Assembly (NCBI GenBank): GCA_964036045.1
Contig: OZ038393.1
Location: forward strand, 48,352,429-48,416,428
Direction: 5' to 3'
From: Eutreptiella sp. 'Long Island Sound 2002'
Taxonomy: Eukaryota; Euglenozoa; Euglenophyceae; Eutreptiales; Eutreptiaceae
Length of the DNA: 64,000 nucleotides
Position 1 is the first letter of the stretch, and every line of letters starts with the position of its first letter. The notes beneath the pieces are model-generated. The model was given only the letters and a program-made list of their open reading frames with translations. It had not been told where the DNA came from and did not search any database. This document shows positions 1 to 64,000 of this stretch, piece by piece. A program made the translations under genes and the position numbers.

Positions 1-3000
1 TGTTCGGTGGTCATGGTTGAAGCCTCGCTTCCTCCCATAACACACGAAACAGCCCTGAGGGTGAGCTCGTATGAACTCCCCAAAGGACAGCGGAGGGTCG
101 CCAATGCGGCGAGGGTCCCTCTTCTCCTGCTTCCTCCAACCCTGTTGCAGGGGCTTCCAGTTTCCCGGTTTGCTACCCGCGCTCAGGTTCCTGGCCACGA
201 AGGCACAAACGCCCATCTCGGCGGGCTCATCGTCGTCGTCATCGTCCACGAGAGTCTCATCGCCGCCGGCTCCCGCTGGGTCCATGGCATCTTCCCCGCC
301 AGGTCCCTCGCCAACGTAGTTGACGTCGCGGTCGCCGGGCCTCAACCCGCGGGTGTGGTGGAGGTTCCGGTACTCCTTGAGTACTTCCTCGCCAACCCAC
401 TCCGAGATCTCGTCGCAGCTCATCCGCGCCAGGATGGGCTGCAGACGGATGGTCTGGCCGCTCAACTCACAATCGTCAAGGCGCCACATCGCGGTCTTCT
501 GGCGATCGCCCGAGACGGTGATGAGAAGAGCGTTCCGCAGGGAGTGCCGTTTGACATCCCGGGCCACGTTCTTCTTCGCCCAAGCCACCACGTTCACATG
601 ATACTCTTTGGGGAGCATCATCTTGACCGTGTGGTTGGACTTGGCCCTCTTGGATTCCTCCTTGGTGACCCTCTTGATCCATGCTTCCGGCAGCATGGAG
701 AGCAGGCGAGCCTGCTCGTCACCCTCGTTCCAATCCTCCACGTTGCGGCGGAAGAGGGTGTATTTCCCTCGGAAGTCACGCCAGTCCCGTAGGCGGATCT
801 CCCGTCCATCATGCTCAAGCTTGATGGACTTCCAGCGCTTGGCAGCCACCTGCGGAGCGTCCACCCGCTCTTGCTCGTTGAGCCACTTCTTGGCTTCCTT
901 GAGGGTCTTGATTTTCCCCTCCTTGGTCGCCATGAAGTATAGCTCGCCGAGCACTTCCGGCAGGCGGTACCTGAACCGTTTGAAGACATATCTCTCCGCA
1001 TCCGCGGGAGGCAGGCCTTCAGTGACGGTCAGCCCCCAATCGTCCAGCTTCTCCAAGAAGCGGTCGAGGTTGAGGGGGTTGCCGTCGTACATGGGGGGCT
1101 TGATGTCCTTCAAGTCTTCCCACACGGCGGCATCCGCGGCCTTAGAGACCATGAACGCCGGCCGCGAGGTCGACCAAGGTTCCCATCGGCCACGCCCACG
1201 GACTCCCACGGCCGCCACGTCCATCTCCTCCATGGAATCCCTGTGGCTACGCCGCGGTTCCTCCATGTACGCTGAACCTAGACCTAGTTCACGCCGTACT
1301 CCTTCCATGTACGCATCCTCATCACGGCGCCGGCGGCTGCGTTCAGCGGCCTCCCGTCGTACACCACGCGGCGGGCTGATGTCGAACTCCTCCAGGTCCA
1401 GGTCCAGATCCTCGCCTTCGCCGACATCCCACTCCACGTCTCCTCTGGGGACCTCATCCCTGAGTCCACCATAACGTCCACCAGCCATTGGGATTGGCTC
1501 CAGGGCTGGTGCGGGGCGCCGGGGGCGTACGGGTGTCTGCCGTGGAGCACGGCGGTTGCGGTACTCCGCGCTGAGCCACTCATCACGCCAATCCTCACTG
1601 CCACTGCCGGGCGGCACGCGCTCGTTGCGGCGGCCCGCGCTGCGGTGAGAGGGGGCGGTGAGAGAGGGGGCACTGGCGCTGGGGCGACTCCTGGGGGCTC
1701 CGCCGGGGGCGTGGAGTCTGCCTGGACCTGGTCCGGGTCCCCAGCCGTCGTCCGACGAGCCAGACTCCAGGGGTGGGTGGTCGCTGCCGACGCTCCCACG
1801 GGCTTCCAGCGCGTCCAGCCTCTGCTGCAGGCCGCTGACGACGTTGGTCAGCGACTTGGTCTCGGCCCTGGCGATGTCCAGCTCCTTCTGCGCGCGCGCG
1901 GCGACCCTGGAGATGCGAGCCATCTCGCCCTTGCCCGTGTCTACCTCCAGCTCGAGCAACTGGACTCTCCTGCGGAGGTAGACAATCCACCGCCAGGTGG
2001 TATCCGGGTCGCCGTTCCCTGGTGGGTCGTCGGGGTCCCCAGGGGGTCCTCCAGGAGGACCTCCGCCGGGTCCGCCCGGTCCAGGGGGTCCTCCCCCGCC
2101 CGGTGGTCCGCCTCCAGGGGGTCCACTTGGTGGGCGTCCTCCAGGGGGTCCTGATGGTCCTCCGCCGGGGGGTCCCGGTGGGTCTCCGCCGGGTCGCCTC
2201 GGTGGGTCCGAGGATGGGCGCCTCTTCGTGATGCCGAAGTCCATGTCGTCATCCTGGTCCATGTCGGTCTCGGAAGGCTCCGAGCTCCGGTAGGGAGGAG
2301 GGAGATCCTCATCCTCACCTTCCGGTTCCATGGGGACGTCTCTGCCTCCTCCGCCCGTCCAAGCCACCACTTGGCGATGTCGGCGGCCTCGTTCATCCCC
2401 GTCACTGGCGGTGAAGAAGGGGTCACTGTCGTGGGGGTGTCCACCCGCTGGCCTCCGCGGCCTCTCGGGGGTCTTCCCCTTGCCCTTCCTCCGTCGACGG
2501 GCGGTGGGGCCACTGCTCCCACTGCTGCCCGTGTCCGCCTCATCCAGCGTCATCCTGGAGGAGGCGTCCCCTTCGAAAAGCTTTCGAAGGGTCTCCACTC
2601 GTGATCCTCCCGGGGGAGTCTCGCGGCGGAGTTTCGCCTCTGCCTCCTCCATTGCGGCGGCGGTGGCTGCGGCAGCTCGCGCTTCGGCTTCCTCCCGAGC
2701 ACGAGCCGCCTCGGCTTCCCGGGCCTGCTGCAGCCGCGCCTTCTGTGCTTCCAACGCTGCCAGCTCCGCCTCCGTCTTGGCCTTCTCCTCAGCGACCTTC
2801 CGTCGCGCGGCCTCGATGGCTTCCTTCTTGGCGGCGTCCTCCTGGGCCTTAGCTGTTGCTTCGGCGTGGGCCCTTTCCTCCGCCTCCTTCTTTGCCCTCC
2901 CTTGGGCAAGCGCCTCTTCCAGCGCCTTCACCTCGGCCTCCTTGCAGGCAATGGCCTCCTGCGTCCGGCGGGCTTCCTCGTCGGTTGCCCGGATCCGGGC

Positions 3001-3966
3001 AGCCACTGCCTCATGGGCGGCCGCAGCCGTGAGACCGGCTGCGATGGCTGCCACCTTCGAGGCGTGGTAGTCCATGCCTCTGCCCCACTCGGTGGCCTCC
3101 TCATGGGCGATGCCGACGGCGCCCTCCACGGCAGCGTTCCGCTGCGTGGCCCGTTGCCGGGCAACCCGAAGGTTGCAGGGCACCCCACAGACGCGCTCAC
3201 AGGCGCGCGCCACGTCCCTTTGGGCGGGAGCGGCGCTGCTGCTGGAGCTGGCCTGGTCGGCCGGCATCCTCCCGCGGTGGGCCGACTCCACGTCGCTGCT
3301 GGGGCCTGCTGGGGCCTGCTGGGGCCTCAGGAGCAGCGGACGGGGCTTGGCCCTGGTCTGCTTGGCGACTTCCATGAAGCCACCAAGGGTGGCGTGGCCG
3401 GTGTGGTGACCACCATTGGCCCGTTGGGGACTGGGGGCTGGGGTTCCGCCCTTGGCGCCTTGGGCGGCTTCGGCGGCTAGGGACTCCTGGTACTCCCGCC
3501 ACTTCCCGTCCCTCTTCTTGTCCCCGGCGGACCGCTTCTCCTTCGCCGGAGACGCGCTGCTGCTGCCCTGCAGCCTGCGCTCGCTCCCCGGTTCCGGAAA
3601 GTTCTTCTCGATCATGTCCCACAGGGAGACATTGATCGAGGCGCCCGACGGGTAGGCGTTGGGGTCCTCGTCCTCCTCGATCCCGTCGGGGCGCAGCCCT
3701 TCGCTGGGCCTGTCCGGTCGGGTCCAGGTCCGCCAGCGCTTGCGGCGGAAGCGCCACTCGTAGCCTTCCGCCCGCAGCCACTCCTCCACTGCCCGCAGGC
3801 GGTCCTCCTGCATGTCCTCGCGGAGCTCGAAGCTCCCGGGCATGCCGCCTTCACACTGGGGGTGGCTGTGGCGGTAGTGCTGGTCCCAGACCAACCCACG
3901 CAGCAGGCGTGCCGCATGGGGGTGGGGCCGCGGCCACGTCCTGCCCGCTTCTTGCCAGTGTACCAT
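1..3966 (-). CDS. Giant Gag-like protein of an LTR retrotransposon, C-terminus off the left edge
   Basis: One minus-strand frame is open from the ATG at 3966 to position 1, more than 1,320 codons without a stop; Met codons at 2652, 2331 and 1923 confirm a constant phase. An in-frame TAG lies just upstream near 4017. In order I see an N-terminal region starting MVHWQEAGRTW, an Ala/Glu/Lys-rich coiled coil (about residues 324-449), an acidic stretch with DMDQDDDMDF, a Pro/Gly-rich linker (about 589-657), a second heptad-like helix (about 660-723), then a capsid-like domain beginning near residue 953 (MYDGNPLNLDRFLEKLDDW) with conserved Trp and Leu positions typical of retrotransposon Gag. Close to the edge is a possible zinc motif (CFVC, then HDH). 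The Gag assignment rests on the capsid-like domain and on the surrounding elements. The long coiled-coil N-terminus is unusual for Ty3 Gag. Pol would lie beyond the left edge. Confidence 0.75.
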   Translation of the reverse strand, partial: MVHWQEAGRTWPRPHPHAARLLRGLVWDQHYRHSHPQCEGGMPGSFELREDMQEDRLRAVEEWLRAEGYEWRFRRKRWRTWTRPDRPSEGLRPDGIEEDEDPNAYPSGASINVSLWDMIEKNFPEPGSERRLQGSSSASPAKEKRSAGDKKRDGKWREYQESLAAEAAQGAKGGTPAPSPQRANGGHHTGHATLGGFMEVAKQTRAKPRPLLLRPQQAPAGPSSDVESAHRGRMPADQASSSSSAAPAQRDVARACERVCGVPCNLRVARQRATQRNAAVEGAVGIAHEEATEWGRGMDYHASKVAAIAAGLTAAAAHEAVAARIRATDEEARRTQEAIACKEAEVKALEEALAQGRAKKEAEERAHAEATAKAQEDAAKKEAIEAARRKVAEEKAKTEAELAALEAQKARLQQAREAEAARAREEAEARAAAATAAAMEEAEAKLRRETPPGGSRVETLRKLFEGDASSRMTLDEADTGSSGSSGPTARRRRKGKGKTPERPRRPAGGHPHDSDPFFTASDGDERGRRHRQVVAWTGGGGRDVPMEPEGEDEDLPPPYRSSEPSETDMDQDDDMDFGITKRRPSSDPPRRPGGDPPGPPGGGPSGPPGGRPPSGPPGGGPPGGGGPPGPGGPGGGPPGGPPGDPDDPPGNGDPDTTWRWIVYLRRRVQLLELEVDTGKGEMARISRVAARAQKELDIARAETKSLTNVVSGLQQRLDALEARGSVGSDHPPLESGSSDDGWGPGPGPGRLHAPGGAPRSRPSASAPSLTAPSHRSAGRRNERVPPGSGSEDWRDEWLSAEYRNRRAPRQTPVRPRRPAPALEPIPMAGGRYGGLRDEVPRGDVEWDVGEGEDLDLDLEEFDISPPRGVRREAAERSRRRRDEDAYMEGVRRELGLGSAYMEEPRRSHRDSMEEMDVAAVGVRGRGRWEPWSTSRPAFMVSKAADAAVWEDLKDIKPPMYDGNPLNLDRFLEKLDDWGLTVTEGLPPADAERYVFKRFRYRLPEVLGELYFMATKEGKIKTLKEAKKWLNEQERVDAPQVAAKRWKSIKLEHDGREIRLRDWRDFRGKYTLFRRNVEDWNEGDEQARLLSMLPEAWIKRVTKEESKRAKSNHTVKMMLPKEYHVNVVAWAKKNVARDVKRHSLRNALLITVSGDRQKTAMWRLDDCELSGQTIRLQPILARMSCDEISEWVGEEVLKEYRNLHHTRGLRPGDRDVNYVGEGPGGEDAMDPAGAGGDETLVDDDDDDEPAEMGVCAFVARNLSAGSKPGNWKPLQQGWRKQEKRDPRRIGDPPLSFGEFIRAHPQGCFVCYGRKRGFNHDHRT

Positions 3967-4411
3967 GGCAGCGGGGGGCGTACTTGGTCTTGAGGTCCTT
4001 GGTGTGCACTCGTTCTACTCAACGAACTGGTGGTGGTTGTTGAGGCGGGTGCTGCAGCACTGGATTGGAAGTGCGGCTGGTGCTGGTCAGCCGGTGGTTG
4101 TGGAGGTGGTTGACGCGGCCTTGCTGGTCGGCCGATGGGACTCCGGGTCGGCCGATGGGGCTGATGCAGGAGCCCTGGTCTGTGCACCTCTTCCACGGTC
4201 GCTGCGCGATCAGGGCGATGCTCTGGACGGCGCTGCGGGCTCCGTGACGAGCTCGGCGCTGTCGCTGGGCGGCGCTGCGAGCTGCTGCGCTGCGCTGCGG
4301 GCTGCTGCGCTGCGCTGCGAGCTGCGAGCTGCGAGCGGCTGCGCCGCGCTGCTCGGGGTTGGTGGCCCCGAGTGGCACGCGAGGGCTGGGTAACCCCGCG
4401 GCGGTGAAACG
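3967..4411. other. GC-rich spacer with GCTGCG microsatellite
   Basis: This is the sequence upstream of the giant gag frame. At about 4265-4345 it holds imperfect repeats of GCTGCG and GAGCTGC, which give Ala/Arg/Gln-rich shadow frames. I see no convincing coding signal. It could be the 5' leader of the minus-strand element, but no primer site was recognised. Confidence 0.5.
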
Positions 4412-6480
4412 CTTTTGACGCGTTCCCGTGGGGGGCCGGCCACGGGACGCTGCGGGACACGCGCAAGTGAGCAGGCAGGCAAAGCACTACGCTCACAGGG
4501 GCATCAATGCGCTCATGTCATGTGACAAAGCGTTTCAGAATCCTTGCCACTCTGCAAAGAGGGAACAAAAGTATGTACAAGAACACATCAGGATATGTAC
4601 ACATGGGGTTAAGACTGGACTGGGGTAAGGGCATCACAGGTCAATAGACACTCAGTCCCAACTCATATCCCAATCCCAGGTCCGACCCTCTCAGTGGCTG
4701 GTGGGGGCGGGGGCTCAAACACAACCCATGCCCTGCTCAGTCCGGAACCTGAAACCCTGCCAATGGGAGAGGTGTCCCGCCTAGGCACAGGCGAGTGCCT
4801 GGGAACCAAGAGGCTCCAAGGCCAACTGACAGTGGCTGCCCATGCTCCCTTAAAAGCAGGTCTCAACTCCCCTCTGAGCCAGAGATATGGCCCCGCCAGG
4901 ATCCCTCAGGAGTTGGTAGCTGAAAATGGGCTGTTTCAGCCCAAACTGATATTAGCTCCAAAATTCCCAAAATTGACCCCTCGTCTGGACCCGCCAGAGG
5001 TAGGGACGAGGCAACTGACCCTATGCCCTTCGAGTACGAACTCCCTGGAGCCCTCACCCAACCTGGTTCCCTCTGAGGTTCCGGCATCAGGGCAACACAG
5101 ATGTGTCAAGTGGGGTCATGATGCCAGAATCACCAAAATTGGCGTCATTCCCACGCATGGCTCGCCCGGCCAAGGTAAGGCCAATGGCTCACAGGGTAGG
5201 AGGCAGGACCTAGGACTTATATCTGAGTGTACAACCTGGATTTAGGTCCGGGCTCCCTATGGGCTTAGAGAAATGGGGCCGCCAATTGACCACACGGAAG
5301 GGGGAAATTCGGGTCCCAAAATTGGGTCATTTTGGCTGCTTGAAATGAGCCAAAATTTGGTGTGCTCCCAATAGTATATCTCCAAGCCGGCTTGAAGATC
5401 GGATCCGCCATTCCATACACGATCCACCGGGAGTCCAACAAAACACTCCCATGCCCTTGGTTCTCAAAGATCTGCATGCCACTTGGCGTGATGACGATCC
5501 CAATTGGGTCCACAAATGCCAAAATGGCAAAATTGCCCACACTCACTTTGGGCTAGCGCCTTAACGAAGGTTGCTCCGCTTCGCCCACGTGGTGTGTGAA
5601 CCATGGGGACGAATGTCCATATCGCCCATGTCATATGTGGTCGATTGGTCCAAGCGTCCGGCGTGCACGAAGGTTAGAACATGGTGCACGGCGGGCAGCA
5701 AAAGTGGAAAATTGCTCAAAATGGCCAAAAATGCGCACACTCATGGTTGGGGCAAATGAGGCACATGCCCGATATGGACCGAAGTGTGCCATAGGATTGG
5801 TATCAAGTCATATGTGTCCAACATATCTTTTGGGCGTCGCCCAACTCCTCCGGTATTGGGAATGGCAGGGTCGCCAAGTGAATCCATGATTTGGGATAGT
5901 TCCAAATCGCCAACATGGCGGCCACGGTATGCCAAGCCTAAGAGGAGTTATTCGCCGGGTCCAAGATATGTTGGGGACCGAAGTATGTACCCTCATAACA
6001 TACTTGGGTCATGATGTCAATTGAGCGCAACGCTGAGATACACGGTCGCCACTTGACATCATGACGGGCCAAAAACGGCAAAATTGGCACAAAGACACAC
6101 AAAAGTGCCTTGAAAGGTGCACCATTATATTATAATATCTTCGGCTTGGATCGTGCAATCACTTAATCCTTCTAAACACAATGACTTGACACCTATAACC
6201 TTCGATCCCACATATGTGCTCCACTTGGGGCGCCTTGAAAGGTTACAAGCGCTACTTCCCAAGTGGGCACATGAAATTATGGAAAATTGCAAAACACATG
6301 CCTTGCTCCCAACGCATCGCTTCGGGATCACCACACAAGCTTCCCTTCACGAAGGTTAGTCTTGCTATTGATCGTAGGGAGTATGGAGAAGGGGCTTGCA
6401 CAATATGAGGTCCATTAGCGGGTTTGTCTTGGAGCGATGGACCCGCCAAATGGGCACGCAACACAACACATGGCACATAC
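4412..6480 (+). repeat. 2-kb dispersed repeat, copy 1
   Basis: The sequence from about TGACGCGTTCCCGTGGGGGG near 4413 to about 6480 is matched in order by 36372-38450, with many substitutions and small indels. Shared landmarks are CAGGCAGGCAAAGCACT, CAGGATATGTACACATGGGG, GGGTCATGATGTCAATTGAGCGC and GGACCCGCCAAATGGGC (the last as GCACCCGCCAAATGGGC in copy 2). Neither copy has a sustained reading frame. Both lie in the same orientation but next to different elements, so a solo LTR or a non-autonomous element is more likely than a paired LTR. Boundaries are approximate; no target duplication was identified. Confidence 0.8.
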
Positions 6481-7320
6481 CACATATTGCCCCAAAAGGT
6501 AGCTCCCACCACGATATGTCATGCCCCTCCAAGGGCATAACTTTGTGTCAATCGCTCATAGGAACTCAAGGAGAGTTCCTATGCAACACCAACACTTGCG
6601 CGCTACACTCGAAAGTTATCTTAACGCACGCAATATCATGGCCAATGAGTTGTAACGCAAACTCTACCCTCTTGACCATGATCCATTACACTAGCGCGCA
6701 CGTGTGGAGACGCAAGGCATATAATGCTTCCTAAATTACGTCGGGAGTATTGTGAATACATCCCACGTTTCCTTATTGTCATTCCTCGCAAGCAACACGA
6801 GATATGACCTTCACAAGTGGCCTCACGAATCAACTTTGTTTTGCCCATATCTTTAAGACAAATGGAGGGCAGGATAAAAGGAAAGTTGATTCGTGCATAG
6901 GGAAGCACGTAGGTCCACTCGAAGGAGGTCAAATCAAGTGCGGGGATGTCGAAGTCGAAAATCCGATTTCCACATCCTGAAAAATTCGGATTAAGGTTGC
7001 GAGTGTAAGATGTGAAAATTGCGGAAGCGTCCATGCAGTTCCTGAAGGCTTTGGAGCCTTCGTGACGGATTGCGTTAAAATTTCCATTATAAACAGTTAA
7101 ACTGGCGGTTACGGTAAAGTCGCGATCCAACCGCAAGCAGTCAAAACAGTGAATATCAGAACGGAAGCGTAAAACTTGACGGAAACAATATGAAAATAAA
7201 ACCCTGTTGATTCCTGATGTTCTGATATACAAATCTCCGCTGGCGGTGCATCGGTTGCCGATGCGGGGCTTTACGGCACGGAACACGCTCCCGCTGGGCT
7301 CGCACCGGGCGTCAACGAGC
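6481..7320. other. Unassigned sequence between repeats
   Basis: A minus-strand reading frame of 216 codons (6636-7286) crosses this stretch. I see no domain, catalytic motif or composition that makes it a convincing gene. The left part may be a diverged continuation of the 2-kb repeat, because 6600-6650 weakly resembles 38530-38590. Confidence 0.35.
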
Positions 7321-7321
7321 G

Positions 7322-7397
7322 CCTTCCGTACATGGGGTTAGTGGACCGGAGACCGGTCCTCCCTTCCGTACATGGGGTTAGTGGACCGGAGGCCGGT
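7322..7397 (+). repeat. 40-bp direct duplication
   Basis: A block beginning CCTTCCGTACATGGGGTTAG occurs at 7322 and again at 7362, with GGAGACCGG in the first copy and GGAGGCCGG in the second. It lies next to the truncated end of the neighbouring gag and probably marks a rearranged junction. Confidence 0.8.
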
Positions 7398-7436
7398 TGT
7401 ATGCCCTACCCTAGCAATGGGGTTCTGGGTACCGCT

Positions 7437-8897
7437 TCACTGCCTCTCCAGGGCAACCAACACATCGGCAAAGGTGGCGGAGTTAGTCACGATCTGCCTG
7501 ACCTGCTTCTCCAGGTACTTGGTCTTGCAGCACTGCAGGAGCAGATCGCACTTCACTCGCCCACTCGCGTGGGTCTGGCCGGTCAGTCGTAGGAACCGGC
7601 CAAAGTTCTCAGCGAAATCGCTGAGGTCCTTGCCTGTGAACTCAGGCAGCTTCACCACTATCTTGGAGGTGGCAATAGCCTTCGCCTCCTGAGCTCGGCG
7701 TCCTTCAGGGCGTCGGGTCTTCTTCTTCTTCCTCTTCTTCTTCTTACCCTTTGGGTCCTCGGGGTCCTCAGGGTCATCGTCATCTGAGGGCGAAGAAGAA
7801 TCCATCGGCGGCGGCTCGTCATCGGAGGGGTCTCCGCCTAGATCACTGGAGCCATAAGGCTCCACGTCCACCATAGCCCTTAAGGCTGTCAGTCCCAGCC
7901 GGTCCAGCTCGGCCCTCGTCGAGTTCGTCACGTGGCTGTAGGGCGGCTGGGCCGTTCTCGGCACGAAGGGACTTCTCGGAATAGCTGCAGGCGTCGGCAT
8001 CGGTCTGCTCCTCAGGCTCCCCAGGGTATTTGTCAACCCTGCCGTCAGGTGGTTAGCCTGTACTCGGTGGGGTGACATTCCCACCGAGATAGGTGACGTT
8101 TGAGGTGGGATCATCAGGGGCTCCAGCTTCTCACGGATCTCTTGTGTGAGGTCGCCCACGATTTTTGAAGTGGCTCCTCGGAGCACCTCGTTGATCTCCG
8201 ACCGCGTCAAGGACCTGTTGGAGGATCTTCCCGATCCTCTACTCCTGCCACCAAGAGATTGGGGTCCTCTCCTCAACCCACTCAAGGGTGCATACCCAGG
8301 TGCATACCCAGGAGCATACCCAGGAACATCCACATACGTTCCAGTAGCGTGGAGTGGATGGGGATAGCCGGCCGCATACCATCGCGGCGCAGAGCTGGAA
8401 GCCACAGGCTCACTGGCAGTAGTTGCCTCATGGAGCGCAGTGGTAGGTGGGCCCATACCATAGGCGGGGTAGGGAGGCATGCCAGTAAAGCCTGTGCCCT
8501 CTGCCATAGGCGGGTTGGTTGAGGAAGTGGATGTTGCAGCGACTGGGAGTGTGGTGGTCATAGGAGAGGGTGATGCGTGGAGGCCAGAAGCGTTTGGTGC
8601 GCCTTCGAAGGTAGGGACATTAGTCAGGTCTTGCCCTTGCTCCTCTCCTTCGTCTGCTCCTTCCCCAGCATCCTTATCGCTCTCACTTCTCTTCCTCCTT
8701 ACAGGCTGAGTGACCACGACCACCTCTTCGACGGACAGGGCCCCGAAGGCCGTCTGGAGTCCATCCAGGGAGTCCTCAGCCGTATCCACTGGCCCATGTA
8801 AGGGCTCCGCCGAAGGTACAGCGCCAGGTGCCGGCCTTGCCGGTGCCTCAGGCGCTGGCGCTGTCTTCACGTCAGCGTCCTCCTTTTTTGGATCCAT
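7437..8897 (-). CDS. Truncated Gag of an LTR retrotransposon (element D)
   Basis: A 486-codon frame starts with MDPKKEDADVKTAPAPEAPA, 89 bases downstream of a tRNA primer site. The first 330 residues are low-complexity Pro/Ala/Ser-rich, with a short GYAP tandem (near residue 193). An acidic patch (SDDDDPEDPEDP) is followed by a basic run KGKKKKRKKKKTRR. The final 75 residues look like the start of a Ty3 capsid domain (VVKLPEFTGKDLSDFAENF, then LLLQCCKTKYLEKQVRQI). The frame ends at a TGA in the middle of that domain, where the sequence joins unrelated DNA. Normal length would include the rest of capsid and a zinc knuckle, so this copy is broken. Gag identity is inferred from the capsid-like start and from the LTR and primer site upstream. 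Confidence 0.7.
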   Translation of the reverse strand: MDPKKEDADVKTAPAPEAPARPAPGAVPSAEPLHGPVDTAEDSLDGLQTAFGALSVEEVVVVTQPVRRKRSESDKDAGEGADEGEEQGQDLTNVPTFEGAPNASGLHASPSPMTTTLPVAATSTSSTNPPMAEGTGFTGMPPYPAYGMGPPTTALHEATTASEPVASSSAPRWYAAGYPHPLHATGTYVDVPGYAPGYAPGYAPLSGLRRGPQSLGGRSRGSGRSSNRSLTRSEINEVLRGATSKIVGDLTQEIREKLEPLMIPPQTSPISVGMSPHRVQANHLTAGLTNTLGSLRSRPMPTPAAIPRSPFVPRTAQPPYSHVTNSTRAELDRLGLTALRAMVDVEPYGSSDLGGDPSDDEPPPMDSSSPSDDDDPEDPEDPKGKKKKRKKKKTRRPEGRRAQEAKAIATSKIVVKLPEFTGKDLSDFAENFGRFLRLTGQTHASGRVKCDLLLQCCKTKYLEKQVRQIVTNSATFADVLVALERQ

Positions 8898-8985
8898 CTT
8901 AATCCGCCCTTCTGCTTATATTTGCCCGTACTCGGCGCACTGGATGTACGGCACGGGGTTGCTGCCGGTGCGCAGAGACAGGCTG

Positions 8986-8997
8986 CCTCTGCTACCA
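8986..8997 (-). other. tRNA primer binding site of element D
   Basis: On the minus strand the bases read TGGTAGCAGAGG, which is complementary to a tRNA 3' end CCTCTGCTACCA. That end is known for animal-type initiator Met tRNA. The same 12 bases adjoin the 5' LTR of element B and occur at 35195-35206. Confidence 0.75.
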
Positions 8998-9720
8998 GAA
9001 AAGTTTATAGTGTTTTCAGCACTGTGTTTTTGCTTCTCCTGCTGCTTGCTGTTGCTGTAGGGTGTCCTGCTGCTTGTTTTGGGAGATGAAAAGCTTTTGT
9101 TTATTGAAATACAGTAAGTCCAAGTCAATCCAGGATAGCCCAAGCCAGAAGTGTGCAAGGAGAAGGTAATTCAGGATCAAAGCATGAAGGGCTGCAGTGT
9201 AAACAGTGAAAGATGATTGGATATTCACAGAAACTGCAACTCAGGTCACAAATGAATGCATATTCACAAAGATAGCTGAAATGTTTTGGGAAAAGAGTTA
9301 GAAAACTGCCCCATGGTCACTCTCTCTCCATAGTGCCATCTCAGGAGATGTGCACTCTTTGTTTTGGGTCCCATATGTGCTGAGGTGGCAGGGCATGTGG
9401 CGATGAGGTCACTGCCATGTCACATGGGATCTTCCTACTTAGCTAGGCTGACCAGGAATTGAACCCAGGACCTCTCAAAAAGAGGTTCCTAGCCCCCTAG
9501 GGTGCATACCACTAGGGCAGATAAGTATTCATGGAAAAACATAGATAAATTCATAGGCTCTACCTTAGGTATGTCAGTGCTCAGTCAACTCAGGAAAAGA
9601 TGTTTTACTTCACATTGAAAGGGGATTAAGGGGTCCACTCCATATCCTGATTGGGTGTTTGGTTCCATAGGTCAAAATGTGTTATCACCAGTTTTGGTGG
9701 GACCAATACTAAGATAAAAA
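8998..9720 (-). repeat. LTR-like region of element D
   Basis: This stretch lies directly upstream (minus strand) of the primer site, where a 5' LTR belongs. It shares scattered similarity with 14807-15545, including GCTACCAGAAAAG at the inner edge, CAGCAAGTCCA/CAGTAAGTCCA, GGGGCTGCAG/AGGGCTGCAG and ATGTGCACTCTT. The outer end is not defined. No open frame is visible. Confidence 0.5.
9440..9525 (-). repeat. tRNA-like segment, possible SINE head
   Basis: On the minus strand it reads GCCCTAGTGGTATGCACCCT, later GGGTTCAATTCCTGGTCA. The second part contains GGTTCAATTCC, a good match to the RNA polymerase III B box; the first part resembles an A box. A hairpin of CCTCTTTTTGAGAGG lies between them. 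The arms do not make a complete cloverleaf, so I read it as a tRNA-derived SINE head or a chance internal promoter inside the LTR. Confidence 0.4.
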
Positions 9721-9723
9721 TGC

Positions 9724-10770
9724 ATGGATGCTCAGTGCATCTCTAATACAACTAGAGTATGCCTCAAAGCCATGGAAAAGCACTTTTTCTTACTACAGGC
9801 TACTGCATATGACGTCCTCTTGTCTGAAGTCAAAGAGCAACTTGGTGAGCTGAACGTTCACCCTATACCCACATTGGACCGCGTAGCTATCCCTTCTACC
9901 ATAGTGATCCCGCGTTTGCTGTACCGTGCAGAACGCCTGCCCTTGACAATCGAACAATTGCAACGCCTCATTGCCTTGATCAAATCCCTTGTGCTTGCTG
10001 TGAAGGGCCTGTCCCCACAGGTCGCTGATAAAACAACTTACAGTCATCGCAAGATAGGTCTGGGGGTTCCATACCTTCTCGTTGTACAACCCACCGGTGC
10101 ACTTGACGTTATCCATAAACACCCATACATGACAAGTCTCAGGGTTGGCACATCCCTCCCATTGGCGCGCAGAATGGTCTACCAAACCGCAGTAGCACAC
10201 TTCAAAACCGCAACTGCACCACCTCAGAGGCCACTGGATGTTTACTTTCAGGCAAAAAGCCTCCTTCCCCAAAGTCGAGGCTCTCAGCGCATCCTTGGTC
10301 TGGAGGTATATGAAATCACTAACACCAAATCCTTCCCCGCTGAAGGAATGGTATATACTGATGGCAGCAAGATAGGGCAGCCCCCAAGCAGAGGAGCCTC
10401 GGCTGTGGCGCCCAGTGGCACGGTGTATGTGTGCCGTGCACCCGGAATCTCATGTAACTACAAGGCTGAGTTACTGCGCATACTGTTGGGATCCCACTTG
10501 TGCCCCCACAACTGGGTAATCAGAGTGGACTGCCAAGGGGCCATATCTGCGGTACTATCTGAACGTAGGCCAATGAAGGAAGCTTATTGGGTGTTGGCAG
10601 TACGGGACTCCCTTCGTGCCAGAAATCAAAGTGTGGTCTGGGTAGAGGGCCATTCTGGGGAAGAACGTAATGAGACTGCCGACTATTTTACGAAAATTCC
10701 CACACAGCTGCCCGCCCCACCTGCCACCAAGTCAACGGGACCATGGGATCTAGTTGTCCTGGCTGAATGA
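9724..10770 (+). CDS. LINE (non-LTR retrotransposon) fragment: end of reverse transcriptase plus RNase H
   Basis: The 348-codon frame has no RT catalytic YxDD, so it starts downstream of the palm. It contains the thumb/connection region typical of LINE ORF2 (residues about 1-190) and then a complete RNase H1-like domain. All acidic catalytic positions are visible: YTDGSK (first Asp), NYKAELLRIL (Glu), RVDCQGAI (second Asp), and the terminal WVEGHSGEERNETADYF with His and Asp. RNase H after RT is known in several LINE clades such as I, R1 and Tad. The 5' part of the element is missing at the boundary with element D. The ATG is simply the first in the open frame and is unlikely to be a true start. 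Confidence 0.8.
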   Translation: MDAQCISNTTRVCLKAMEKHFFLLQATAYDVLLSEVKEQLGELNVHPIPTLDRVAIPSTIVIPRLLYRAERLPLTIEQLQRLIALIKSLVLAVKGLSPQVADKTTYSHRKIGLGVPYLLVVQPTGALDVIHKHPYMTSLRVGTSLPLARRMVYQTAVAHFKTATAPPQRPLDVYFQAKSLLPQSRGSQRILGLEVYEITNTKSFPAEGMVYTDGSKIGQPPSRGASAVAPSGTVYVCRAPGISCNYKAELLRILLGSHLCPHNWVIRVDCQGAISAVLSERRPMKEAYWVLAVRDSLRARNQSVVWVEGHSGEERNETADYFTKIPTQLPAPPATKSTGPWDLVVLAE

Positions 10771-11340
10771 GTCCTACCCCCCCACAAGGTGTGGACCAGA
10801 AGTCAGACGCCGACTCACAAACATGAGGGGTTCGGGCCACTGTCCTTTTTGCCCCTTCGTTGGAGCCGTGTAGGCTGGCATAAGTGAATATTTGGTCTGC
10901 AGCAAAGGATAGAACTCCAGCACTATGCCACTTTTTGGAGAGATGACCAGCCCAAACAGGAGTGTATGTCATGTGGGAACCGACATAACACGTCGGTTCA
11001 TGGGTACCTTGCGTATTGCCATGATACGCATCCCTTCGTGCAATCGTGGTATTTTGCCTGGCCAAATCCCGGTATAGTGACAGTGTGGAGGCAGTCGGCT
11101 CACCACAAAGAAAGAAGGATAGCTGCCAGGCTGTGCATCCCGACGTCTTTGTATGCACACCTCAGGCACAGGCTAGGATTTGTAACTGCACGTGCTAGCA
11201 TCAAACTGTTTCAACGGCAGGTAGTGGATAATGTCACCCTAGCATTGCAGACAATCACGGGTGGCACCCACCCTACGTCACCTAGACCTGATCCCTATAG
11301 CATTGCCGACTGGCGTGAAAACAGCGCGCGGCCACCCCTG
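10771..11340 (+). pseudogene. LINE ORF2 C-terminus with CCHC motif, degraded
   Basis: After the stop at 10770, coding similarity resumes in another frame near 10940. The residues ECMSCGNRHNTSVHGYLAYC form C-x2-C-x8-H-x5-C, the zinc motif usually found at the C-terminus of LINE ORF2. It is followed by a helical segment ending LALQTITG. At least one frame change separates it from the RNase H part, so the element is dead. Confidence 0.55.
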
Positions 11341-11426
11341 CCTGACACATTGAAGCGAGACAAATTATGTTGTTTTCGCTCCGTTGCGTGTGTGCCTTGT
11401 CCCCTTGCACTCCAAAGTATAGAACA

Positions 11427-11810
11427 ATGCCGAGGAGAGATAGAAACCGGAGACGGCGAAATGCTCACAAAGCCCGCAAAGCCTTCAAAAGCTCCCTTGG
11501 AGGGAAAAACAAAGAGGACACCTCACATCGTGCACCCGTCAGCTCGTCTGATGGCACAGCGTCAGATATTGGTTCAGACCAGTACACTCGTACCACTTCG
11601 TCCGTGTCCTGGAGTTTGCGTAGTCCCACACCGTCCGTGTCACCTGCGCGCCGTCCGGCCCCCCAGCCTCAGTCGGATTTACCCCCGACCCCCGCCCTGC
11701 CGCCTCCCTACGTTTACAACACGTCACCTCACTCGGTACCTGCGTCCCCAGCCCGCCAAACGTATCCCTTAGTGTCAGTGAAACCCCTATTCCCACCCCT
11801 CCCTTACTAG
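11427..11810 (+). CDS. Basic then Pro/Ser-rich ORF, possibly LINE ORF1-like
   Basis: Starting at MPRRDRNRRRRNAHKARKAF the protein has a strongly basic N-terminus, then a Ser/Thr stretch and a Pro-rich C-terminus ending in PPLPY. No domain is recognised. A basic N-terminus and disordered proline-rich region would suit a nucleic-acid-binding ORF1 of a second LINE copy, but this is an inference from position only. It may be chance. Confidence 0.3.
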   Translation: MPRRDRNRRRRNAHKARKAFKSSLGGKNKEDTSHRAPVSSSDGTASDIGSDQYTRTTSSVSWSLRSPTPSVSPARRPAPQPQSDLPPTPALPPPYVYNTSPHSVPASPARQTYPLVSVKPLFPPLPY

Positions 11811-12890
11811 CCCCCTAGTGTTCACCTGATTCTGGACTACATTGATAGGGACCTCGAGGCTAAACTCATCCAGCTGGGGAAAGAGGTCACGCATTTCAAC
11901 AACCAGACGGGTCGGTATGAAAGGCTGTAGGGACTATTGTTTGTACATGACCCACGGGAGGTGTTGCCTCTGGTGGATATGCATGACTCCCTGCCTGTGC
12001 TCATCCTCCGACTCGTTGAGGTCATTCACCAAATGCTGGAAGAAAAACTAACGAAGACTATCATCAACGGATACCTGAGAGGGAGGGGCATTAGGCCCCA
12101 TAATGACCTGCACCTGTTTGGACGTACTGTGTGTTCCCTCTCGCTCGGTTCCCCCACGGTCATGCGGTTCCAAGAGGCCAAGCGGCGTGACGGTCCTGAA
12201 CTACAACTCCCGCTCCCACTTAGAAGCCTGTTGGTACTGCGGGACGAGATGCGATATGACTAGAATCATGGCATTCTGGACGGGGATGTTCAAGGAGAAC
12301 GGTTCAGCTACACCTTCCGAGGTTAGGTATGTGGGATGCGTAGAAAATGTGCTACCCTAGTCAGGATGGATAGGCTCCGGTCCCAAGATGACTCTCCGGG
12401 AAAGGCTACGGCCCCTGTAGGTTGCTAGACCCAGGCTTCGGCTTAGGTCCAACCAACGGACAGACGGACCCGAAGTCCCATGCTTATTGGCAGACTCGGG
12501 TCCTGCCCGCACACTGATCATGATTGCCTTCCTTTTTATTTCCTTGCCTGCAATGCACTTTCGCGCCCAAAATTTGTCCCGGGCCAATGGTCAATTCACC
12601 CACATCTCCGTCAAGAGTACACCCTTCGTCCAGTGGACAATCAGCCTTGTGCGTGCTATAACAATCCCCTTGAGTCACTTATTGTTTCTGCAGGCATGGT
12701 CCTCTGACAGCGCGTTTTGGGTCTCCTAGAGGTATGGGCCCTGATCCTGCGGACTGTAGTATTGACGCGCTCCTCCTTTTAATTTTGATTTTCCGAGCCG
12801 AGTTGATCGCGAATGATGCTGCTCAATCGCTGCCGCCTTCGTCAATGCGCTCACTGTCCCCCTGTCGTCATCACCGCTGTCGTCTGAGGC
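11811..12890 (+). other. Degenerate coding-like sequence
   Basis: Fragments such as LDYIDRDLEAKLIQLGKEV (near 11835) and EVIHQMLEEKLTKTIINGYL (near 12025) look like a coiled-coil protein interrupted by stops and frame changes. The frame 11937-12263 is the longest remnant. It may belong to the element that gave the upstream ORF. From about 12360 I see nothing recognisable. Confidence 0.3.
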
Positions 12891-12894
12891 CTTC

Positions 12895-13620
12895 GTTGCT
12901 TAACTGCCGGTTTCCTGGGGTCGTCCCTGATGCCTCTGCGGATATCTGTGGTGAGCACCGAGTCAGAGCACCTGAAGATTCAGTGTGTCGGTGCCCAGCG
13001 ATGGGTACTAAGGGTCCAGAGATGTGGTGCCTGTTGTTCATGCATCTGTTGTCTACAAGTGCGTTGGTGACTGTCGTTACGTCCAGTTTATTGCCTGTAT
13101 CACAATGGCGTTGCGGTCAATCCAGCTCGCCAGCCCTCGTCTTGCCCCCTGGATCAACGTGAAAGTGTACCATCTTTCCAGATGAAGTCTGATGCCTGTC
13201 CCAGTCCATGCACACTCCAACAGCCCCCCCCCCCCTCCTGACTGTCCTAGCCATCAATCCTGGCTCAAAGTCAAACTTGCCGGTTTCCTGGGGTCGTCCC
13301 TGATGAGTTTGCGGATATATGTGGAGAACACCGAGTCAGAGCACCTAAGATTCAGTGGCGAGTCGGTGCCCAGCAATGATTCCTAAGGGTCCAGGGATTT
13401 GGTGCATGTTGTTACACCCATTCCGCTGTCCCGGAGCCCCCTGAATCAACATACAAGTCTACCGTCTTTCCTAATGCACTTTGATGCCTGTCTCAGTCAA
13501 TGCTCACTCCGACAGCCCCCCCCCCCGTGCCTGTCCCAATCATCAATGCCGATCTGGCCCCGTCAAACTTTTCATCTGAGGGCCACTCAGAGACTTGATG
13601 CCCATCGTGTCACCCAGTTT
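12895..13620 (+). repeat. 375-bp tandem repeat, about two copies
   Basis: TGCCGGTTTCCTGGGGTCGT occurs at about 12905 and 13279. Both are followed by CACCGAGTCAGAGCACCT, a GGTGCCCAGC segment, AAGGGTCCAG, and later a TGATGCCTGT box and a poly-C tract after CAACAGCC or CGACAGCC. The two units differ at many positions. Similar boxes (ATGCCTGT, CACCC) continue weakly to about 13760. Confidence 0.7.
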
Positions 13621-14794
13621 ATTGCCTGTGTCAACACAGATGATGAGGTGGGCAGCATGTGTACATCTACAGGGAGCTCAGACGGATGATGACTGTCGTT
13701 GTCCCGGTCGCTGTCAACACTGCAGCGAGGTTCAGAGGGTTAATGCCTGTGCTTACACCCGTCAGTCCATAATGATTAGGTTGCCGGCAGAGACGAGGCC
13801 AGGGTCTTGTGTCTCCGAATTTCACATCTTGGGTTTCGGAAAGTGATTTCTCAAGGTAAAACAACAAGCGTCCAGATGAGTGGTCAGGGCTGTTACCCTC
13901 CACCAGTGCCCACACGCCCCCCCCCATCCCAGAAAAAAAAACTGCTGACAGCCCCAGTAGAGAACTTCAGGGGAAGCCCACGGCCTGTGATTTCATGTCT
14001 ACATCCCCCCGCTGGAGTCGGACACACCCCCCCCCTGCTGCACGGAAAATGTTCGCACACTTGACAGCCCTTGACGGGGAAAAAAGATTATTACTTTTAC
14101 GTGCTGTGCCCCCCAGCCTGCCCTTGCGACTATGAGCCTTTTCACGTCAGAGGTGGTTACTACCCCCCCCCGAGCCTGAAGCCATGCGTACATCCCATCC
14201 TCCCCCATTTTTCTTTGTTCCTATCCTCTCCGTCCTTTCCAAGGGTACATGGACTAGCGAGCGGAATGGGCCAAATACCGTCCCGCCATGGTAGGGTGCG
14301 AGGTCCTGTGGACGGTAGAGGGTGTCTCTGACCACGCTGGTCCTTACAAGGCACCCTGAGGCTAAGCATGGCACACATGGTGCCACCTAGGAAGGCTCAT
14401 GGCCGTAAGGATGGCAGACCGTGTCCGTGTCGCACCTCACGACTAGCCGTGTAGCCTTGGCTTCCAAAACTAATGTTCCTTACCCATAGGGACGGGTCGG
14501 CTCATTGCTTCTGCACCCAAGGGTACCTGTATGATAATCAGTGCTGGAGCTGGTAACTAGTTTGATGAAGTGAGGGGCTAGATGGGTAAAGCTCCAAGTG
14601 GTGAACGGGAACCGTCGGCGTGCAGGACCTCCTATGTACATGGAGCGCTTGTCTTTCGATGAACTTCGGCTCGTCACGAACGCTATGCCCGTGATCAGGC
14701 CGCTCACTTTGTTGAATTTGCTGTGTTTCAAAAAAAAAAGGATACAAGTTTTTATTGGTGTTCTTCGTGTTCTGCTTTAGTCTTCTAAGGCCTT
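13621..14794. other. Non-coding sequence with C-tracts
   Basis: Several C8-C9 and A9 homopolymers and short G/C-rich stretches are present (13917-13925, 14026, 14165). No domain-bearing frame is seen. By position it could be the degraded internal region of the LTR element whose primer site is at 14795. Confidence 0.4.
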
Positions 14795-14806
14795 CCTTTG
14801 CTACCA
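14795..14806 (-). other. Primer-site remnant of a second D-like element
   Basis: The minus strand reads TGGTAGCAAAGG, one mismatch from the primer site at 8986. It is followed outward by the same CTTTTC edge. Confidence 0.5.
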
Positions 14807-15545
14807 GAAAAGGTTTGTGGTTTGCTCACAGTTGTGCTTGTTCCTTGTATATGTTTTCGAAAACCCTTGCTGATTTTCCACAAGTCAAAATGAAGTCCAC
14901 ACAAAGGTAATGTACAGCAAGTCCAGGCACCGGATCAATCAAATCAGGACAAGTCCTTCCACAATCAAAACATGTGTAACAAAGAGGGGCTGCAGATAGA
15001 CAAAAGTAAATCTAAATACAAAGCTCCAATGGTTTACAAACAAAATATATGATTTTATGTGAAAACTGGCAAGACTCAGGCCTCCATGATAGCACCAAGC
15101 ACTTCATGTGCACTCTTCTGGGTGAAATGGATTTGGTTAGGAATCTGGAGCATAGGAGTTAGGCCAGACACAGGATATGGCTTGGCCCACAAGGCCAAGC
15201 AACTGAATTCAGAAACAGTTGAAAAGTAGAACCACAATAAGTGATAGAATCAGTTGAGTATAGGGGTCTTGAGGTGGGGGACGACTAGGCTTAACCTACA
15301 AGGCTTTAGGCATGAAGTGCCTACTTTATTTCGGTATCACCTCCATGAAGGAAGATACCTCCGCTCAATTGAGTCCTAGGGGTGAATTTCATGGGGGGCT
15401 AGGATTATAACCCTAATTACTTTGAGGAAGTGTACTTCAAACTTCAAAAGAAAGATAAAAATGATTAAGTTAGTCTCAACCTCAACAAAAGGCTTTTAGG
15501 GGGGGGCTAAGCCTGGATCAAGTCCCCCAACAAAGACATGGCACT
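14807..15545 (-). repeat. LTR-like remnant related to 8998-9720
   Basis: It has the same inner edge and several shared words with the LTR of element D (see that entry). It is diverged and without a coding frame. Near 15283-15330 it contains AGGCTT...GAAGTGCCTACTTT; the phrase AAGTGCCTACTTT recurs at 16289, hinting at further old copies. Confidence 0.4.
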
Positions 15546-17675
15546 GACTTTTTTCTTACTCCAATCAATACTTATAATAACCCCTACCTGGTTGTAGGAC
15601 AAAATTTTCTGCTTGTCGGGAGGTCAAAGATGCACAACTTGGATGGCTACAGGCTGCATTCCTCGCTCTAATGTTTTTTTGCAGGCCAGGCATGGATGTA
15701 GTTGCAGTACATTCATTCCCCCGATCTACACTAAATTGTATGGTATACAGCATGTTGTGTGTGGCAGTGGAAATGACTATAGGACTACTACAATGTACAT
15801 CTCCCCGCGCGTAGTCTATGTGGTCTTCTTGACTTTTTTGAATCCCTGAGTGAAGTTGCCCATGGCTGTTGTGGCACAACCAGCAATGGTGATAGCTCCC
15901 CCTTGCCTTGAATTGCAAGCTGAGGGACCACATGCAGTTGAATGATACCCCGCAACCCAGATATGTCCAGCCCTAAAGTTTGATTGAAGTTTAGCAGGGC
16001 ATATAAGTCTTCATCCTCCTGTTTTCATTGGGAATTGGTTTGGATATACCGGCAGTTTGACCCGGCACAACCCTCTCACAGTGTCTATGGACCTCATGAA
16101 AGGTTTTTGCGTTGAGTTTTAGGACCAAGTCTCGCATCTATGTGGTCCTGTGACTGAAATTCTCCTCGAGTGATCTTTTTTTCGTATATCACACGACCAC
16201 ACTGACATTGCGTTCCGGGACATTCGCACACGGATGCCAAATTTCGTTTCCCTGCGTCCGAAGTCCTTAGGCCCTCGTTACACTTTCTAAGTGCCTACTT
16301 TTTTTCGGTATTTGAGCATTCCGCTTGTTTGACCCCCGCAGCAGCACCTGCAAGAATTGCTTCTGAAGTACTTAATTTGAGTTAAGCCTTCTGCTCTGTC
16401 AGGTAATGAGGTCGGAAACCACTTGAATTCTGAGAGGCCACTAACCCACAATGTGTCCTAACTTTGCCTTATCTTATTGTTTTCACTTGTTTATCGAAGA
16501 CTCGTTGGTGTGTTTGACGTCGTTCCTTTACATCCCAATCCATATTCTGTGAGGAGTGCGTAATAGCGACGTCCAAGTTAGGCCATAGTTGAGTTCAAGA
16601 TTGAGCAATAGGTCATATGTGTGCGTAATTGTTGGAGTTTTAGATACGAATATTAAGCTTCATTGTTTGAGTGTTTAGATTAGAGTCGTCTTTTCCGTGT
16701 AGTTGTTTTATATGTGCGCGCATCCGAAAGTGCATTGTGGTGGATTTTCTTGTTGTCGCCTATTTCATGTTAGTCTAAATTTTTGGATAGAATTGTTGGT
16801 TTTAGATCGGTGCCGATGTTACGCCGTTAACGCGGCGTTCTGAGGTGTTAGTTTTCCGTTTAGGTCACATTTCGTGATTTTTAGTGTTAGCTTTATGGGT
16901 GTCATGCATGTTTGTGTAGCGTTAAATGTATCAGTGCAAATGCATGTGCTCACTGCTTGATTATCTCTTTTGCATCAGGGTTTGGTGAGCCACCCCCCCC
17001 CCATGGCCGCTTGGCAATCGCTAAGTCAAGCAAGGAACCGAAGGCTAGTGGCGGCACATGGTGATCACGGTCTTTCGGACTTGCACTGCGTGTGGTTAGG
17101 GATTTGGGTTTAGGTGTAGTATTTTCAGCGATTTGGGAATTCATTTTCAAGGTTTATGTCTTTTTATTTGTGTAGCTTAGTCATGAGCCCCTAGGCTACG
17201 TCTCGGATTGCATAGCACTCTTAGGACATTCCTCCCTAGCCGGGAGATTAGATAATGAGCTAGCTGCTCTGCCCCCTTTAGAGACTAGCTTATTACACAA
17301 ACCACCTGCTTTTTCCTTTCAAAATGGGAGGGTGATGCCAGAATGATAAGCCAGATGAGATAAAATTGAAAGATTTTGCTGAATTTTTTTTCAACTTACT
17401 ACCGGTTTCGTGAAAATTGAGAGCTCTTGGTGAATAGTTGGTTCACCAAAAAACAATAATTGGAATTAACCAATTATTTTTGCGGCATATAATCAGAACA
17501 ATCGGTTCTTTTCTGTTAAATGATTGAAAATTATCGGTTATTTTGGCATGGCACCGATACCGAACCTTAACTCAAATGCGTCTTTTGTTGCTTCTCTTTT
17601 TTCTAGGTTGGCATACCTCACCATGTTCCATCCCTTTTCTTTCCTTTTTTTACCAAGGACGATGAAGACGCACAT
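15546..17675. other. AT-rich intergenic sequence
   Basis: I see no gene in this stretch. There are small frames (for example 122 codons, minus strand, 15565-15933) without recognisable domains, a poly-C9 run near 16993, and T-rich tracts. Confidence 0.5.
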
Positions 17676-18362
17676 GTGTGCGGCGTGAAATGCTCTATGC
17701 ACATTGGAGCATGTACCACTAATTATTTTTTCGCATCAGGACGGCGGCCGGGTCACTACATGTTACTTGTTGCATTGCTTGGTTACGACCTAGGAAGCGG
17801 TGCATGCTGCATGCTTTGTTTTCCGTCCTCGTTCACATACATACAACAACGTGCAAAGCACGATATTACGGATGACGGAGGCAGTCGTCTTGTTGCAAAG
17901 ATTTGGCGACGCAATATTGCTCCATACCTTTTCCTATGCCGCTCTACTTATTTGTTTTGTTTTTGTTATGTACTTGGCATAACATCTTCAATATGCCACA
18001 TAGCGTTGTCTAAAACCAACAATGCACAAATGCACGATGGTTCTCCGGTCACGGTCCACGTTGTTCTGTTCTACGAACTACACTGCGCGCGGCGCAACAT
18101 ACCTAGCTTTCTTGGCTTTGCCGCCCTTGCTGTTGTCGCCTACCTTTTTCGCCCAGGCTTCGTACCTTTGTTGATCCCCCTCCTGTTGTGGGGCACGGAC
18201 TTTTTCCTAGAGCCTACGGCGATCCAGTCGCCAGGTGTTTTGGCCCGCACACTGTCCTATTCTGTTGCGGTGTGCTTTCCGTTGTTCTATTTTGGGCTGT
18301 GTTTGTGTATTTCTGCCGACCTCGCCAACTTTCGGTTCAAAGAAGCATGGGGAGCTTTCTAA
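17676..18362 (+). CDS. Unrecognised hydrophobic ORF
   Basis: A 228-codon frame is rich in Leu, Phe, Cys and Tyr. Possible membrane segments are YLFLCRSTYLFCFCYVLG (about residue 95), FLGFAALAVVAYLF (about 153) and VAVCFPLFYFGLCLCI (about 206). No family is recognised. Hydrophobic composition also arises by chance from T-rich DNA, so this is a weak call. No neighbour gives context. Confidence 0.2.
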   Translation: MCGVKCSMHIGACTTNYFFASGRRPGHYMLLVALLGYDLGSGACCMLCFPSSFTYIQQRAKHDITDDGGSRLVAKIWRRNIAPYLFLCRSTYLFCFCYVLGITSSICHIALSKTNNAQMHDGSPVTVHVVLFYELHCARRNIPSFLGFAALAVVAYLFRPGFVPLLIPLLLWGTDFFLEPTAIQSPGVLARTLSYSVAVCFPLFYFGLCLCISADLANFRFKEAWGAF

Positions 18363-20613
18363 GGTCAGAGGTGGTGTTGGTGCGCGTTTTTGGTTGTTTT
18401 TCTTGTTCGGCTGCAGCATGTACGAGCAAAAAAAACCCAGGTTAAAGGTATCGCAAAAAAGAGCAAGCAGGCATAAGAAAATAAGATAAAGCATAAGAGG
18501 CATAAAAGCCTAAGATGGGCGAGCTGCAGCGGAAAACATCGTAAACCCACTGCTAAGCCCGGGGTTGCTCAGCAACTTGAAACGTTGTTCCATGACAACC
18601 ATAAATTGTCAGAGCGGAACCGACATATGGCAGATTTGTGCCGTTATGCACTGCAATTAACGGTGGTTCAAAAAGAACGTAAACGCAATGTAATTAATGT
18701 GAACACTCGTCTTGTCCTTCCATTTCTGGGGTCCTATGTAAGCCCGATTCTGCCAACTGAGGGATGATCTGTATTTGGTAAACATTCATTTCTACAGCTT
18801 AAGTATGCATTTGGAAAGTCATACAAAAACATGCGGGCCTTTTCCGCAACACTAACACGCAGATAAAGGCACAGCAACCAAAATAGCAACAGGCAGAGCA
18901 TCAGACTGTAGCACTGGAATCACAAACAAAACTGTTGCACAGGTCTGATGTTGTCCAGGTGGGGTGGTTGCCCGGCGCACTACTTGTGTATTCTCCATCC
19001 CGACCTTAACCCCAGATTTACCCTGCCCCAGCGGCCCAGCAACCCGACCACGAGGGGACCGCAAACCTTTCTTAGAAAGCACACTGCATAAAGCAAATTA
19101 GCTGAATTCAACAAAAGTGTGTATTACTCATGTATCGGGTAATAAACAATCTTTTCCTCTCAATACTGAGGATCAATATTCATCACCATAATGCTCCCGG
19201 CAGTCACCACAACCTGTGATCGTGGAGCGCTTCTGACAGCACAAAGGACACACGTCTGCCTCATCCTCTCCTGCATCTTGTGTGGCGGCTGAGTTGCTGT
19301 TATCAGTCCAAACATGAGGTGGGACATGGTGCCATGGTCCATAAGGAGGGCTACATCAGTAAATATGGCTACATCGCCCCTGCCTTCTCGGGGTCCCTAT
19401 GGTGGGGAGAAATTAATATGGCTACATAACCGAAGCAAAAAGCATGGTTCAGGGCTCCATATCAAAAGTGACCCAAAAAGATGCCAAGCGCGCGCCCCGC
19501 ATGCTGACGCTCCCCCACAGTAACGTTTAGTTGCCCCAGCTGCTGTCTGGAGCTCGGTGGATAGAGGCAACAAGAGGGCTCATCTGGCCCAGGGCCCCAG
19601 CATTGGTTATTGAGTAAAAATTGGGCAAAAACTCGATCCAGTTCAACACATTATGCCTGCAATGGCAAACATCTTCCATCTCATGCTGCAAATGGCCAAA
19701 GGACACTCCTTTGGGGACAATATAGGGGAACCTAAATTTGGTCATGCCCCCCAGTTAAATGCTCTTTAACAATGCAATGATCCCCCCAGCATCATTGTTG
19801 ACTGAATAAGAGAGAGGTTGCTGCAGGACAGGTTTGGGACCACATCTCGATCAGCTTGGTCCCGATCTTCAGTCCTGCTTGGAGGTTGGGGGTGGGGTGG
19901 GGCAGGTGGACCTGGAACCCTGTGGATGCTACCTCCCCTGGGGTGTCTACATGGTGTACTAAAGCACAATCACAGCATGCACCGATCATAGCCCATCTCA
20001 CAGCACACTTGCCAAGATTATGGTTGTGGTAAGTGCAGATGGCTCGGGAATGGGCTCCTTGGTGCACCCATGCAATGATACAGGGTTCGCAGTGTCCACT
20101 GGAAATACTAAGTGTTGCTGTGGAACTTCTGACCAGAGAAATGACAAGACGAAGGTACGGGATACTGCAAGGCCTACGAGCCCTTCCTTAGCAGTAATGC
20201 AACAGCACAAATCACCAAATGACGAGGTTAGGGTGATACCAATCAACAGCTGAATCACAAGCAAACTGCTTCCCACTCAATCCTCAAAGGCAAATCTTGG
20301 AGATTGGCACACGGCACGCAAAATGCCCCAGCCCTGCCATTGTTGTTGACGGTCCTCCGTGGAGTAGCCTGTGCTGTGTGTGTCAAAAAGATTGTGCTGC
20401 TGAAACTGCTGGGTAGCATGCGATAAGTCTTTTGCTGCAGAAGTGTTGGGTTGCTCAGCTATTGCCACACAAGTCGACTTCTGGACTGAAATACTGATAC
20501 ATTATAGCACAGCAGCTGAAGAAAAAGCGCTGTGAAAACTGGTAATGTGGAATGGGACATGCTGACAATTCCTTCTTTGACTAACCCCTTGCCAAAAGCA
20601 AAGCTGTCTTCTA
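18363..20613. other. Intergenic sequence downstream of NDUFS2
   Basis: No coding region is recognised. The last part (20470-20613) would hold the 3' UTR of NDUFS2 on the minus strand. No clear polyadenylation pattern was identified. Confidence 0.45.
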
Positions 20614-22035
20614 TCATCGATCCACCTCCCCAAAAACAATATCCAGTGTCCCGATCAGTGTCACCAGATCAGGTATCATGAGGTTTTGAGCCAAATAAGG
20701 TAGGGAGGCCAGGTGGTAAAATCCAGGGGCACGAATCCGGGACCTGTAGGGAAGCGAGTCGCCATCACTCTGCAAGTAGACACCAAGCTCGCCTTTGGGT
20801 GACTCGGTTGCAACGTAAACAAAGCCTTCTGGCATCCGGAAACCTTCGGAATAATACTTGAAGTGAGCGATCAGGTTTTCCATGGATTCCTTGCAGTCGC
20901 GGAAAGGGATGGCTGCAAACTTGGCATCATGGACTCGGTAATCTCCAGGCACAATATCGTTAATACACTGGTGAATGATTCGGATGGAGTTTCGCATTTC
21001 TTGAATTCGGATCAAATAACGATCGTAGCTGTCACCGTTCGTGCCGTATGGAACTTCAACGTCCAGGTAGGGATAAACCTCGTACGGCGCTGTTACTCGC
21101 AGATCCCAAGCGACACCGGCTGACCTGAGCATCGGCCCGGAAAAACCGTAGCTGAGTGCTCTGTCCAAATCTATGTAGCCAACTTTCAGTCTCTCTCTCC
21201 AAATATTGTTCTGCGTTAGGAGGTCCTCAACTTCATCCAGGCGAGCAGCAAACTGGTTGATAAACTCGTAAAGCTGGTCTAGGAACCCATACGGGATGTC
21301 AGATACAACGCCGCCAGGGCGGAAGTAATTTGGATGTAGTCGTGCGCCAGACACTTGTTCGTAGAACGTCATCAACTTCTCTCTTTCCTCAAACGTCCAG
21401 AGGATAGGGGTCAAAGCACCCACGTCTGCAGCTCCACAAGCGATGGCCAGCAGGTGGTTCAGAATACGTGTGATCTCCAAAAAAATGACGCGAATGAAAG
21501 AGCCGCGGAGCGGTACCTGAATTTCACACAGTCTTTCAACCGCCATACAAAAAGCGTGCTCGTTCGCCATCGCAGACATATAGTCGAGCCGGTCCATGTA
21601 TGGGGTGACCTGAATTACGGGTTTCATCTCCATGAGCTTTTCCGTTCCTCGGTGCAGAAAGCCAATATGTGGATCAGCGCGAACAATATGTTCGTGATCG
21701 AGCTCAAGAATTAGACGAAGCACACCGTGTGCCGCTGGGTGTTGCGGCCCGAAGTTGATGGTGAACGTATCCATGTATCGCGCATCAGTTCTCACAGGTG
21801 CAAGCTGTCGGAAGCCAACATGAAAGTGACGGCCTTGGGAACCCATGGCACCGCCAGGTCCAAGTCTGCGAGTAACAAAGCTGCGCAGCATTCTTCGTGC
21901 AGTTCCTAGTGTCAAGAAAGATTTGGAGAGAGCAAACCGCTGCTGAAAATTTTTCGGCATCTTGCAGGCACTTTCACAGATTCCTTTGAGACTGGTCTTG
22001 AGCACATAGCCGAAGACAGGCAATGTCCGGTACAC
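20614..22035 (-). CDS. NDUFS2: NADH:ubiquinone oxidoreductase 49 kDa subunit, nuclear, mitochondrially targeted
   Basis: The 473-residue protein is a full-length 49 kDa subunit of respiratory complex I (bacterial NuoD, plant and protist Nad7). It sits in the Q module and helps form the ubiquinone pocket in the peripheral arm. The mature part begins near FTINFGPQHPAAHGVLRL; the two His flanking PAA and the Tyr in PYMDRLDYMSAM are the known quinone-site positions. Other family signatures are PHIGFLHRGTEKLME, GARLHPNYFRPGGV, GFSGPMLRSAG and the C-terminal ending in DIVFGEVDR. The first 85 or so residues are rich in Arg, Ser, Leu and Lys with almost no acids, as in a mitochondrial presequence. 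The start at 22035 is the outermost ATG; MPKNFQQRF (residue 26) is an alternative. There is no intron, so an intron-poor host or a retrocopy are both possible. No stop, frameshift or missing key residue is seen, so I take it as functional. Confidence 0.96.
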   Translation of the reverse strand: MYRTLPVFGYVLKTSLKGICESACKMPKNFQQRFALSKSFLTLGTARRMLRSFVTRRLGPGGAMGSQGRHFHVGFRQLAPVRTDARYMDTFTINFGPQHPAAHGVLRLILELDHEHIVRADPHIGFLHRGTEKLMEMKPVIQVTPYMDRLDYMSAMANEHAFCMAVERLCEIQVPLRGSFIRVIFLEITRILNHLLAIACGAADVGALTPILWTFEEREKLMTFYEQVSGARLHPNYFRPGGVVSDIPYGFLDQLYEFINQFAARLDEVEDLLTQNNIWRERLKVGYIDLDRALSYGFSGPMLRSAGVAWDLRVTAPYEVYPYLDVEVPYGTNGDSYDRYLIRIQEMRNSIRIIHQCINDIVPGDYRVHDAKFAAIPFRDCKESMENLIAHFKYYSEGFRMPEGFVYVATESPKGELGVYLQSDGDSLPYRSRIRAPGFYHLASLPYLAQNLMIPDLVTLIGTLDIVFGEVDR

Positions 22036-23057
22036 AAATCTATGCTACTTGAATCCCACCAACAAACAAACCTACCTGTCTGGTTGCCGCTGTCGCACCT
22101 CTAGGTTTGAGGAGGTATCACAGAAGTAGCAGTCAGACTCTGCACCCGCACGTCACTCAAGTTATATGTTGTAGCTTCTCACGGAAGGTGGGTTTTTCGT
22201 TGGCACGACGTATGTATGTAGTGTGTTGCTCAATGAGATTTCAAGCGGTCCTCCCTCCTTTGACTTGCTCTCACACAGTGGATTCGCAAAAGCAAAGCCC
22301 CAAACCACCTCCTTTCCCACCTTTCCCCTCCTTCGACCGAGAAAGAGGATTGTTTCCCGGTTCCAACACCTGTTTTGCATTGCAGTTGTTGAAGCCGCGC
22401 ACTGGAAGGCATTATGGAAGGAAGTAGGAAGGAATGGGACAAACAGCAAGGTGCTTGTGTCGTGTAGTAACTAGGACTTATACTTCATGATGTCCCTTTC
22501 AACCTCATTTTAAAGGTTGCTTCTGGTGTTGCCTTGAACTTCTTCCACTGAAGATTGCAATTCATTTGAACACGTTGGTGAGCCGGACAACTTGGGACAA
22601 CCTCCAACACTTCGTTTTCCACGCTTCACATTCACCAAACTCCGGCATTGTGGCCACTGCAACAGCACTTGGGGCATTCATATTGTGCTTCGGCATCATA
22701 GTGTTGTGTGCTTCATTCTGCCTGTGAGCAACGTATGACCATATTGAAAAGTGATTGCTTTTGAAATCACCACGGAACGAACATACTAAGATTCAAAGAG
22801 GTGACCTGTAGCAAATCGGGTGGACAGAACCACACCGCCCAAAAGAACTCTGCAAGAAAAGGGGAAGAGGGTCAGTCACCTTTGCACAAATGGCGGGGGA
22901 CAGATGTGGATGAAAAAATCACAAAAATCCACCCTCTTTTCAAGCAGCAGGGCATGTAGGTCGCCCAGGTCTTGCATTTTGCCGAATTCGACCAAACGCC
23001 TCCTTGGTTGAAGTAGGGTCGGGGGGCCACATTTGGGCGAGTTGAACGCTTCAGCAC
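22036..23057. other. Region upstream of NDUFS2
   Basis: It should contain the NDUFS2 promoter and 5' UTR on the minus strand, but I could not identify a TATA box or initiator with confidence. Small frames on both strands (22107-22474) have no recognisable content. Confidence 0.4.
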
Positions 23058-23165
23058 AGGGGCAGACCGGTGACGGTATGCAGACTGCGGCCCTAGCAGA
23101 CTGCGAAAGACTGCGCACGAACATGCGACACGCGTAACTGAAAAAACCACCGCAACTGACAGAAA
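23058..23165 (+). repeat. Left arm of 105-bp inverted repeat
   Basis: GGTATGCAGACTGCGGCCCT, GCGAAAGACTGCGCACGAAC and the neighbouring bases are the reverse complement of 25838-25945 over about 105 bases, with a few mismatches and gaps at the inner end. The arms enclose the (TA)n and 21-bp minisatellite block. Confidence 0.75.
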
Positions 23166-23312
23166 GGTATGAATTTTATGTTGTTGTTCTAATTAGTTCG
23201 AATTTCACCTTCTGATCACTCTGTCACTTATTATTAATTACTGACAGATGTGTGATTGGCCAGCGTTGCCCTTTACTTCGCTGTTTTGAACGCGTTTAGC
23301 GCTGTGCGCAAA

Positions 23313-23536
23313 TCGACTCCCTCCCCCTCAATTTCAACTCCCTCCAAGTGAATATCCACTCCCTTCTACTCAATTTCTACTCCCTCCAAGTGAAATATAT
23401 ACATATATATATATACAAATACATGTATGTACATCTATATATATATTTATATATATATATATATATAGATGTAGATATGTAGATATATATATATATATAT
23501 ATATACGCATACATACACACACATCCACACACACAC

Positions 23537-23574
<38 letters not shown>

Positions 23575-23592
23575 CTATATATGTATACATAT

Positions 23593-23644
<52 letters not shown>

Positions 23645-23867
23645 ATATATATGTAGATGTATGCATGTATGTATGTATGTAGATATATATACATATATAC
23701 ATATATATATATATATTGCTGTATACTCCCTCCAAGTGAAAATACACTCCCTTCCCCTCAATTTCAACTCCCTCCGAGTGAAAATCCACTCCCTCCAAGC
23801 GAATATCCACTCCCTCCTACTCAATTTCTACTCCCTATATACAAATACATTTATGTACATCTATGTA

Positions 23868-23914
<47 letters not shown>

Positions 23915-24021
23915 ATGTATGTATGTATACTCCCTCCGAGTGAAAATCCACTCCCTCCTACTGAATATTTACTCCTTCCAAGTGAAATATATACATATAT
24001 ATACAAATACATGTATGTACA

Positions 24022-24114
<93 letters not shown>
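23313..24114 (+). repeat. (TA)n microsatellites interleaved with inverted minisatellite units
   Basis: Two long TA/TG-rich tracts (about 23399-23722 and 23855-24114) alternate with blocks of CTCCCTCCAAGTGAAAATCC type (23313-23395, 23727-23835, 23930-23990). Those blocks are the reverse complement of the minisatellite at 24711-25718. Long Tyr/Ile-rich frames on both strands here come from the TA repeat and are not genes. Confidence 0.9.
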
Positions 24115-24115
<1 letters not shown>

Positions 24116-24117
<2 letters not shown>

Positions 24118-24407
24118 CAAGCAGGGGTAGCGGTCCGCCGCTGAAGGAAGAGCTGAATGCTGCCCTTGAGCTTTCAGATGCGCTAACCACCGTGAATCAG
24201 GCTCCTGGGGGCCTGAGTGCGCAGCAGGCCGCGTATAATGATCAATTGCATGCACACATTCACAATATGGTTGACTCGGCTGAGCAGGTTGATACTCGCT
24301 TGGCTCAGTTGTATGCTCGGGCTGCATGTGGGGAACAACTTTCGCCAGCTGAGTTGCATCAGTGTACGCAGCTTTGGGAGTGGCGGGCTCAAGTGTCGAA
24401 GAACTAA
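24116..24407 (+). CDS. Short ORF between the minisatellite arms, unrecognised
   Basis: The frame gives a helical, Ala/Gln/Leu-rich sequence ([35 protein letters not shown]) ending QVSKN. It reads like a real coiled-coil fragment and not like repeat-derived residues, and it starts where the TA tract stops. It may be an exon or a piece of a transposon protein. No family is recognised and no start is defined. Confidence 0.3.
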
Positions 24408-24710
24408 GGACATTTCAAATTTCAAGTCTGAGTTTATGTTCCATGCCTTCACGGTTCGCCTGTGTAAGGTTGGGTTATGCCTCCATGGCCCCCAGTTTTG
24501 AGCTACGGCTCCACAATGTATACTACTTTCATCATCGGGAAGCACATCTCTTGCACATTGTTTTACACATTCTTTTGCACATTGCACAAAAAAAGATGGA
24601 ACAATGCTTTCTTCGTGCCAAGTGTGCAAGGGCAGGTGAGGGACGGAATTTCCAGTGACAACAATAGTGTGCAAGTCGATGGTTGGATCGGTGGGGGGAC
24701 ACTTGTGTGT

Positions 24711-25718
24711 GAGTAGGAGGGAGTTGAAAATGAGTAGGAGGGAGTGGATTTTCACTTGGAGGGAGTTGAAAATGAGCAGGGGGGAGTTGAAAATGAGCAG
24801 CAGGGAGTTGAAAATGAGTAGGAGGGAGTGGATTTTCACTTGGAGGGAGTTGAAAATGAGCAGCAGGGAGTTGAAAATGAGCAGGAGGGAGTGGATTTTC
24901 ACTTGGAGGGAGTTGAAAATGAGCAGGGGGGAGTTGAAAATGAGCAGCAGGGAGTTGAAAATGAGTAGGAGGGAGTGGATTTTCACTTGGGGGGAGTTGA
25001 AAATGAGCAGCAGGGAGTTGAAAATGAGCAGGGGGGAGTGGATTTTCACTTGGAGGGGGTTGAAAATGAGCAGGGGGGAGTTGAAAATGAGTAGGAGGGA
25101 GTTGAAAATGAGTAGGAGCGAGTGGATTTTCACTTGGAGGGGGTTGGAAATGAGCAGGGGGGAGTTGAAAATGAGTAGGAGGGAGTTGAAAATGAGTAGG
25201 AGGGAGTGGATTTTCACTTGGAGGGAGTTGAAAATGAGCAGGGGGGAGTTGAAAATGAGTAGGAGGGAGTTGAAAATGAGTAGGAGGAAGTGTATTTTCA
25301 CTTGGAGGGAGTTGAAAATGAGTAGGAGGGAGTTGAAAATGAGTAGGAGGGAGTGGATTTTCACTTGGAGGGAGTTGAAAATGAGCAGGGGGGAGTTGAA
25401 AATGAGTAGGAGGGAGTTGAAAATGAGTAGGAGGGAGTGGATTTTGACTTGGAGGGAGTTGAAAATGAGCAGGGGGGAGTTGAAAATGAGTAGGAGGGAG
25501 TGGATTTTCACTTGGAGGGAGTTGAAAATGAGCAGGGGGGAGTTGAAAATGAGTAGGAGGGAGTGGATTTTGACTTGGAGGGGGTTGAAAATGAGCAGGG
25601 GGGAGTTGAAAATGAGTAGGAGGGAGTGGATTTTGACTTGGAGGGAGTTGAAAATGAGCAGGGGGGAGTTGAAAATGAGTAGGAGGGAGTTGAAAATGAG
25701 TAGGAGGGAGTGGATTTA
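24711..25718 (+). repeat. 21-bp minisatellite, about 48 units
   Basis: The array is built from 21-base units such as GAGTAGGAGGGAGTTGAAAA(T) and CACTTGGAGGGAGTTGAAAA(T), with variants GAGCAGGGGGG and GAGTGGATTTT. Because 21 is a multiple of three and the units lack stops in several frames, long open frames appear on both strands (for example with repeated ELKMSRR). These are not genes. One strand is almost wholly purine plus T. Confidence 0.95.
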
Positions 25719-25837
25719 CCAGTAAGGTATCGTTCCCTTATGTGGCGATAAAATAATGCAATTATTTTATAAATTTGGGCTGCAGAACGGTTCAAAACAT
25801 CCTTGTCGCCTTTTAGCAGAAGATCAGTTGCAGTAGA

Positions 25838-25945
25838 TCAGTTGCAGTCGTTTTTTCGGTTGTCGTAAATGCGCGTGTCGCCTGTTCGTGCGCAGTCTTT
25901 CGCAGTCTGCTAGGGCCGCAGTCTGCATACCGTCACCGGGGGCAG
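25838..25945 (-). repeat. Right arm of 105-bp inverted repeat
   Basis: Reverse complement of 23058-23165 (see there). Just beyond it, CCCGTACTCAAGTTGGG resembles CCTGTACTCAAGTTGAAG at 27543, suggesting a wider repeat family. Confidence 0.75.
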
Positions 25946-26663
25946 ACGGGGGGTCGCGGCCCGTACTCAAGTTGGGTGTCGCGCAACAGGCCGGCGACGA
26001 ATTGGTGGCCAAGCAGACATTTATTTCTTTGTTTCGGAACGGTATCAATGCGGCTTTTATACCATTATGATTTGAACTTATACAGTCTTCATTCTGATAC
26101 ATTTCTCGCTGAATTCGGTCTAATTTGGCATTGTTGCCGAAATGGTGCATTCTATGTAGAGTTGAACAAGAGTGAAGGCTGCACCCTCTTCGCTGTTGCT
26201 CCGTCTCCTTGGCCACAAAATAGCCGGTTCTGAACTAAGGTGTGTTGGTATGTGGAGCTCATCTAAGGATTTGCTGGTAGCATTTGTAATGCTTGCATTT
26301 CTACATCCCAAGTGGTTGTTTGGCCAAACCAATTATAAAGGAGTTCTAAACGGCCAAGTACCTTTCGGGCCACGACACTCTTACACTCTTGTTGTTTTTT
26401 GAAGCGGTGGCCTTCCATCCACTTTGATGATCACCAATCTAGGTGTAATCATTGACCATACCATATTTGTCATATTTTGGCCGTTTGAGTTTTTCAACAA
26501 ACTTTGTGGGACAACGTTAGGCATGAGTTGGGCTATCCCGCTACGTGTCTTTGCCACCGCATCGTTAACACGTTGACGTAACGATCGCAACTTTTTTGTT
26601 CGGAGCGATCATTGGCTTATCTTACTAGGAATCCTTACGACACCTTTTTACATTGTTCGTACA
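25946..26663. other. Intergenic sequence, no gene seen
   Basis: Small frames only. TTTATTTCTTTGTTTCGGAA near 26018 resembles transposon or LTR edges seen elsewhere but gives no firm call. Confidence 0.4.
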
Positions 26664-27323
26664 TTGTTGGTGCTCACCTATGCCCCAAAACAAATTTTTA
26701 GAAATTTTGTGGAATTGTTGTCTCGTTGGGTAAGCCAAAGGCTAGCCGGTCGCTGCTTTAGTGATGATAAGGATGTGGCACGCACACAGATGAAGAATGT
26801 GGTAGACGGTGTTCGCGATGGCTTTCCTGTGCAGTGCCACCTTCCGGACGATGCCGGACGGTGGTGGGATTATGATACTGTTGCTGCTTTTTGCGCAGGG
26901 TCGAAGAGTACCATCCGGAAAAAGGCGGAGCTTAAGGAGGTTTATGGTGAATTCAAGTTTTTCTTGGCACATTGTGATCAGCGCCACAAGCTTTTTTCTT
27001 TCAGGCGGTGTCGTGTTCCCTCTTGCGCTTGCATGCGGAATTATCCAAGCTTATCTACGATGTTTGTTGCACGTATGCAACGAATGGGTGACGTGTTGCC
27101 GAGCCCAGTCCCTGACCCTCAGCACCCAGGCCACTACGCCACGTGGCAGCAAATGGCGTATGATACCACGCTGCGGGTAAAGGCCGATGAGCACCAGCCC
27201 ACGGCCTTGTTGAATGGCCATGGTGCATGTGTACAATGCCGGTGGCTGTTCACCATCAAGGGTGATGAGGCACACCACAACAGGTTGCGACATCCTGCAA
27301 GCGGCGAGCTTCTGGATGAGTAA
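26664..27323 (+). CDS. Cys/His-rich ORF, probably from a mobile element
   Basis: The 219-residue protein has two metal-binding-like clusters: CRVPSCAC (about residue 116) and CVQCRWLFTIKGDEAHHNRL ending RH (about residue 190), a C2-H2-H arrangement. Between them is PSPVPDPQHPGHYATWQQMA. Charged and aromatic residues are spread as in a folded protein. The mix of a DPxxPGHY segment with a C2H2-like finger suggests a DNA-binding protein encoded by a transposon, and the neighbours are transposase fragments. No specific family is recognised. The true start may lie downstream of the first ATG (for example near MKNVVDGVRDGF). Confidence 0.45.
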   Translation: MLVLTYAPKQIFRNFVELLSRWVSQRLAGRCFSDDKDVARTQMKNVVDGVRDGFPVQCHLPDDAGRWWDYDTVAAFCAGSKSTIRKKAELKEVYGEFKFFLAHCDQRHKLFSFRRCRVPSCACMRNYPSLSTMFVARMQRMGDVLPSPVPDPQHPGHYATWQQMAYDTTLRVKADEHQPTALLNGHGACVQCRWLFTIKGDEAHHNRLRHPASGELLDE

Positions 27324-27432
27324 ACATTGTCGTGTTCTTGACAAGCTCACATTGGAGAATTTCTTTGCTCTTTGTTGTCGATGCATTGCATTGCAAAGGA
27401 GTGAGGAAGAGAGGTAAAGTAGATGGGGAAGA

Positions 27433-27535
27433 AGGTAGGGGGGGGGGGCGGGGGAAAGAGGGAGGGAGCCGGGGGCGGGAGGGAGGGAGCTGAGGGAGGG
27501 AGGGAGGGAGGGAGGGAGGTCCCAAGGGGGGGAGG
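27433..27535 (+). repeat. G-rich tract with GGGAGG repeats
   Basis: About 100 bases almost free of C and T on this strand, with runs of G11, G5 and seven or more GGGAG units. It has the sequence form of a G-quadruplex region. It is flanked by 27541-27600, which resembles the inverted-repeat family at 23.0 and 25.9 kb. Confidence 0.9.
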
Positions 27536-27605
27536 GCTCGGACCCTGTACTCAAGTTGAAGCGTTCAAGTGGCCCAAATGTGCCCCGCCGTCAAGTACAT
27601 TACTC

Positions 27606-27690
27606 TAGCGGCCATAATTTGAAACGGCCATAAATTGAAACGCATAATTTAAAACGCCATAATTAAAAATGCCGCGGTTCTCGGGCGGAT
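27606..27690 (+). repeat. CATAATTNAAAACGCC-type short repeats
   Basis: GGCCATAATTTGAAACGG, CATAATTTAAAACGCC and CATAATTAAAAATGCC occur in series. The same words recur at 32577-32610 (GGCCATAATTAAAAACGCC, AAAATTAAAAACGCT). The two sites bracket the DDE transposase fragments (27.7-32.0 kb) and could be subterminal repeats of one element, but both have the same orientation. Confidence 0.5.
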
Positions 27691-27713
27691 TCCAGAATTG
27701 GCCATAATTTAAA

Positions 27714-28800
27714 GTGGTCATCCGCTTTTGTGCACTTTTCCTGTCCAAAGGAGGTTTTTTGATGAAAGCATTTGCTGTTCTAGCAAATGTCGTTTTGGAT
27801 TTGAAGGACAGTGGCAAACGCAAGCAACGCCCGCCTAAGCATGTGGAGCAACTTGTCACAAAGGCACGCCATGTTGGACCACATGCTGCAGCAATGGTGT
27901 ACAACTTAACAGCCCTAAAGGACCTCCTCATTTCATCGAAGACAGTTCGCATTTGGCTGTACCGGTGGCGGAAGGGGGGCACTTTTTGGGGGGTACAGCG
28001 CAAATGGAGCCGCAAGCAACTATTTGACAAAGCCCCCGTTGAAACCCAAAGAAGAGTGGGACCGTCAAGTTGATGCTCTTCGCAGTCAAGGGGAGTCTGT
28101 GACTGGCTGTGTGTCTGCCGTCGTTGCTAGGGCTGTCCTCTGAGAGCAAGCACCGTCATTATTGCAGTGCAACGGCGGACAATTTTCTGTAGGTCGACGG
28201 ACGGGCTGCCGAATGTTGTCCCGTACTGACCGGTCATTTCGGAATGGGGCATCGAACAACATTTTGCCTGCCATTGAGGCCTCGGAAACTGCCACAGATC
28301 AATTTTATTGGGCACTGCAGGACGCTGTTGAAGACAATGGGATCACCCAACCCGAATTGGTCATTGATTTCGATCAAACGTTTCAGAAATATCATCCAAC
28401 CCGTGGCTTCACGTGGAAGAAGAAGGACACCCGTCGTGTGCAGCTTCAAAGTACCAAGGATGGGTACACTATCTGATTTGTCATCAGTGCTGCAGGTGTC
28501 ATCAGTGCTCAATTCATATTCCATGGGAAGACCTGTGCTATGCACCCCGGTGTTGATCCTTCTGGTGTTCTGTTTTACGAGCACAATCGTGAAAACTGGT
28601 GTACTCGACACCCTTACACTGCTTTTCCGGCCACTTGATCTCGGGTTATTGCAGCTGCAAAGTCATCAGTCATGCGGCGCAAGGATGATTTTCTGGAACT
28701 GGAGGTGCTTACAGCAGTGCGTGAAAAAAGAGGTGTTGCACTTTCAATGTGGAAACCATTTTAGACGGACCGCAGTGCCATGTGGATTAAGGAGACACTA
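27714..28800 (+). pseudogene. DDE-superfamily transposase remnant
   Basis: An N-terminal frame (27714-28073) has a helix-rich segment ending RIWLYRWRKGG, followed by a stop. A second frame (28162-28476) contains the probable catalytic strand ELVIDFDQTFQKY and the paired KKDTRRVQLQSTKDGYTI. After one more stop the same frame continues with SAAGVISAQFIFHGKTC and MHPGVDPSGVLFYEHN. The order 'DQT ... GKT ... HP' is that of DDE transposases related to the Tc1/mariner-pogo group. At least two stops break it. A different, better preserved transposase lies at 29.4-30.9 kb on the other strand. Confidence 0.55.
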
Positions 28801-29438
28801 AGGTAAAGGAGCCAGTTTTTGTACCAGGCACTAGTTGTTGTACCACCACAAGTTTTTCACACTTTCCACATGAAAACTTAGTGTTTATTGTAGGATTTAG
28901 CAATATTAAAGGGTACCTTACCATTGTGGTATGCTTGGTTGCACCTAAATCCGGATGTCTAACACAAGTTTGGGTCAAGCAAGCTCCTAGGGGGCCCCTA
29001 AAACAATTTTTACTTTTTTTGCTCACACCAGGAAATCAGGCAAAATCTGGATGTTTGTTGGAAATGAGGTCCGCTAGGCCCGTGAAACTCCTTTTCATAG
29101 TGCCAACGCCTTTGCATCACCTATTTGTATGCCATGCCCAAAGGAAAACCATGTTTCTTTGCCTAACAATGTGTTTTTCTGCGTCTGCATCCCATTTTTC
29201 ATGCACCAAAAATTTGGGAAAAAAATTTTTTTTTCAAATTTTTTTTTTCTAAAACCTTTTTTTTGTGAAAAGTTGTCGTAGCCTTACTGCCGTTGGGCAA
29301 GGTGGTACCTTTTCCTTTGCGCTGTCAATCCCTTTCACAGCACTGCCAATGCACTGTTGCTGCACCATTTTTCAGGCCGATCCGGGTTCATTTTGTTTCG
29401 GTGGTCCGCGTTGACAAACACTTTCCACCCCAAAGACA
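28801..29438. other. AT-rich spacer between transposase fragments
   Basis: No gene seen. It holds an A/T homopolymer-rich block near 29215-29270. It could contain the 3' UTRs or the ends of the two flanking transposon copies. Confidence 0.4.
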
Positions 29439-30882
29439 CTAACAACTACTTTGGTAGCTAACATACAAATCAAACGGATCTCCTATACCATCCGCTTCGT
29501 CGGAGGAAGACTGTGCTTCGTCAGGACCAGGGGCTGCTGCTGGGGCAGGGTCATCAACCCTTCGGCGTTTCTCAGCTCTGGGTTTTGGGGCTGGTTTGGC
29601 AGGACGTTTTGCTGCAGGCCTGTCTACCCGTCTCAGAGGCTCTCCCACTCGCCGTGCCCTCCGTTTGGGTGCTGGTTTTGCGGCAGCACCATTCTCTTTT
29701 TCACTGACCTTATCTAAAAAATCCTTGGCTGTCAAAAAGCCCCCGAGGCGCAGCGACCAAGGATCGTCCCGCGTGGCCGCACTGATGGCCCTGCCACTGC
29801 ACTGTGTTGAAGCATTGCTTTTCGATGACACCTGAGAGGGAGCTGCCGAAGAGTTTTGCGAAGAGCCTTGCGAAGAGCTTTGTGGAGGATCTTGCGATGC
29901 ATCAGGGCTGTGAGTAGGGCTGGCAGGGCAGGCACGGAAGTCCTGGTGCTGGATGCGCTCATGGGGACAATGTTCCAGAACATATTGGGGATCAAACGGG
30001 CTGATGCTACAGGACCTAAAGCCTGACCGAATGTTTCGTGGTGTAACTGCATCAAAATATGCATCTGTCCACAGTTCCACAAAGTCTGCAGGGGACGGGG
30101 CTCTGTGATGGTTTTTCCTTTTCCAGTGTTCTTCCTTTTTGCGAAACGAGGCCTTCAGTGCCCTGAAAACGGCTTTGTCCAGTTGCTGGATGACATCTGT
30201 CAGATGTCGGGGGAATACAACCACCTCTACACCCCAGGACTTCATTTTTTGCAGACCCTGCAGTGTGAGGTGCGTTTTGCTGCCATCCACTAGTAGCAAA
30301 ATGCATTTCTGAGGGGTACTGAGTGATTGTGTTTCTTTCACGAGCACTGTTTCCACCCACTCCAGGAAGACCTCTTGAGAGGACCACCCATCAGGCATTC
30401 CTTTCAGTGTCACTGGTAACTGTGCACGGAGGAACATGTCGCCTCTGATTTTTTTTTGTGTTCCATAGGAGTGCTGGTTTTGTGGCTTGGCCCTGTGCAT
30501 TGACAGCAACTATGGCGGTGATGTGCTGCCGCTGCCAGCCACGGCGTCGCGCCACAGTTTTTCTTCCCTTCCTCACCCACACACGCTGTCCCACGGTGGT
30601 GAACTGTCGAAAAAACCCTGACTCATCCTCGTTCCAGATATGGCAGGGGTTATAGGCAACTTTTTCTAAACCTGGCTTTAAATGATTATCAAAAAACTCT
30701 GTCCACTGCTGGGGGCTCAAACGGGCAGAGGCACGCTGCGTTTCAACATTTTGAGCAAGTCTTGAAACAAAGTCACTGTTGCGACGCTTAAACAGTTTCC
30801 ACCATGTCTTACCAAACTTACAAGGCACGTATGATTTTACGCGCCACGCAAAACGTTGCGCCGCGCGCAAATTTCTGACCAA
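29439..30882 (-). pseudogene. Pogo/jerky-like DDE transposase with one frameshift
   Basis: The N-terminal frame (30882-30391) begins in a CENP-B-type helix-turn-helix remnant (GKTWWKLFKRRNSDFVSRLA) and has the first catalytic Asp in HIWNEDESGFF. The C-terminal frame (30509-29439) has the second Asp in CILLLVDGSKTHLT and the third in HLTDVIQQLDKAVFRAL, giving the DDD triad usual for pogo-type DDE_1 enzymes. The tail is Ser-rich, then Lys/Arg/Pro-rich, then acidic. The two frames join at a run of eight A (plus-strand T8 near 30450), where one base is gained or lost. Such runs are also a common assembly error, so the gene may be intact. It cuts and pastes its own element by binding terminal repeats. 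Confidence 0.8.
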
Positions 30883-31726
30883 TTATTTGGGATTTTGCCA
30901 AGTATGTCGCGACTCCAACGGAAGCGATCAGCCAAAGCACCTTTTTTTATTCCGTAGAAGGTCCCTCTCTCGTAAAATTGTTGTTCAGATATCCAGATCA
31001 GAACTTTTCAAACAACCTTCACGTCACTTCTGCCCCTGGAGGCTTCCCAGCGACCTGGGAGCCTCAGACTCTTTTTGTCGTCCATCAGTGCACCAAACCA
31101 TGTTCCCTTGCTTTGAAATCTAGCCTCCCCTCAGGCTGCATCCCACTACAAGTGCAGTTCTGGACCTCTTGGGTATAACAAGGTGGAGGTTTGGCCCAAA
31201 ACCACGCCGAAAAGGTCATCTTGTGTGATTTCGAGGGTTGTGGCGTCCTGGGAGGCTCGAGGCTGTCAGAATGCACCGTAACTTGTTGCACGGAGCTGTT
31301 TTACAAAAGGTCTGAGGCTCCCAGGGCACAAAAACGCGGTGCACTTGCAACTCTGAAGCAGAAAAAGGCACTTTTCTACCTTTTTACAAAAAAAAAAGGT
31401 CCGGAGAGCTGGGTTCTGCACACTCGTTTTCTTTTCTGCCATGGCTTGGGCTTCATCTTTGATCTCGGTCAGTGTAGGGCACACCATTTGATCCCCAGAC
31501 TCATCCATCCAGGTTGTCAAGGGCGACTCCACCAGACAGGGCTTTGGGCCCCTCTTCACCTCACACGGCTCGTAGCGACTGCAGGAAAGAGGACAAAGTA
31601 AAAAGCGCGACGCGCGCCACCTTGTTTTCTCTTGCGCGTCGCATCCTGTTGGATGCGCGGCGCCCTTTCACACTGCGTTACAGGTAACGCAGCACACCTC
31701 ATTCGCCCCATCGCGTCAGTTAAGGT

Positions 31727-31960
31727 CTAGCGGTGGACTCCCAACTCAGTCGCACCCTTGCGAACGCTCTTGGCTTTGATAAGGCAGTCGACGGCGACGC
31801 GTTCCATGTCTGACGCCTTTTCCCATAGTGGAAGGATGTATAGGACCTGGGAGGGAGGCTTGGGGACCGCGGTCTTCTGGCGCGTGCTTCCTGTGCTTCG
31901 TGGTTTCGTTTTCGTTACTTCCGCAATCCACTTGCGTGCCCTTCTTTTGCTGTCACACAT
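31727..31960 (-). CDS. Possible 5' exon of the pogo-like transposase (psq-type HTH)
   Basis: The 77-codon frame ends with DMERVAVDCLIKAKSVRKGA then TELGVHR. This matches the first helices of a psq-type helix-turn-helix (alanine/valine pair, KGA, xxLGVHR), the usual N-terminal DNA-binding domain of pogo-like transposases. It lies on the same strand about 0.85 kb upstream of the CENP-B-like part. An intron would be needed to join them. I do not see an obvious donor at the end of the frame, so it may be a broken copy. Confidence 0.45.
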   Translation of the reverse strand: MCDSKRRARKWIAEVTKTKPRSTGSTRQKTAVPKPPSQVLYILPLWEKASDMERVAVDCLIKAKSVRKGATELGVHR

Positions 31961-33899
31961 CTGAACACATCCATCCAGAGAAAAATGAATTTCGCAGATT
32001 TCAGTCTAATTTGTTATGAATTTTGTCGTAAAATACCGGACATCTTCTCTCTTCTTTCTTAGCCCAGAAACAGGCGCGACCGCGATCCCGTGATCTCTGC
32101 GCGGCGCCGTCTGGCACCGATTTCTCCAGTACCAGTTAGATTTTGCATATTGAACCAAAAACATTTTAAAACTTCAGGATTTGACCTATAACATTGTCAA
32201 TTTATAGCTGCCAGCTTTAATTGCGGCCTATAATTTTTGTAGCATTGATTTGGTACAGTAATCGGCTACTTTACCTTACTTGACCCTGTCATCTGCTCTC
32301 AGACATGTTGCACGGTGGGTTTTGAGCGGGCTTAGGCAATGCGTGCCCTAGGGTACGACAACATCACCTCTGACAGCCTGGACATCGATGCTTTGCTTCA
32401 GGCCCCGGAAGCGGATTTGGTCCCCTGTGTTGACTATTCGGAGCCTTCTCCACCAACGCAGTGTGTTGTATGCAGCACGCATTTGTGTTCTAATTATCTC
32501 GATAATTACACAGTCCAATGCCATTAAAACCTGCACTGGGGTCATCAGTTGGAATGTGCGGAGTGCCCTTGTGGCTGGCCATAATTAAAAACGCCAAAAT
32601 TAAAAACGCTAAGGGCACCGTTTTTAAAGTTGACCATTTTTAAATACGGCAACGACAGTATTTTCGCAGAAATCCTTGAAAATTTTCATGCATCTTCCGC
32701 CCGCGCCGATTTCTCAAAACATTTTTGGGATCTGCCAAATTTTTTTGGATAGATCTACAAATTGAGAGCCAGGGTATCGATTGATATCAAGAAAATCCAG
32801 ATTTGGTGGTGGAAATCGCTAAATCATGCGCTGAATGCGACACGTGGCAAAATGGCGAGTGTACCAACGGCTGTTAATTGATTTACACCCGCGTTCAAAT
32901 TTTGGGGTTTTCTCTTGGCTGACGCCGGGTTTTGACCCTGCATTTGGACGCCCTGGCAGGTGGAGTGATGGAGAAGGGGATCCCAGGTAGGGGGGAAGGG
33001 GACTTGCCACGGGATTGTAAAACTTAGGGCATAGCCATGTCGGAATCCATGTTTGTTGCTCATTTCTCCTTTGCACACTCATGCTGCTTCTTGTGTGCCA
33101 TTTCAGGTGTAAACTATTATCCGATCTCAGCATTTGATTCCGATCCCAGATCTCGATCCCGGGTTAATTCCGACTGCACATTTCAGTTTTGATTTTTCAT
33201 TTATGACGTTGCATTGATTTTATTTCAATTCTGCCGTTGGCCCGCATTAGTCCTATCATTATTTGGGTTTCCGATTCGTCGATTGGCTGCCGCTGTGTGT
33301 GTGCGCGCGCCGTCTTTGGTCGCGCCGTAATGCAGGCCAGCCAATCGAATACCCTTCCAGTTGGTGCTAATAGTGTTAGATCTATCATGTGGAAATCGGA
33401 ATCACTTATCCAGCCGGAGGAAGACTATGTGATAGCCATAGAAACGTACGTGGATCGCTTCTGTGGGTAGTGTTGAGGGAGTACCTCCGGGGAAACCAAG
33501 ACTGTCCTTATCTTTGCTATGGTGGTATTAGTAGTTACGGCAAAACGTACCAGTCGCATGGGGTGTCGTCCGAAGGGGATGAGAGGTGAGACCAAGGGAA
33601 GCATAGGTAGGCCCACTGCTGGTTGTGGAATACGTTGGTTGTTGCCTTGCAATTGGATTCCATCGGGGTGCGAGACCATATTTGGTTTTGAGGTCTCATG
33701 CATTCATTCTAAGAGTTGACATTGCATTTGTCATTCATGCATGGTTCATTTGGGTCCTCATGGTGTGACTCAACCTTGGTGCTGCCGATGATTTCATGGT
33801 CAAGGTGAACACATGGTGTCTCCTCTCCCCAAGGTGGATTCGGTGCTTTCCCTCACTCTCCCTCTCCTCCCCAATTCGTCATTCTCCTCAATAGGTAAA
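31961..33899. other. Intergenic sequence, no gene seen
   Basis: Small frames without domains. GGCCATAATTAAAAACGCC at 32577 belongs to the short-repeat group described at 27606. Confidence 0.4.
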
Positions 33900-35194
33900 T
33901 GGAGCATGTATTGTGCCATGTGACCGTTGTCTTTGATCCTTTGAGACTCTTGGGTTCTTCCATTTTTTTCAAGTGCCCGTAGCTTCGGAGTTGTCCAACT
34001 AAGACATGCCGTGGTTTTGCCGTCTTATGAACAGACTCAAGGATAGGCATTGGTCGAGCTTTCGCCACTCTCTCTCCAGGTGCATGCATGCTCTCTTATG
34101 TCAAGGCTAGGCGAAACTCTCTCCATATGCATGCTCTCTTGGGTCAAGGCTAGGCGAAACTCTCTCCCCATGCATGCTCTCTCTCATGATGGATAGGTGA
34201 ATCTCTTTCAAGGGATTTGGTTGGGGAATATCTCTCCTCGGGCATGGTTGGGTAACTTTCTCTCCATGCATGTGCTTTCTTTGGGTGGAGGTTAGGTCCC
34301 ATGAGTATCCCGGGAGGCCATTGGCCTATTGTGTGCTTCTTTGCCCAAGAGGTGGATCTCCATGTCAATGGTGTATTGCTCATTTTCTAATTTGGTTTAG
34401 ATTAGTTGTTGATCCTAAGAGCTAACCGGGTCAGGGTTTGGTGCCTTTGTTGGTGCATTTACATGCTTCATGTGACCATGTATGTGCATGGGCACTTCCT
34501 TCTCTCATGTTGGTGTAGTCAAGACGTCCGGAGACTCAAGTGTCACTCATTTGCTCTATGTGGATGGCCCAACGGTGGTGTCGATCGTTTCTTTCCACTC
34601 CTCCACCTCCGGTGAGACCATCCATGTCGACGGGTAGAAGTAGTGTGAATCTGAGTTTAACATTTTTGCAGGCATGACTCAAGTCCATAGGATGATGCCC
34701 GTGCCCATGAACTCTTCGTCTTGCATTGCATCTGACCCGACCGGGGGAGTAGGTTGAGTCTTACTCGCGCTTGTAAATTTTTTTCTTTCGCTAAAGGGTG
34801 GACCTACCTTGTGGCTGTGTGGACCCTCCGTGGACCCGTGCTCGTCCCGTGTGGACTAGTGGACCATTTGTACCTGTCTCGGACCCGTGTTTGACTATTG
34901 TTGGACCGTGGCACATTTGTGGCTCATTTGTCGATCATTTGTGGATTTTTGCGGACCATTGGTGCACTCTTGTGGCCGGTTGTTGGATCCTTGCTGGACC
35001 GTATTGGATTCTTGGGTCATTTCGTCATTGGGCTTTCAGTTGGAATTGTTTGTGTCATTGCCGTGCTCTGAGGGACTTGAGTTGGTGTGAGCTTGGAAAT
35101 CTCTGCTGGTTTTATTGGTTGGAAATTGGAATTGGTTGGAAATTGGGAAAAATGGAAGATTCACCCGGTTCAAGTCACCTCGAGGGCGGATTAT
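33900..35194 (+). repeat. Probable LTR region of element E, with short tandem repeats
   Basis: It lies upstream of a tRNA primer site in the same orientation. It includes an irregular tandem at 34075-34280 (CATGCATGCTCTCTTATGTC, GGCTAGGCGAAACTCTCTCC and variants). The 5' end of the LTR is not defined and no partner LTR was recognised in the window. Confidence 0.4.
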
Positions 35195-36371
35195 TGGTAG
35201 CAGAGGCTTACCCGGGCGGGGGTTTAGCCTATGGCTCTGACACGGGTATTTGGATGACTCGCGGAGAGATTACGGCCATGATCGGGATGATCACAGCACG
35301 GCCAGAGGAATCGGGTTCTGACTATGCGATAGGGTATGAGTCAACTGTTGGGTCTCCGTTGGAATTGGCAGTTGCGCTCAGGCAGGGCCAGCCATCCTAC
35401 CCAACTGAGGCAGACACCAACATGGAATCGGCACCATGGGGATACCGGTCCTTTGAGAGGATTCGGGTGGTGAATCAATTCGGCGAAGCAGCCGAAAGGA
35501 GTATGATTCATGAGTGGACACCGGAGACTCATGATTTAGCAACCTTGCCGGCGCAGGTTGAGGAGCTAACGGGTGCGTTGAACTATCTCCAAAACTTTAA
35601 TTTTGAGGCAGTTTCCGCGATTTCCGAAATTCGCCAGGTCATCCAAGCCCTCTCTCGCGAGCTTGAAATCCATGCGCGGGGAGTACAAGTAGATGGGTCA
35701 GCTTTGACGGCGTGGGTAGAGGTTTTGGGACAATTGTTGAACGAGGTAAACAACGAGGTGCAGGACCAGAGGTCCCAGTTGGACTGGAAGAGAGCGGAAA
35801 TGCAATCGACTTTAGAACAAGCGACCGCAGGCGCTTTGGAATATCACCAAGGGGCTGAAGCTCTGACGGCGAAGGTGGACAATTCTCGTCAATTAAGGTT
35901 GGGAGCAAGCCACTAATTAGTTGAAACAGCAAGTCGAGGGAGTGTTGAATGAAGTAACTGGGTGCAGTTCACACCGGGCCCAATTGGACAAATCGGTGGA
36001 GGAATTGAAGAGTTTGGAAGGCAAGGTGTTGAATTGAGACCGGGTCACCACCAACATGGCCGAGGAAATCCGGTGGATAGGTCTCAACTTTGAAGATGCC
36101 GAAAACTGGGTGCATGGTGTGGAAGCAATGGCGGAAAGCCAAAAGGCATCTTTTTCCCAGCTTATCAATCCGGTACACAATTTGGAGCACCCTGCTGTTT
36201 CCTCAACATCTACAGAGGAAGCTGGAGAGGCGAAGATGCCCGCAACGGTGGTGAGACGCATAGCGGCGAACCTGGAGATCACGAGTGCACAAGTGGCTCC
36301 GCTCACGGGGCAAATGCACCGTTGGGAAACTATGCCCAAGCCGGAATCGGCCAAGGTTGAGGCCCTGGAGT
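34798..36371 (+). pseudogene. Gag-like coiled-coil protein of LTR element E, degraded
   Basis: A 372-codon frame (34798-35916) opens in the LTR-like region, reads through the primer site at 35195 (GGLLVAEAYP) and continues into a hydrophilic, helical protein. Its coiled coil carries ELTGALNYLQNFNFEAVSAI and WVEVLGQLLNEVNNEVQDQR. The first Met after the primer site is in GIWMTRGEIT. The frame breaks at 35916, continues in a second frame (LNEVTGCSSHRAQLDKSVEE), meets a TGA near 36037, then continues as MAEEIRWIGLNFEDAENWV to 36371, where the 2-kb repeat begins. No capsid or zinc knuckle remains. Gag identity is inferred from position after the primer site and from the coiled-coil style shared with the 1-4 kb protein. 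Confidence 0.5.
35195..35206 (+). other. tRNA primer binding site of element E
   Basis: TGGTAGCAGAGG, identical to the primer sites of elements B and D. The following bases CTTACC resemble CTACC in element B. Confidence 0.7.
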
Positions 36372-38450
36372 TACTGACGCGCTCCCGTGGGGGGCCTGGC
36401 CACGGGACGCTGCGGTGGACACGCGCAAGCAAGCAGGCAGGCAAAGCACTGCGCTCACAGGGGCATCATCACGCTCGTGTCATGTGACAAAGCGTTTCAG
36501 GATCCTTGCCACTCTGAAACAAGGGAACAAAAGTATGCACAGCAACACATCAGGATATGTACACATGGGGTGAAGACTGGACTGGGGTAAGGGCATCACA
36601 GGACAATAGACACTCAGTCCCAACTCATGTCCCAATCCCAGGTCCGACCCTCTCAGTGGCTGGCAGGGGCGGGGGCTCCAACACAACCCATGCCCTGCTC
36701 AGTCTGGACCCTGAAACCCTGCCAAAAGGGGAGGTGTCCCGCCCAGCCACAGGCGAGTTCCTGGGAACCAAGAGGGCTCCAAGGCCAACCAACAGTGGCT
36801 CCCTATGCTCCCTCAATGGCAGGTCCTAACTCCCCTCTGAGCCGGAGATAAGGCCCCGCCATTATCCCCTAGGAGTTGGTAGCTGAAAATGGGCTGTTTC
36901 AGCCCAAACTGATATTAGCTCGAAAAACTCCAAAATTGACCCCTCGTCGGGACCCGCCAGAGGTAGGGACGAGGCAACTGACCCTATGCCCTTCGAGTAC
37001 AAACCCCCTGGAGCCCTCACCCAACCTGGTTCCCCCTGAGGTCGCGGCATCAGGGCACCACGGGTTCGTCAAGTGGGGTCATGATGCCAAAATCACCAAA
37101 ATTGGCGTCATTCCCACGCGTGGCTCGCCCGGCCAGGGCAAGGCCAATGGCTCACAGGATAGGAGGCAGAACCCATTACCTCTATCTGAGTGCAGAACTT
37201 GGAATTAGGTCCGGGCTCTTTGTGGGCAGAGAGATATGGGGCCGCCAATTGACCACACGGGGGGCCGAAATTGGGGTCCCAAAAGGGGGTCATTTTGGAG
37301 GCTCAAAATGAGCCAAGATCCGGGGTACTCCCAATGATATATCTCCACGCCGGCTTGGAGATCGGATCCGCCATTCCATATGCGATCGACCGGCAGTCCA
37401 ACAGTGACTCCCATGCTCTTGGCCCTCAAAGATCTCCATGCCACTTGGCGTGGTGACAATCCAAATTGGGTCCAAAATTGCCAAAATGGCAAAATCGTCC
37501 ACACTCACCTTGGGCTAGCACCTTGACGAAGGCTGCTCCGCTTCGCCCACGTGGTGTGCGAACCATGGTGACCAATATCCATAACACCCATGTCATATAT
37601 AGTCCATTGGTCCATGCGTCCGGCGTGCACGAGGGGGCTGAACATGGTGCACGGCGGGCAGAAAATGTGGAAAATTGCTCAAAATGGCCGAAAATGCGCA
37701 CACTCATGGGTGCGGCAAATGAGGCACATGCCCGACTTGGACCGGAGTGTGCCATAGGATTGGTATCAAGTCATATGCGTTCAACATATCTTTTGGGCGT
37801 CGCCCAAACCCCTCCGGTTTTGGGAATGGCAGGGTCGCCAAGTGAGCCCATGATTTGGGATCGTCCCAAATCGCCAACATGGCGGCCAGGGTATGCCAAG
37901 CCCAAGAGGAGTTATTCGCCGGGTCCAAGATATGTTTGGCACCGAAGTATGTACCCTCATAACATACTTGGGTCATGATGTCAATTGAGCGCAACGTTGA
38001 GATACACGGTCGCCACTTGACATCATGACGGGCAAAAAACAGCAAAATTGGCGAAAAGACACGCAAAAGTGCCTTGAAAACTACACAAATATATTATAAT
38101 ATCTTCGGCTTGGATTGAGTAATCGACCAATCCTTCTAAACACAATGACTCGACACCAATGACCTTCGATTCCACATATGTGCTCCACTTGGGGCGCTTT
38201 GGAAGGCCGCGCGCGCTGCCTCCCAAGTGGGCACATGCAAATATGGAATATTGAAAAAAACACACCTTGCTGGCAACACATCGCTTCGGGAGCGCTCCAC
38301 AAGCGTCCCTTCACGAAGGTTAGGCTTGCGAGTGTTGGTTGGGAGTACAATGAAGAGCTTCGTGCGATATGGGGTCCATTGGCGGGTTAGTCTTGGAATG
38401 GTGCACCCGCCAAATGGGCACGTGATATGACACTAAATATGGCATACAAC
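36372..38450 (+). repeat. 2-kb dispersed repeat, copy 2
   Basis: Second copy of the repeat at 4412-6480, same orientation. It abruptly interrupts the gag remnant of element E, which suggests an insertion. Ends are approximate. Confidence 0.8.
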
Positions 38451-39195
38451 CCTACCCTCGCCTTCTATACCCAACCTAGTGGCCTAGAATCAAAGTATGC
38501 CTATATTCTAGAGTAACTTTGGTCCCTTAACGCGCATGCAAGTGCTTTGCCGAATTTTAGCATGCACGCAAAATATATTGCCAATATATGTATGGAGATC
38601 ATATATGCACTATCCGGGGCAGACAAGTGATATGCCCCGAATGTAGAGGCAAGCAAAGAGGGAGAAAACGCCAACTCAACATACTTCTACACGTACTTGG
38701 ACGCCAAGTACGTGAAAAAGCGCACTTCTTGGAGAACACTCAAAATAAATAATCCTTTGGGCCTATGGAGTTGGGATCCTTTGGCCTCATCCTATGACTA
38801 TGGGGGGCAAAACCTCATACACAGTGCCTATGAGGCACGTGAATTCTTCCTTGGGCGCTTGAACGCTCGTAACCCTTGTTATTTCACTTGGGGGTTCAAA
38901 GCGCCTTCAGCCGCCCAGATTTTCTGGGAAAAATCTGGGACGCGATGCGTTATATCAAGAAAAAAATTGCGGACCACTCGAAGAGTGTTTCAGTCTTAAC
39001 TTCAAGAAAGATCGTTCTACAGAATCATCTAATGCAGTGCACGGAACGGGCGACGTCAGGCGGCGATTTTACGACAATTAGAAATCGCGGTAGAAATCGA
39101 GTATTTCACCGATTTCTAACCGCAAATTGACCAAGACAGTAAAATTATGGTAATTCCACATCGATTTAATGGTTAGATATCGCATTCCAGATTCC
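38451..39195. other. Unassigned sequence
   Basis: A 100-codon plus-strand frame (38697-38999) has no recognised content. Some words resemble 6600-6720 (TTAACGCGCATGC against TTAACGCACGC), so the 2-kb repeat may extend further with strong divergence. Confidence 0.35.
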
Positions 39196-40841
39196 GCGGG
39201 TTAGAGAACAGGGACATCCCGCTGACAGCCGGTGTCAACGGCTTCCACACGGGTGTGACGGCTTACAGGCCTCCGGGCCATGGGCCATAACGGGTGTGAC
39301 GGCTTCCAGGCCTCCGGGCCATGGGCCATAGGTACTGGGTACCGCTTCACCCCCCTCCTTAGAGCAAACCCTGGGGGGGGGTCGATAACACCCAAGCATG
39401 GCAGCGGGTACCCAGGACCATCCCCTGAAGGGGGGGGGGTGTCACATCCACACTTCAGGCCGATTCTCGGGTTAGGCTGCCCAGTACAATCCCACAGTAA
39501 GACAGGTACGGTGCTGTAGCTGTTAGTAACTGCAAGTAAAGTATCAAGTATCAAGTCCCGGGTCCTGGCGGCGATTGTTCGGCATCCAAAGGACCCGTTA
39601 ACCCATACCAGGCGCACCGGGTGCCGGCTGCGATTGTCACCACCACAGTGGCAGTGGCATACACGGCCAACATAGGCGCCACACGACGACCGAGGTGGTC
39701 CCACAGGTCGAAAGCGACCACAAAGATCCATCAGGCTACCCCAGGCTTCCCAAGGCCGCAGTCTCGGGGAGAGTCCCCACGGGTCCTTCCTTGGGCGCAC
39801 CATGTCCATATCAACGACGCGAATCCAGAGTGGTAAAGCCGAACGAGCTCCTCCATAAGGGATCGGGCATCAAGGCCGTCTTTTCCCTCGCCCCATTACC
39901 ACGAAGGCCATGCATGGGGGAGTCCCAATGCAGTCTGGGCCGAGGCATCGACTCCTCAAACCACCAGTTTCCCAGGCAGACTGACCGAGGTCAGGACACC
40001 GGAGGTCGCCACCCGACTGCAAGTGCGTCTGCGAGTCGGTAGGCTCACACTGGGACTGACAGTGGCGGACCGCTGGGAGTGTAGTCAGGCAACTGGGCTT
40101 CCCGCCTGGCGCCATCAGGATCTCAGCACATCACAGCCACTAGGGCACACGGTATCACGGGCACTCAAACAGAAGAATCTGTACTTAGGTACTGGTCCAG
40201 GCTGGACCTTATGTAAGAGCATGTACACGGCGACTCAGGGCGCTATCGTATTCCGATTCGCATCCCCTCGGGGGGCGAAAAACAGTCCATATTTCGGTGA
40301 TGGGCTGATAACACTTTACATACAGATGCACATATCCTGGGGAACAGAAAAATAAGCAATAAACGGGTAAATAGGCGTGTAAACACACTCTGGACAGAGC
40401 GCCAAACCACGCCCCGGTTAGGATAAGGCATATGCAGGAGGGTGGACAGGAAAACGCCTGAGTTCAAGCCATATATAGTCTGCAGACACACGTAGACTGG
40501 TCTGGATCCCGCAATTGCCATGGGACCAGACCACACACCCAAAAATCGCAATGCCGATGACAGCGGCATCCGTTGCGCAACGTCGTATGGGCTTCAAGGC
40601 CCTAAGAGCTCAGGAAATGTAAAGGTCAGTCGCCCTGCCTGGTTTCCCAAGGATTCAGCAGGTGGGGAGTGACGAATAGAAGTGGAAGAGAGGGGCCATC
40701 CTCCCCTAGATTCAGCAGGGGGGGGTATATGGCCACTCTGATGGCAGGTCGGCGGAAGATGGAAGAGAGCAAGCAAGTGAGGGACGATCCGTCGACCTAA
40801 CAAGCGCTCAAAATGCACCAGGGAAGAGCTCAGGGCGGCGA
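39196..40841 (-). repeat. 3' non-coding region and probable 3' LTR of element A
   Basis: On the minus strand this follows the stop of the chromodomain frame, where the polypurine tract and 3' LTR of element A should lie. No open frame continues. At 39248-39330 a 41-bp unit (CGGGTGTGACGGCTTCCAGG plus CCTCCGGGCCATGGGCCATA) is duplicated. GGGTACCGCTTCAC at 39338 also occurs at 7427, next to the truncated gag of element D. LTR borders were not found because the 5' LTR is outside the window. Confidence 0.5.
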
Positions 40842-41894
40842 TCAGGCGTCCCTGGCTGCAATCGCCCGGGTGAGTGCTGCCAAGTCCGGGACATGGATCT
40901 TGGTCTTGTGCTTGCGGATGTAGTCCATGAAGGGGGTATTAATCTGCGGCACGAACGAGGAGACGGGTTCCCAGGTGTCGTGGGATGGCCCATAGCCTCG
41001 CCAACGAACCTTGAACTCCAGGCCTCCGGGTGCCGAGGCGTTCGGACGCTGGGCCAGGATCTTCTCGACGGTATAGTCGTCCTGCTCAGCGTAGTCGTCG
41101 TCCGAATCAGCTTCATGTGCGGCATAGTCCAGGGACACATGTTGGCCACAGAGGTCGGGTTCCCGCACACGGAGTTGACTCTCGTGGCGCCCCCGGAACT
41201 GTCCGTGACCCACCTTGATGCGGTAGGTGTCCTCACCAATCCTGCGGACCACCTCTCCAAGTGTGAACCAGGTTTTGGTGCGGTGGGTGCCCATCGGGCG
41301 GGGTCTGATTACCCACACCGGGTCTCCCACCCTGAACTTTTGCGCTGTCGAGCTCGGGGCGGACTTCTGACGCTCAGCATGCTTCTTCTCGAGCTGCTGG
41401 CGGATGTCCCGCGCCGTTGCCTCTTGCCGCGCAAAGAATTCCTTGGCGTCCATGGCCATGCCATCACCTGACAAGGGAAGTCCCCGACCAAGGGGGTCCC
41501 TGCCGAACAGAATCTGGTGAGGGGACAAACCACCCAGAGTGGGGGTGTCATGATGGCCCTTCAGAGCGGGCCACATCTCCTCAAACCAGTTCCGACGTGG
41601 ATTGGTGATTTGAATCTTGCGCAGCTTCTCGAACAGCTGCCTTCCAGCCACTTCAGCCCGGCCCCTGGACCGGCTGAGATAGGCGACGCTCTGGGCATGA
41701 CGTATTCCCATGAGGAAAAACATGGCCTTGAACCAGCCACCTGTAAACTGGGGCCCTCGGTCACTGCAAATGGTGCGGGGGATGTCAAAGACGGTCAGCC
41801 AATGACAAATCATCATGACTGCCACTTCCTTGGCAAGCAACCCTTTTTTGCGTGCTGGAACGGCTACTACGTAGCCGCTGTGGCGATCCACACA
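40842..41894 (-). CDS. Element A pol, 3' part: integrase core and chromodomain
   Basis: The segment starts in the integrase core with VDRHSGYVVAVPARKKG. The second catalytic Asp is in ICSDRGPQFTGGW; the Glu is in GRAEVAGRQLFEKL. After the DNA-binding region (KFRVGDPVWVIRPRPMG) there is a chromodomain with VEKILAQRPN, FKVRWRGYGPSHDTWEP and SFVPQINTPFMDYI. Chromodomains target Ty3 chromovirus integration to modified chromatin. The first catalytic Asp (MDVFSM) lies on the other side of element C. No stop or frameshift is seen within this piece. Confidence 0.9.
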   Translation of the reverse strand, partial: CVDRHSGYVVAVPARKKGLLAKEVAVMMICHWLTVFDIPRTICSDRGPQFTGGWFKAMFFLMGIRHAQSVAYLSRSRGRAEVAGRQLFEKLRKIQITNPRRNWFEEMWPALKGHHDTPTLGGLSPHQILFGRDPLGRGLPLSGDGMAMDAKEFFARQEATARDIRQQLEKKHAERQKSAPSSTAQKFRVGDPVWVIRPRPMGTHRTKTWFTLGEVVRRIGEDTYRIKVGHGQFRGRHESQLRVREPDLCGQHVSLDYAAHEADSDDDYAEQDDYTVEKILAQRPNASAPGGLEFKVRWRGYGPSHDTWEPVSSFVPQINTPFMDYIRKHKTKIHVPDLAALTRAIAARDA

Positions 41895-41935
41895 CACCTA
41901 TGATTTTAGCAGCTGTTTTTTCCCAAAATTCAAAA
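41895..41935 (+). repeat. Left terminal inverted repeat of element C
   Basis: 41 bases, from CACCTATGATTTTAG through TTCCCAAAATTCAAAA, exactly complementary in reverse to 51989-52029. The match ends abruptly at 41936. Confidence 0.97.
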
Positions 41936-42419
41936 TCATGCATTTTCGGAACCGCGATATCAAACTGTACACAGTAGTACTGTTGTTTTTATGTTTTCTC
42001 AAATTTTTATTAAAATTATGCTGTCGCTGAAGCTGGAGCCGCAGATAAACTGTCAGCAACTGCCGCGTACGCGAGTTTCAGATTCCCGACCGCCGTGCGC
42101 AATAGAAAATCGCCAAAAAGTCCACTTTTTTTCGCAGTTGGCAGCAAAGTAAAGGCATGAGCGTGGTCCCGAGATAAATACCTTGCTGCTGACCTAAAAA
42201 AATCCAGATTGGCAGGCACAGATTTGGAGAAATTCACGCTTCTCTACCCAAAAACCACTTTTTTACATGGTTTTAGGGTCTATGGAGGCCATATAGAGGG
42301 CCTTACAGGGCTGTAAGAGGTGGTATAGAGGTGATATATGAACAAATTGTCATCACCATTGGTAGAAGCCTACATGACAAGCGATGTTTTGCCTTTATTC
42401 TAGGCTATTCATCCCTTTC

Positions 42420-43965
42420 TCATGCACCATGGGGCCCAATATCCATATGGTTCATAGGTAGGGTTTTGATCACCTATCACCGTCCACACACATGTTTGGG
42501 GCTTGGGTGGGTATTGTATGCATTTGAATGATAAGAACTACATAAAATATGATAGTATGTGCATAAGAATGGGATGAAAGATGAACATTTGAGGTGTTTT
42601 TGGCCCTATTCTGCACCTTTTGTGGTCCATTTCCATATGGTTCATAGGTAGGCTTTTGCGTGCCTATCACCGTACACACACATGTTTGGGGCTTAGGTTG
42701 TTATTGTAAGCGTTTGTATGATAGGTCCTACATATAATATGATAGTATGTGCGTAAGAATTGGATGAACGATGAACATTTGAGGTGTTTTTGGCCCTATT
42801 TTGCACCGTTTGTGGTCCAATATCCATATGGTTCATAGGTAGGGTTTTGATCACCTATCACCGTCCACACACATGTTTGGGGCTTGGGTTGGTGTTGTAT
42901 GCATTTGAATAATAATAAGGACATAAAATATGATAGTATGTGCATACGAATGGGATGAACAATGTAGTTTTGAGGTGTTTTTGGCCCGTTTTTGCACCTT
43001 TTGCGCTCCATATCCATATGGTTCATATGTAGGGTTTTGATCACCTATCACCGTCCACACACATGTTTGGGGCTTGGGTTGGTATTGTATGCATTTGAAT
43101 GATAAGAACTACATAAAATATGATAGTATGTGCATAGGAATGGGATGAACGATGTAGATTTGAGGTGTTTTTGGCCCGTTATTGCACCTTTTGCGCTCCA
43201 TATCCATATGGTTCATAGGTAGGGTTTTGATCACCTATCACCGTCCACACACATGTTTGGGGCATAGGATGGTATTGTAAGCATTTGAATGCTGGGTAAG
43301 AAATAAAATATGATACTACGGGCACAAGCATGGGATGAACAATGTAGTTTTGAGGTGTTTTTGGCCCGTTTTTGCACCATTTGTGCTCCATATCCATATG
43401 GTTCATAGGTAGGGTTTTGATCACCTATCACCGTCCACACACATGTTTGGGGCTTGGGTTGGTATTGTATGCATTTGAATGATAAGAACTACATAAAATA
43501 TGATAGTATGTGCATAAGAATGGGATGAAAGATGAACATTTGAGGTGTTTTTGGCCCTATTTTGCACCGTTTGTGGTCCATTTCCATATGGGTCATAGAT
43601 GGGCTTTTGCGTGCCTATCACCGTACACACACATGTTTGGGGCTTAGGTTGTTATTGTAAGCATTTGTATGATAGGTCCTACATAAAATATGATAGTATG
43701 TGCATAAGAATGGGATGAACGATGAACATTTGAGGTGTTTTTGGCCCTATTTTGCACCGTTTGTGATCCAATATCCATATGGTTCATAGGTAGGCTTGGA
43801 ACTATTTGAGCCATTTGAGAATTTTCTTTCTCCGGGTGTCATCGTTGTACATAAAATATGATACTATGTGCATAAGAATGGGATGAGCGATGAACATTTC
43901 AGGTGTTTTTGGCCCTATTTTGCACCGTTTGTGGTCCATTTCCATATGGTTCATACGTAAGCAAC
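42420..43965 (+). repeat. 190-bp satellite array in element C
   Basis: The anchor CACCGTCCACACACATG (or CACCGTACACACACATG) recurs with its CGT at 42481, 42671, 42862, 43052, 43242, 43432 and 43622, a period of 190-191 bp. Each unit also has TCCATATGGTTCATAGGTAG, ATGATAGTATGTGCATA and GAGGTGTTTTTGGCCC. Units fall into two subtypes (GTTTTGATCACC and CTTTTGCGTGCC) that alternate irregularly. The last units lose the anchor. Minus-strand frames of about 69-82 codons recur only because of the repeat. The array lies between the left end and the first gene, where a promoter or transposase-binding region would be expected. Confidence 0.95.
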
Positions 43966-44139
43966 GATTGTCTTACTGCCTTCATGCCCTTGTTGCGTGC
44001 TTTTTGTGTGTATTATGCCTTCCTAGGTAGGGTGAGCAAAGGGTGAAAAGATAGTGAACTAAGGGTGAACGAATGGTCATGGGAGCATGCATGGCGACAA
44101 AATGTGATTTCCCTTTGGTACAACCCACAGGGCTAAGCA

Positions 44140-45027
44140 ATGGCTCCTTCCAAGAAGAAAAAGGTTGTGATTCCAAAGCCTGACATGCCAGCCTTGGTGC
44201 CTGCCGATTGTCATATAGGCAAGGGGGACGTGGAAGATGGGGCGGAACAAGGAGAAGGCGGAGCATGGGAAAATTGCGAAAGTTTGGACCCGGAGCTAGA
44301 AAGGCTCCTTGCAGGGCATTGTGTTAAGGAAGACCAAAGTGTTGAAGTCGGGACCTTCAATTACATCAAATGTGGCATGTCCACCAATGTGCAAACCGGT
44401 GAAAAGCGGGTCTTGTTTTGGTACGGAATGCTGATTATACCGAAAAAAATACCGGAACCAAACAAGAACGACCTATGCATGAGGTTCCCAAATAATTACT
44501 TCTATTGGTTCAAACGCGCTGACGTCTTCCCAACCCTTCCTCTTGGATTGCCTGCCTTCTTCAACGATGGGTGTGACGTCCCGAGTGATGAAACATCCGA
44601 CTACGGCGAGGCACCTTCTGATGAGAGCTCTGAACATGAAAGTAGTGATGATGAGGACGATGGTGACGATGGCGACAACTCGGAGGATGGCGCAAGTGGC
44701 ACACCCAAAGCCAAAAAGGAAAAGAACAAGAAAACTAAACCAAAGCCCCCAAAGTTGAGGAAGTATACCAAAAAGAGTAGGTCACCCGATGTGTCTGAGG
44801 AAGCGTTGGCATCAAGAATAGCCGAAGCAACTGAGCATATGACGCGTATGGAGCTGTTTAAGCAGGCAAGTGCTTACTCAAAACATTATTTGATCAAACT
44901 CTGCGAGAACCTGTGTGTTAGCGGTATGAGTTCCAAAACGATACCAGAGATTCTTCGAGCGCTTGGGGACAGAAGTAAGACTGGAGGCTTCACAATCCAA
45001 AAGCTGTTTCCACCGCACAAACCGCAA
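44140..45027 (+). CDS. Element C gene 1, first exon: NLS, acidic region, helical domain
   Basis: The ATG in AGCAATGGCTCC starts a protein beginning MAPSKKKKVVIPKPDMPALV. A compact domain follows (KCGMSTNVQTGEKRVLFWYG to NYFYWFKRADVF, residues about 78-132). Next are an Asp/Glu/Ser-rich stretch (about 150-190), a Lys-rich stretch (KKEKNKKTKPKPPKLRKYTK) and a helical segment (LIKLCENLCVSGMSSKTIPE, about 249-268) resembling a DNA-binding SAP-like helix pair. The frame could run to a stop at 45123, but CAA|GTGAGC at 45028 is a strong donor in phase 0, the same phase as the downstream repeated exons. I therefore end the exon at 45027. The basic start looks like a nuclear localisation signal. No family is recognised; a DNA-end-binding or accessory protein is an inference. 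Confidence 0.6.
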
Positions 45028-45302
45028 GTGAGCTTCAAACCGATGGACATATCAATGAGCAGCATTCGACAGGCATCTATTGCTGTTCAATGCTTGTTGA
45101 TGTTGTTGCTTGCGGTGCATTAAATGTTTGTGACTCACACATAGACCATCACCCCACCGCATGGGTGGCACAACCGGTGCATATCGCTGGCTGGGATTTG
45201 GGCCGGTGGGACACGCTTCATAGGCCAACAGTTCGGTGCTTTGTGTAACTTCGTGCCACTCAGGTTGAGAGGCCCAGAAAGGCAGAGAACCCATGTCCCC
45301 AG

Positions 45303-46921
45303 GAGCGCACGGAACGAGAGGAGGCGGAGAGGCGAGACAGAGCAGAAGAGGACAGAAAAAAGGCGGAGGCAGCGCACCGACCGAAGCAAGCGGATGAGGA
45401 GCAACAGCAAAAGGTAACGTTCCAAAGTTGTGCAGTTAGGGTCTTTCAATTCTGTGCATGCATATCGCGTTAATTTCTCTCCGACCGACCGAGATGGGAT
45501 TTTGATTTTTGCATGTCCCCAGGAGCGCACCGAACCAGAGGAAGCGGAGACGCGAGACGGAGCACAAGAGGACATAAAAAAGGCGGAGGCGGCAAAGCGT
45601 CAAAAGCAAGCGGATGAGGAGCAAGAGCAAAAGGTAACCTTCCAGGAGCGCACACGGAATTCTGCAGTTACGCTCTCACGATTCTGTGCATATGTATCGT
45701 GTTCATTTCTTTCCAATTTACGGAGATCAGATTTTGATTTTTGCATGTCCCCAGGAGCGCACCGAACGAGAGGAGGCAGACAGAAAGAAGGCGGAGGCGG
45801 CAGAGCGTCAAAAGCAAGTGGATGAGGAGCAACAGCAAAAGGTAACCATGCAAATTTCTGCACTACCGCTCTCTCTATTCTGTGCATACGTATCGTGTTC
45901 ATTTCTTTCCAATTGACGGAGATCGGATTTTGTTTTTTGCATGTCGCCAGGAGCGCACCGAACGAGAGGAGGCGGACAGAAAGAAGGCGGAGGCGGCAGA
46001 GCGTCAAAAGCAAGTGGATGAGGAGCAACAGCAAAAGGTAACCATGCAAATTTCTGCAGTACCGCTCTCTCTATTCTGTGCATACGTATCGTGTTCATTT
46101 CTTTCCAATTGACGGAGATCGGATTTTGTTTTTTGCATGTCGCCAGGAGCGCACCGAACGAGAGGAGGCGGACAGATAGAAGGCGGAGGCGGCAAAGCGT
46201 CAAAAGCAAGTGGATGACGAGCAACAGCAAAAGGTAACCATGCAAATTTCTGCAGTACCGCTCTCTTGATTTTGTGCATACGTATGGTGTTCATTTCTTT
46301 CCAATCGACGGAGATCGGATTCTGTTTTTTGCATGTCGCCAGGAGCGCACCGAATGAGAGGAGGCAGACAGAAAGAAGGCGGAGGCGGCAAAGCGTCAAA
46401 AGCAAGTGGATGAGGAGCAACAGCAAAAGGTAACCATGCAAAGTACTGCAGTAACGCTCTCTTGATTCTGTGCATACGTATCGAGTTCATTTCTTTCCAA
46501 TTGACGGAGATAGGATTTTGTTTTTTGCATGTCCCCAGGAGCGCACCGAACGAGAGGAGGCGGACAGAAAGAAGGCGGAGGCGGCAAAGCGTCAAAAGCA
46601 AGGGGATGAGGAGCAACAGCAAAAGGTAACCCTGCAAAGTTCTGCAGTAACGCTCTCTTGATTCTGTGCATACCTATCGTGTTCATTTCTTTCCAATTGA
46701 CGGAGATAGGATTTAGATTTTTGCATGTCCCCAGGAGCGCACCGAACGGGAGGAAGCAGAGAAGCGACACGAGAACCGCCAAGCGCAAAACGTCAACACG
46801 GCATCAGAGCGCAAGCGAGGGTCCCGACATTATCGCTCTTCCACCGCCTCCACCATTCAGCCGAAAGCAAACAGAGCCTCTCAAGGTTTTTGCATTCCTG
46901 TCACTGTACCCCTCAGCAAAA
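45303..46921 (+). repeat. Tandem array of eight exon-intron units in gene 1 of element C
   Basis: Eight coding blocks, each preceded by a C-rich acceptor (GTCCCCAG or GTCGCCAG) and, for seven, followed by GTAAC. Exons: 45303-45413, 45523-45633, 45755-45841, 45951-46037, 46147-46233, 46343-46429, 46539-46625, and a terminal one from 46735. The first two have 111 nt, the next five 87 nt. All are phase 0, so they can be joined or skipped without changing frame. From the third on the period is exactly 196 bp. The encoded unit is ERTEREEADRKKAEAAKRQK then QVDEEQQQK, a charged coiled-coil repeat. Introns are 109-121 nt and as similar to each other as the exons. The fifth exon has an in-frame TAG and the sixth an in-frame TGA. 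The last exon continues as RHENRQAQNV to a stop near 46925, or is spliced further. Confidence 0.85.
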
Positions 46922-47002
46922 TGTAGGATGATCTGCCTGTCCAACGGCCACCACATCAGCAACTCTTCAAAGCCTTGGCAACAGAGAACAGGATCCATGC
47001 GA

Positions 47003-47121
47003 GGTTTCATTGGCGTCAAAAAAGACGCAGAGCTGCGGGGTTCTGACAGCGTCATGCAGGGAGCCATGTGCTCTTGCGAGCTCCAAATACAGTGGCAGGG
47101 CGGCACTTGGGTGCAGGCACC
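47003..47121 (-). repeat. Inverted copy of part of the transposase-like ORF
   Basis: These bases are the reverse complement of about 47716-47838 inside the ORF at 47357-48973, nearly identical over about 105 bases. On the minus strand they encode the same residues (LPLYLELARAHGSLHDAVRT, then PQLCVFFDANE) as the plus-strand ORF. It looks like a recent local inverted duplication within element C. Confidence 0.9.
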
Positions 47122-47381
47122 AATCAGCGTTGTAGCAACTATTTCGCATACCCCGCCACGTTGCTGTAGGCTGTTTTTTGATTTTATTTTTCCTAAGATG
47201 CTAGAACCTTCCAGACCGGCAGCCATGTGCTCTTGCGAGCTCCAAATACAATGGTAGGGCGGTACTTGGGTGCAGGCACCAATCAGCGTTGTAGCAACTA
47301 TTTCGCATACCACTCCACGTTGCTGTAGGCTGTTTTTTGATTTTCTTTTTCCTAAGATGGTAGAACCTTCCAGACCGGGAC
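47063..47381 (+). repeat. 159-bp tandem duplication before the transposase-like ORF
   Basis: GCCATGTGCTCTTGCGAGCT starts at 47063 and again at 47222. Each copy runs through CACCAATCAGCGTTGTAGCA to TAGAACCTTCCAGACCGG with few differences. The second copy provides the ATG and first codons of the transposase-like ORF (ATGGTAGAACC); the first has ATGCTAGAACC. Confidence 0.9.
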
Positions 47382-48973
47382 GGCCCAAACTGCCTGAATG
47401 GCAGCTTTCAAAAAAATCTGTGGCCAACAGACGCAGCCTTGTGAGGTCGTATGCGAAGCAGTTGCATTGCGGGCACCTGATTGCGGAGCATGCAGTCAAG
47501 CGATCACTGAATCGAGACAGACTGCGGGCAAGACCGGCCACATTTGAGCAATTGAGGGATACCCTCATTGCAAAGTTTACGACCCATGATACATGGGAAG
47601 ATTTCATTCGCGCGCGCAGAAAAAGTGATGGCAATGGTCAGGGGGTGTATAGGACAGGCGTGACCAAACTCATGCAGCTTTTGACAGCCGACATGGGGAT
47701 TGCTACCACACCGGTAGGTGCGTACCTAGACCCGAGTACCGCCCTTCCACTGTATTTGGAGCTCGCAAGAGCACATGGCTGCCTGCATGACGCTGTCAGA
47801 ACCCCGCAGCTCTGCGTCTTTTTTGACGCCAATGAAATGTATGGGCGCCGCAAATGCCAGGTGCTGAGCGTACATCTACCGCAAGCACGTCAGCCACACC
47901 AACTCCTTCTGCAACTTCCCCTTGCGAGATACCTGGACCAGGATGATCACATCACAACCTCGTCGCAGTTTGAGCGCATGGACCTGCTTCCTGCCCTTGA
48001 GAAGGCGTTGGAGAGCGGCTGGGGTGGTGAAAGCATGGAGCTGGTTTTTTCTCCTGATTATGCCGCCTACTACCGAACCACAGGGACGCCTCCACCAACA
48101 GCAGATTGCTGTTGTGTGGAGTGCTATGGTTCAAAAAAACTCTGGAAGCACCCTGATTGGATACGGCAGCCTTTGCGGGATTTTCACAACTACCCTTCAC
48201 GCTGCGCTCCCTTCTTTCGCCTCATGAAATGTCGCCTCAACAGCGTGTATGATGTACACCACTGCAACAATCACGTGTTGGCAAACGGGGTGATCCACCC
48301 CCTGTGGTTCTGGACCAGAGCAAACCTGCCTGAGGAATACACTGTCCAATTGAAGACAATTTTGGAGAAACATTTTACGCGCTTTCCATACTACCCACCT
48401 TTCAAAGAAGCTATTGGCAAAAGGGACTGGTCACCCCCAAACATTGTCACGAAGGATATCCTGAAGGAGGATTCTTTTTGGAAAGCCCTAGCTGATCTGT
48501 TCCCACGAACGGCAAATGGTCTCACAGTCAAACGGAACGGTGAGGTTCTGCAGGACCCAATACACCGATATTTGAAACTGATGCGGATTCTGATGGTCCA
48601 GCTGAACAGCTGGAGTCCGGAGGGTGTTGACCAGCGTGATGACATGTGCCGTGAAGCACACCAGCTCTTTTGGGACCTCGGGTTTCCCCTGCGCCGGTTT
48701 GGAGTCCCAATTCATTACTTTCTGGAGCACTACACCCCCCGGCTACGCAAACATGGCAACCTCGTGGGCATGTCATCGGAGGGGGGCGAGCATGTCTACC
48801 AGCCCCACTCCAAGATCGTGCAAAAACGCCCCTCTCGCCCACGAGGGAAATGCCCAGTGGGGCTGGTGGAGATCATGAAGCACGTTAGGCTCTGGTTGGG
48901 GCTGTGGAGGCAAGGCTGGCTGTCTCCAACTCTCTGGTACACGCATGAACCGAAATTGCCAGCTGACAATTAG
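47357..48973 (+). CDS. Element C transposase-like protein, family unknown
   Basis: From the ATG in CTAAGATGGTAGAA the protein has about 538 residues, starting MVEPSRPGRPKLPEWQLSKK; GRPKLP is AT-hook-like. The frame stays open 29 codons upstream, so an earlier start or an upstream exon is possible. Conserved-looking acidic motifs are CVFFDANEMYG (about residue 153), YDVHHCNNHVLANGVIHPLW (about 298) and MSSEGGEHVYQPHSKI (about 473). A D-D-E order with a final SExGExH is what one expects of an RNase H-fold transposase with a helical insertion, but I cannot name the superfamily. A Cys-rich patch (DCCCVECYG, about 255) may bind metal. The frame is intact over 1.6 kb. Given exact terminal repeats and no other candidate, this is the most probable transposase of element C. 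Confidence 0.6.
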   Translation: MVEPSRPGRPKLPEWQLSKKSVANRRSLVRSYAKQLHCGHLIAEHAVKRSLNRDRLRARPATFEQLRDTLIAKFTTHDTWEDFIRARRKSDGNGQGVYRTGVTKLMQLLTADMGIATTPVGAYLDPSTALPLYLELARAHGCLHDAVRTPQLCVFFDANEMYGRRKCQVLSVHLPQARQPHQLLLQLPLARYLDQDDHITTSSQFERMDLLPALEKALESGWGGESMELVFSPDYAAYYRTTGTPPPTADCCCVECYGSKKLWKHPDWIRQPLRDFHNYPSRCAPFFRLMKCRLNSVYDVHHCNNHVLANGVIHPLWFWTRANLPEEYTVQLKTILEKHFTRFPYYPPFKEAIGKRDWSPPNIVTKDILKEDSFWKALADLFPRTANGLTVKRNGEVLQDPIHRYLKLMRILMVQLNSWSPEGVDQRDDMCREAHQLFWDLGFPLRRFGVPIHYFLEHYTPRLRKHGNLVGMSSEGGEHVYQPHSKIVQKRPSRPRGKCPVGLVEIMKHVRLWLGLWRQGWLSPTLWYTHEPKLPADN

Positions 48974-49152
48974 CGGTATACCACCTTCTTGCCACCACAT
49001 CCGTTGGCTTGTGATAGATTTACTATTTTTGGCCATTTCTTGCTAATGTTGCTAATCTTTCATTGTTTATGGATTGGGGTAGATTTTGGAACGTATTCAT
49101 GCTGATATTTTCAGTACCCCTCTGTATCTCTCTCCACTTCTGTCGTCCACAG

Positions 49153-50439
49153 GATCCATTGAAGAGAGCCAATGGGGTGCCGCTGGCGTTGATGAAGCCC
49201 CTGATTGACGCAATTCAAAAATTGGGCAGAAGTCTGTGGTACGACGTGACTGGGGGCTCAAGGGCCTGTGGAGTCCCTGCTGCTGACATCATCAAGCATC
49301 TTGAGCGGATCTGCCCTGTGCTCGGAATGGCTTGCCCCGGTGCTGCCCAAGTGAAAACGCTCACAGATCGTCCGGTCCCCTGTCAGCTGGCTAACATGGA
49401 GAGCGTGCTAATGATTTGTCTTGTGTGCTTGGGCCGAGAGGCCAGTCATTTTTGCGTAATGCATACTCTTGACACAATTCAGTACAGCGCAACCCCTCTG
49501 TCACTGTCACCAGGTGACACTTTGTTTCTGCCAGTTGAAAAGCACTGGATGCTGCCAAAGTTGTGTCCAGGCATTAATTTTTTTGCTGCTGTACCATTCT
49601 CGAATTCGCAAAATGCACCATTCGTGCCCGACGATAGCTGTTGGATCAGCAAACATTTACGGCCGTCCAGTGTGACCTGGAGTGACCTGCAGCACGGTGA
49701 CACTGTGCAGATGTATGACGGCCTAAGCGATGCTTCGGTTCTGCTGCACACCCAATTGTTGTGGAGGCCCACTGTGCGTTGTCCCGGTCTGTCGCGAAAA
49801 GGGCAGCCCCTGTTCCCAGGCAGGTGGACAGTCCAGCTTGAACGGGGCGTCACTGTTTTAGTATTAGCCGTGATTCCTACCAATCCGGCTTCCTGGGATG
49901 TTGTCGGCGTCTGTGCATTTTGCTGTACGGCAGGGCAGGCAGACTTCAGATCCCTTCTACGGTTTTCAGAATCCAGCCTCAGAGAAATTGCCCTGGCTGA
50001 CAAGCAGGGCTGTGAAGCAGGGAAGACCTGGATGGAAGGTTTGTATTCCGGGCAGTGCATTTATTTCCAGTTTCCTCAGAGGTGTCAGTCCTGCGGTCCG
50101 CAACAGGCCAAGCGTGAACTGGCATATGAGGACAGTCGGCGGAGCACACGTCTCCCTGAGATCACAAACCTCAGTACCACAGCGGTGAAGAAGGAATCTG
50201 TCACTACCAATGGGAAACCCAAACCGAACCCGAAACGGAATTCGACCGCAAAGCCACCACCAAAACCGAAACCAAAACGGAAACCAAAACCAAAACCAAA
50301 AGGCCATAAAAACAACAGCCCACCAAGCAAACAGCCAAAGAAGGAAGAGACGGGCAGTGGGACGGTAAAACAAGAGGCTGACCTTGTTCAGCGGCTCTTG
50401 GCTGCACTGCAACAAACAACCCAACAACAAAACACCTGA
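49153..50439 (+). CDS. Element C second large protein with Lys/Pro-rich tail
   Basis: A pyrimidine tract and GTCGTCCACAG end at 49152, a good acceptor, and the exon opens with DPLKRANGVPLALMKPLIDA in phase 0 to the longer frame that starts at 49063. About 428 residues follow. A folded part has many Cys and Trp (RACGVPAADIIKHLERICPV; LSPGDTLFLPVEKHWMLPKL; GRWTVQLERGVTVLVLAVIP), then the disordered tail KPNPKRNSTAKPPPKPKPKR continuing as Lys-Pro dipeptides to about residue 385, and a last helix LVQRLLAALQQTTQQQNT. The upstream exon was not identified; joining to the transposase-like ORF is possible. No family is recognised. The tail suggests nucleic-acid binding. Confidence 0.55.
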   Translation, partial: DPLKRANGVPLALMKPLIDAIQKLGRSLWYDVTGGSRACGVPAADIIKHLERICPVLGMACPGAAQVKTLTDRPVPCQLANMESVLMICLVCLGREASHFCVMHTLDTIQYSATPLSLSPGDTLFLPVEKHWMLPKLCPGINFFAAVPFSNSQNAPFVPDDSCWISKHLRPSSVTWSDLQHGDTVQMYDGLSDASVLLHTQLLWRPTVRCPGLSRKGQPLFPGRWTVQLERGVTVLVLAVIPTNPASWDVVGVCAFCCTAGQADFRSLLRFSESSLREIALADKQGCEAGKTWMEGLYSGQCIYFQFPQRCQSCGPQQAKRELAYEDSRRSTRLPEITNLSTTAVKKESVTTNGKPKPNPKRNSTAKPPPKPKPKRKPKPKPKGHKNNSPPSKQPKKEETGSGTVKQEADLVQRLLAALQQTTQQQNT

Positions 50440-50529
50440 ACAAACCCCCTGAAGCGCAAACGCGGGCAAGGTGAAAACAGTGAAAATACCCGAAAAAAAG
50501 GAAGGGTTAAACGGGAGTCAGGAGAGCAC

Positions 50530-50916
50530 ATGTCTCAGCAGGTGTCTCAAGTGTCTCAACAGGTGTCTCCGAACCCCCCTGGGCAGGTGTTTCAGCAGGA
50601 GCAGCAGCAGCAGCAGCAGCAGCGGCAGCAGCAGCAGCAGCAGCAGCAGCAGTTGCAGCTGCAGATGCAGATGCAGACCCAAGTGCAGCAGCAGCAGCAG
50701 CACCAGCAGATGCACCAGCAGGCCCAGCAGCAGCAGCAGCAGCAGCAGCATATGGGTCCTTTGCAAATGAACATGCCAGTTGCCATGCCCATGGCCATGC
50801 CAATGCCAGCCATGAACATGCACCAGCTCCAAATGCCCATGCAGCCCATGCAGCAGCTTTGTTCGACGATGAGCAGCATGCAGCCCTTTGGTTTTCCAAT
50901 GTACCGGCCCTATTAG
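50530..50916 (+). CDS. Element C Gln/Met-rich low-complexity protein
   Basis: A 128-codon frame from MSQQVSQVSQQVSPNPPG contains a CAG tract (about 50597-50750) coding for interrupted polyglutamine. A Met/Pro/Gln region follows (MPVAMPMAMPMPAMNM, QMPMQPMQQL) and the end is GFPMYRPY. Because the Met-rich part is not a plain trinucleotide repeat yet keeps an open frame to a clean end, I think it is really translated. It may be the last exon of the gene just upstream, whose stop is 90 bases before. The composition is prion-like. Frames of Leu, Ala or Ser runs on the same DNA are shadows. Confidence 0.5.
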   Translation: MSQQVSQVSQQVSPNPPGQVFQQEQQQQQQQRQQQQQQQQQLQLQMQMQTQVQQQQQHQQMHQQAQQQQQQQQHMGPLQMNMPVAMPMAMPMPAMNMHQLQMPMQPMQQLCSTMSSMQPFGFPMYRPY

Positions 50917-51214
50917 CAGCGCCTGCATATATGTCTTTTGTTTTTTTCCCTCTCCCAAAAAAGAACTTTGTGCTGTTTAGAGTTTGGTGATTTAAATTTA
51001 TTGCCGTGTTTGTGAATACGGCAGGATCATATCTCTGGAAGTGCAGATGCCTGAGCTCTGTGTTCATTATGCACTTTGTGCGATGTTGAACTGATTGAGA
51101 GAACCAGATGCTCAGATGCTCAGAGTGGTGCGGCTTGTTGCGCTTGTCCTTTGTTTTCATTACCGTTGGTGGTTCCTTGGATTTGAATGCACGAACGTTT
51201 TGTAGGATCGTCAG

Positions 51215-51935
51215 GACAAAAAAAAACAGTTTTCGCCCAAAAATGGCCAAAAATTGCCAATTTTTTGCCGAAAATAGTGTTTTTTTAGCCGGGGTCGTGA
51301 GTTTTAGGGCCCCATACCCTATTCTTAGGGTGCCCAATCCAGTGAAATGTGTTTGGAATTGTATTGGAGCAACCTATTGGGTGTTGCAGGGCCGTCAGCA
51401 CAGAAAAAAAACAGTTTTAGTCCAAAAATGGCCAAAAATTGCCAGTTTTTGGCCAAAAACAGTGTATTTTTGGAGAACAATCGGGTAGGAGGAACCCCCC
51501 TCTCCTATTATGAGCGTGCAGAATAAAAGAAAAAAGGTTTCCTTTGGTCTTTTTGGGTTCAAAACCTCTTTTCATGGTATTTTTGTGCCTGTACTATAGG
51601 ATACAGGTACGCTGGTGTGCAGCACTGTTCTGTAGCACCACCCCACAACAGACAAAAGTACTCCAAAATAGGCCGAGTTCCAGGGTTTTTGATGGTTTAG
51701 GAGAAAGCTCGGGTGGGAAGAACCCCCCCATCCGTATTTTGGGGCAAGAGAATCCCAACAAGAGGGCAATTTCTGTCGAAAATCCTCTATAGGCAGGTAC
51801 ACTGGTGTGCAGCACTGTTCTGCAGGACCAGCCCAGAGCAGGCAAAAATACCCCAAAATAGGCCAAATTTCAGGGTTTTTGATATTTTTGGACAAAAGCC
51901 GGGTAGGAGGAACCCCCCCCCCCTATTTTGGGGCC
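51215..51935 (+). repeat. Right subterminal repeats of element C, about 180-190 bp period
   Basis: Two pairs: AAATGGCCAAAAATTGCCA with flanking AAAAACAGTTTT at about 51220-51260 and 51405-51445; and CTGGTGTGCAGCACTGTTCT with AAAATAGGCC and CAGGGTTTTTGAT at 51612 and 51802. Spacing is about 180 and 190 bp. This mirrors the 190-bp satellite near the left end in spacing but not in sequence. Frames here (51544-51994, both strands) are repeat-driven. Confidence 0.8.
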
Positions 51936-51988
51936 GTAGAAATCAAAAAAGTAGGTCATTTCCCGCGAAAATCTGCCTTTTGCTGACT

Positions 51989-52029
51989 TTTTGAATTTTG
52001 GGAAAAAACAGCTGCTAAAATCATAGGTG
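51989..52029 (-). repeat. Right terminal inverted repeat of element C
   Basis: Exact reverse complement of 41895-41935, ending GCTAAAATCATAGGTG. The next base, A at 52030, equals the base before the left end (A at 41894). Confidence 0.97.
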
Positions 52030-52692
52030 AAAGGACCACACAGTCAAAGGTCTCCTTGCCAATGTGAACTTCGGGCATGGAGAAGACGTCCATGGCCACG
52101 CTCTCCATGGGCTGGTCAGGCACCGGAGTCCGTTGGGCTTCCCCCTTGACGTTCCGGTTGTCGGGATTGCAGGCCTGACAGACCGAGCAACCCTTTCTGA
52201 CCTTCTTGATAGTGCTGTAGAGATTGATCTGGTCGATTTCGAACCGGCGCTGCATGTCCAGGGCTTGCTTCATGACCCCTGGGTGCATCATGTGGCGGTG
52301 CCAAGACTCACATAGCTCGAGCACTCGGGACTCTGGGACCAGCAGCTTACCATTCCGGTAGAGCTTGCCATCTTCCTCAGTCAGCCCCTTTGGCCACTTC
52401 TGCCCGTCATCCGGGTCGGTCACAGCCCTATATTCGGCCTCAAAGGCCTCAGACTTAGCGTAGTCGTCGGTCCAGTCGTCCTGGAGGCAAGACTCAGGGA
52501 AGAGGTGCTTGTGGGACTCAGCTCCATCGGGGGCGAGTACTCTGACCGCTCTGCCCATCCTCGTTCCGAGTGGGGCATCCGCAGCCATGACAGCGAAGCA
52601 TTTAACACCCTCCTCCTCCAACAGGCGCTCCATATCTATGATCCTCTTGGCCTCAGCGGTCTCAGCCTCATCGCCATGGGCAGACACGTCTG
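52030..52692 (-). CDS. Element A pol, middle part: linker and integrase zinc domain
   Basis: Reading on from RNase H (across element B) the segment has a linker (VSAHGDEAETAEAKRIIDME), then LYRNGKLLVPESRVLELCES. The integrase HHCC zinc domain follows: HRHMMHPGVMKQALDMQRRF, then CSVCQAC. It ends with the start of the core, MDVFSMPEVHIGKETFDCVV, where the Asp of DVF is the first catalytic residue. It stops at element C after VVL. The longer frame that appears to start at 52849 uses LTR bases of element B and is artificial upstream of 52692. Confidence 0.9.
52688..52692 (+). repeat. Target site duplication of element B, left copy
   Basis: GTCTG immediately before the LTR, identical to 63466-63470. 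Five bases is the usual length for Ty3/Gypsy integration. Confidence 0.95.
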
Positions 52693-53225
52693 TGAAAGTG
52701 CTGCCCTGGGTCGTTGATGGTGCCGGAGGGCTCGGGGCCGGCAAGACCAGTGGAGCAGGCACGCGAGGAGTCGACCTGAACGCTGCTATTGGGGGTAGAA
52801 CCGGAGACTCGGACACCAGCGGAGGCAAGAGCAGCAACAACTGAAGCAAGATCCATGTTGAGTGTTATCCGGCAGAAAATCCCAGTCTATAAAGAAAATT
52901 GATGCGGATTTTATTATGCACATCTGAGTGTCCATATCTGTCTGAAAAGATTTAAATAAATCCGATTGTGAAAAATATTTGGCCGATCTGGCCCGCGAGC
53001 GCGCGTCAGCGGCGAATGGCGATTCCAGGCAAATGATCGGAACGCGGCGGATTTACGGAGAATGGACCGCGGAATCAGATCCGGCATATCAGAAATATAT
53101 AGGTCTGATCCTGAGACTGAGCTGCGAGGCGGCGATTCCGCCGAAGCAAAGAAAATGACCAAAATGTAGCCAATCTGGGTTAGATCAGTGAAAATCTGAG
53201 CAGATGGGGGTTAGCCGCACTTACA
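52693..53225 (-). repeat. 3' LTR of element B
   Basis: 533 bp, minus strand TGTAAGTGCGGC...GCACTTTCA. It includes an ATG (52856) that begins a copy of the gag N-terminal frame. Confidence 0.97.
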
Positions 53226-53240
53226 CTCCCCCTCCAAAAA
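53226..53240 (-). other. Polypurine tract of element B
   Basis: Minus strand TTTTTGGAGGGGGAG lies immediately upstream of the 3' LTR. It is the expected primer for plus-strand DNA synthesis. Confidence 0.85.
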
Positions 53241-54832
53241 CACACTGGGGTGTGTCGCTACGTCAACGAAGAACGTAGTGCGGGTAAGTCCCAGAAAAGA
53301 ATAGAAATGTAGCCTCGATGGGGCGAAATCTGCTTGATCTGACCTGATTTGGGCCGAATTGACACTGAATCAGGCTGGATGAACCTGAAATGAGACAGAA
53401 TGAGGAGTGACGAACAGTCCTCCGTGCAGTACGACATTAGGTTAAGGGCTAACAAGCATGTAAACGTATCGAGAATCGATACCAAACCATGCACTGGTTG
53501 AGAATGAGGTAGATTATTGGTGGATTGAGTGGGGGAATCAAGAAATGGAGTGACATCTCAGCGCTCTGGCACAGTTTCGCTGTCGGGGGCACGCTACGGT
53601 GTCCTCGCCGAACTCTACATCGTGTTACTCCCGCTTTTCTCGTTCTGAAAAGTGCAGCATGTGCTTCAGATTTGGCGCATCTGGTGGATGATCACAAGAT
53701 TCAGCAAGATTGGGAATCAAATTGAGCAGAGATGAAGGAGATTAAACAATCACAGAGAGGGAAAACAAATACAAATGTAGTCTACAGACCCTAAGTGCAC
53801 AGAAGATCATAAGCGTCAACGAAGTTAAGCAAAGCTGTCGACAGATCTTCGAGGAATGAGAAGAGATGACAAGGAAATCAACCTAAATTGTCCTAAAATG
53901 AGTAAATTCCCTGAGATGAAGGTGAAATGAAGCGGAATGTCTAAAATTGAACCTACCAACACTTTCGTTTAGACTAAAGTTAATATATATTGTCGTTTAT
54001 TCAGCTCAATTGTGCTTTCCGGCACGTTGGTTCGCGAGCATCCAACAGATTCCATCAAAATGTGGATCATGTGATGATGCATCATGATGGGACATGCTGG
54101 CCCTGGATCCTTGGCATGTAACGCGCCGAAGGTTCGCTGAAGGCGCTTTACTGACAGTATATAACTGAGAGACACCGAATTTACAGTGGCGGTGGTGTCA
54201 ATCGACTTGGGCAAGGCCAATCTTTCGATGGAGTCCCACAAGACACTTGGATTCACCATTTTCAACAGTTTCAGGTCGGATTGAGCTCACATTGGCGTGT
54301 GCCAAAAATACAACGAAGCTTACGGACTTCAGAGGTTGCTGTTAGAAGTCCCTAGAGCTCCTATGTGAAGGTTGTCTGAACAATTGACGTCTGGGTTTCG
54401 TGCAACAGTGGCAGCATGATGGACAAACCTGAGGAATTCAAGGTAAATTCAAGGAATCTGGATCTGAATCTGGACCTTGACTTCAGCATCACGGCAAATG
54501 AAGGTAAGATCTGAGTTCCTGGCGTCGCAACTGGTGCAGCCAGTACTACAGGGGGTGCCTGTAGGGGTGAATGTCACCGGCCGGTGTTTTTACTATGTAC
54601 ATTTGCTTCCATCTGCACGAGTAGCCAAATTCCAAAAATGCACAGACCAACAGAGACAAGATTACCCCGAATCTGCCTGAATTAAGCCTGAGTTTGGTTT
54701 TTTCTGAACACGGCAGCACACTCCGTGGCTTTCGGCAGCGTATCTACGCCTTGTCTGCCGAACGGAGACCAAAAAAAAAGTTGATTGACGTCAAATTATC
54801 AAACATTTGCAGTTCTCCACATCAGTTCGAAA
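53241..54832 (-). other. 3' untranslated region of element B
   Basis: About 1.6 kb between the end of the chromodomain frame and the polypurine tract. I see only short frames. Ty3 elements often have little sequence here, so a non-coding 1.6 kb is long; it could hold regulatory RNA or a decayed extra gene. Confidence 0.55.
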
Positions 54833-55944
54833 TCAGGAAGAATGAACAGTGGATTGAGCAGAATGTGGTTGGGGCGAGGCTGAAGTCGGCCACGCACGAA
54901 TACATGTGACCACCAACCTGTCTGGTCGGACCCTCGTACGGCTTGGGCGCTGCAAATCAGCGGCCGAACTTGAAGCTTGGTCTTCATTTGGCTCCTGGGC
55001 TGGCCTGACCGCAGGAGGGGGGATCGACGGATCAGCCCTGGAATGTGGATGCTGAGGGCCGTAAAAGGCTGGATCTCGATTCACCACAGGTCTTTTTCCG
55101 TCGCTCTCCACCTGTCTGTCTGGTTTCGACAAACAGTCTGTCAGGAGTACGCCAATTTCGGGGTGCTTCTTGAGGAAGTCGATGAACCCCTTGGTGTACC
55201 CATGGACAAAAGAATGGGCTGGTTCCCAGTTGTTGTGACTGGAATCAAAGCCCCTCCACTCACACAGAAATTCCCATTCGCCCTTGGCGTCACGTCTTGC
55301 TTCAACAATCCTCTTGAGTTCGTACTTCCCCCCTTCGATGACCCGATCGGACAAAATTTTCGAAGTCCAAAAAAAAGGTTTAACTTGATCCTTGGGGGAG
55401 GGGATCTCTCTCTTGAGGCGATCGCCCGAAACGTCAAATTCCTGCTGACATCCACACGAATCCTCCACCTGTTCTCACCAAGATGCGCTGTAACAGCGAA
55501 TGGCCCCTCCCACAAGGGAAGAAGCTTATCATCTCCGTCCAGGGTGGTTTCGGATTTTCGAAGCCAAACTCGATCATCGACTTCAAAATTGTGGGGGTTT
55601 TTTCGGCCTTGATTCTGGACCCAAAGCCAGTCAGCTTGATGCTTCTCGATTAATTTGGAGACAGTTTTTTCTGCTCGTTGAACTTCGTCCAAAGACAACG
55701 AAGCATCTTTACAGGGGCGAGGATTATTCAACGGCATGTTCCACCAACACTTCTTTCGTCCAAAGACAATTTCATTTGGAGAAAGGCCATGATTCAAAGG
55801 CGTGTTGTGGTAACGGCGAAGCATGGCGAAAAGAATCTCAAGCCAATGGAAATCCTTTTCACTCGCGAGCTCCTTACGAAGCATATTTATAAGTGAGCGA
55901 CCGGCTCTTTCGCCAGGCAGCGCTCGATGCGAGTGGATTTCACA
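54833..55944 (-). CDS. Element B pol, 3' part: integrase end and chromodomain (stop and frameshift)
   Basis: This continues integrase in the same frame after the TGA at 55947-55945. The catalytic Glu is in ALPGERAGRSLINMLRKELA; later NTPLNHGLSPNEIVFGRKKC and VDDRVWLRKSETTLDGDDKL are typical of the integrase C-terminal region. Near 55370 there is a run of eight T on the minus strand (A8 on plus). The chromodomain is in another frame from there: YELKRIVEARRDAKGEWEFL, then CEWRGFDSSHNNWEPAHSFV. The last 110 residues are polar and end at 54833. A single indel at the T8 run would restore one frame. Confidence 0.85.
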
Positions 55945-58900
55945 TCAGAGGTGGTGGATTCCAAGGCGAGCACATAATTCTCTCCACCATTCGGAGGTGT
56001 ACTCTTTGCCTGAGTCCGTAACCACCTCGGATGGGACGTCCCAACCTCCCATCCAGGTCTGCGCGCACCATTTGGCGGCAGCCTTGCCAGTCATCGACTC
56101 AATGTTGCAAGGCAACACCTGCATGTAGCCAGAATGACGGCATTGTATAAGGAGCACTCCATTGACCTTTTTGTTGGTCCAATGGCACTCTTCGTCGTCG
56201 AGTTCACCGAGATAGAAAAAATCACTGGTGACTCTGTTAAAGAGGCGCTCCGGAATAGGATGTGGCCTCAGATGGCCGTGCTTCTTCGCGCTGGGGGGCG
56301 TCGAGACAGCACATTGGGCACATCCGGCGGCTACTTTCATGCAATGAGTATATAGCCGTGAGCCAAACATCCTATGTTTAATCATCGACCATAATCGACG
56401 GCCATGTGCGTGGGGGGACTCCCATTTATGCCACCAGTTTAACACTCGGGGGGCCAGGGCGTCTGGTACGCACAATTTACCCTCCATCCACAGCTTCCCC
56501 CCATCCAACGAGTACTCAGAAAAAATCCCATCCTTGTGAGCATCTTTGGATTTCAGATTTCCAAAGACCTCTTTAAACATGGGATCCTGCAGATAATCGG
56601 ACGTCCAGTCACGGATGATAAGGGAATCTTTAGGCAGGGGTGGAGTTTTGGCCGGATCTCGACGCTTAATGCCCTGGATCAACCGAAATCGACTTACTCG
56701 TCGGGTGTAGTCAAACCGTTTCACACTCCCTGAGGAGGGATCGGTGACTTTCTCCACGACTTTCAGTGTTTTGGTGCAGATCTCATGAGCATGCGCCGGA
56801 TCTGAGGAGGCCGTGATGTCGTGACACGGCAATGCATGCTGTTTAACTGCGCATTGCATGCATTCACGTCGGAGGAGCTTTTTTTCCTCTTGATCCCACT
56901 CGATCACGACGTGGCGGTCCTGCTCCGTACCATGGATGTTGGTACTTTGCAGCCCCTGTGAAGCGGGGTAAGCCCATCGGCTCAGAGCATCCGCTACCGT
57001 GTTGTGTTTTCCAGGCAAATACGACACATGGAGGTCAAACAGAGAGAGAAATTCGTGCCATCTGGCCCGTCGACCAGCTGGGCTCGCGACAGTATCAATG
57101 TGTTCGGTGGCCCAATACTCCAGAGATCGATGATCCGTCAGGACCTCGACTCGATTGGTGCCAACCCACGATTGGTACTTTTTCAGAGCGCAAATTATGG
57201 CGTAAGTCTCTTGCTCACGCGGTGACCATTGCATCTGGCGTGGAGCTAGCTTCCGCGACCAAAATGCAAGAGGGTAATGATCACCTGTGGCTTCATCAAC
57301 CTGTTCAACGACAGCTCCGATCGCGTACCTAGAAGCGTCGGTTCTTATGTAGAAGGGTCGGTCGAATTGCGGCACATGTAACGTGGCGACTTCGCAGAGG
57401 GCTGCCTTCAAGTGATGGAAGGCCTCCTCGCACTCGTCAGTCCACTTGACACGAACCTTTGAACCTGCCTTGCCCGCATCTCTCCCTACCTTCAATAATT
57501 CAGTGAGGGGGGCAGCAAATTTGGCATAATTCGGCACAAAAGTGTGGTAAAAATTGCAACAACCCAGCAATCCTCTCAATTCCGTGATCGTCTCAGGGCG
57601 CTTCCACTTCTGAATAGCGACGAGCTTCCCTGGACTGGGTTGTCGGGTGCCATTCTCTAGGAGAGAACCACAAAATTCGACTGATTTTAAAAATAGTTTT
57701 CCCTTCTTTGGCCCACAAATCAGCTGATTGGCATCAAGAATGTCCAAAACTTGGTTCAGCTGCTTTTCATGTAGGGCCACCAGCTCGGCTTCGGTCAGTC
57801 CCTCCCCTTCCGTCGCGATGATTGTGTCATCTATGTACACACTCACGAAGGCACGAAGCTCAGGATGGGCTGTAAAAAGCACATCCTCCATCATTCTTTG
57901 AAAAAACGAAGGGGCATTCTTCAGGCCCATGGGCATGACCGTCCACTGGACGGGGCCACATGGCGTGCACATACACGTGAGAGGTCGGCTGTCCTTCCTC
58001 AACGGCATTTGGTGAAAGCCGTGACGGAGATCCAGCACAGAAAACAAACGACCTCTTGCCCTCTTGGCGATTTCCTCCTCAATGAGGGGCAGGGGGTGTG
58101 AATCCGCCTTGGTTTCGGCGTTGAGATTGCGAAAATCAACAACCATTCGCCAACCATCAATAGTGTTCTGGTCTGCAGGCGGCGGCTTCGGGACTGTGAA
58201 GGGTGCACAGCACCATTCGCTGGTCATACAACCCTCAAGCCAACCAAATTCCCTGATATTTCTCTCGATGACTTTTCTGAGTATCTCATGTTTGTGTCCA
58301 TGGTTCTCATAAGGACGCTGTTTCTTCGCCTTGTAACCTTCACGAAGCTCGATGAAGGCTTCACCGAACTGCCCACGGACAGGGGGGTCTTTGATCAACT
58401 TCCCCGAAAGGGTTGTGTCCTTCCGTTCCTCAAAAATCTTTTCTCTTGTCTTGGAACACAATTCAGTGTCCACCTGATCGCCAGGAATTACTGACGAAAA
58501 AACTTTGGCGACTTCTTCGGCCTTGGCAGGAAGAATCTTCTTACGGATGTCCCTAAAGAGGTCCGTATCAACTGCCTCTTGAAGATAGGTGGGTCGAGTG
58601 TCGACATTCCAGAGATTCCCTTCGTGATCCAGCTCCTCGAAAGGATCTACGAAAGCTTCCACACGGGGTTTTTCATAAAAAACTCTGAATTTGCGGCGCG
58701 ATTTAAAATTTTTCTTCGCCCGTGCACTGAAGATTCTTTTCGATGTCGATCGTATTGGGGAAGAGGGAGTCGAGGCGGATCCATTTGACGTTGGATCACC
58801 TTGGGTATCTGACGGACAAAAATCAGAAAAAATAGATTCATCATCAGTACCACGCTCAACCTCAGATTCAGACCCAACACAAGAATCAGTACCAGAATCA

Positions 58901-60063
58901 GCAGAATTAGAGTCAGAAAGCTTTCCATCCACCAGGAATGCAAGCGAACTCCAGGACCGCTGTGGCAGGGGACCTGTGTCGTCCCTGGCATACAGCTTAA
59001 TCTTCCTGGGAAGTTCGATGTAATCTACACAAATGTCTTGTAATTCCTGAAACCAAGGCTTGTCGTCCCACAAGGGCACAACTAAAATCGCCTGGGTTTT
59101 ATCTTGCTTGATTTTGTGGATGACCTGCTGGATTAAGTGAAACGGAGGATTAATCCATAACTTCTTGTCCCATTTATGGGTCCAAGCATCGCGAAAATGC
59201 TTATCAAAGCGCCTGTTCTCACGGTTAGCAAAGGCATCATACTGTGGCCAAAAGGAATGGTGTTCATGAAAATATTCACAAATTGCATCGCGCCATTTGT
59301 CGACAACTCTGTAGGATGAAGAGTGCCAGCGCGAAGGGCGTCGTGGCTGGGAGTCCCTACGAAGACATTCTAACTCTGGGGAGTAATCGGCACTCCCATT
59401 CACCTCTGCAATGGTGACATCTTCGCCAAATTTTGGTGTAACCTTTTGCTTCAAAAATTCTTCTGCCCTTTTAAACCCTGCGTGCAAAAAACGAAATTCA
59501 GGACGCTCCAAGGGACCTGACTCCAGCAAAAAACAACGCCGATGACCTACGGGCGCCACCCTGTTCTTGCGAAGCCAAGGATGGCCCAAGTACAGGTCAT
59601 ACTTTATGTCGGCACGATAGAAGTAGTCATCCTTAAGGACAACTTCCTCCACATTGCCTTCTTCCCAAAGGTCTTGAGCGACCAAATGAGTTGATATATA
59701 ACAACCGCGTTGCCCACCTGCGAGAGAATGTCCAGAAACTCCCTCGAGGGTAACAGGATGAGGCGATTCAAACACGCAGTCGTCGGGTAAGAAAGAATTG
59801 GATTGGAGATTTACCTCTGATCCATTGTCACACAAACAAGTGGCGAGGTGGAAATTTCCCTTGCAATCAGAGACCCACAGCTTTGTGACAAACTGACGGG
59901 CCCTGTGCTTGGACTGTACACCAACCTCGTCCACTACAACAGAAGGATCCGCTGCCGGATCCAGGGGAGAGGAGACAAGCGACCCTACATCAAGTAATGG
60001 TCGAGATGGAATCTGGGGATCATGCCTGAAATCGCCTTGGGAGGGGCGATTTTCGTGGCTCCC
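55945..60063 (-). CDS. Element B pol: protease, methylase-like domain, reverse transcriptase, RNase H, integrase
   Basis: The frame is open directly after the gag UAG at 60066-60064 and in the same phase; MDEVGVQSKH (59934) is only the first Met. Counting from that Met: aspartic protease near 36 (CDNGSEVN, where the usual Ser/Thr is Asn); a DNA-adenine-methylase-like domain at about 205-337 with INPPFHLI at 261-268 and VPLWDDKPWFQEL; reverse transcriptase with LDLRHGFHQMPL and the catalytic VYIDDTII near 700; RNase H beginning YIRTDASRYAIG near 865; integrase zinc domain (HAHGRRLWSMIKHRMF, CAQC) and core with VTSDFFYL (about 1242) and VVTDSGKEY (about 1303). It ends at TGA after LGIHHL, just before the catalytic Glu. 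All key residues other than the protease Asn look normal. Confidence 0.93.
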   Translation of the reverse strand, partial: GSHENRPSQGDFRHDPQIPSRPLLDVGSLVSSPLDPAADPSVVVDEVGVQSKHRARQFVTKLWVSDCKGNFHLATCLCDNGSEVNLQSNSFLPDDCVFESPHPVTLEGVSGHSLAGGQRGCYISTHLVAQDLWEEGNVEEVVLKDDYFYRADIKYDLYLGHPWLRKNRVAPVGHRRCFLLESGPLERPEFRFLHAGFKRAEEFLKQKVTPKFGEDVTIAEVNGSADYSPELECLRRDSQPRRPSRWHSSSYRVVDKWRDAICEYFHEHHSFWPQYDAFANRENRRFDKHFRDAWTHKWDKKLWINPPFHLIQQVIHKIKQDKTQAILVVPLWDDKPWFQELQDICVDYIELPRKIKLYARDDTGPLPQRSWSSLAFLVDGKLSDSNSADSGTDSCVGSESEVERGTDDESIFSDFCPSDTQGDPTSNGSASTPSSPIRSTSKRIFSARAKKNFKSRRKFRVFYEKPRVEAFVDPFEELDHEGNLWNVDTRPTYLQEAVDTDLFRDIRKKILPAKAEEVAKVFSSVIPGDQVDTELCSKTREKIFEERKDTTLSGKLIKDPPVRGQFGEAFIELREGYKAKKQRPYENHGHKHEILRKVIERNIREFGWLEGCMTSEWCCAPFTVPKPPPADQNTIDGWRMVVDFRNLNAETKADSHPLPLIEEEIAKRARGRLFSVLDLRHGFHQMPLRKDSRPLTCMCTPCGPVQWTVMPMGLKNAPSFFQRMMEDVLFTAHPELRAFVSVYIDDTIIATEGEGLTEAELVALHEKQLNQVLDILDANQLICGPKKGKLFLKSVEFCGSLLENGTRQPSPGKLVAIQKWKRPETITELRGLLGCCNFYHTFVPNYAKFAAPLTELLKVGRDAGKAGSKVRVKWTDECEEAFHHLKAALCEVATLHVPQFDRPFYIRTDASRYAIGAVVEQVDEATGDHYPLAFWSRKLAPRQMQWSPREQETYAIICALKKYQSWVGTNRVEVLTDHRSLEYWATEHIDTVASPAGRRARWHEFLSLFDLHVSYLPGKHNTVADALSRWAYPASQGLQSTNIHGTEQDRHVVIEWDQEEKKLLRRECMQCAVKQHALPCHDITASSDPAHAHEICTKTLKVVEKVTDPSSGSVKRFDYTRRVSRFRLIQGIKRRDPAKTPPLPKDSLIIRDWTSDYLQDPMFKEVFGNLKSKDAHKDGIFSEYSLDGGKLWMEGKLCVPDALAPRVLNWWHKWESPHAHGRRLWSMIKHRMFGSRLYTHCMKVAAGCAQCAVSTPPSAKKHGHLRPHPIPERLFNRVTSDFFYLGELDDEECHWTNKKVNGVLLIQCRHSGYMQVLPCNIESMTGKAAAKWCAQTWMGGWDVPSEVVTDSGKEYTSEWWRELCARLGIHHL

Positions 60064-60066
60064 CTA
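60064..60066 (-). promoter_or_regulatory. In-frame UAG between gag and pol, candidate readthrough site
   Basis: Minus strand GCC TAG GGG AGC. Gag (GGQNA) and pol (GSHENRPSQGDF) are in the same frame with no other stop for the next 1,370 codons. A single UAG followed by G is the arrangement used by gammaretroviruses for readthrough. Readthrough here is an inference; no structure was modelled. Confidence 0.7.
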
Positions 60067-62932
60067 GGCGTTCTGACCTCCAGTGGCTGCGTTAACATTG
60101 TGAACACACCCTGATTCGTCGACCCACTCATCTTGGAACGGATCATCTGCTGGATTCAAGGCATTTTCAACGTAATCTCGATCCGCATCGGACACCTGAT
60201 CTGCACCTGAGACCTGATCCACACGATGGTTGCCCTTTCCACGTCCACGGCCACGGCCGCTGGATGATGGACCTCCACCGTCGCCACGCCCTCTGCCCTT
60301 ACCAGAGAAAGGGGTCCCAGAAGGATTTCCCTTACCTTTACCCTGGGATCCTGGAGCATTTCCCTTGTTTGTACCGGATTTAGGGGTTTGGCCTGGATTT
60401 CGATTTCCGCCTCCGGTGTTGCCATTGGGACTTTTCTGGCCGTTCGGCTGCCCACCGGAGCCGGATGGAGTCCGATTTCCTGTGCCTTGGGACCCGCCAG
60501 GGCCTCCAGTATTTTTGTTTCCACCGGAGGGGGTCGGATTCCCTTTTCCCCCCTTTCCACCATGCACCTGTCTGTCATTCCTGTCTGAATTCTGCGGATT
60601 ACTGATATTTTCACCAATCACCTTGTGATCGTAAGAAGACCATCGGTGATTACCAGTAGAATGCGTCTTAGCTCGGTTCGTAGAACCTAAAAGAAGGCAG
60701 ATGCTACAGTGATCCTGAACATTCCGGGTGTCATTCACCTTTTTGTTGCCCTTTTGGGCCCCATTTTGGGTGTTTTGCTGGGTATTCTTGTTTCCCCCAA
60801 GACCCTCATGGAAATTTTGATTGGCGGCGTCGGCGAGCCGCTCAACCTCTTCCCACAATTCCTTCGGGGTGAACGAAAACACCCAGTTCCTGGCCTTCAG
60901 GCGATGGCCATGAAAGCTTACTCCCTTGTTGAGGACCTGGACAAACAAGTCCCGATCCTCGTGTTCATTAAATTTGATTTTCCACGTGTTTTCAGTGAAT
61001 TTCACCTTGGAAAACGACGTGGGGGAGCACTTTTGAAGTGCCTCCCTGACCGTAAACCTGTTGGCCGAGGCATCAAAGCCTTCGACCTCCGCCCACCAGG
61101 TCTTGACCTTTTCTTCGGACTGTTTATTCCGAAGGGTGGCGGCAGTTTCGGAGGGGATCTTGTCAAAAATCAGATTTTTCAGCTCGGCACTAGAAAATTT
61201 TTCGCCTGAATGTTCAGATTCTTCCACTAAGTTCCAGAAGCGCTGTCTCTTGTCTTGCACTTCGTGCAAGATTAATCGCGAGAATGAAGGAAAATTCTTC
61301 AACATCTGGTGGTAATGGTCCTCTGGCAGCCGGGATCCACGTACCTCCAACTGTTCCCACACCTCATCAAAGGTAAGGGGGGAACTTGAATCCTCACGAT
61401 CACTCCAGGTCCTGAGCCAAGTGTTGGCCGGCGCTCCCTCAAGGCAGTCCAAGAGGGCCATCAAGAACTGATCATCTTGGAGTTTTTGAGTCTTAACCCA
61501 CAATTTAAATTCCCGTTGGAACTGAGGCCAACGTCTGGGGTTCCCATTATACTTTGGTTGCTTGGCAACCTGACGAAGTCGCAATGAAGTAGGATTAAGA
61601 AGTGAATCCAGCCCAACACCGGCCGTAATGGCAGACACCTTGGCAGCATCATTCGCCACACCAGCTCCGGCGAGGGTCTGGGCGAGCAACAGCTGGGCTA
61701 AGGCATTGGAATCAGCAGCAGGAGGGGCAGTACGGGAGGCAGTTCGCTTGGCATTCTGAGCCTCAGTCCTAGCCTTCGCCGTCCTACTCTGAGAACGAGA
61801 GATTGTAACCCTTTCCTTTAGTTTGGTCCTGCTGATCCTTGCATCGGTGGTCTTAGAGTCCACCGAAGGAGCAATTGAAAAAATTTCTGTCGCCTCCTCC
61901 GACGGTTCTGTTGTTTGTTCCACCGATGATGCGCCCTCAGACCGCATGTGCGTCTTGAAAAGATCTTTAATTCCCAGCGTTTGAATGATGAGTTGCATTT
62001 GATCTTTGAGCAATTGGAGCTCAGTATCTCGCTGGGATCTGCAGGAACAGTCGGCAGGACAGTACATACCGTGTCCTGAAGGGCCTGAGCAGGCTGTCGG
62101 ACCGCTGATCTCGGTGGTCCGCAGCCAGGAGTCCACTTGGGGAGCTCCTTCAGCCCTAATTTCCAGACTTGCCTGCCTGGCCGCCTCTAAAATTCCTTCC
62201 TCAACCGCGGCGGCTAGATCGTCGCGGATGGAAACAGGGGGATGAGGGGCGGAGGGCCCGGCAACAGGTGCCTTGGTCTTCTCCTTCGGGAAGGGGCTTG
62301 CCTCCCAGATCTGCAAAAAAATGGCAAAAGAGTCATCTTCTTGAGAACGCCACCACATCCTGGTATTAATTTCTTCTTGGAGGAGGAAAAAATATTCGAA
62401 TAAAAAATCAGAGGCGATTCTTTCTTGTCCAATCAGCTTAGACGTGGCTAAGAGACAAAGGGCCTCAAGCGCCTCAAGGTTACGTGTCACTTCTGGAGAC
62501 AAATGGTCGTCCCATTGTGCCCAAGAGGCTGGTCGATTATAGCTAGGTACCTCACCTGGACCACCCATCTCAATGTCGTCAATGTCGGCTTCGATGGTCT
62601 CGAATGTTGGACATTGGTAAGGAATGTGGGTACCTGCCAGCTCCGTAAGGTCTACCGGAGCGTTGCCACCGTCGTAGGCTGGCGGATTCCAGCTGCTCGA
62701 TGGCCAATTTCGACTGGGATTAGGATAATTTGGGTCTCCACAGCTGCTGATTTGTGCCCTTCTTGGGCAGCTTGGGCTTGCGCAAGGCATTTCTCTCAAG
62801 GCCTCGTTCGCACAGCACCAGGGCAACGTAATCGTTACTTCTCCGGAGGTGGCGGGGTCTACGGGGCCATACTGGGGAGCTAGCTGTGGTTGGGACACCA
62901 AAGGAACAACATTCAGGTAGCCTCTGCTACCA
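60064..62932 (-). CDS. Element B gag
   Basis: The frame is open from an ATG at 63096 inside the 5' LTR, through the primer site, to a UAG at 60066-60064 (1,010 codons). The part outside the LTR starts at HGSRGYLNVV. First Met after the primer site is in REMPCASPSC. The body has an acidic N-terminal region, a Ser/Arg-rich block (TISRSQSRTAKARTEAQNAK), then a capsid-like domain (RQVAKQPKYNGNPRRWPQFQ; WLRTWSDREDSSSPLTFDEV; LRNKQSEEKVKTWWAEVEGF). A Cys/His motif CSICLLLGSTNRAKTHSTGN with a following H is not a classic CCHC knuckle. The C-terminus is Gly/Asn/Arg-rich (GRGRGKG), suiting nucleic-acid binding. Gag forms the particle in which reverse transcription occurs. Confidence 0.88.
62921..62932 (-). 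other. tRNA primer binding site of element B
   Basis: Minus strand TGGTAGCAGAGG directly after the 5' LTR end CA, with no spacer. It is complementary to CCTCTGCTACCA, the 3' end of animal-type initiator Met tRNA. Confidence 0.9.
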
Positions 62933-63465
62933 TGAAAGTGCTGCCCTGGGTCGTTGATGGTGCCGGAGGGCTCGGGGCCGGCAAGACCAGTGGGGCAGGC
63001 ACGCAAGGAGTCGACCTGAACGCTGCTATTGGGGGTAGAACCGGAGACTCGGACACCAACGGAGGCAAGAGCAGCAACAACTGAAGCAAGATCCATGTTG
63101 AGTGTTATCCGGCAGAAAATCCCAGTCTATGAAGAAAATTGATGCGGATTTTTTTATGCACATCTGAGTGTCCATATCTGTCTGAAAAGATTTAAATAAA
63201 TCCGATTGTGAAAAATATTTGGCCGATCTGGCCCGCGAGCGCGCGTCGGCGGCAAATGGCGATTCCAGGCAAATGATCCGAACGCGGCGGATTTACGGAG
63301 AATGGACCGCGGAATCAGATCCGGCATATCAGAAATATATAGGTCTGATCCTGAGACTGAGCTGCGAGGCGGCGATTCTGCCGAAGCAAAGAAAATGACC
63401 AAAATGTAGCCAATCTGGGTTAGATCAGTGAAAATCTGAGCAGATGGGGGTTAGCCGCACTTACA
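62933..63465 (-). repeat. 5' LTR of element B
   Basis: 533 bp, minus strand TGTAAG...TTTCA, same length as 52693-53225. It carries the promoter by definition; I could not fix the start site, although minus-strand AT-rich words (AAAAATCCGCATC, TTTATTTAAATC) are present in its middle. Confidence 0.97.
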
Positions 63466-63470
63466 GTCTG
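63466..63470 (+). repeat. Target site duplication of element B, right copy
   Basis: GTCTG, identical to 52688-52692. Confidence 0.95.
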
Positions 63471-64000
63471 TCATGCCCTTGCTGGCGGGATAGGCCCACC
63501 TACTGAGACAGTCCGCCACGGTGTTGTCCTTACCAGGAACGTACGCAACTGTGAGGTCGAACTTGGCCAAGGTCTCATGCCATCTTGCCCGTTCGGAGGC
63601 GGGACCAGAGGGGGTGTCCACGTGCTCCTTGTGCCACGACTGCAGACTCTGATGGTCGGTGCAGACGGTGACGGGATGGAGGGCTATGTACCCAGCCCAT
63701 TTCCTGAGAGCCATGACGATGGCATACCCCTCCTTTTCTCGGGGCGTCCACGTCCGTCTCTGGCCTTCCGCCAGGACTCGGCTCCAGAAAGCCACTGGCA
63801 CGTGCCTCCCATCGTCAAGCACTTGTTCCAACAGAGCGCCAACGGCGTAGTCGGAAGCGTCGGTGCGCAGGACCAACCCTCGGTCAGGATCCGCGAGGTG
63901 CAGACCCACTGCGGATAGCAGCGCCTGCTTCATCCCGTCAAAGGCACGGTCGGACTCAGCATTCCAGACCAGAGCCTTCTTGGACCCCTTCTTGGTCTCC
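63466..64000 (-). CDS. Element A pol, RNase H part, continues off the right edge
   Basis: Typical Ty3 RNase H: GLVLRTDASDYAVGALLEQV (first Asp), TWTPREKEGYAIVMALRKWA (Glu), VTVCTDHQSLQSWHKEHVDT (second Asp) and VPGKDNTVADCLSRWAYPA (last Asp). It stops at element B after KGMTD and resumes at 52692. Reverse transcriptase and the rest of the element lie beyond the right edge. Confidence 0.93.

Follow-up and report, generated by a model that had tools for sequence, protein, structure and literature searches.

What kind of transposon is the 10,135-bp element that occupies positions 41895–52029 of the window (the whole 64,000-nucleotide stretch of Eutreptiella DNA analyzed here), and which of its genes moves it? 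The original prediction, made from the letters alone, was a DNA transposon that fits no known superfamily. This view is supported by the follow-up described below, in that the termini of the element and its 1-bp target-site duplication match no superfamily known to us.

The element has exact ends and a 1-bp target-site duplication

The element is bounded by inverted repeats of 41 bp without a mismatch, just as predicted, and both ends begin CACCTATG, which places CAC at the extreme termini (CACCT). Within the window, the first 21 bases of the terminus are found at the two ends of the element alone (allowing ≤3 mismatches; shuffle mean 0, n = 100), and they had no match in the viral contigs searched. 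The flanks are the two halves of a single Ty3-type integrase split by the insertion: Pfam recognizes a chromodomain above its cut-off and a weak rve match below the cut-off on one side, and a weak H2C2 zinc-domain match, also below the cut-off, on the other. Among the four removals tried (10,134 to 10,137 bases), only that of 10,136 bases restores the integrase frame (...KETFDCVVL joined to CVDRHSGYVVAVP...). The split integrase had been foreseen together with this length, and since none of the other three lengths works, the duplication at this locus is 1 bp (A). The prediction had allowed a duplication of one base or none; the former holds at this copy and the latter does not.

Table 1. Positions of the element, its features, and the interrupted host gene in the window
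Feature	Position	Strand	Basis or remark
Host retrotransposon, interrupted gene: remainder of integrase core and chromodomain	40842..41894	-	ORFs, Pfam, frame
Target-site duplication (A), left copy	41894..41894	.	Integrase frame and flank comparison
Left terminal inverted repeat, 41 bp, starting CACCTATG	41895..41935	+	Exact pair; 563 exact end copies genome-wide
Left subterminal array: 190-bp units, near-copies of the terminus in either orientation	42439..43962	.	Repeat analysis
Gene 1, first ORF: 327 aa, acidic and lysine-rich	44140..45120	+	ORF; intact in 7/8 copies read
Gene 1 array: seven exon-like units (111 or 87 nt, single phase, mostly 196-bp period)	45303..46625	+	Repeat analysis
Inverted copy of a gene 2 portion (47722–47837), 109/116 identical	47005..47120	-	Repeat analysis
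Gene 2, probable transposase, 538 aa: GRPK 8–11, D157, D234, C253, C256, H453, H458, E478	47357..48973	+	ORF and motif pattern
Gene 3 as readable in the window copy	49153..50439	+	ORF
Right subterminal repeats (families D8, D10), unlike the left array	51465..51961	.	Repeat analysis
Right terminal inverted repeat, 41 bp	51989..52029	-	Exact match to left repeat
Target-site duplication (A), right copy	52030..52030	.	Integrase frame and flank comparison
Host retrotransposon, same interrupted gene: first part of integrase, including H2C2 zinc domain	52031..52692	-	ORFs, Pfam, frame

The checks proposed with the original prediction included a genome search with the 41-bp repeat and an alignment of flanks for duplication length. 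The search returned 563 exact ends genome-wide, and the reversed pattern, used as a control, returned 0. For gene 2, 80 genomic copies drawn from 1,469 first-look candidates were scored, with 96 to 100% identity and 60 of them without stops (some unplaced contigs may duplicate a chromosomal copy). Copies with internal deletions are also present; the family is young and high-copy. Singleton changes among 17 near-identical copies of gene 2 (a biased sample, as 15 of the 17 have no stop) comprise 100 nonsynonymous and 30 synonymous, which is close to neutral given an expectation of 2.4 to 3.2, and purifying selection on gene 2 inside the family was not seen in these copies. As a separate observation, the E. 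gracilis spliced leader sequence has 2,990 matches in the genome; the dinoflagellate leader has 0 within the window.

The flanks of 38 complete insertions match at 1 bp in 33 cases and at 2 bp only in 5, and never at 5 bp. The first set assembled contained 31 pairs, 29 of them with both ends inside the stretches read (L017 was left out, the stretch read, L031, containing no element end); here, 25 of 29 match at 1 bp and the remaining 4 at 2 bp only, and random re-pairing of the same flanks gave a mean of 7.2 and a maximum of 15 matches of 29. In the second set, all eight pairs less than 12 kb apart match at 1 bp, and one 24.8-kb pair matches at 2 bp. One of the 10 pairs in this set was dropped: it lies 23 kb apart and matches at neither 1 nor 2 bases, and since its inner ends comprise one of the right-end type and one unlike either type, we did not count it as a single element. 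The 1-bp value is based on these occupied-site flanks and on the frame of one integrase. Almost every complete copy read has exact ends. Insertion favors palindrome-like target sites (CCMHNDKGG, centered on the duplicated base; 25 insertions), and the two sides of the target independently show the same leading bases at positions 1 to 4 in these insertions. We know of no superfamily with 1-bp target duplications, and to our knowledge 1 bp is below every duplication length of DDE transposases; phrase searches of the literature turned up no DNA transposon with 1-bp duplications.

The element carries three genes

The expectation of at least three protein-coding units on one strand and of distinct subterminal arrays at the two ends was borne out: three genes lie on the + strand, and the left 190-bp array differs from the right repeats (D8, D10). 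The sequence suggests that the element contains introns. The copy in the window is unlikely to be intact: its gene 3 is broken by a stop that is missing there in six of six other copies, and two of the seven exon-like units of gene 1 contain stops. In three of five other copies, the gene 3 frame reaches the equivalent of ~50913 (587 aa, with a lysine- and glutamine-rich end). Genes 2 and 3 were also considered as a single spliced protein; a convincing donor and acceptor were found in 0 of 112 joint readings, and we treat the genes as separate.

Pfam recognized no transposase in the proteins of gene 1 (first ORF), gene 2, or gene 3, and neither Kelch nor any other family above cut-off in the first ORF of gene 1 or in gene 3. 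In NCBIfam and PHROGs, genes 1 and 3 had weak matches only, and gene 2 had none. A scan that finds close relatives only returned no relative of gene 3 among the viral contigs searched.

Gene 2 has a catalytic-type motif pattern resembling that of RAG1

Gene 2 contains D-x18-C-x2-C and H-x4-H-x19-E, spaced as in mouse RAG1. When gene 2 is shuffled 100,000 times, the full pattern (D-x18-C-x2-C...H-x4-H-x19-E) arises in 12 cases, a frequency calculated after the motif had been noticed. Local alignment of the C-terminus to RAG1 places H453, H458, and E478 on H937, H942, and E962 (p = 0.003 by shuffling), and alignment over the whole length gave p = 0.04; for a CACTA consensus, the values were p = 0.08 for the C-terminus, out of register, and p = 0.80 for the whole length. 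The blocks around D157 and D234 aligned to RAG1 no better than shuffles, and these residues are 77 positions apart, versus 108 for D600 and D708 of RAG1. At its N-terminus, gene 2 has GRPK (residues 8–11), and a GRP motif of the N-terminal domain is reported to be conserved in RAG1 and Transib (PMC9435367). In the D[FY]xAY that comes after its second Asp, gene 2 resembles the CACTA consensus.

Searches of Pfam, NCBIfam, PHROGs, and PDB with gene 2 gave nothing usable. Scans of viral contigs, genome contigs, and plasmids, which find close relatives only, returned no relative of gene 2, and RAG1 used as a query found nothing in this genome. When gene 2 was combined with the RAG1 profile, the score of HzTransib fell from 21.7 to 13.7 bits and that of lancelet RAG1L from 67.5 to 55.6, a change in the wrong direction that would count against Transib kinship. 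Two single-sequence AlphaFold models of gene 2 had pLDDT values of 34.5 and 33.8, too low for a structure search. The motifs suggest that gene 2 may have remote kin among CAC-ended transposases, a point absent from the original prediction.

Discussion

We consider it probable, with some reserve, that the element represents a cut-and-paste family of DDE transposons that is remotely allied to RAG/Transib and CACTA-Mirage-Chapaev, lies outside each, and joins its ends 1 bp apart. Whether it constitutes a new eukaryotic superfamily of DDE transposons, related to RAG/Transib and CACTA through a deep branch and joining its ends 1 bp apart, we regard as evenly balanced. In the mechanism we propose, gene 2 would encode an RNase-H-fold DDE transposase (D157, D234, and E478) with a zinc-bound insertion, which would bind the 41-bp ends with the aid of the subterminal arrays, perhaps assisted by the coiled-coil-like protein of gene 1. 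After cleavage by the transposase at the CACCTATG termini, a symmetric complex would join one end to each strand of the weakly palindromic CCMHNDKGG, 1 bp and occasionally 2 bp apart; gap repair would then yield the 1-bp duplication.

The element could be a very diverged CACTA/CMC member that kept the same machinery while its ends were altered and its duplication shortened. The CAC end, the terminal motif in subterminal repeats, an accessory gene, and the many deletion derivatives would all suit such an origin, as would D[FY]xAY and the 2-bp duplications of some insertions. We nevertheless consider it unlikely, given termini of CACCT rather than CACTA or CACTG, the absence of a match to Transposase_21, the alignment p values against the CACTA consensus, and 1-bp duplications as the rule. 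We attach less credence to a true Transib/RAG-like transposon whose duplication shrank from 5 to 1 bp: this would account for how the zinc-binding and catalytic residues are spaced, for GRPK, and for the CAC end, but all 38 complete insertions have duplications of 1 or 2 bp and none of 5 bp, gene 2 shows no profile similarity and lowers the HzTransib score, and no Kelch-type gene was recognized.

The very short duplications, including the occasional 2-bp cases, could also arise without concerted strand transfer, if a nuclease made a symmetric break with a 1- or 2-nt overhang, into which the excised element was ligated by end joining. We think this improbable because almost every complete copy read has exact ends, whereas end joining would be expected to trim them. 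The reading to which we give least weight assigns the transposase to gene 1 or gene 3. A recognized domain is absent from all three genes, and both of these are largely intact in other copies, but the catalytic-type pattern was seen in gene 2 (the pattern test covered gene 2 alone).

Duplication length reflects the spacing at which two active sites strike the target. A 1-bp stagger would leave the strand-transfer complex very little geometric freedom, and a structure of the complex would test how target DNA has to be bent or opened. If the superfamily reading is true, this would be the shortest stagger known to us for such an enzyme, and the family would add a new branch to the descent of the V(D)J recombinase. 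If the RAG1-like pattern reflects true homology, an early-branching protist lineage would join the family behind adaptive immunity. As a high-copy and apparently recent family, the element might also be developed into a native tagging or gene-delivery tool for its host.

Comparison with known transposon groups

Tc1/mariner, PIF/Harbinger/Spy, hAT, Mutator, piggyBac, KDZ/Zisupton, Polinton, and Helitron share class II mobility with the element and, in most cases, inverted ends, but their end sequences and duplications do not fit. The duplication lengths are 2 bp (TA) for Tc1/mariner, 3, 2, or 0 bp for PIF/Harbinger/Spy, 8 bp for hAT, 9 bp for Mutator, 4 bp (TTAA) for piggyBac, 8 bp for KDZ/Zisupton, 6 bp for Polinton, and 0 bp for Helitron.

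CACTA (En/Spm) and CMC elements are alike in large size, a CAC end, subterminal copies of the terminal motif, a transposase with an accessory gene, and internal deletion derivatives. They differ in their CACTA or CACTG termini and 3-bp (2- to 4-bp) duplications, compared to CACCT and 1 bp, rarely 2 bp, here; Transposase_21 (PF02992) is without a match in this element, and the CACTA consensus has H-x3-H where gene 2 has H-x4-H.

Transib and RAG-like transposons make 5-bp duplications, whereas here we find 1 bp (33/38) or 2 bp (5/38); the element has perfect, symmetric 41-bp ends, unlike RAG-like transposons, and the RAG2-like Kelch gene of RAG1L-RAG2L pairs was not recognized in it. Profile similarity of gene 2 to RAG1 and Transib was not detectable, and the D157–D234 distance differs. 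What the element has in common with RAG1, Transib, and RAG-like transposons (ProtoRAG, AanRAGL) is the CAC end, which resembles the RSS heptamer, and the spacing of ZnC2 and ZnH2 to the acidic residues in gene 2; with RAG1 and Transib, gene 2 also shares the GRP motif of the N-terminal domain.

Results

The transposon interrupts an integrase

The element (41895-52029, 10,135 bp) carries at both borders a perfect 41-bp inverted repeat, starting CACCTATG. It has inserted into a Ty3-type chromodomain retrotransposon, within the integrase: in Pfam, one flank gave a weak H2C2 match, and the other a weak rve match together with a clear chromodomain. The original prediction held that removing 10,136 bases restores the integrase frame. 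When a script tried removals of 10,134 to 10,137 bases, reading 90 bases of flank, that length was indeed the only one to restore the reading ...FDCVVLCVDRHSGYVVAVP..., whose spacing equals that of VNGVLLIQCRHSGY in the adjoining retroelement. The LTR retrotransposon beside the interrupted Ty3 element (52693 to about 63465) has terminal repeats 98% identical and is flanked by a 5-bp GTCTG duplication; it is apparently complete and probably nested in the same Ty3 element.

The family is large and young

We searched the genome (2.28 Gb, 2,205 contigs, with the window at C16:48352429-48416428) for the 41-bp repeat, a check proposed with the original prediction, and found 563 exact ends and no match to the reversed pattern. 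A search with gene 2, the probable transposase gene, gave 1,469 first-look candidates. The best 80 of these, the window copy among them, were all full-length with 96-100% identity, and gene 2 was stop-free in 60 of the 80, although a chromosomal copy may recur in this set on some unplaced contigs. Seventeen gene 2 copies differed from their majority sequence by a mean of 0.70%. Nearly complete copies were present at 6 of the 20 loci fetched around ends (L009, L010, L012, L015, L016, and L018), and internally deleted copies at several. We conclude that the family is large and young. At locus L019, one end of the element recurs at positions 3796 and 9600, 5.8 kb from each other, and the 20-base flank is identical at both; this is a local duplication taking in an insertion boundary. 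The 25-mer of the E. gracilis spliced leader matched the genome 2,990 times, and its reverse 0 times, which points to E. gracilis or a near relative as the host.

Insertion usually duplicates one base, at a symmetric target consensus

Among 29 complete insertions with both flanks read, the flanks matched at one base in 25 and at two bases only in the remaining 4; when these flanks were re-paired at random (2,000 trials), matches averaged 7.2 and never exceeded 15 of 29. The duplicated base in the 25 one-base insertions was A (7), C (7), T (6), or G (5). Neighbouring exact ends in the genome list supplied a second set. All eight pairs less than 12 kb apart matched at one base (two of them at two bases as well), and a 24.8-kb pair matched at two bases only. 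A 23-kb pair matched at neither one nor two bases and was rejected as a single element. The flank comparison originally proposed for fixing duplication length gives one base in 33/38 insertions and two bases only in 5/38; with the rejected pair counted, 38/39 match at one or two bases.

For the 25 one-base insertions, with both sides pooled outward from the duplicated base, departure from background gave chi-square values of 15.8, 24.2, and 14.3 at positions 1, 2, and 4 (3 degrees of freedom), a lower value of 8.4 at position 3, and at most 6.8 at positions 5-20. The leading bases at positions 1-4 agree between the two sides when each is taken independently, and thus define the target consensus CCMHNDKGG, centred on the duplicated base. 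Such symmetry would be expected if a symmetric complex joins the two strands at points one base apart.

Arrays and genes within the element

The left part of the element holds an array of 190-bp units with six occurrences of TACCTATGAA and five of CACCTATCA, which nearly match the terminus and run in opposite directions; the repeats of the right part are unlike these. Gene 1 starts at 44140 and continues into tandemly arrayed exon-like units (45303-46625), 111 or 87 nt long, in a single phase and with a period of mostly 196 bp. Array size differs between copies (4-9 units matched per copy). Stop codons occur in two of the seven units of the window copy, and matched units are stop-free in 5 of 8 other array-bearing copies, one of the five having a frame-shifted unit. 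The gene 1 protein has apparently been lengthened through duplication of whole exons and their introns. Gene 3 starts at about 49153, and its reading is cut short in the window copy; in five other copies scanned it is open for 587 codons in three, 570 in one, and only 35 in one.

An inverted piece of gene 2 (see table) was also found in the other gene 2-bearing copies read, and its source stretch encodes the first candidate catalytic Asp. This putative self-silencing hairpin could yield dsRNA against the transposase. Elsewhere in the window, the complex I 49-kDa subunit gene, nuclear in this host, is apparently intronless, and runs related to the 147-bp unit array lie at 23312-24115.

Features of the window
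Feature	Position	Strand	Remarks
Gene 2	47357-48973	+	
Inverted gene 2 piece, 116 bp	47005-47120		upstream of gene 2; copy of 47722-47837, 109/116 identical
Complex I 49-kDa subunit gene (nad7-type)	20617-22044	-	Pfam E 8.8e-107
DDE_1 transposase match, another DNA transposon	29442-30509	-	Pfam E 2.6e-16
Direct repeat pair, 2 kb	4416-6458 and 36375-38422		88.6% identical, 32 kb apart
Array of 147-bp units made of 21-bp GGAGGGAGT-rich repeats	24710-25717		

Gene 2 as a candidate transposase

Searches of Pfam, NCBIfam, PHROGs, and PDB gave no usable match to gene 2. A likeness to RAG1 was first suggested by eye, and the RAG1 residues were then confirmed from PDB. Gene 2 has D157; D234-x18-C253-x2-C256; D-x2-H-C at 299-303; and H453-x4-H458-x19-E478, and the RAG1 counterpart is D600; D708-x18-C727-x2-C730; D-x2-H-C; and H937-x4-H942-x19-E962. 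The core of this pattern, from the second Asp to the Glu, arose in 12 of 100,000 gene 2 shuffles, and in 0 of 100,000 with the first Asp, D-x2-H-C, and SEGxE, additions that were picked after looking. When the last 99 residues were aligned locally, H453, H458, and E478 fell opposite H937, H942, and E962 of RAG1 (p = 0.003); with a CACTA consensus as partner the C-terminal part gave p = 0.08, out of register, and whole-length alignment to RAG1 gave p = 0.04. GRPK at residues 8-11 (GRP[RK] appears near the N-terminus in 109 of 100,000 shuffles) recalls the GRP that PMC9435367 describes as a conserved feature of the N-terminal binding domain in RAG1 and Transib.

Other results weigh against the likeness to RAG1. 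Apart from the spacing, the stretches around D157 and D234 do not resemble RAG1, and the first and second Asp are 77 residues apart, compared to 108 in RAG1. When gene 2 was included in a profile of the RAG1 C-terminus, scores fell for HzTransib (21.7 to 13.7 bits) and lancelet RAG1L (67.5 to 55.6), although in the alignment MAFFT had shifted the first histidine. RAG1 as query found no match anywhere in this genome. The gene 2 copies are near-identical to one another, with near-neutral change. We consider gene 2 to be probably a DDE transposase, and its kinship to the CAC-ended group (RAG/Transib and CACTA) to be evenly balanced.

Comparison with known systems

A phrase search of the open-licence literature found no DNA transposon with 1-bp duplications, a weak indication that none is in print; with 2, 3, 4, 5, or 8 bp in place of 1 bp, the wording retrieved 75 papers. 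A LINE-1 report was among the 1-bp matches listed. Duplications of 5 bp are described for Transib and RAG-like elements (PMC9435367, PMC4411706, and PMC7204232), among them the pelagophyte AanRAGL, whose ends start CACACCCAAACCT. CACTA duplications are given as 3 bp in PMC4158355, and a survey of RNase-H proteins (PMC3985635) places RAG1 together with the Chapaev family. The element differs from Transib and RAG-like elements in its duplication (1 bp, at times 2, not 5), and from CACTA in both its duplication and its ends. It resembles a CAC-ended cut-and-paste transposon, but we assign it to neither Transib/RAG nor CACTA.
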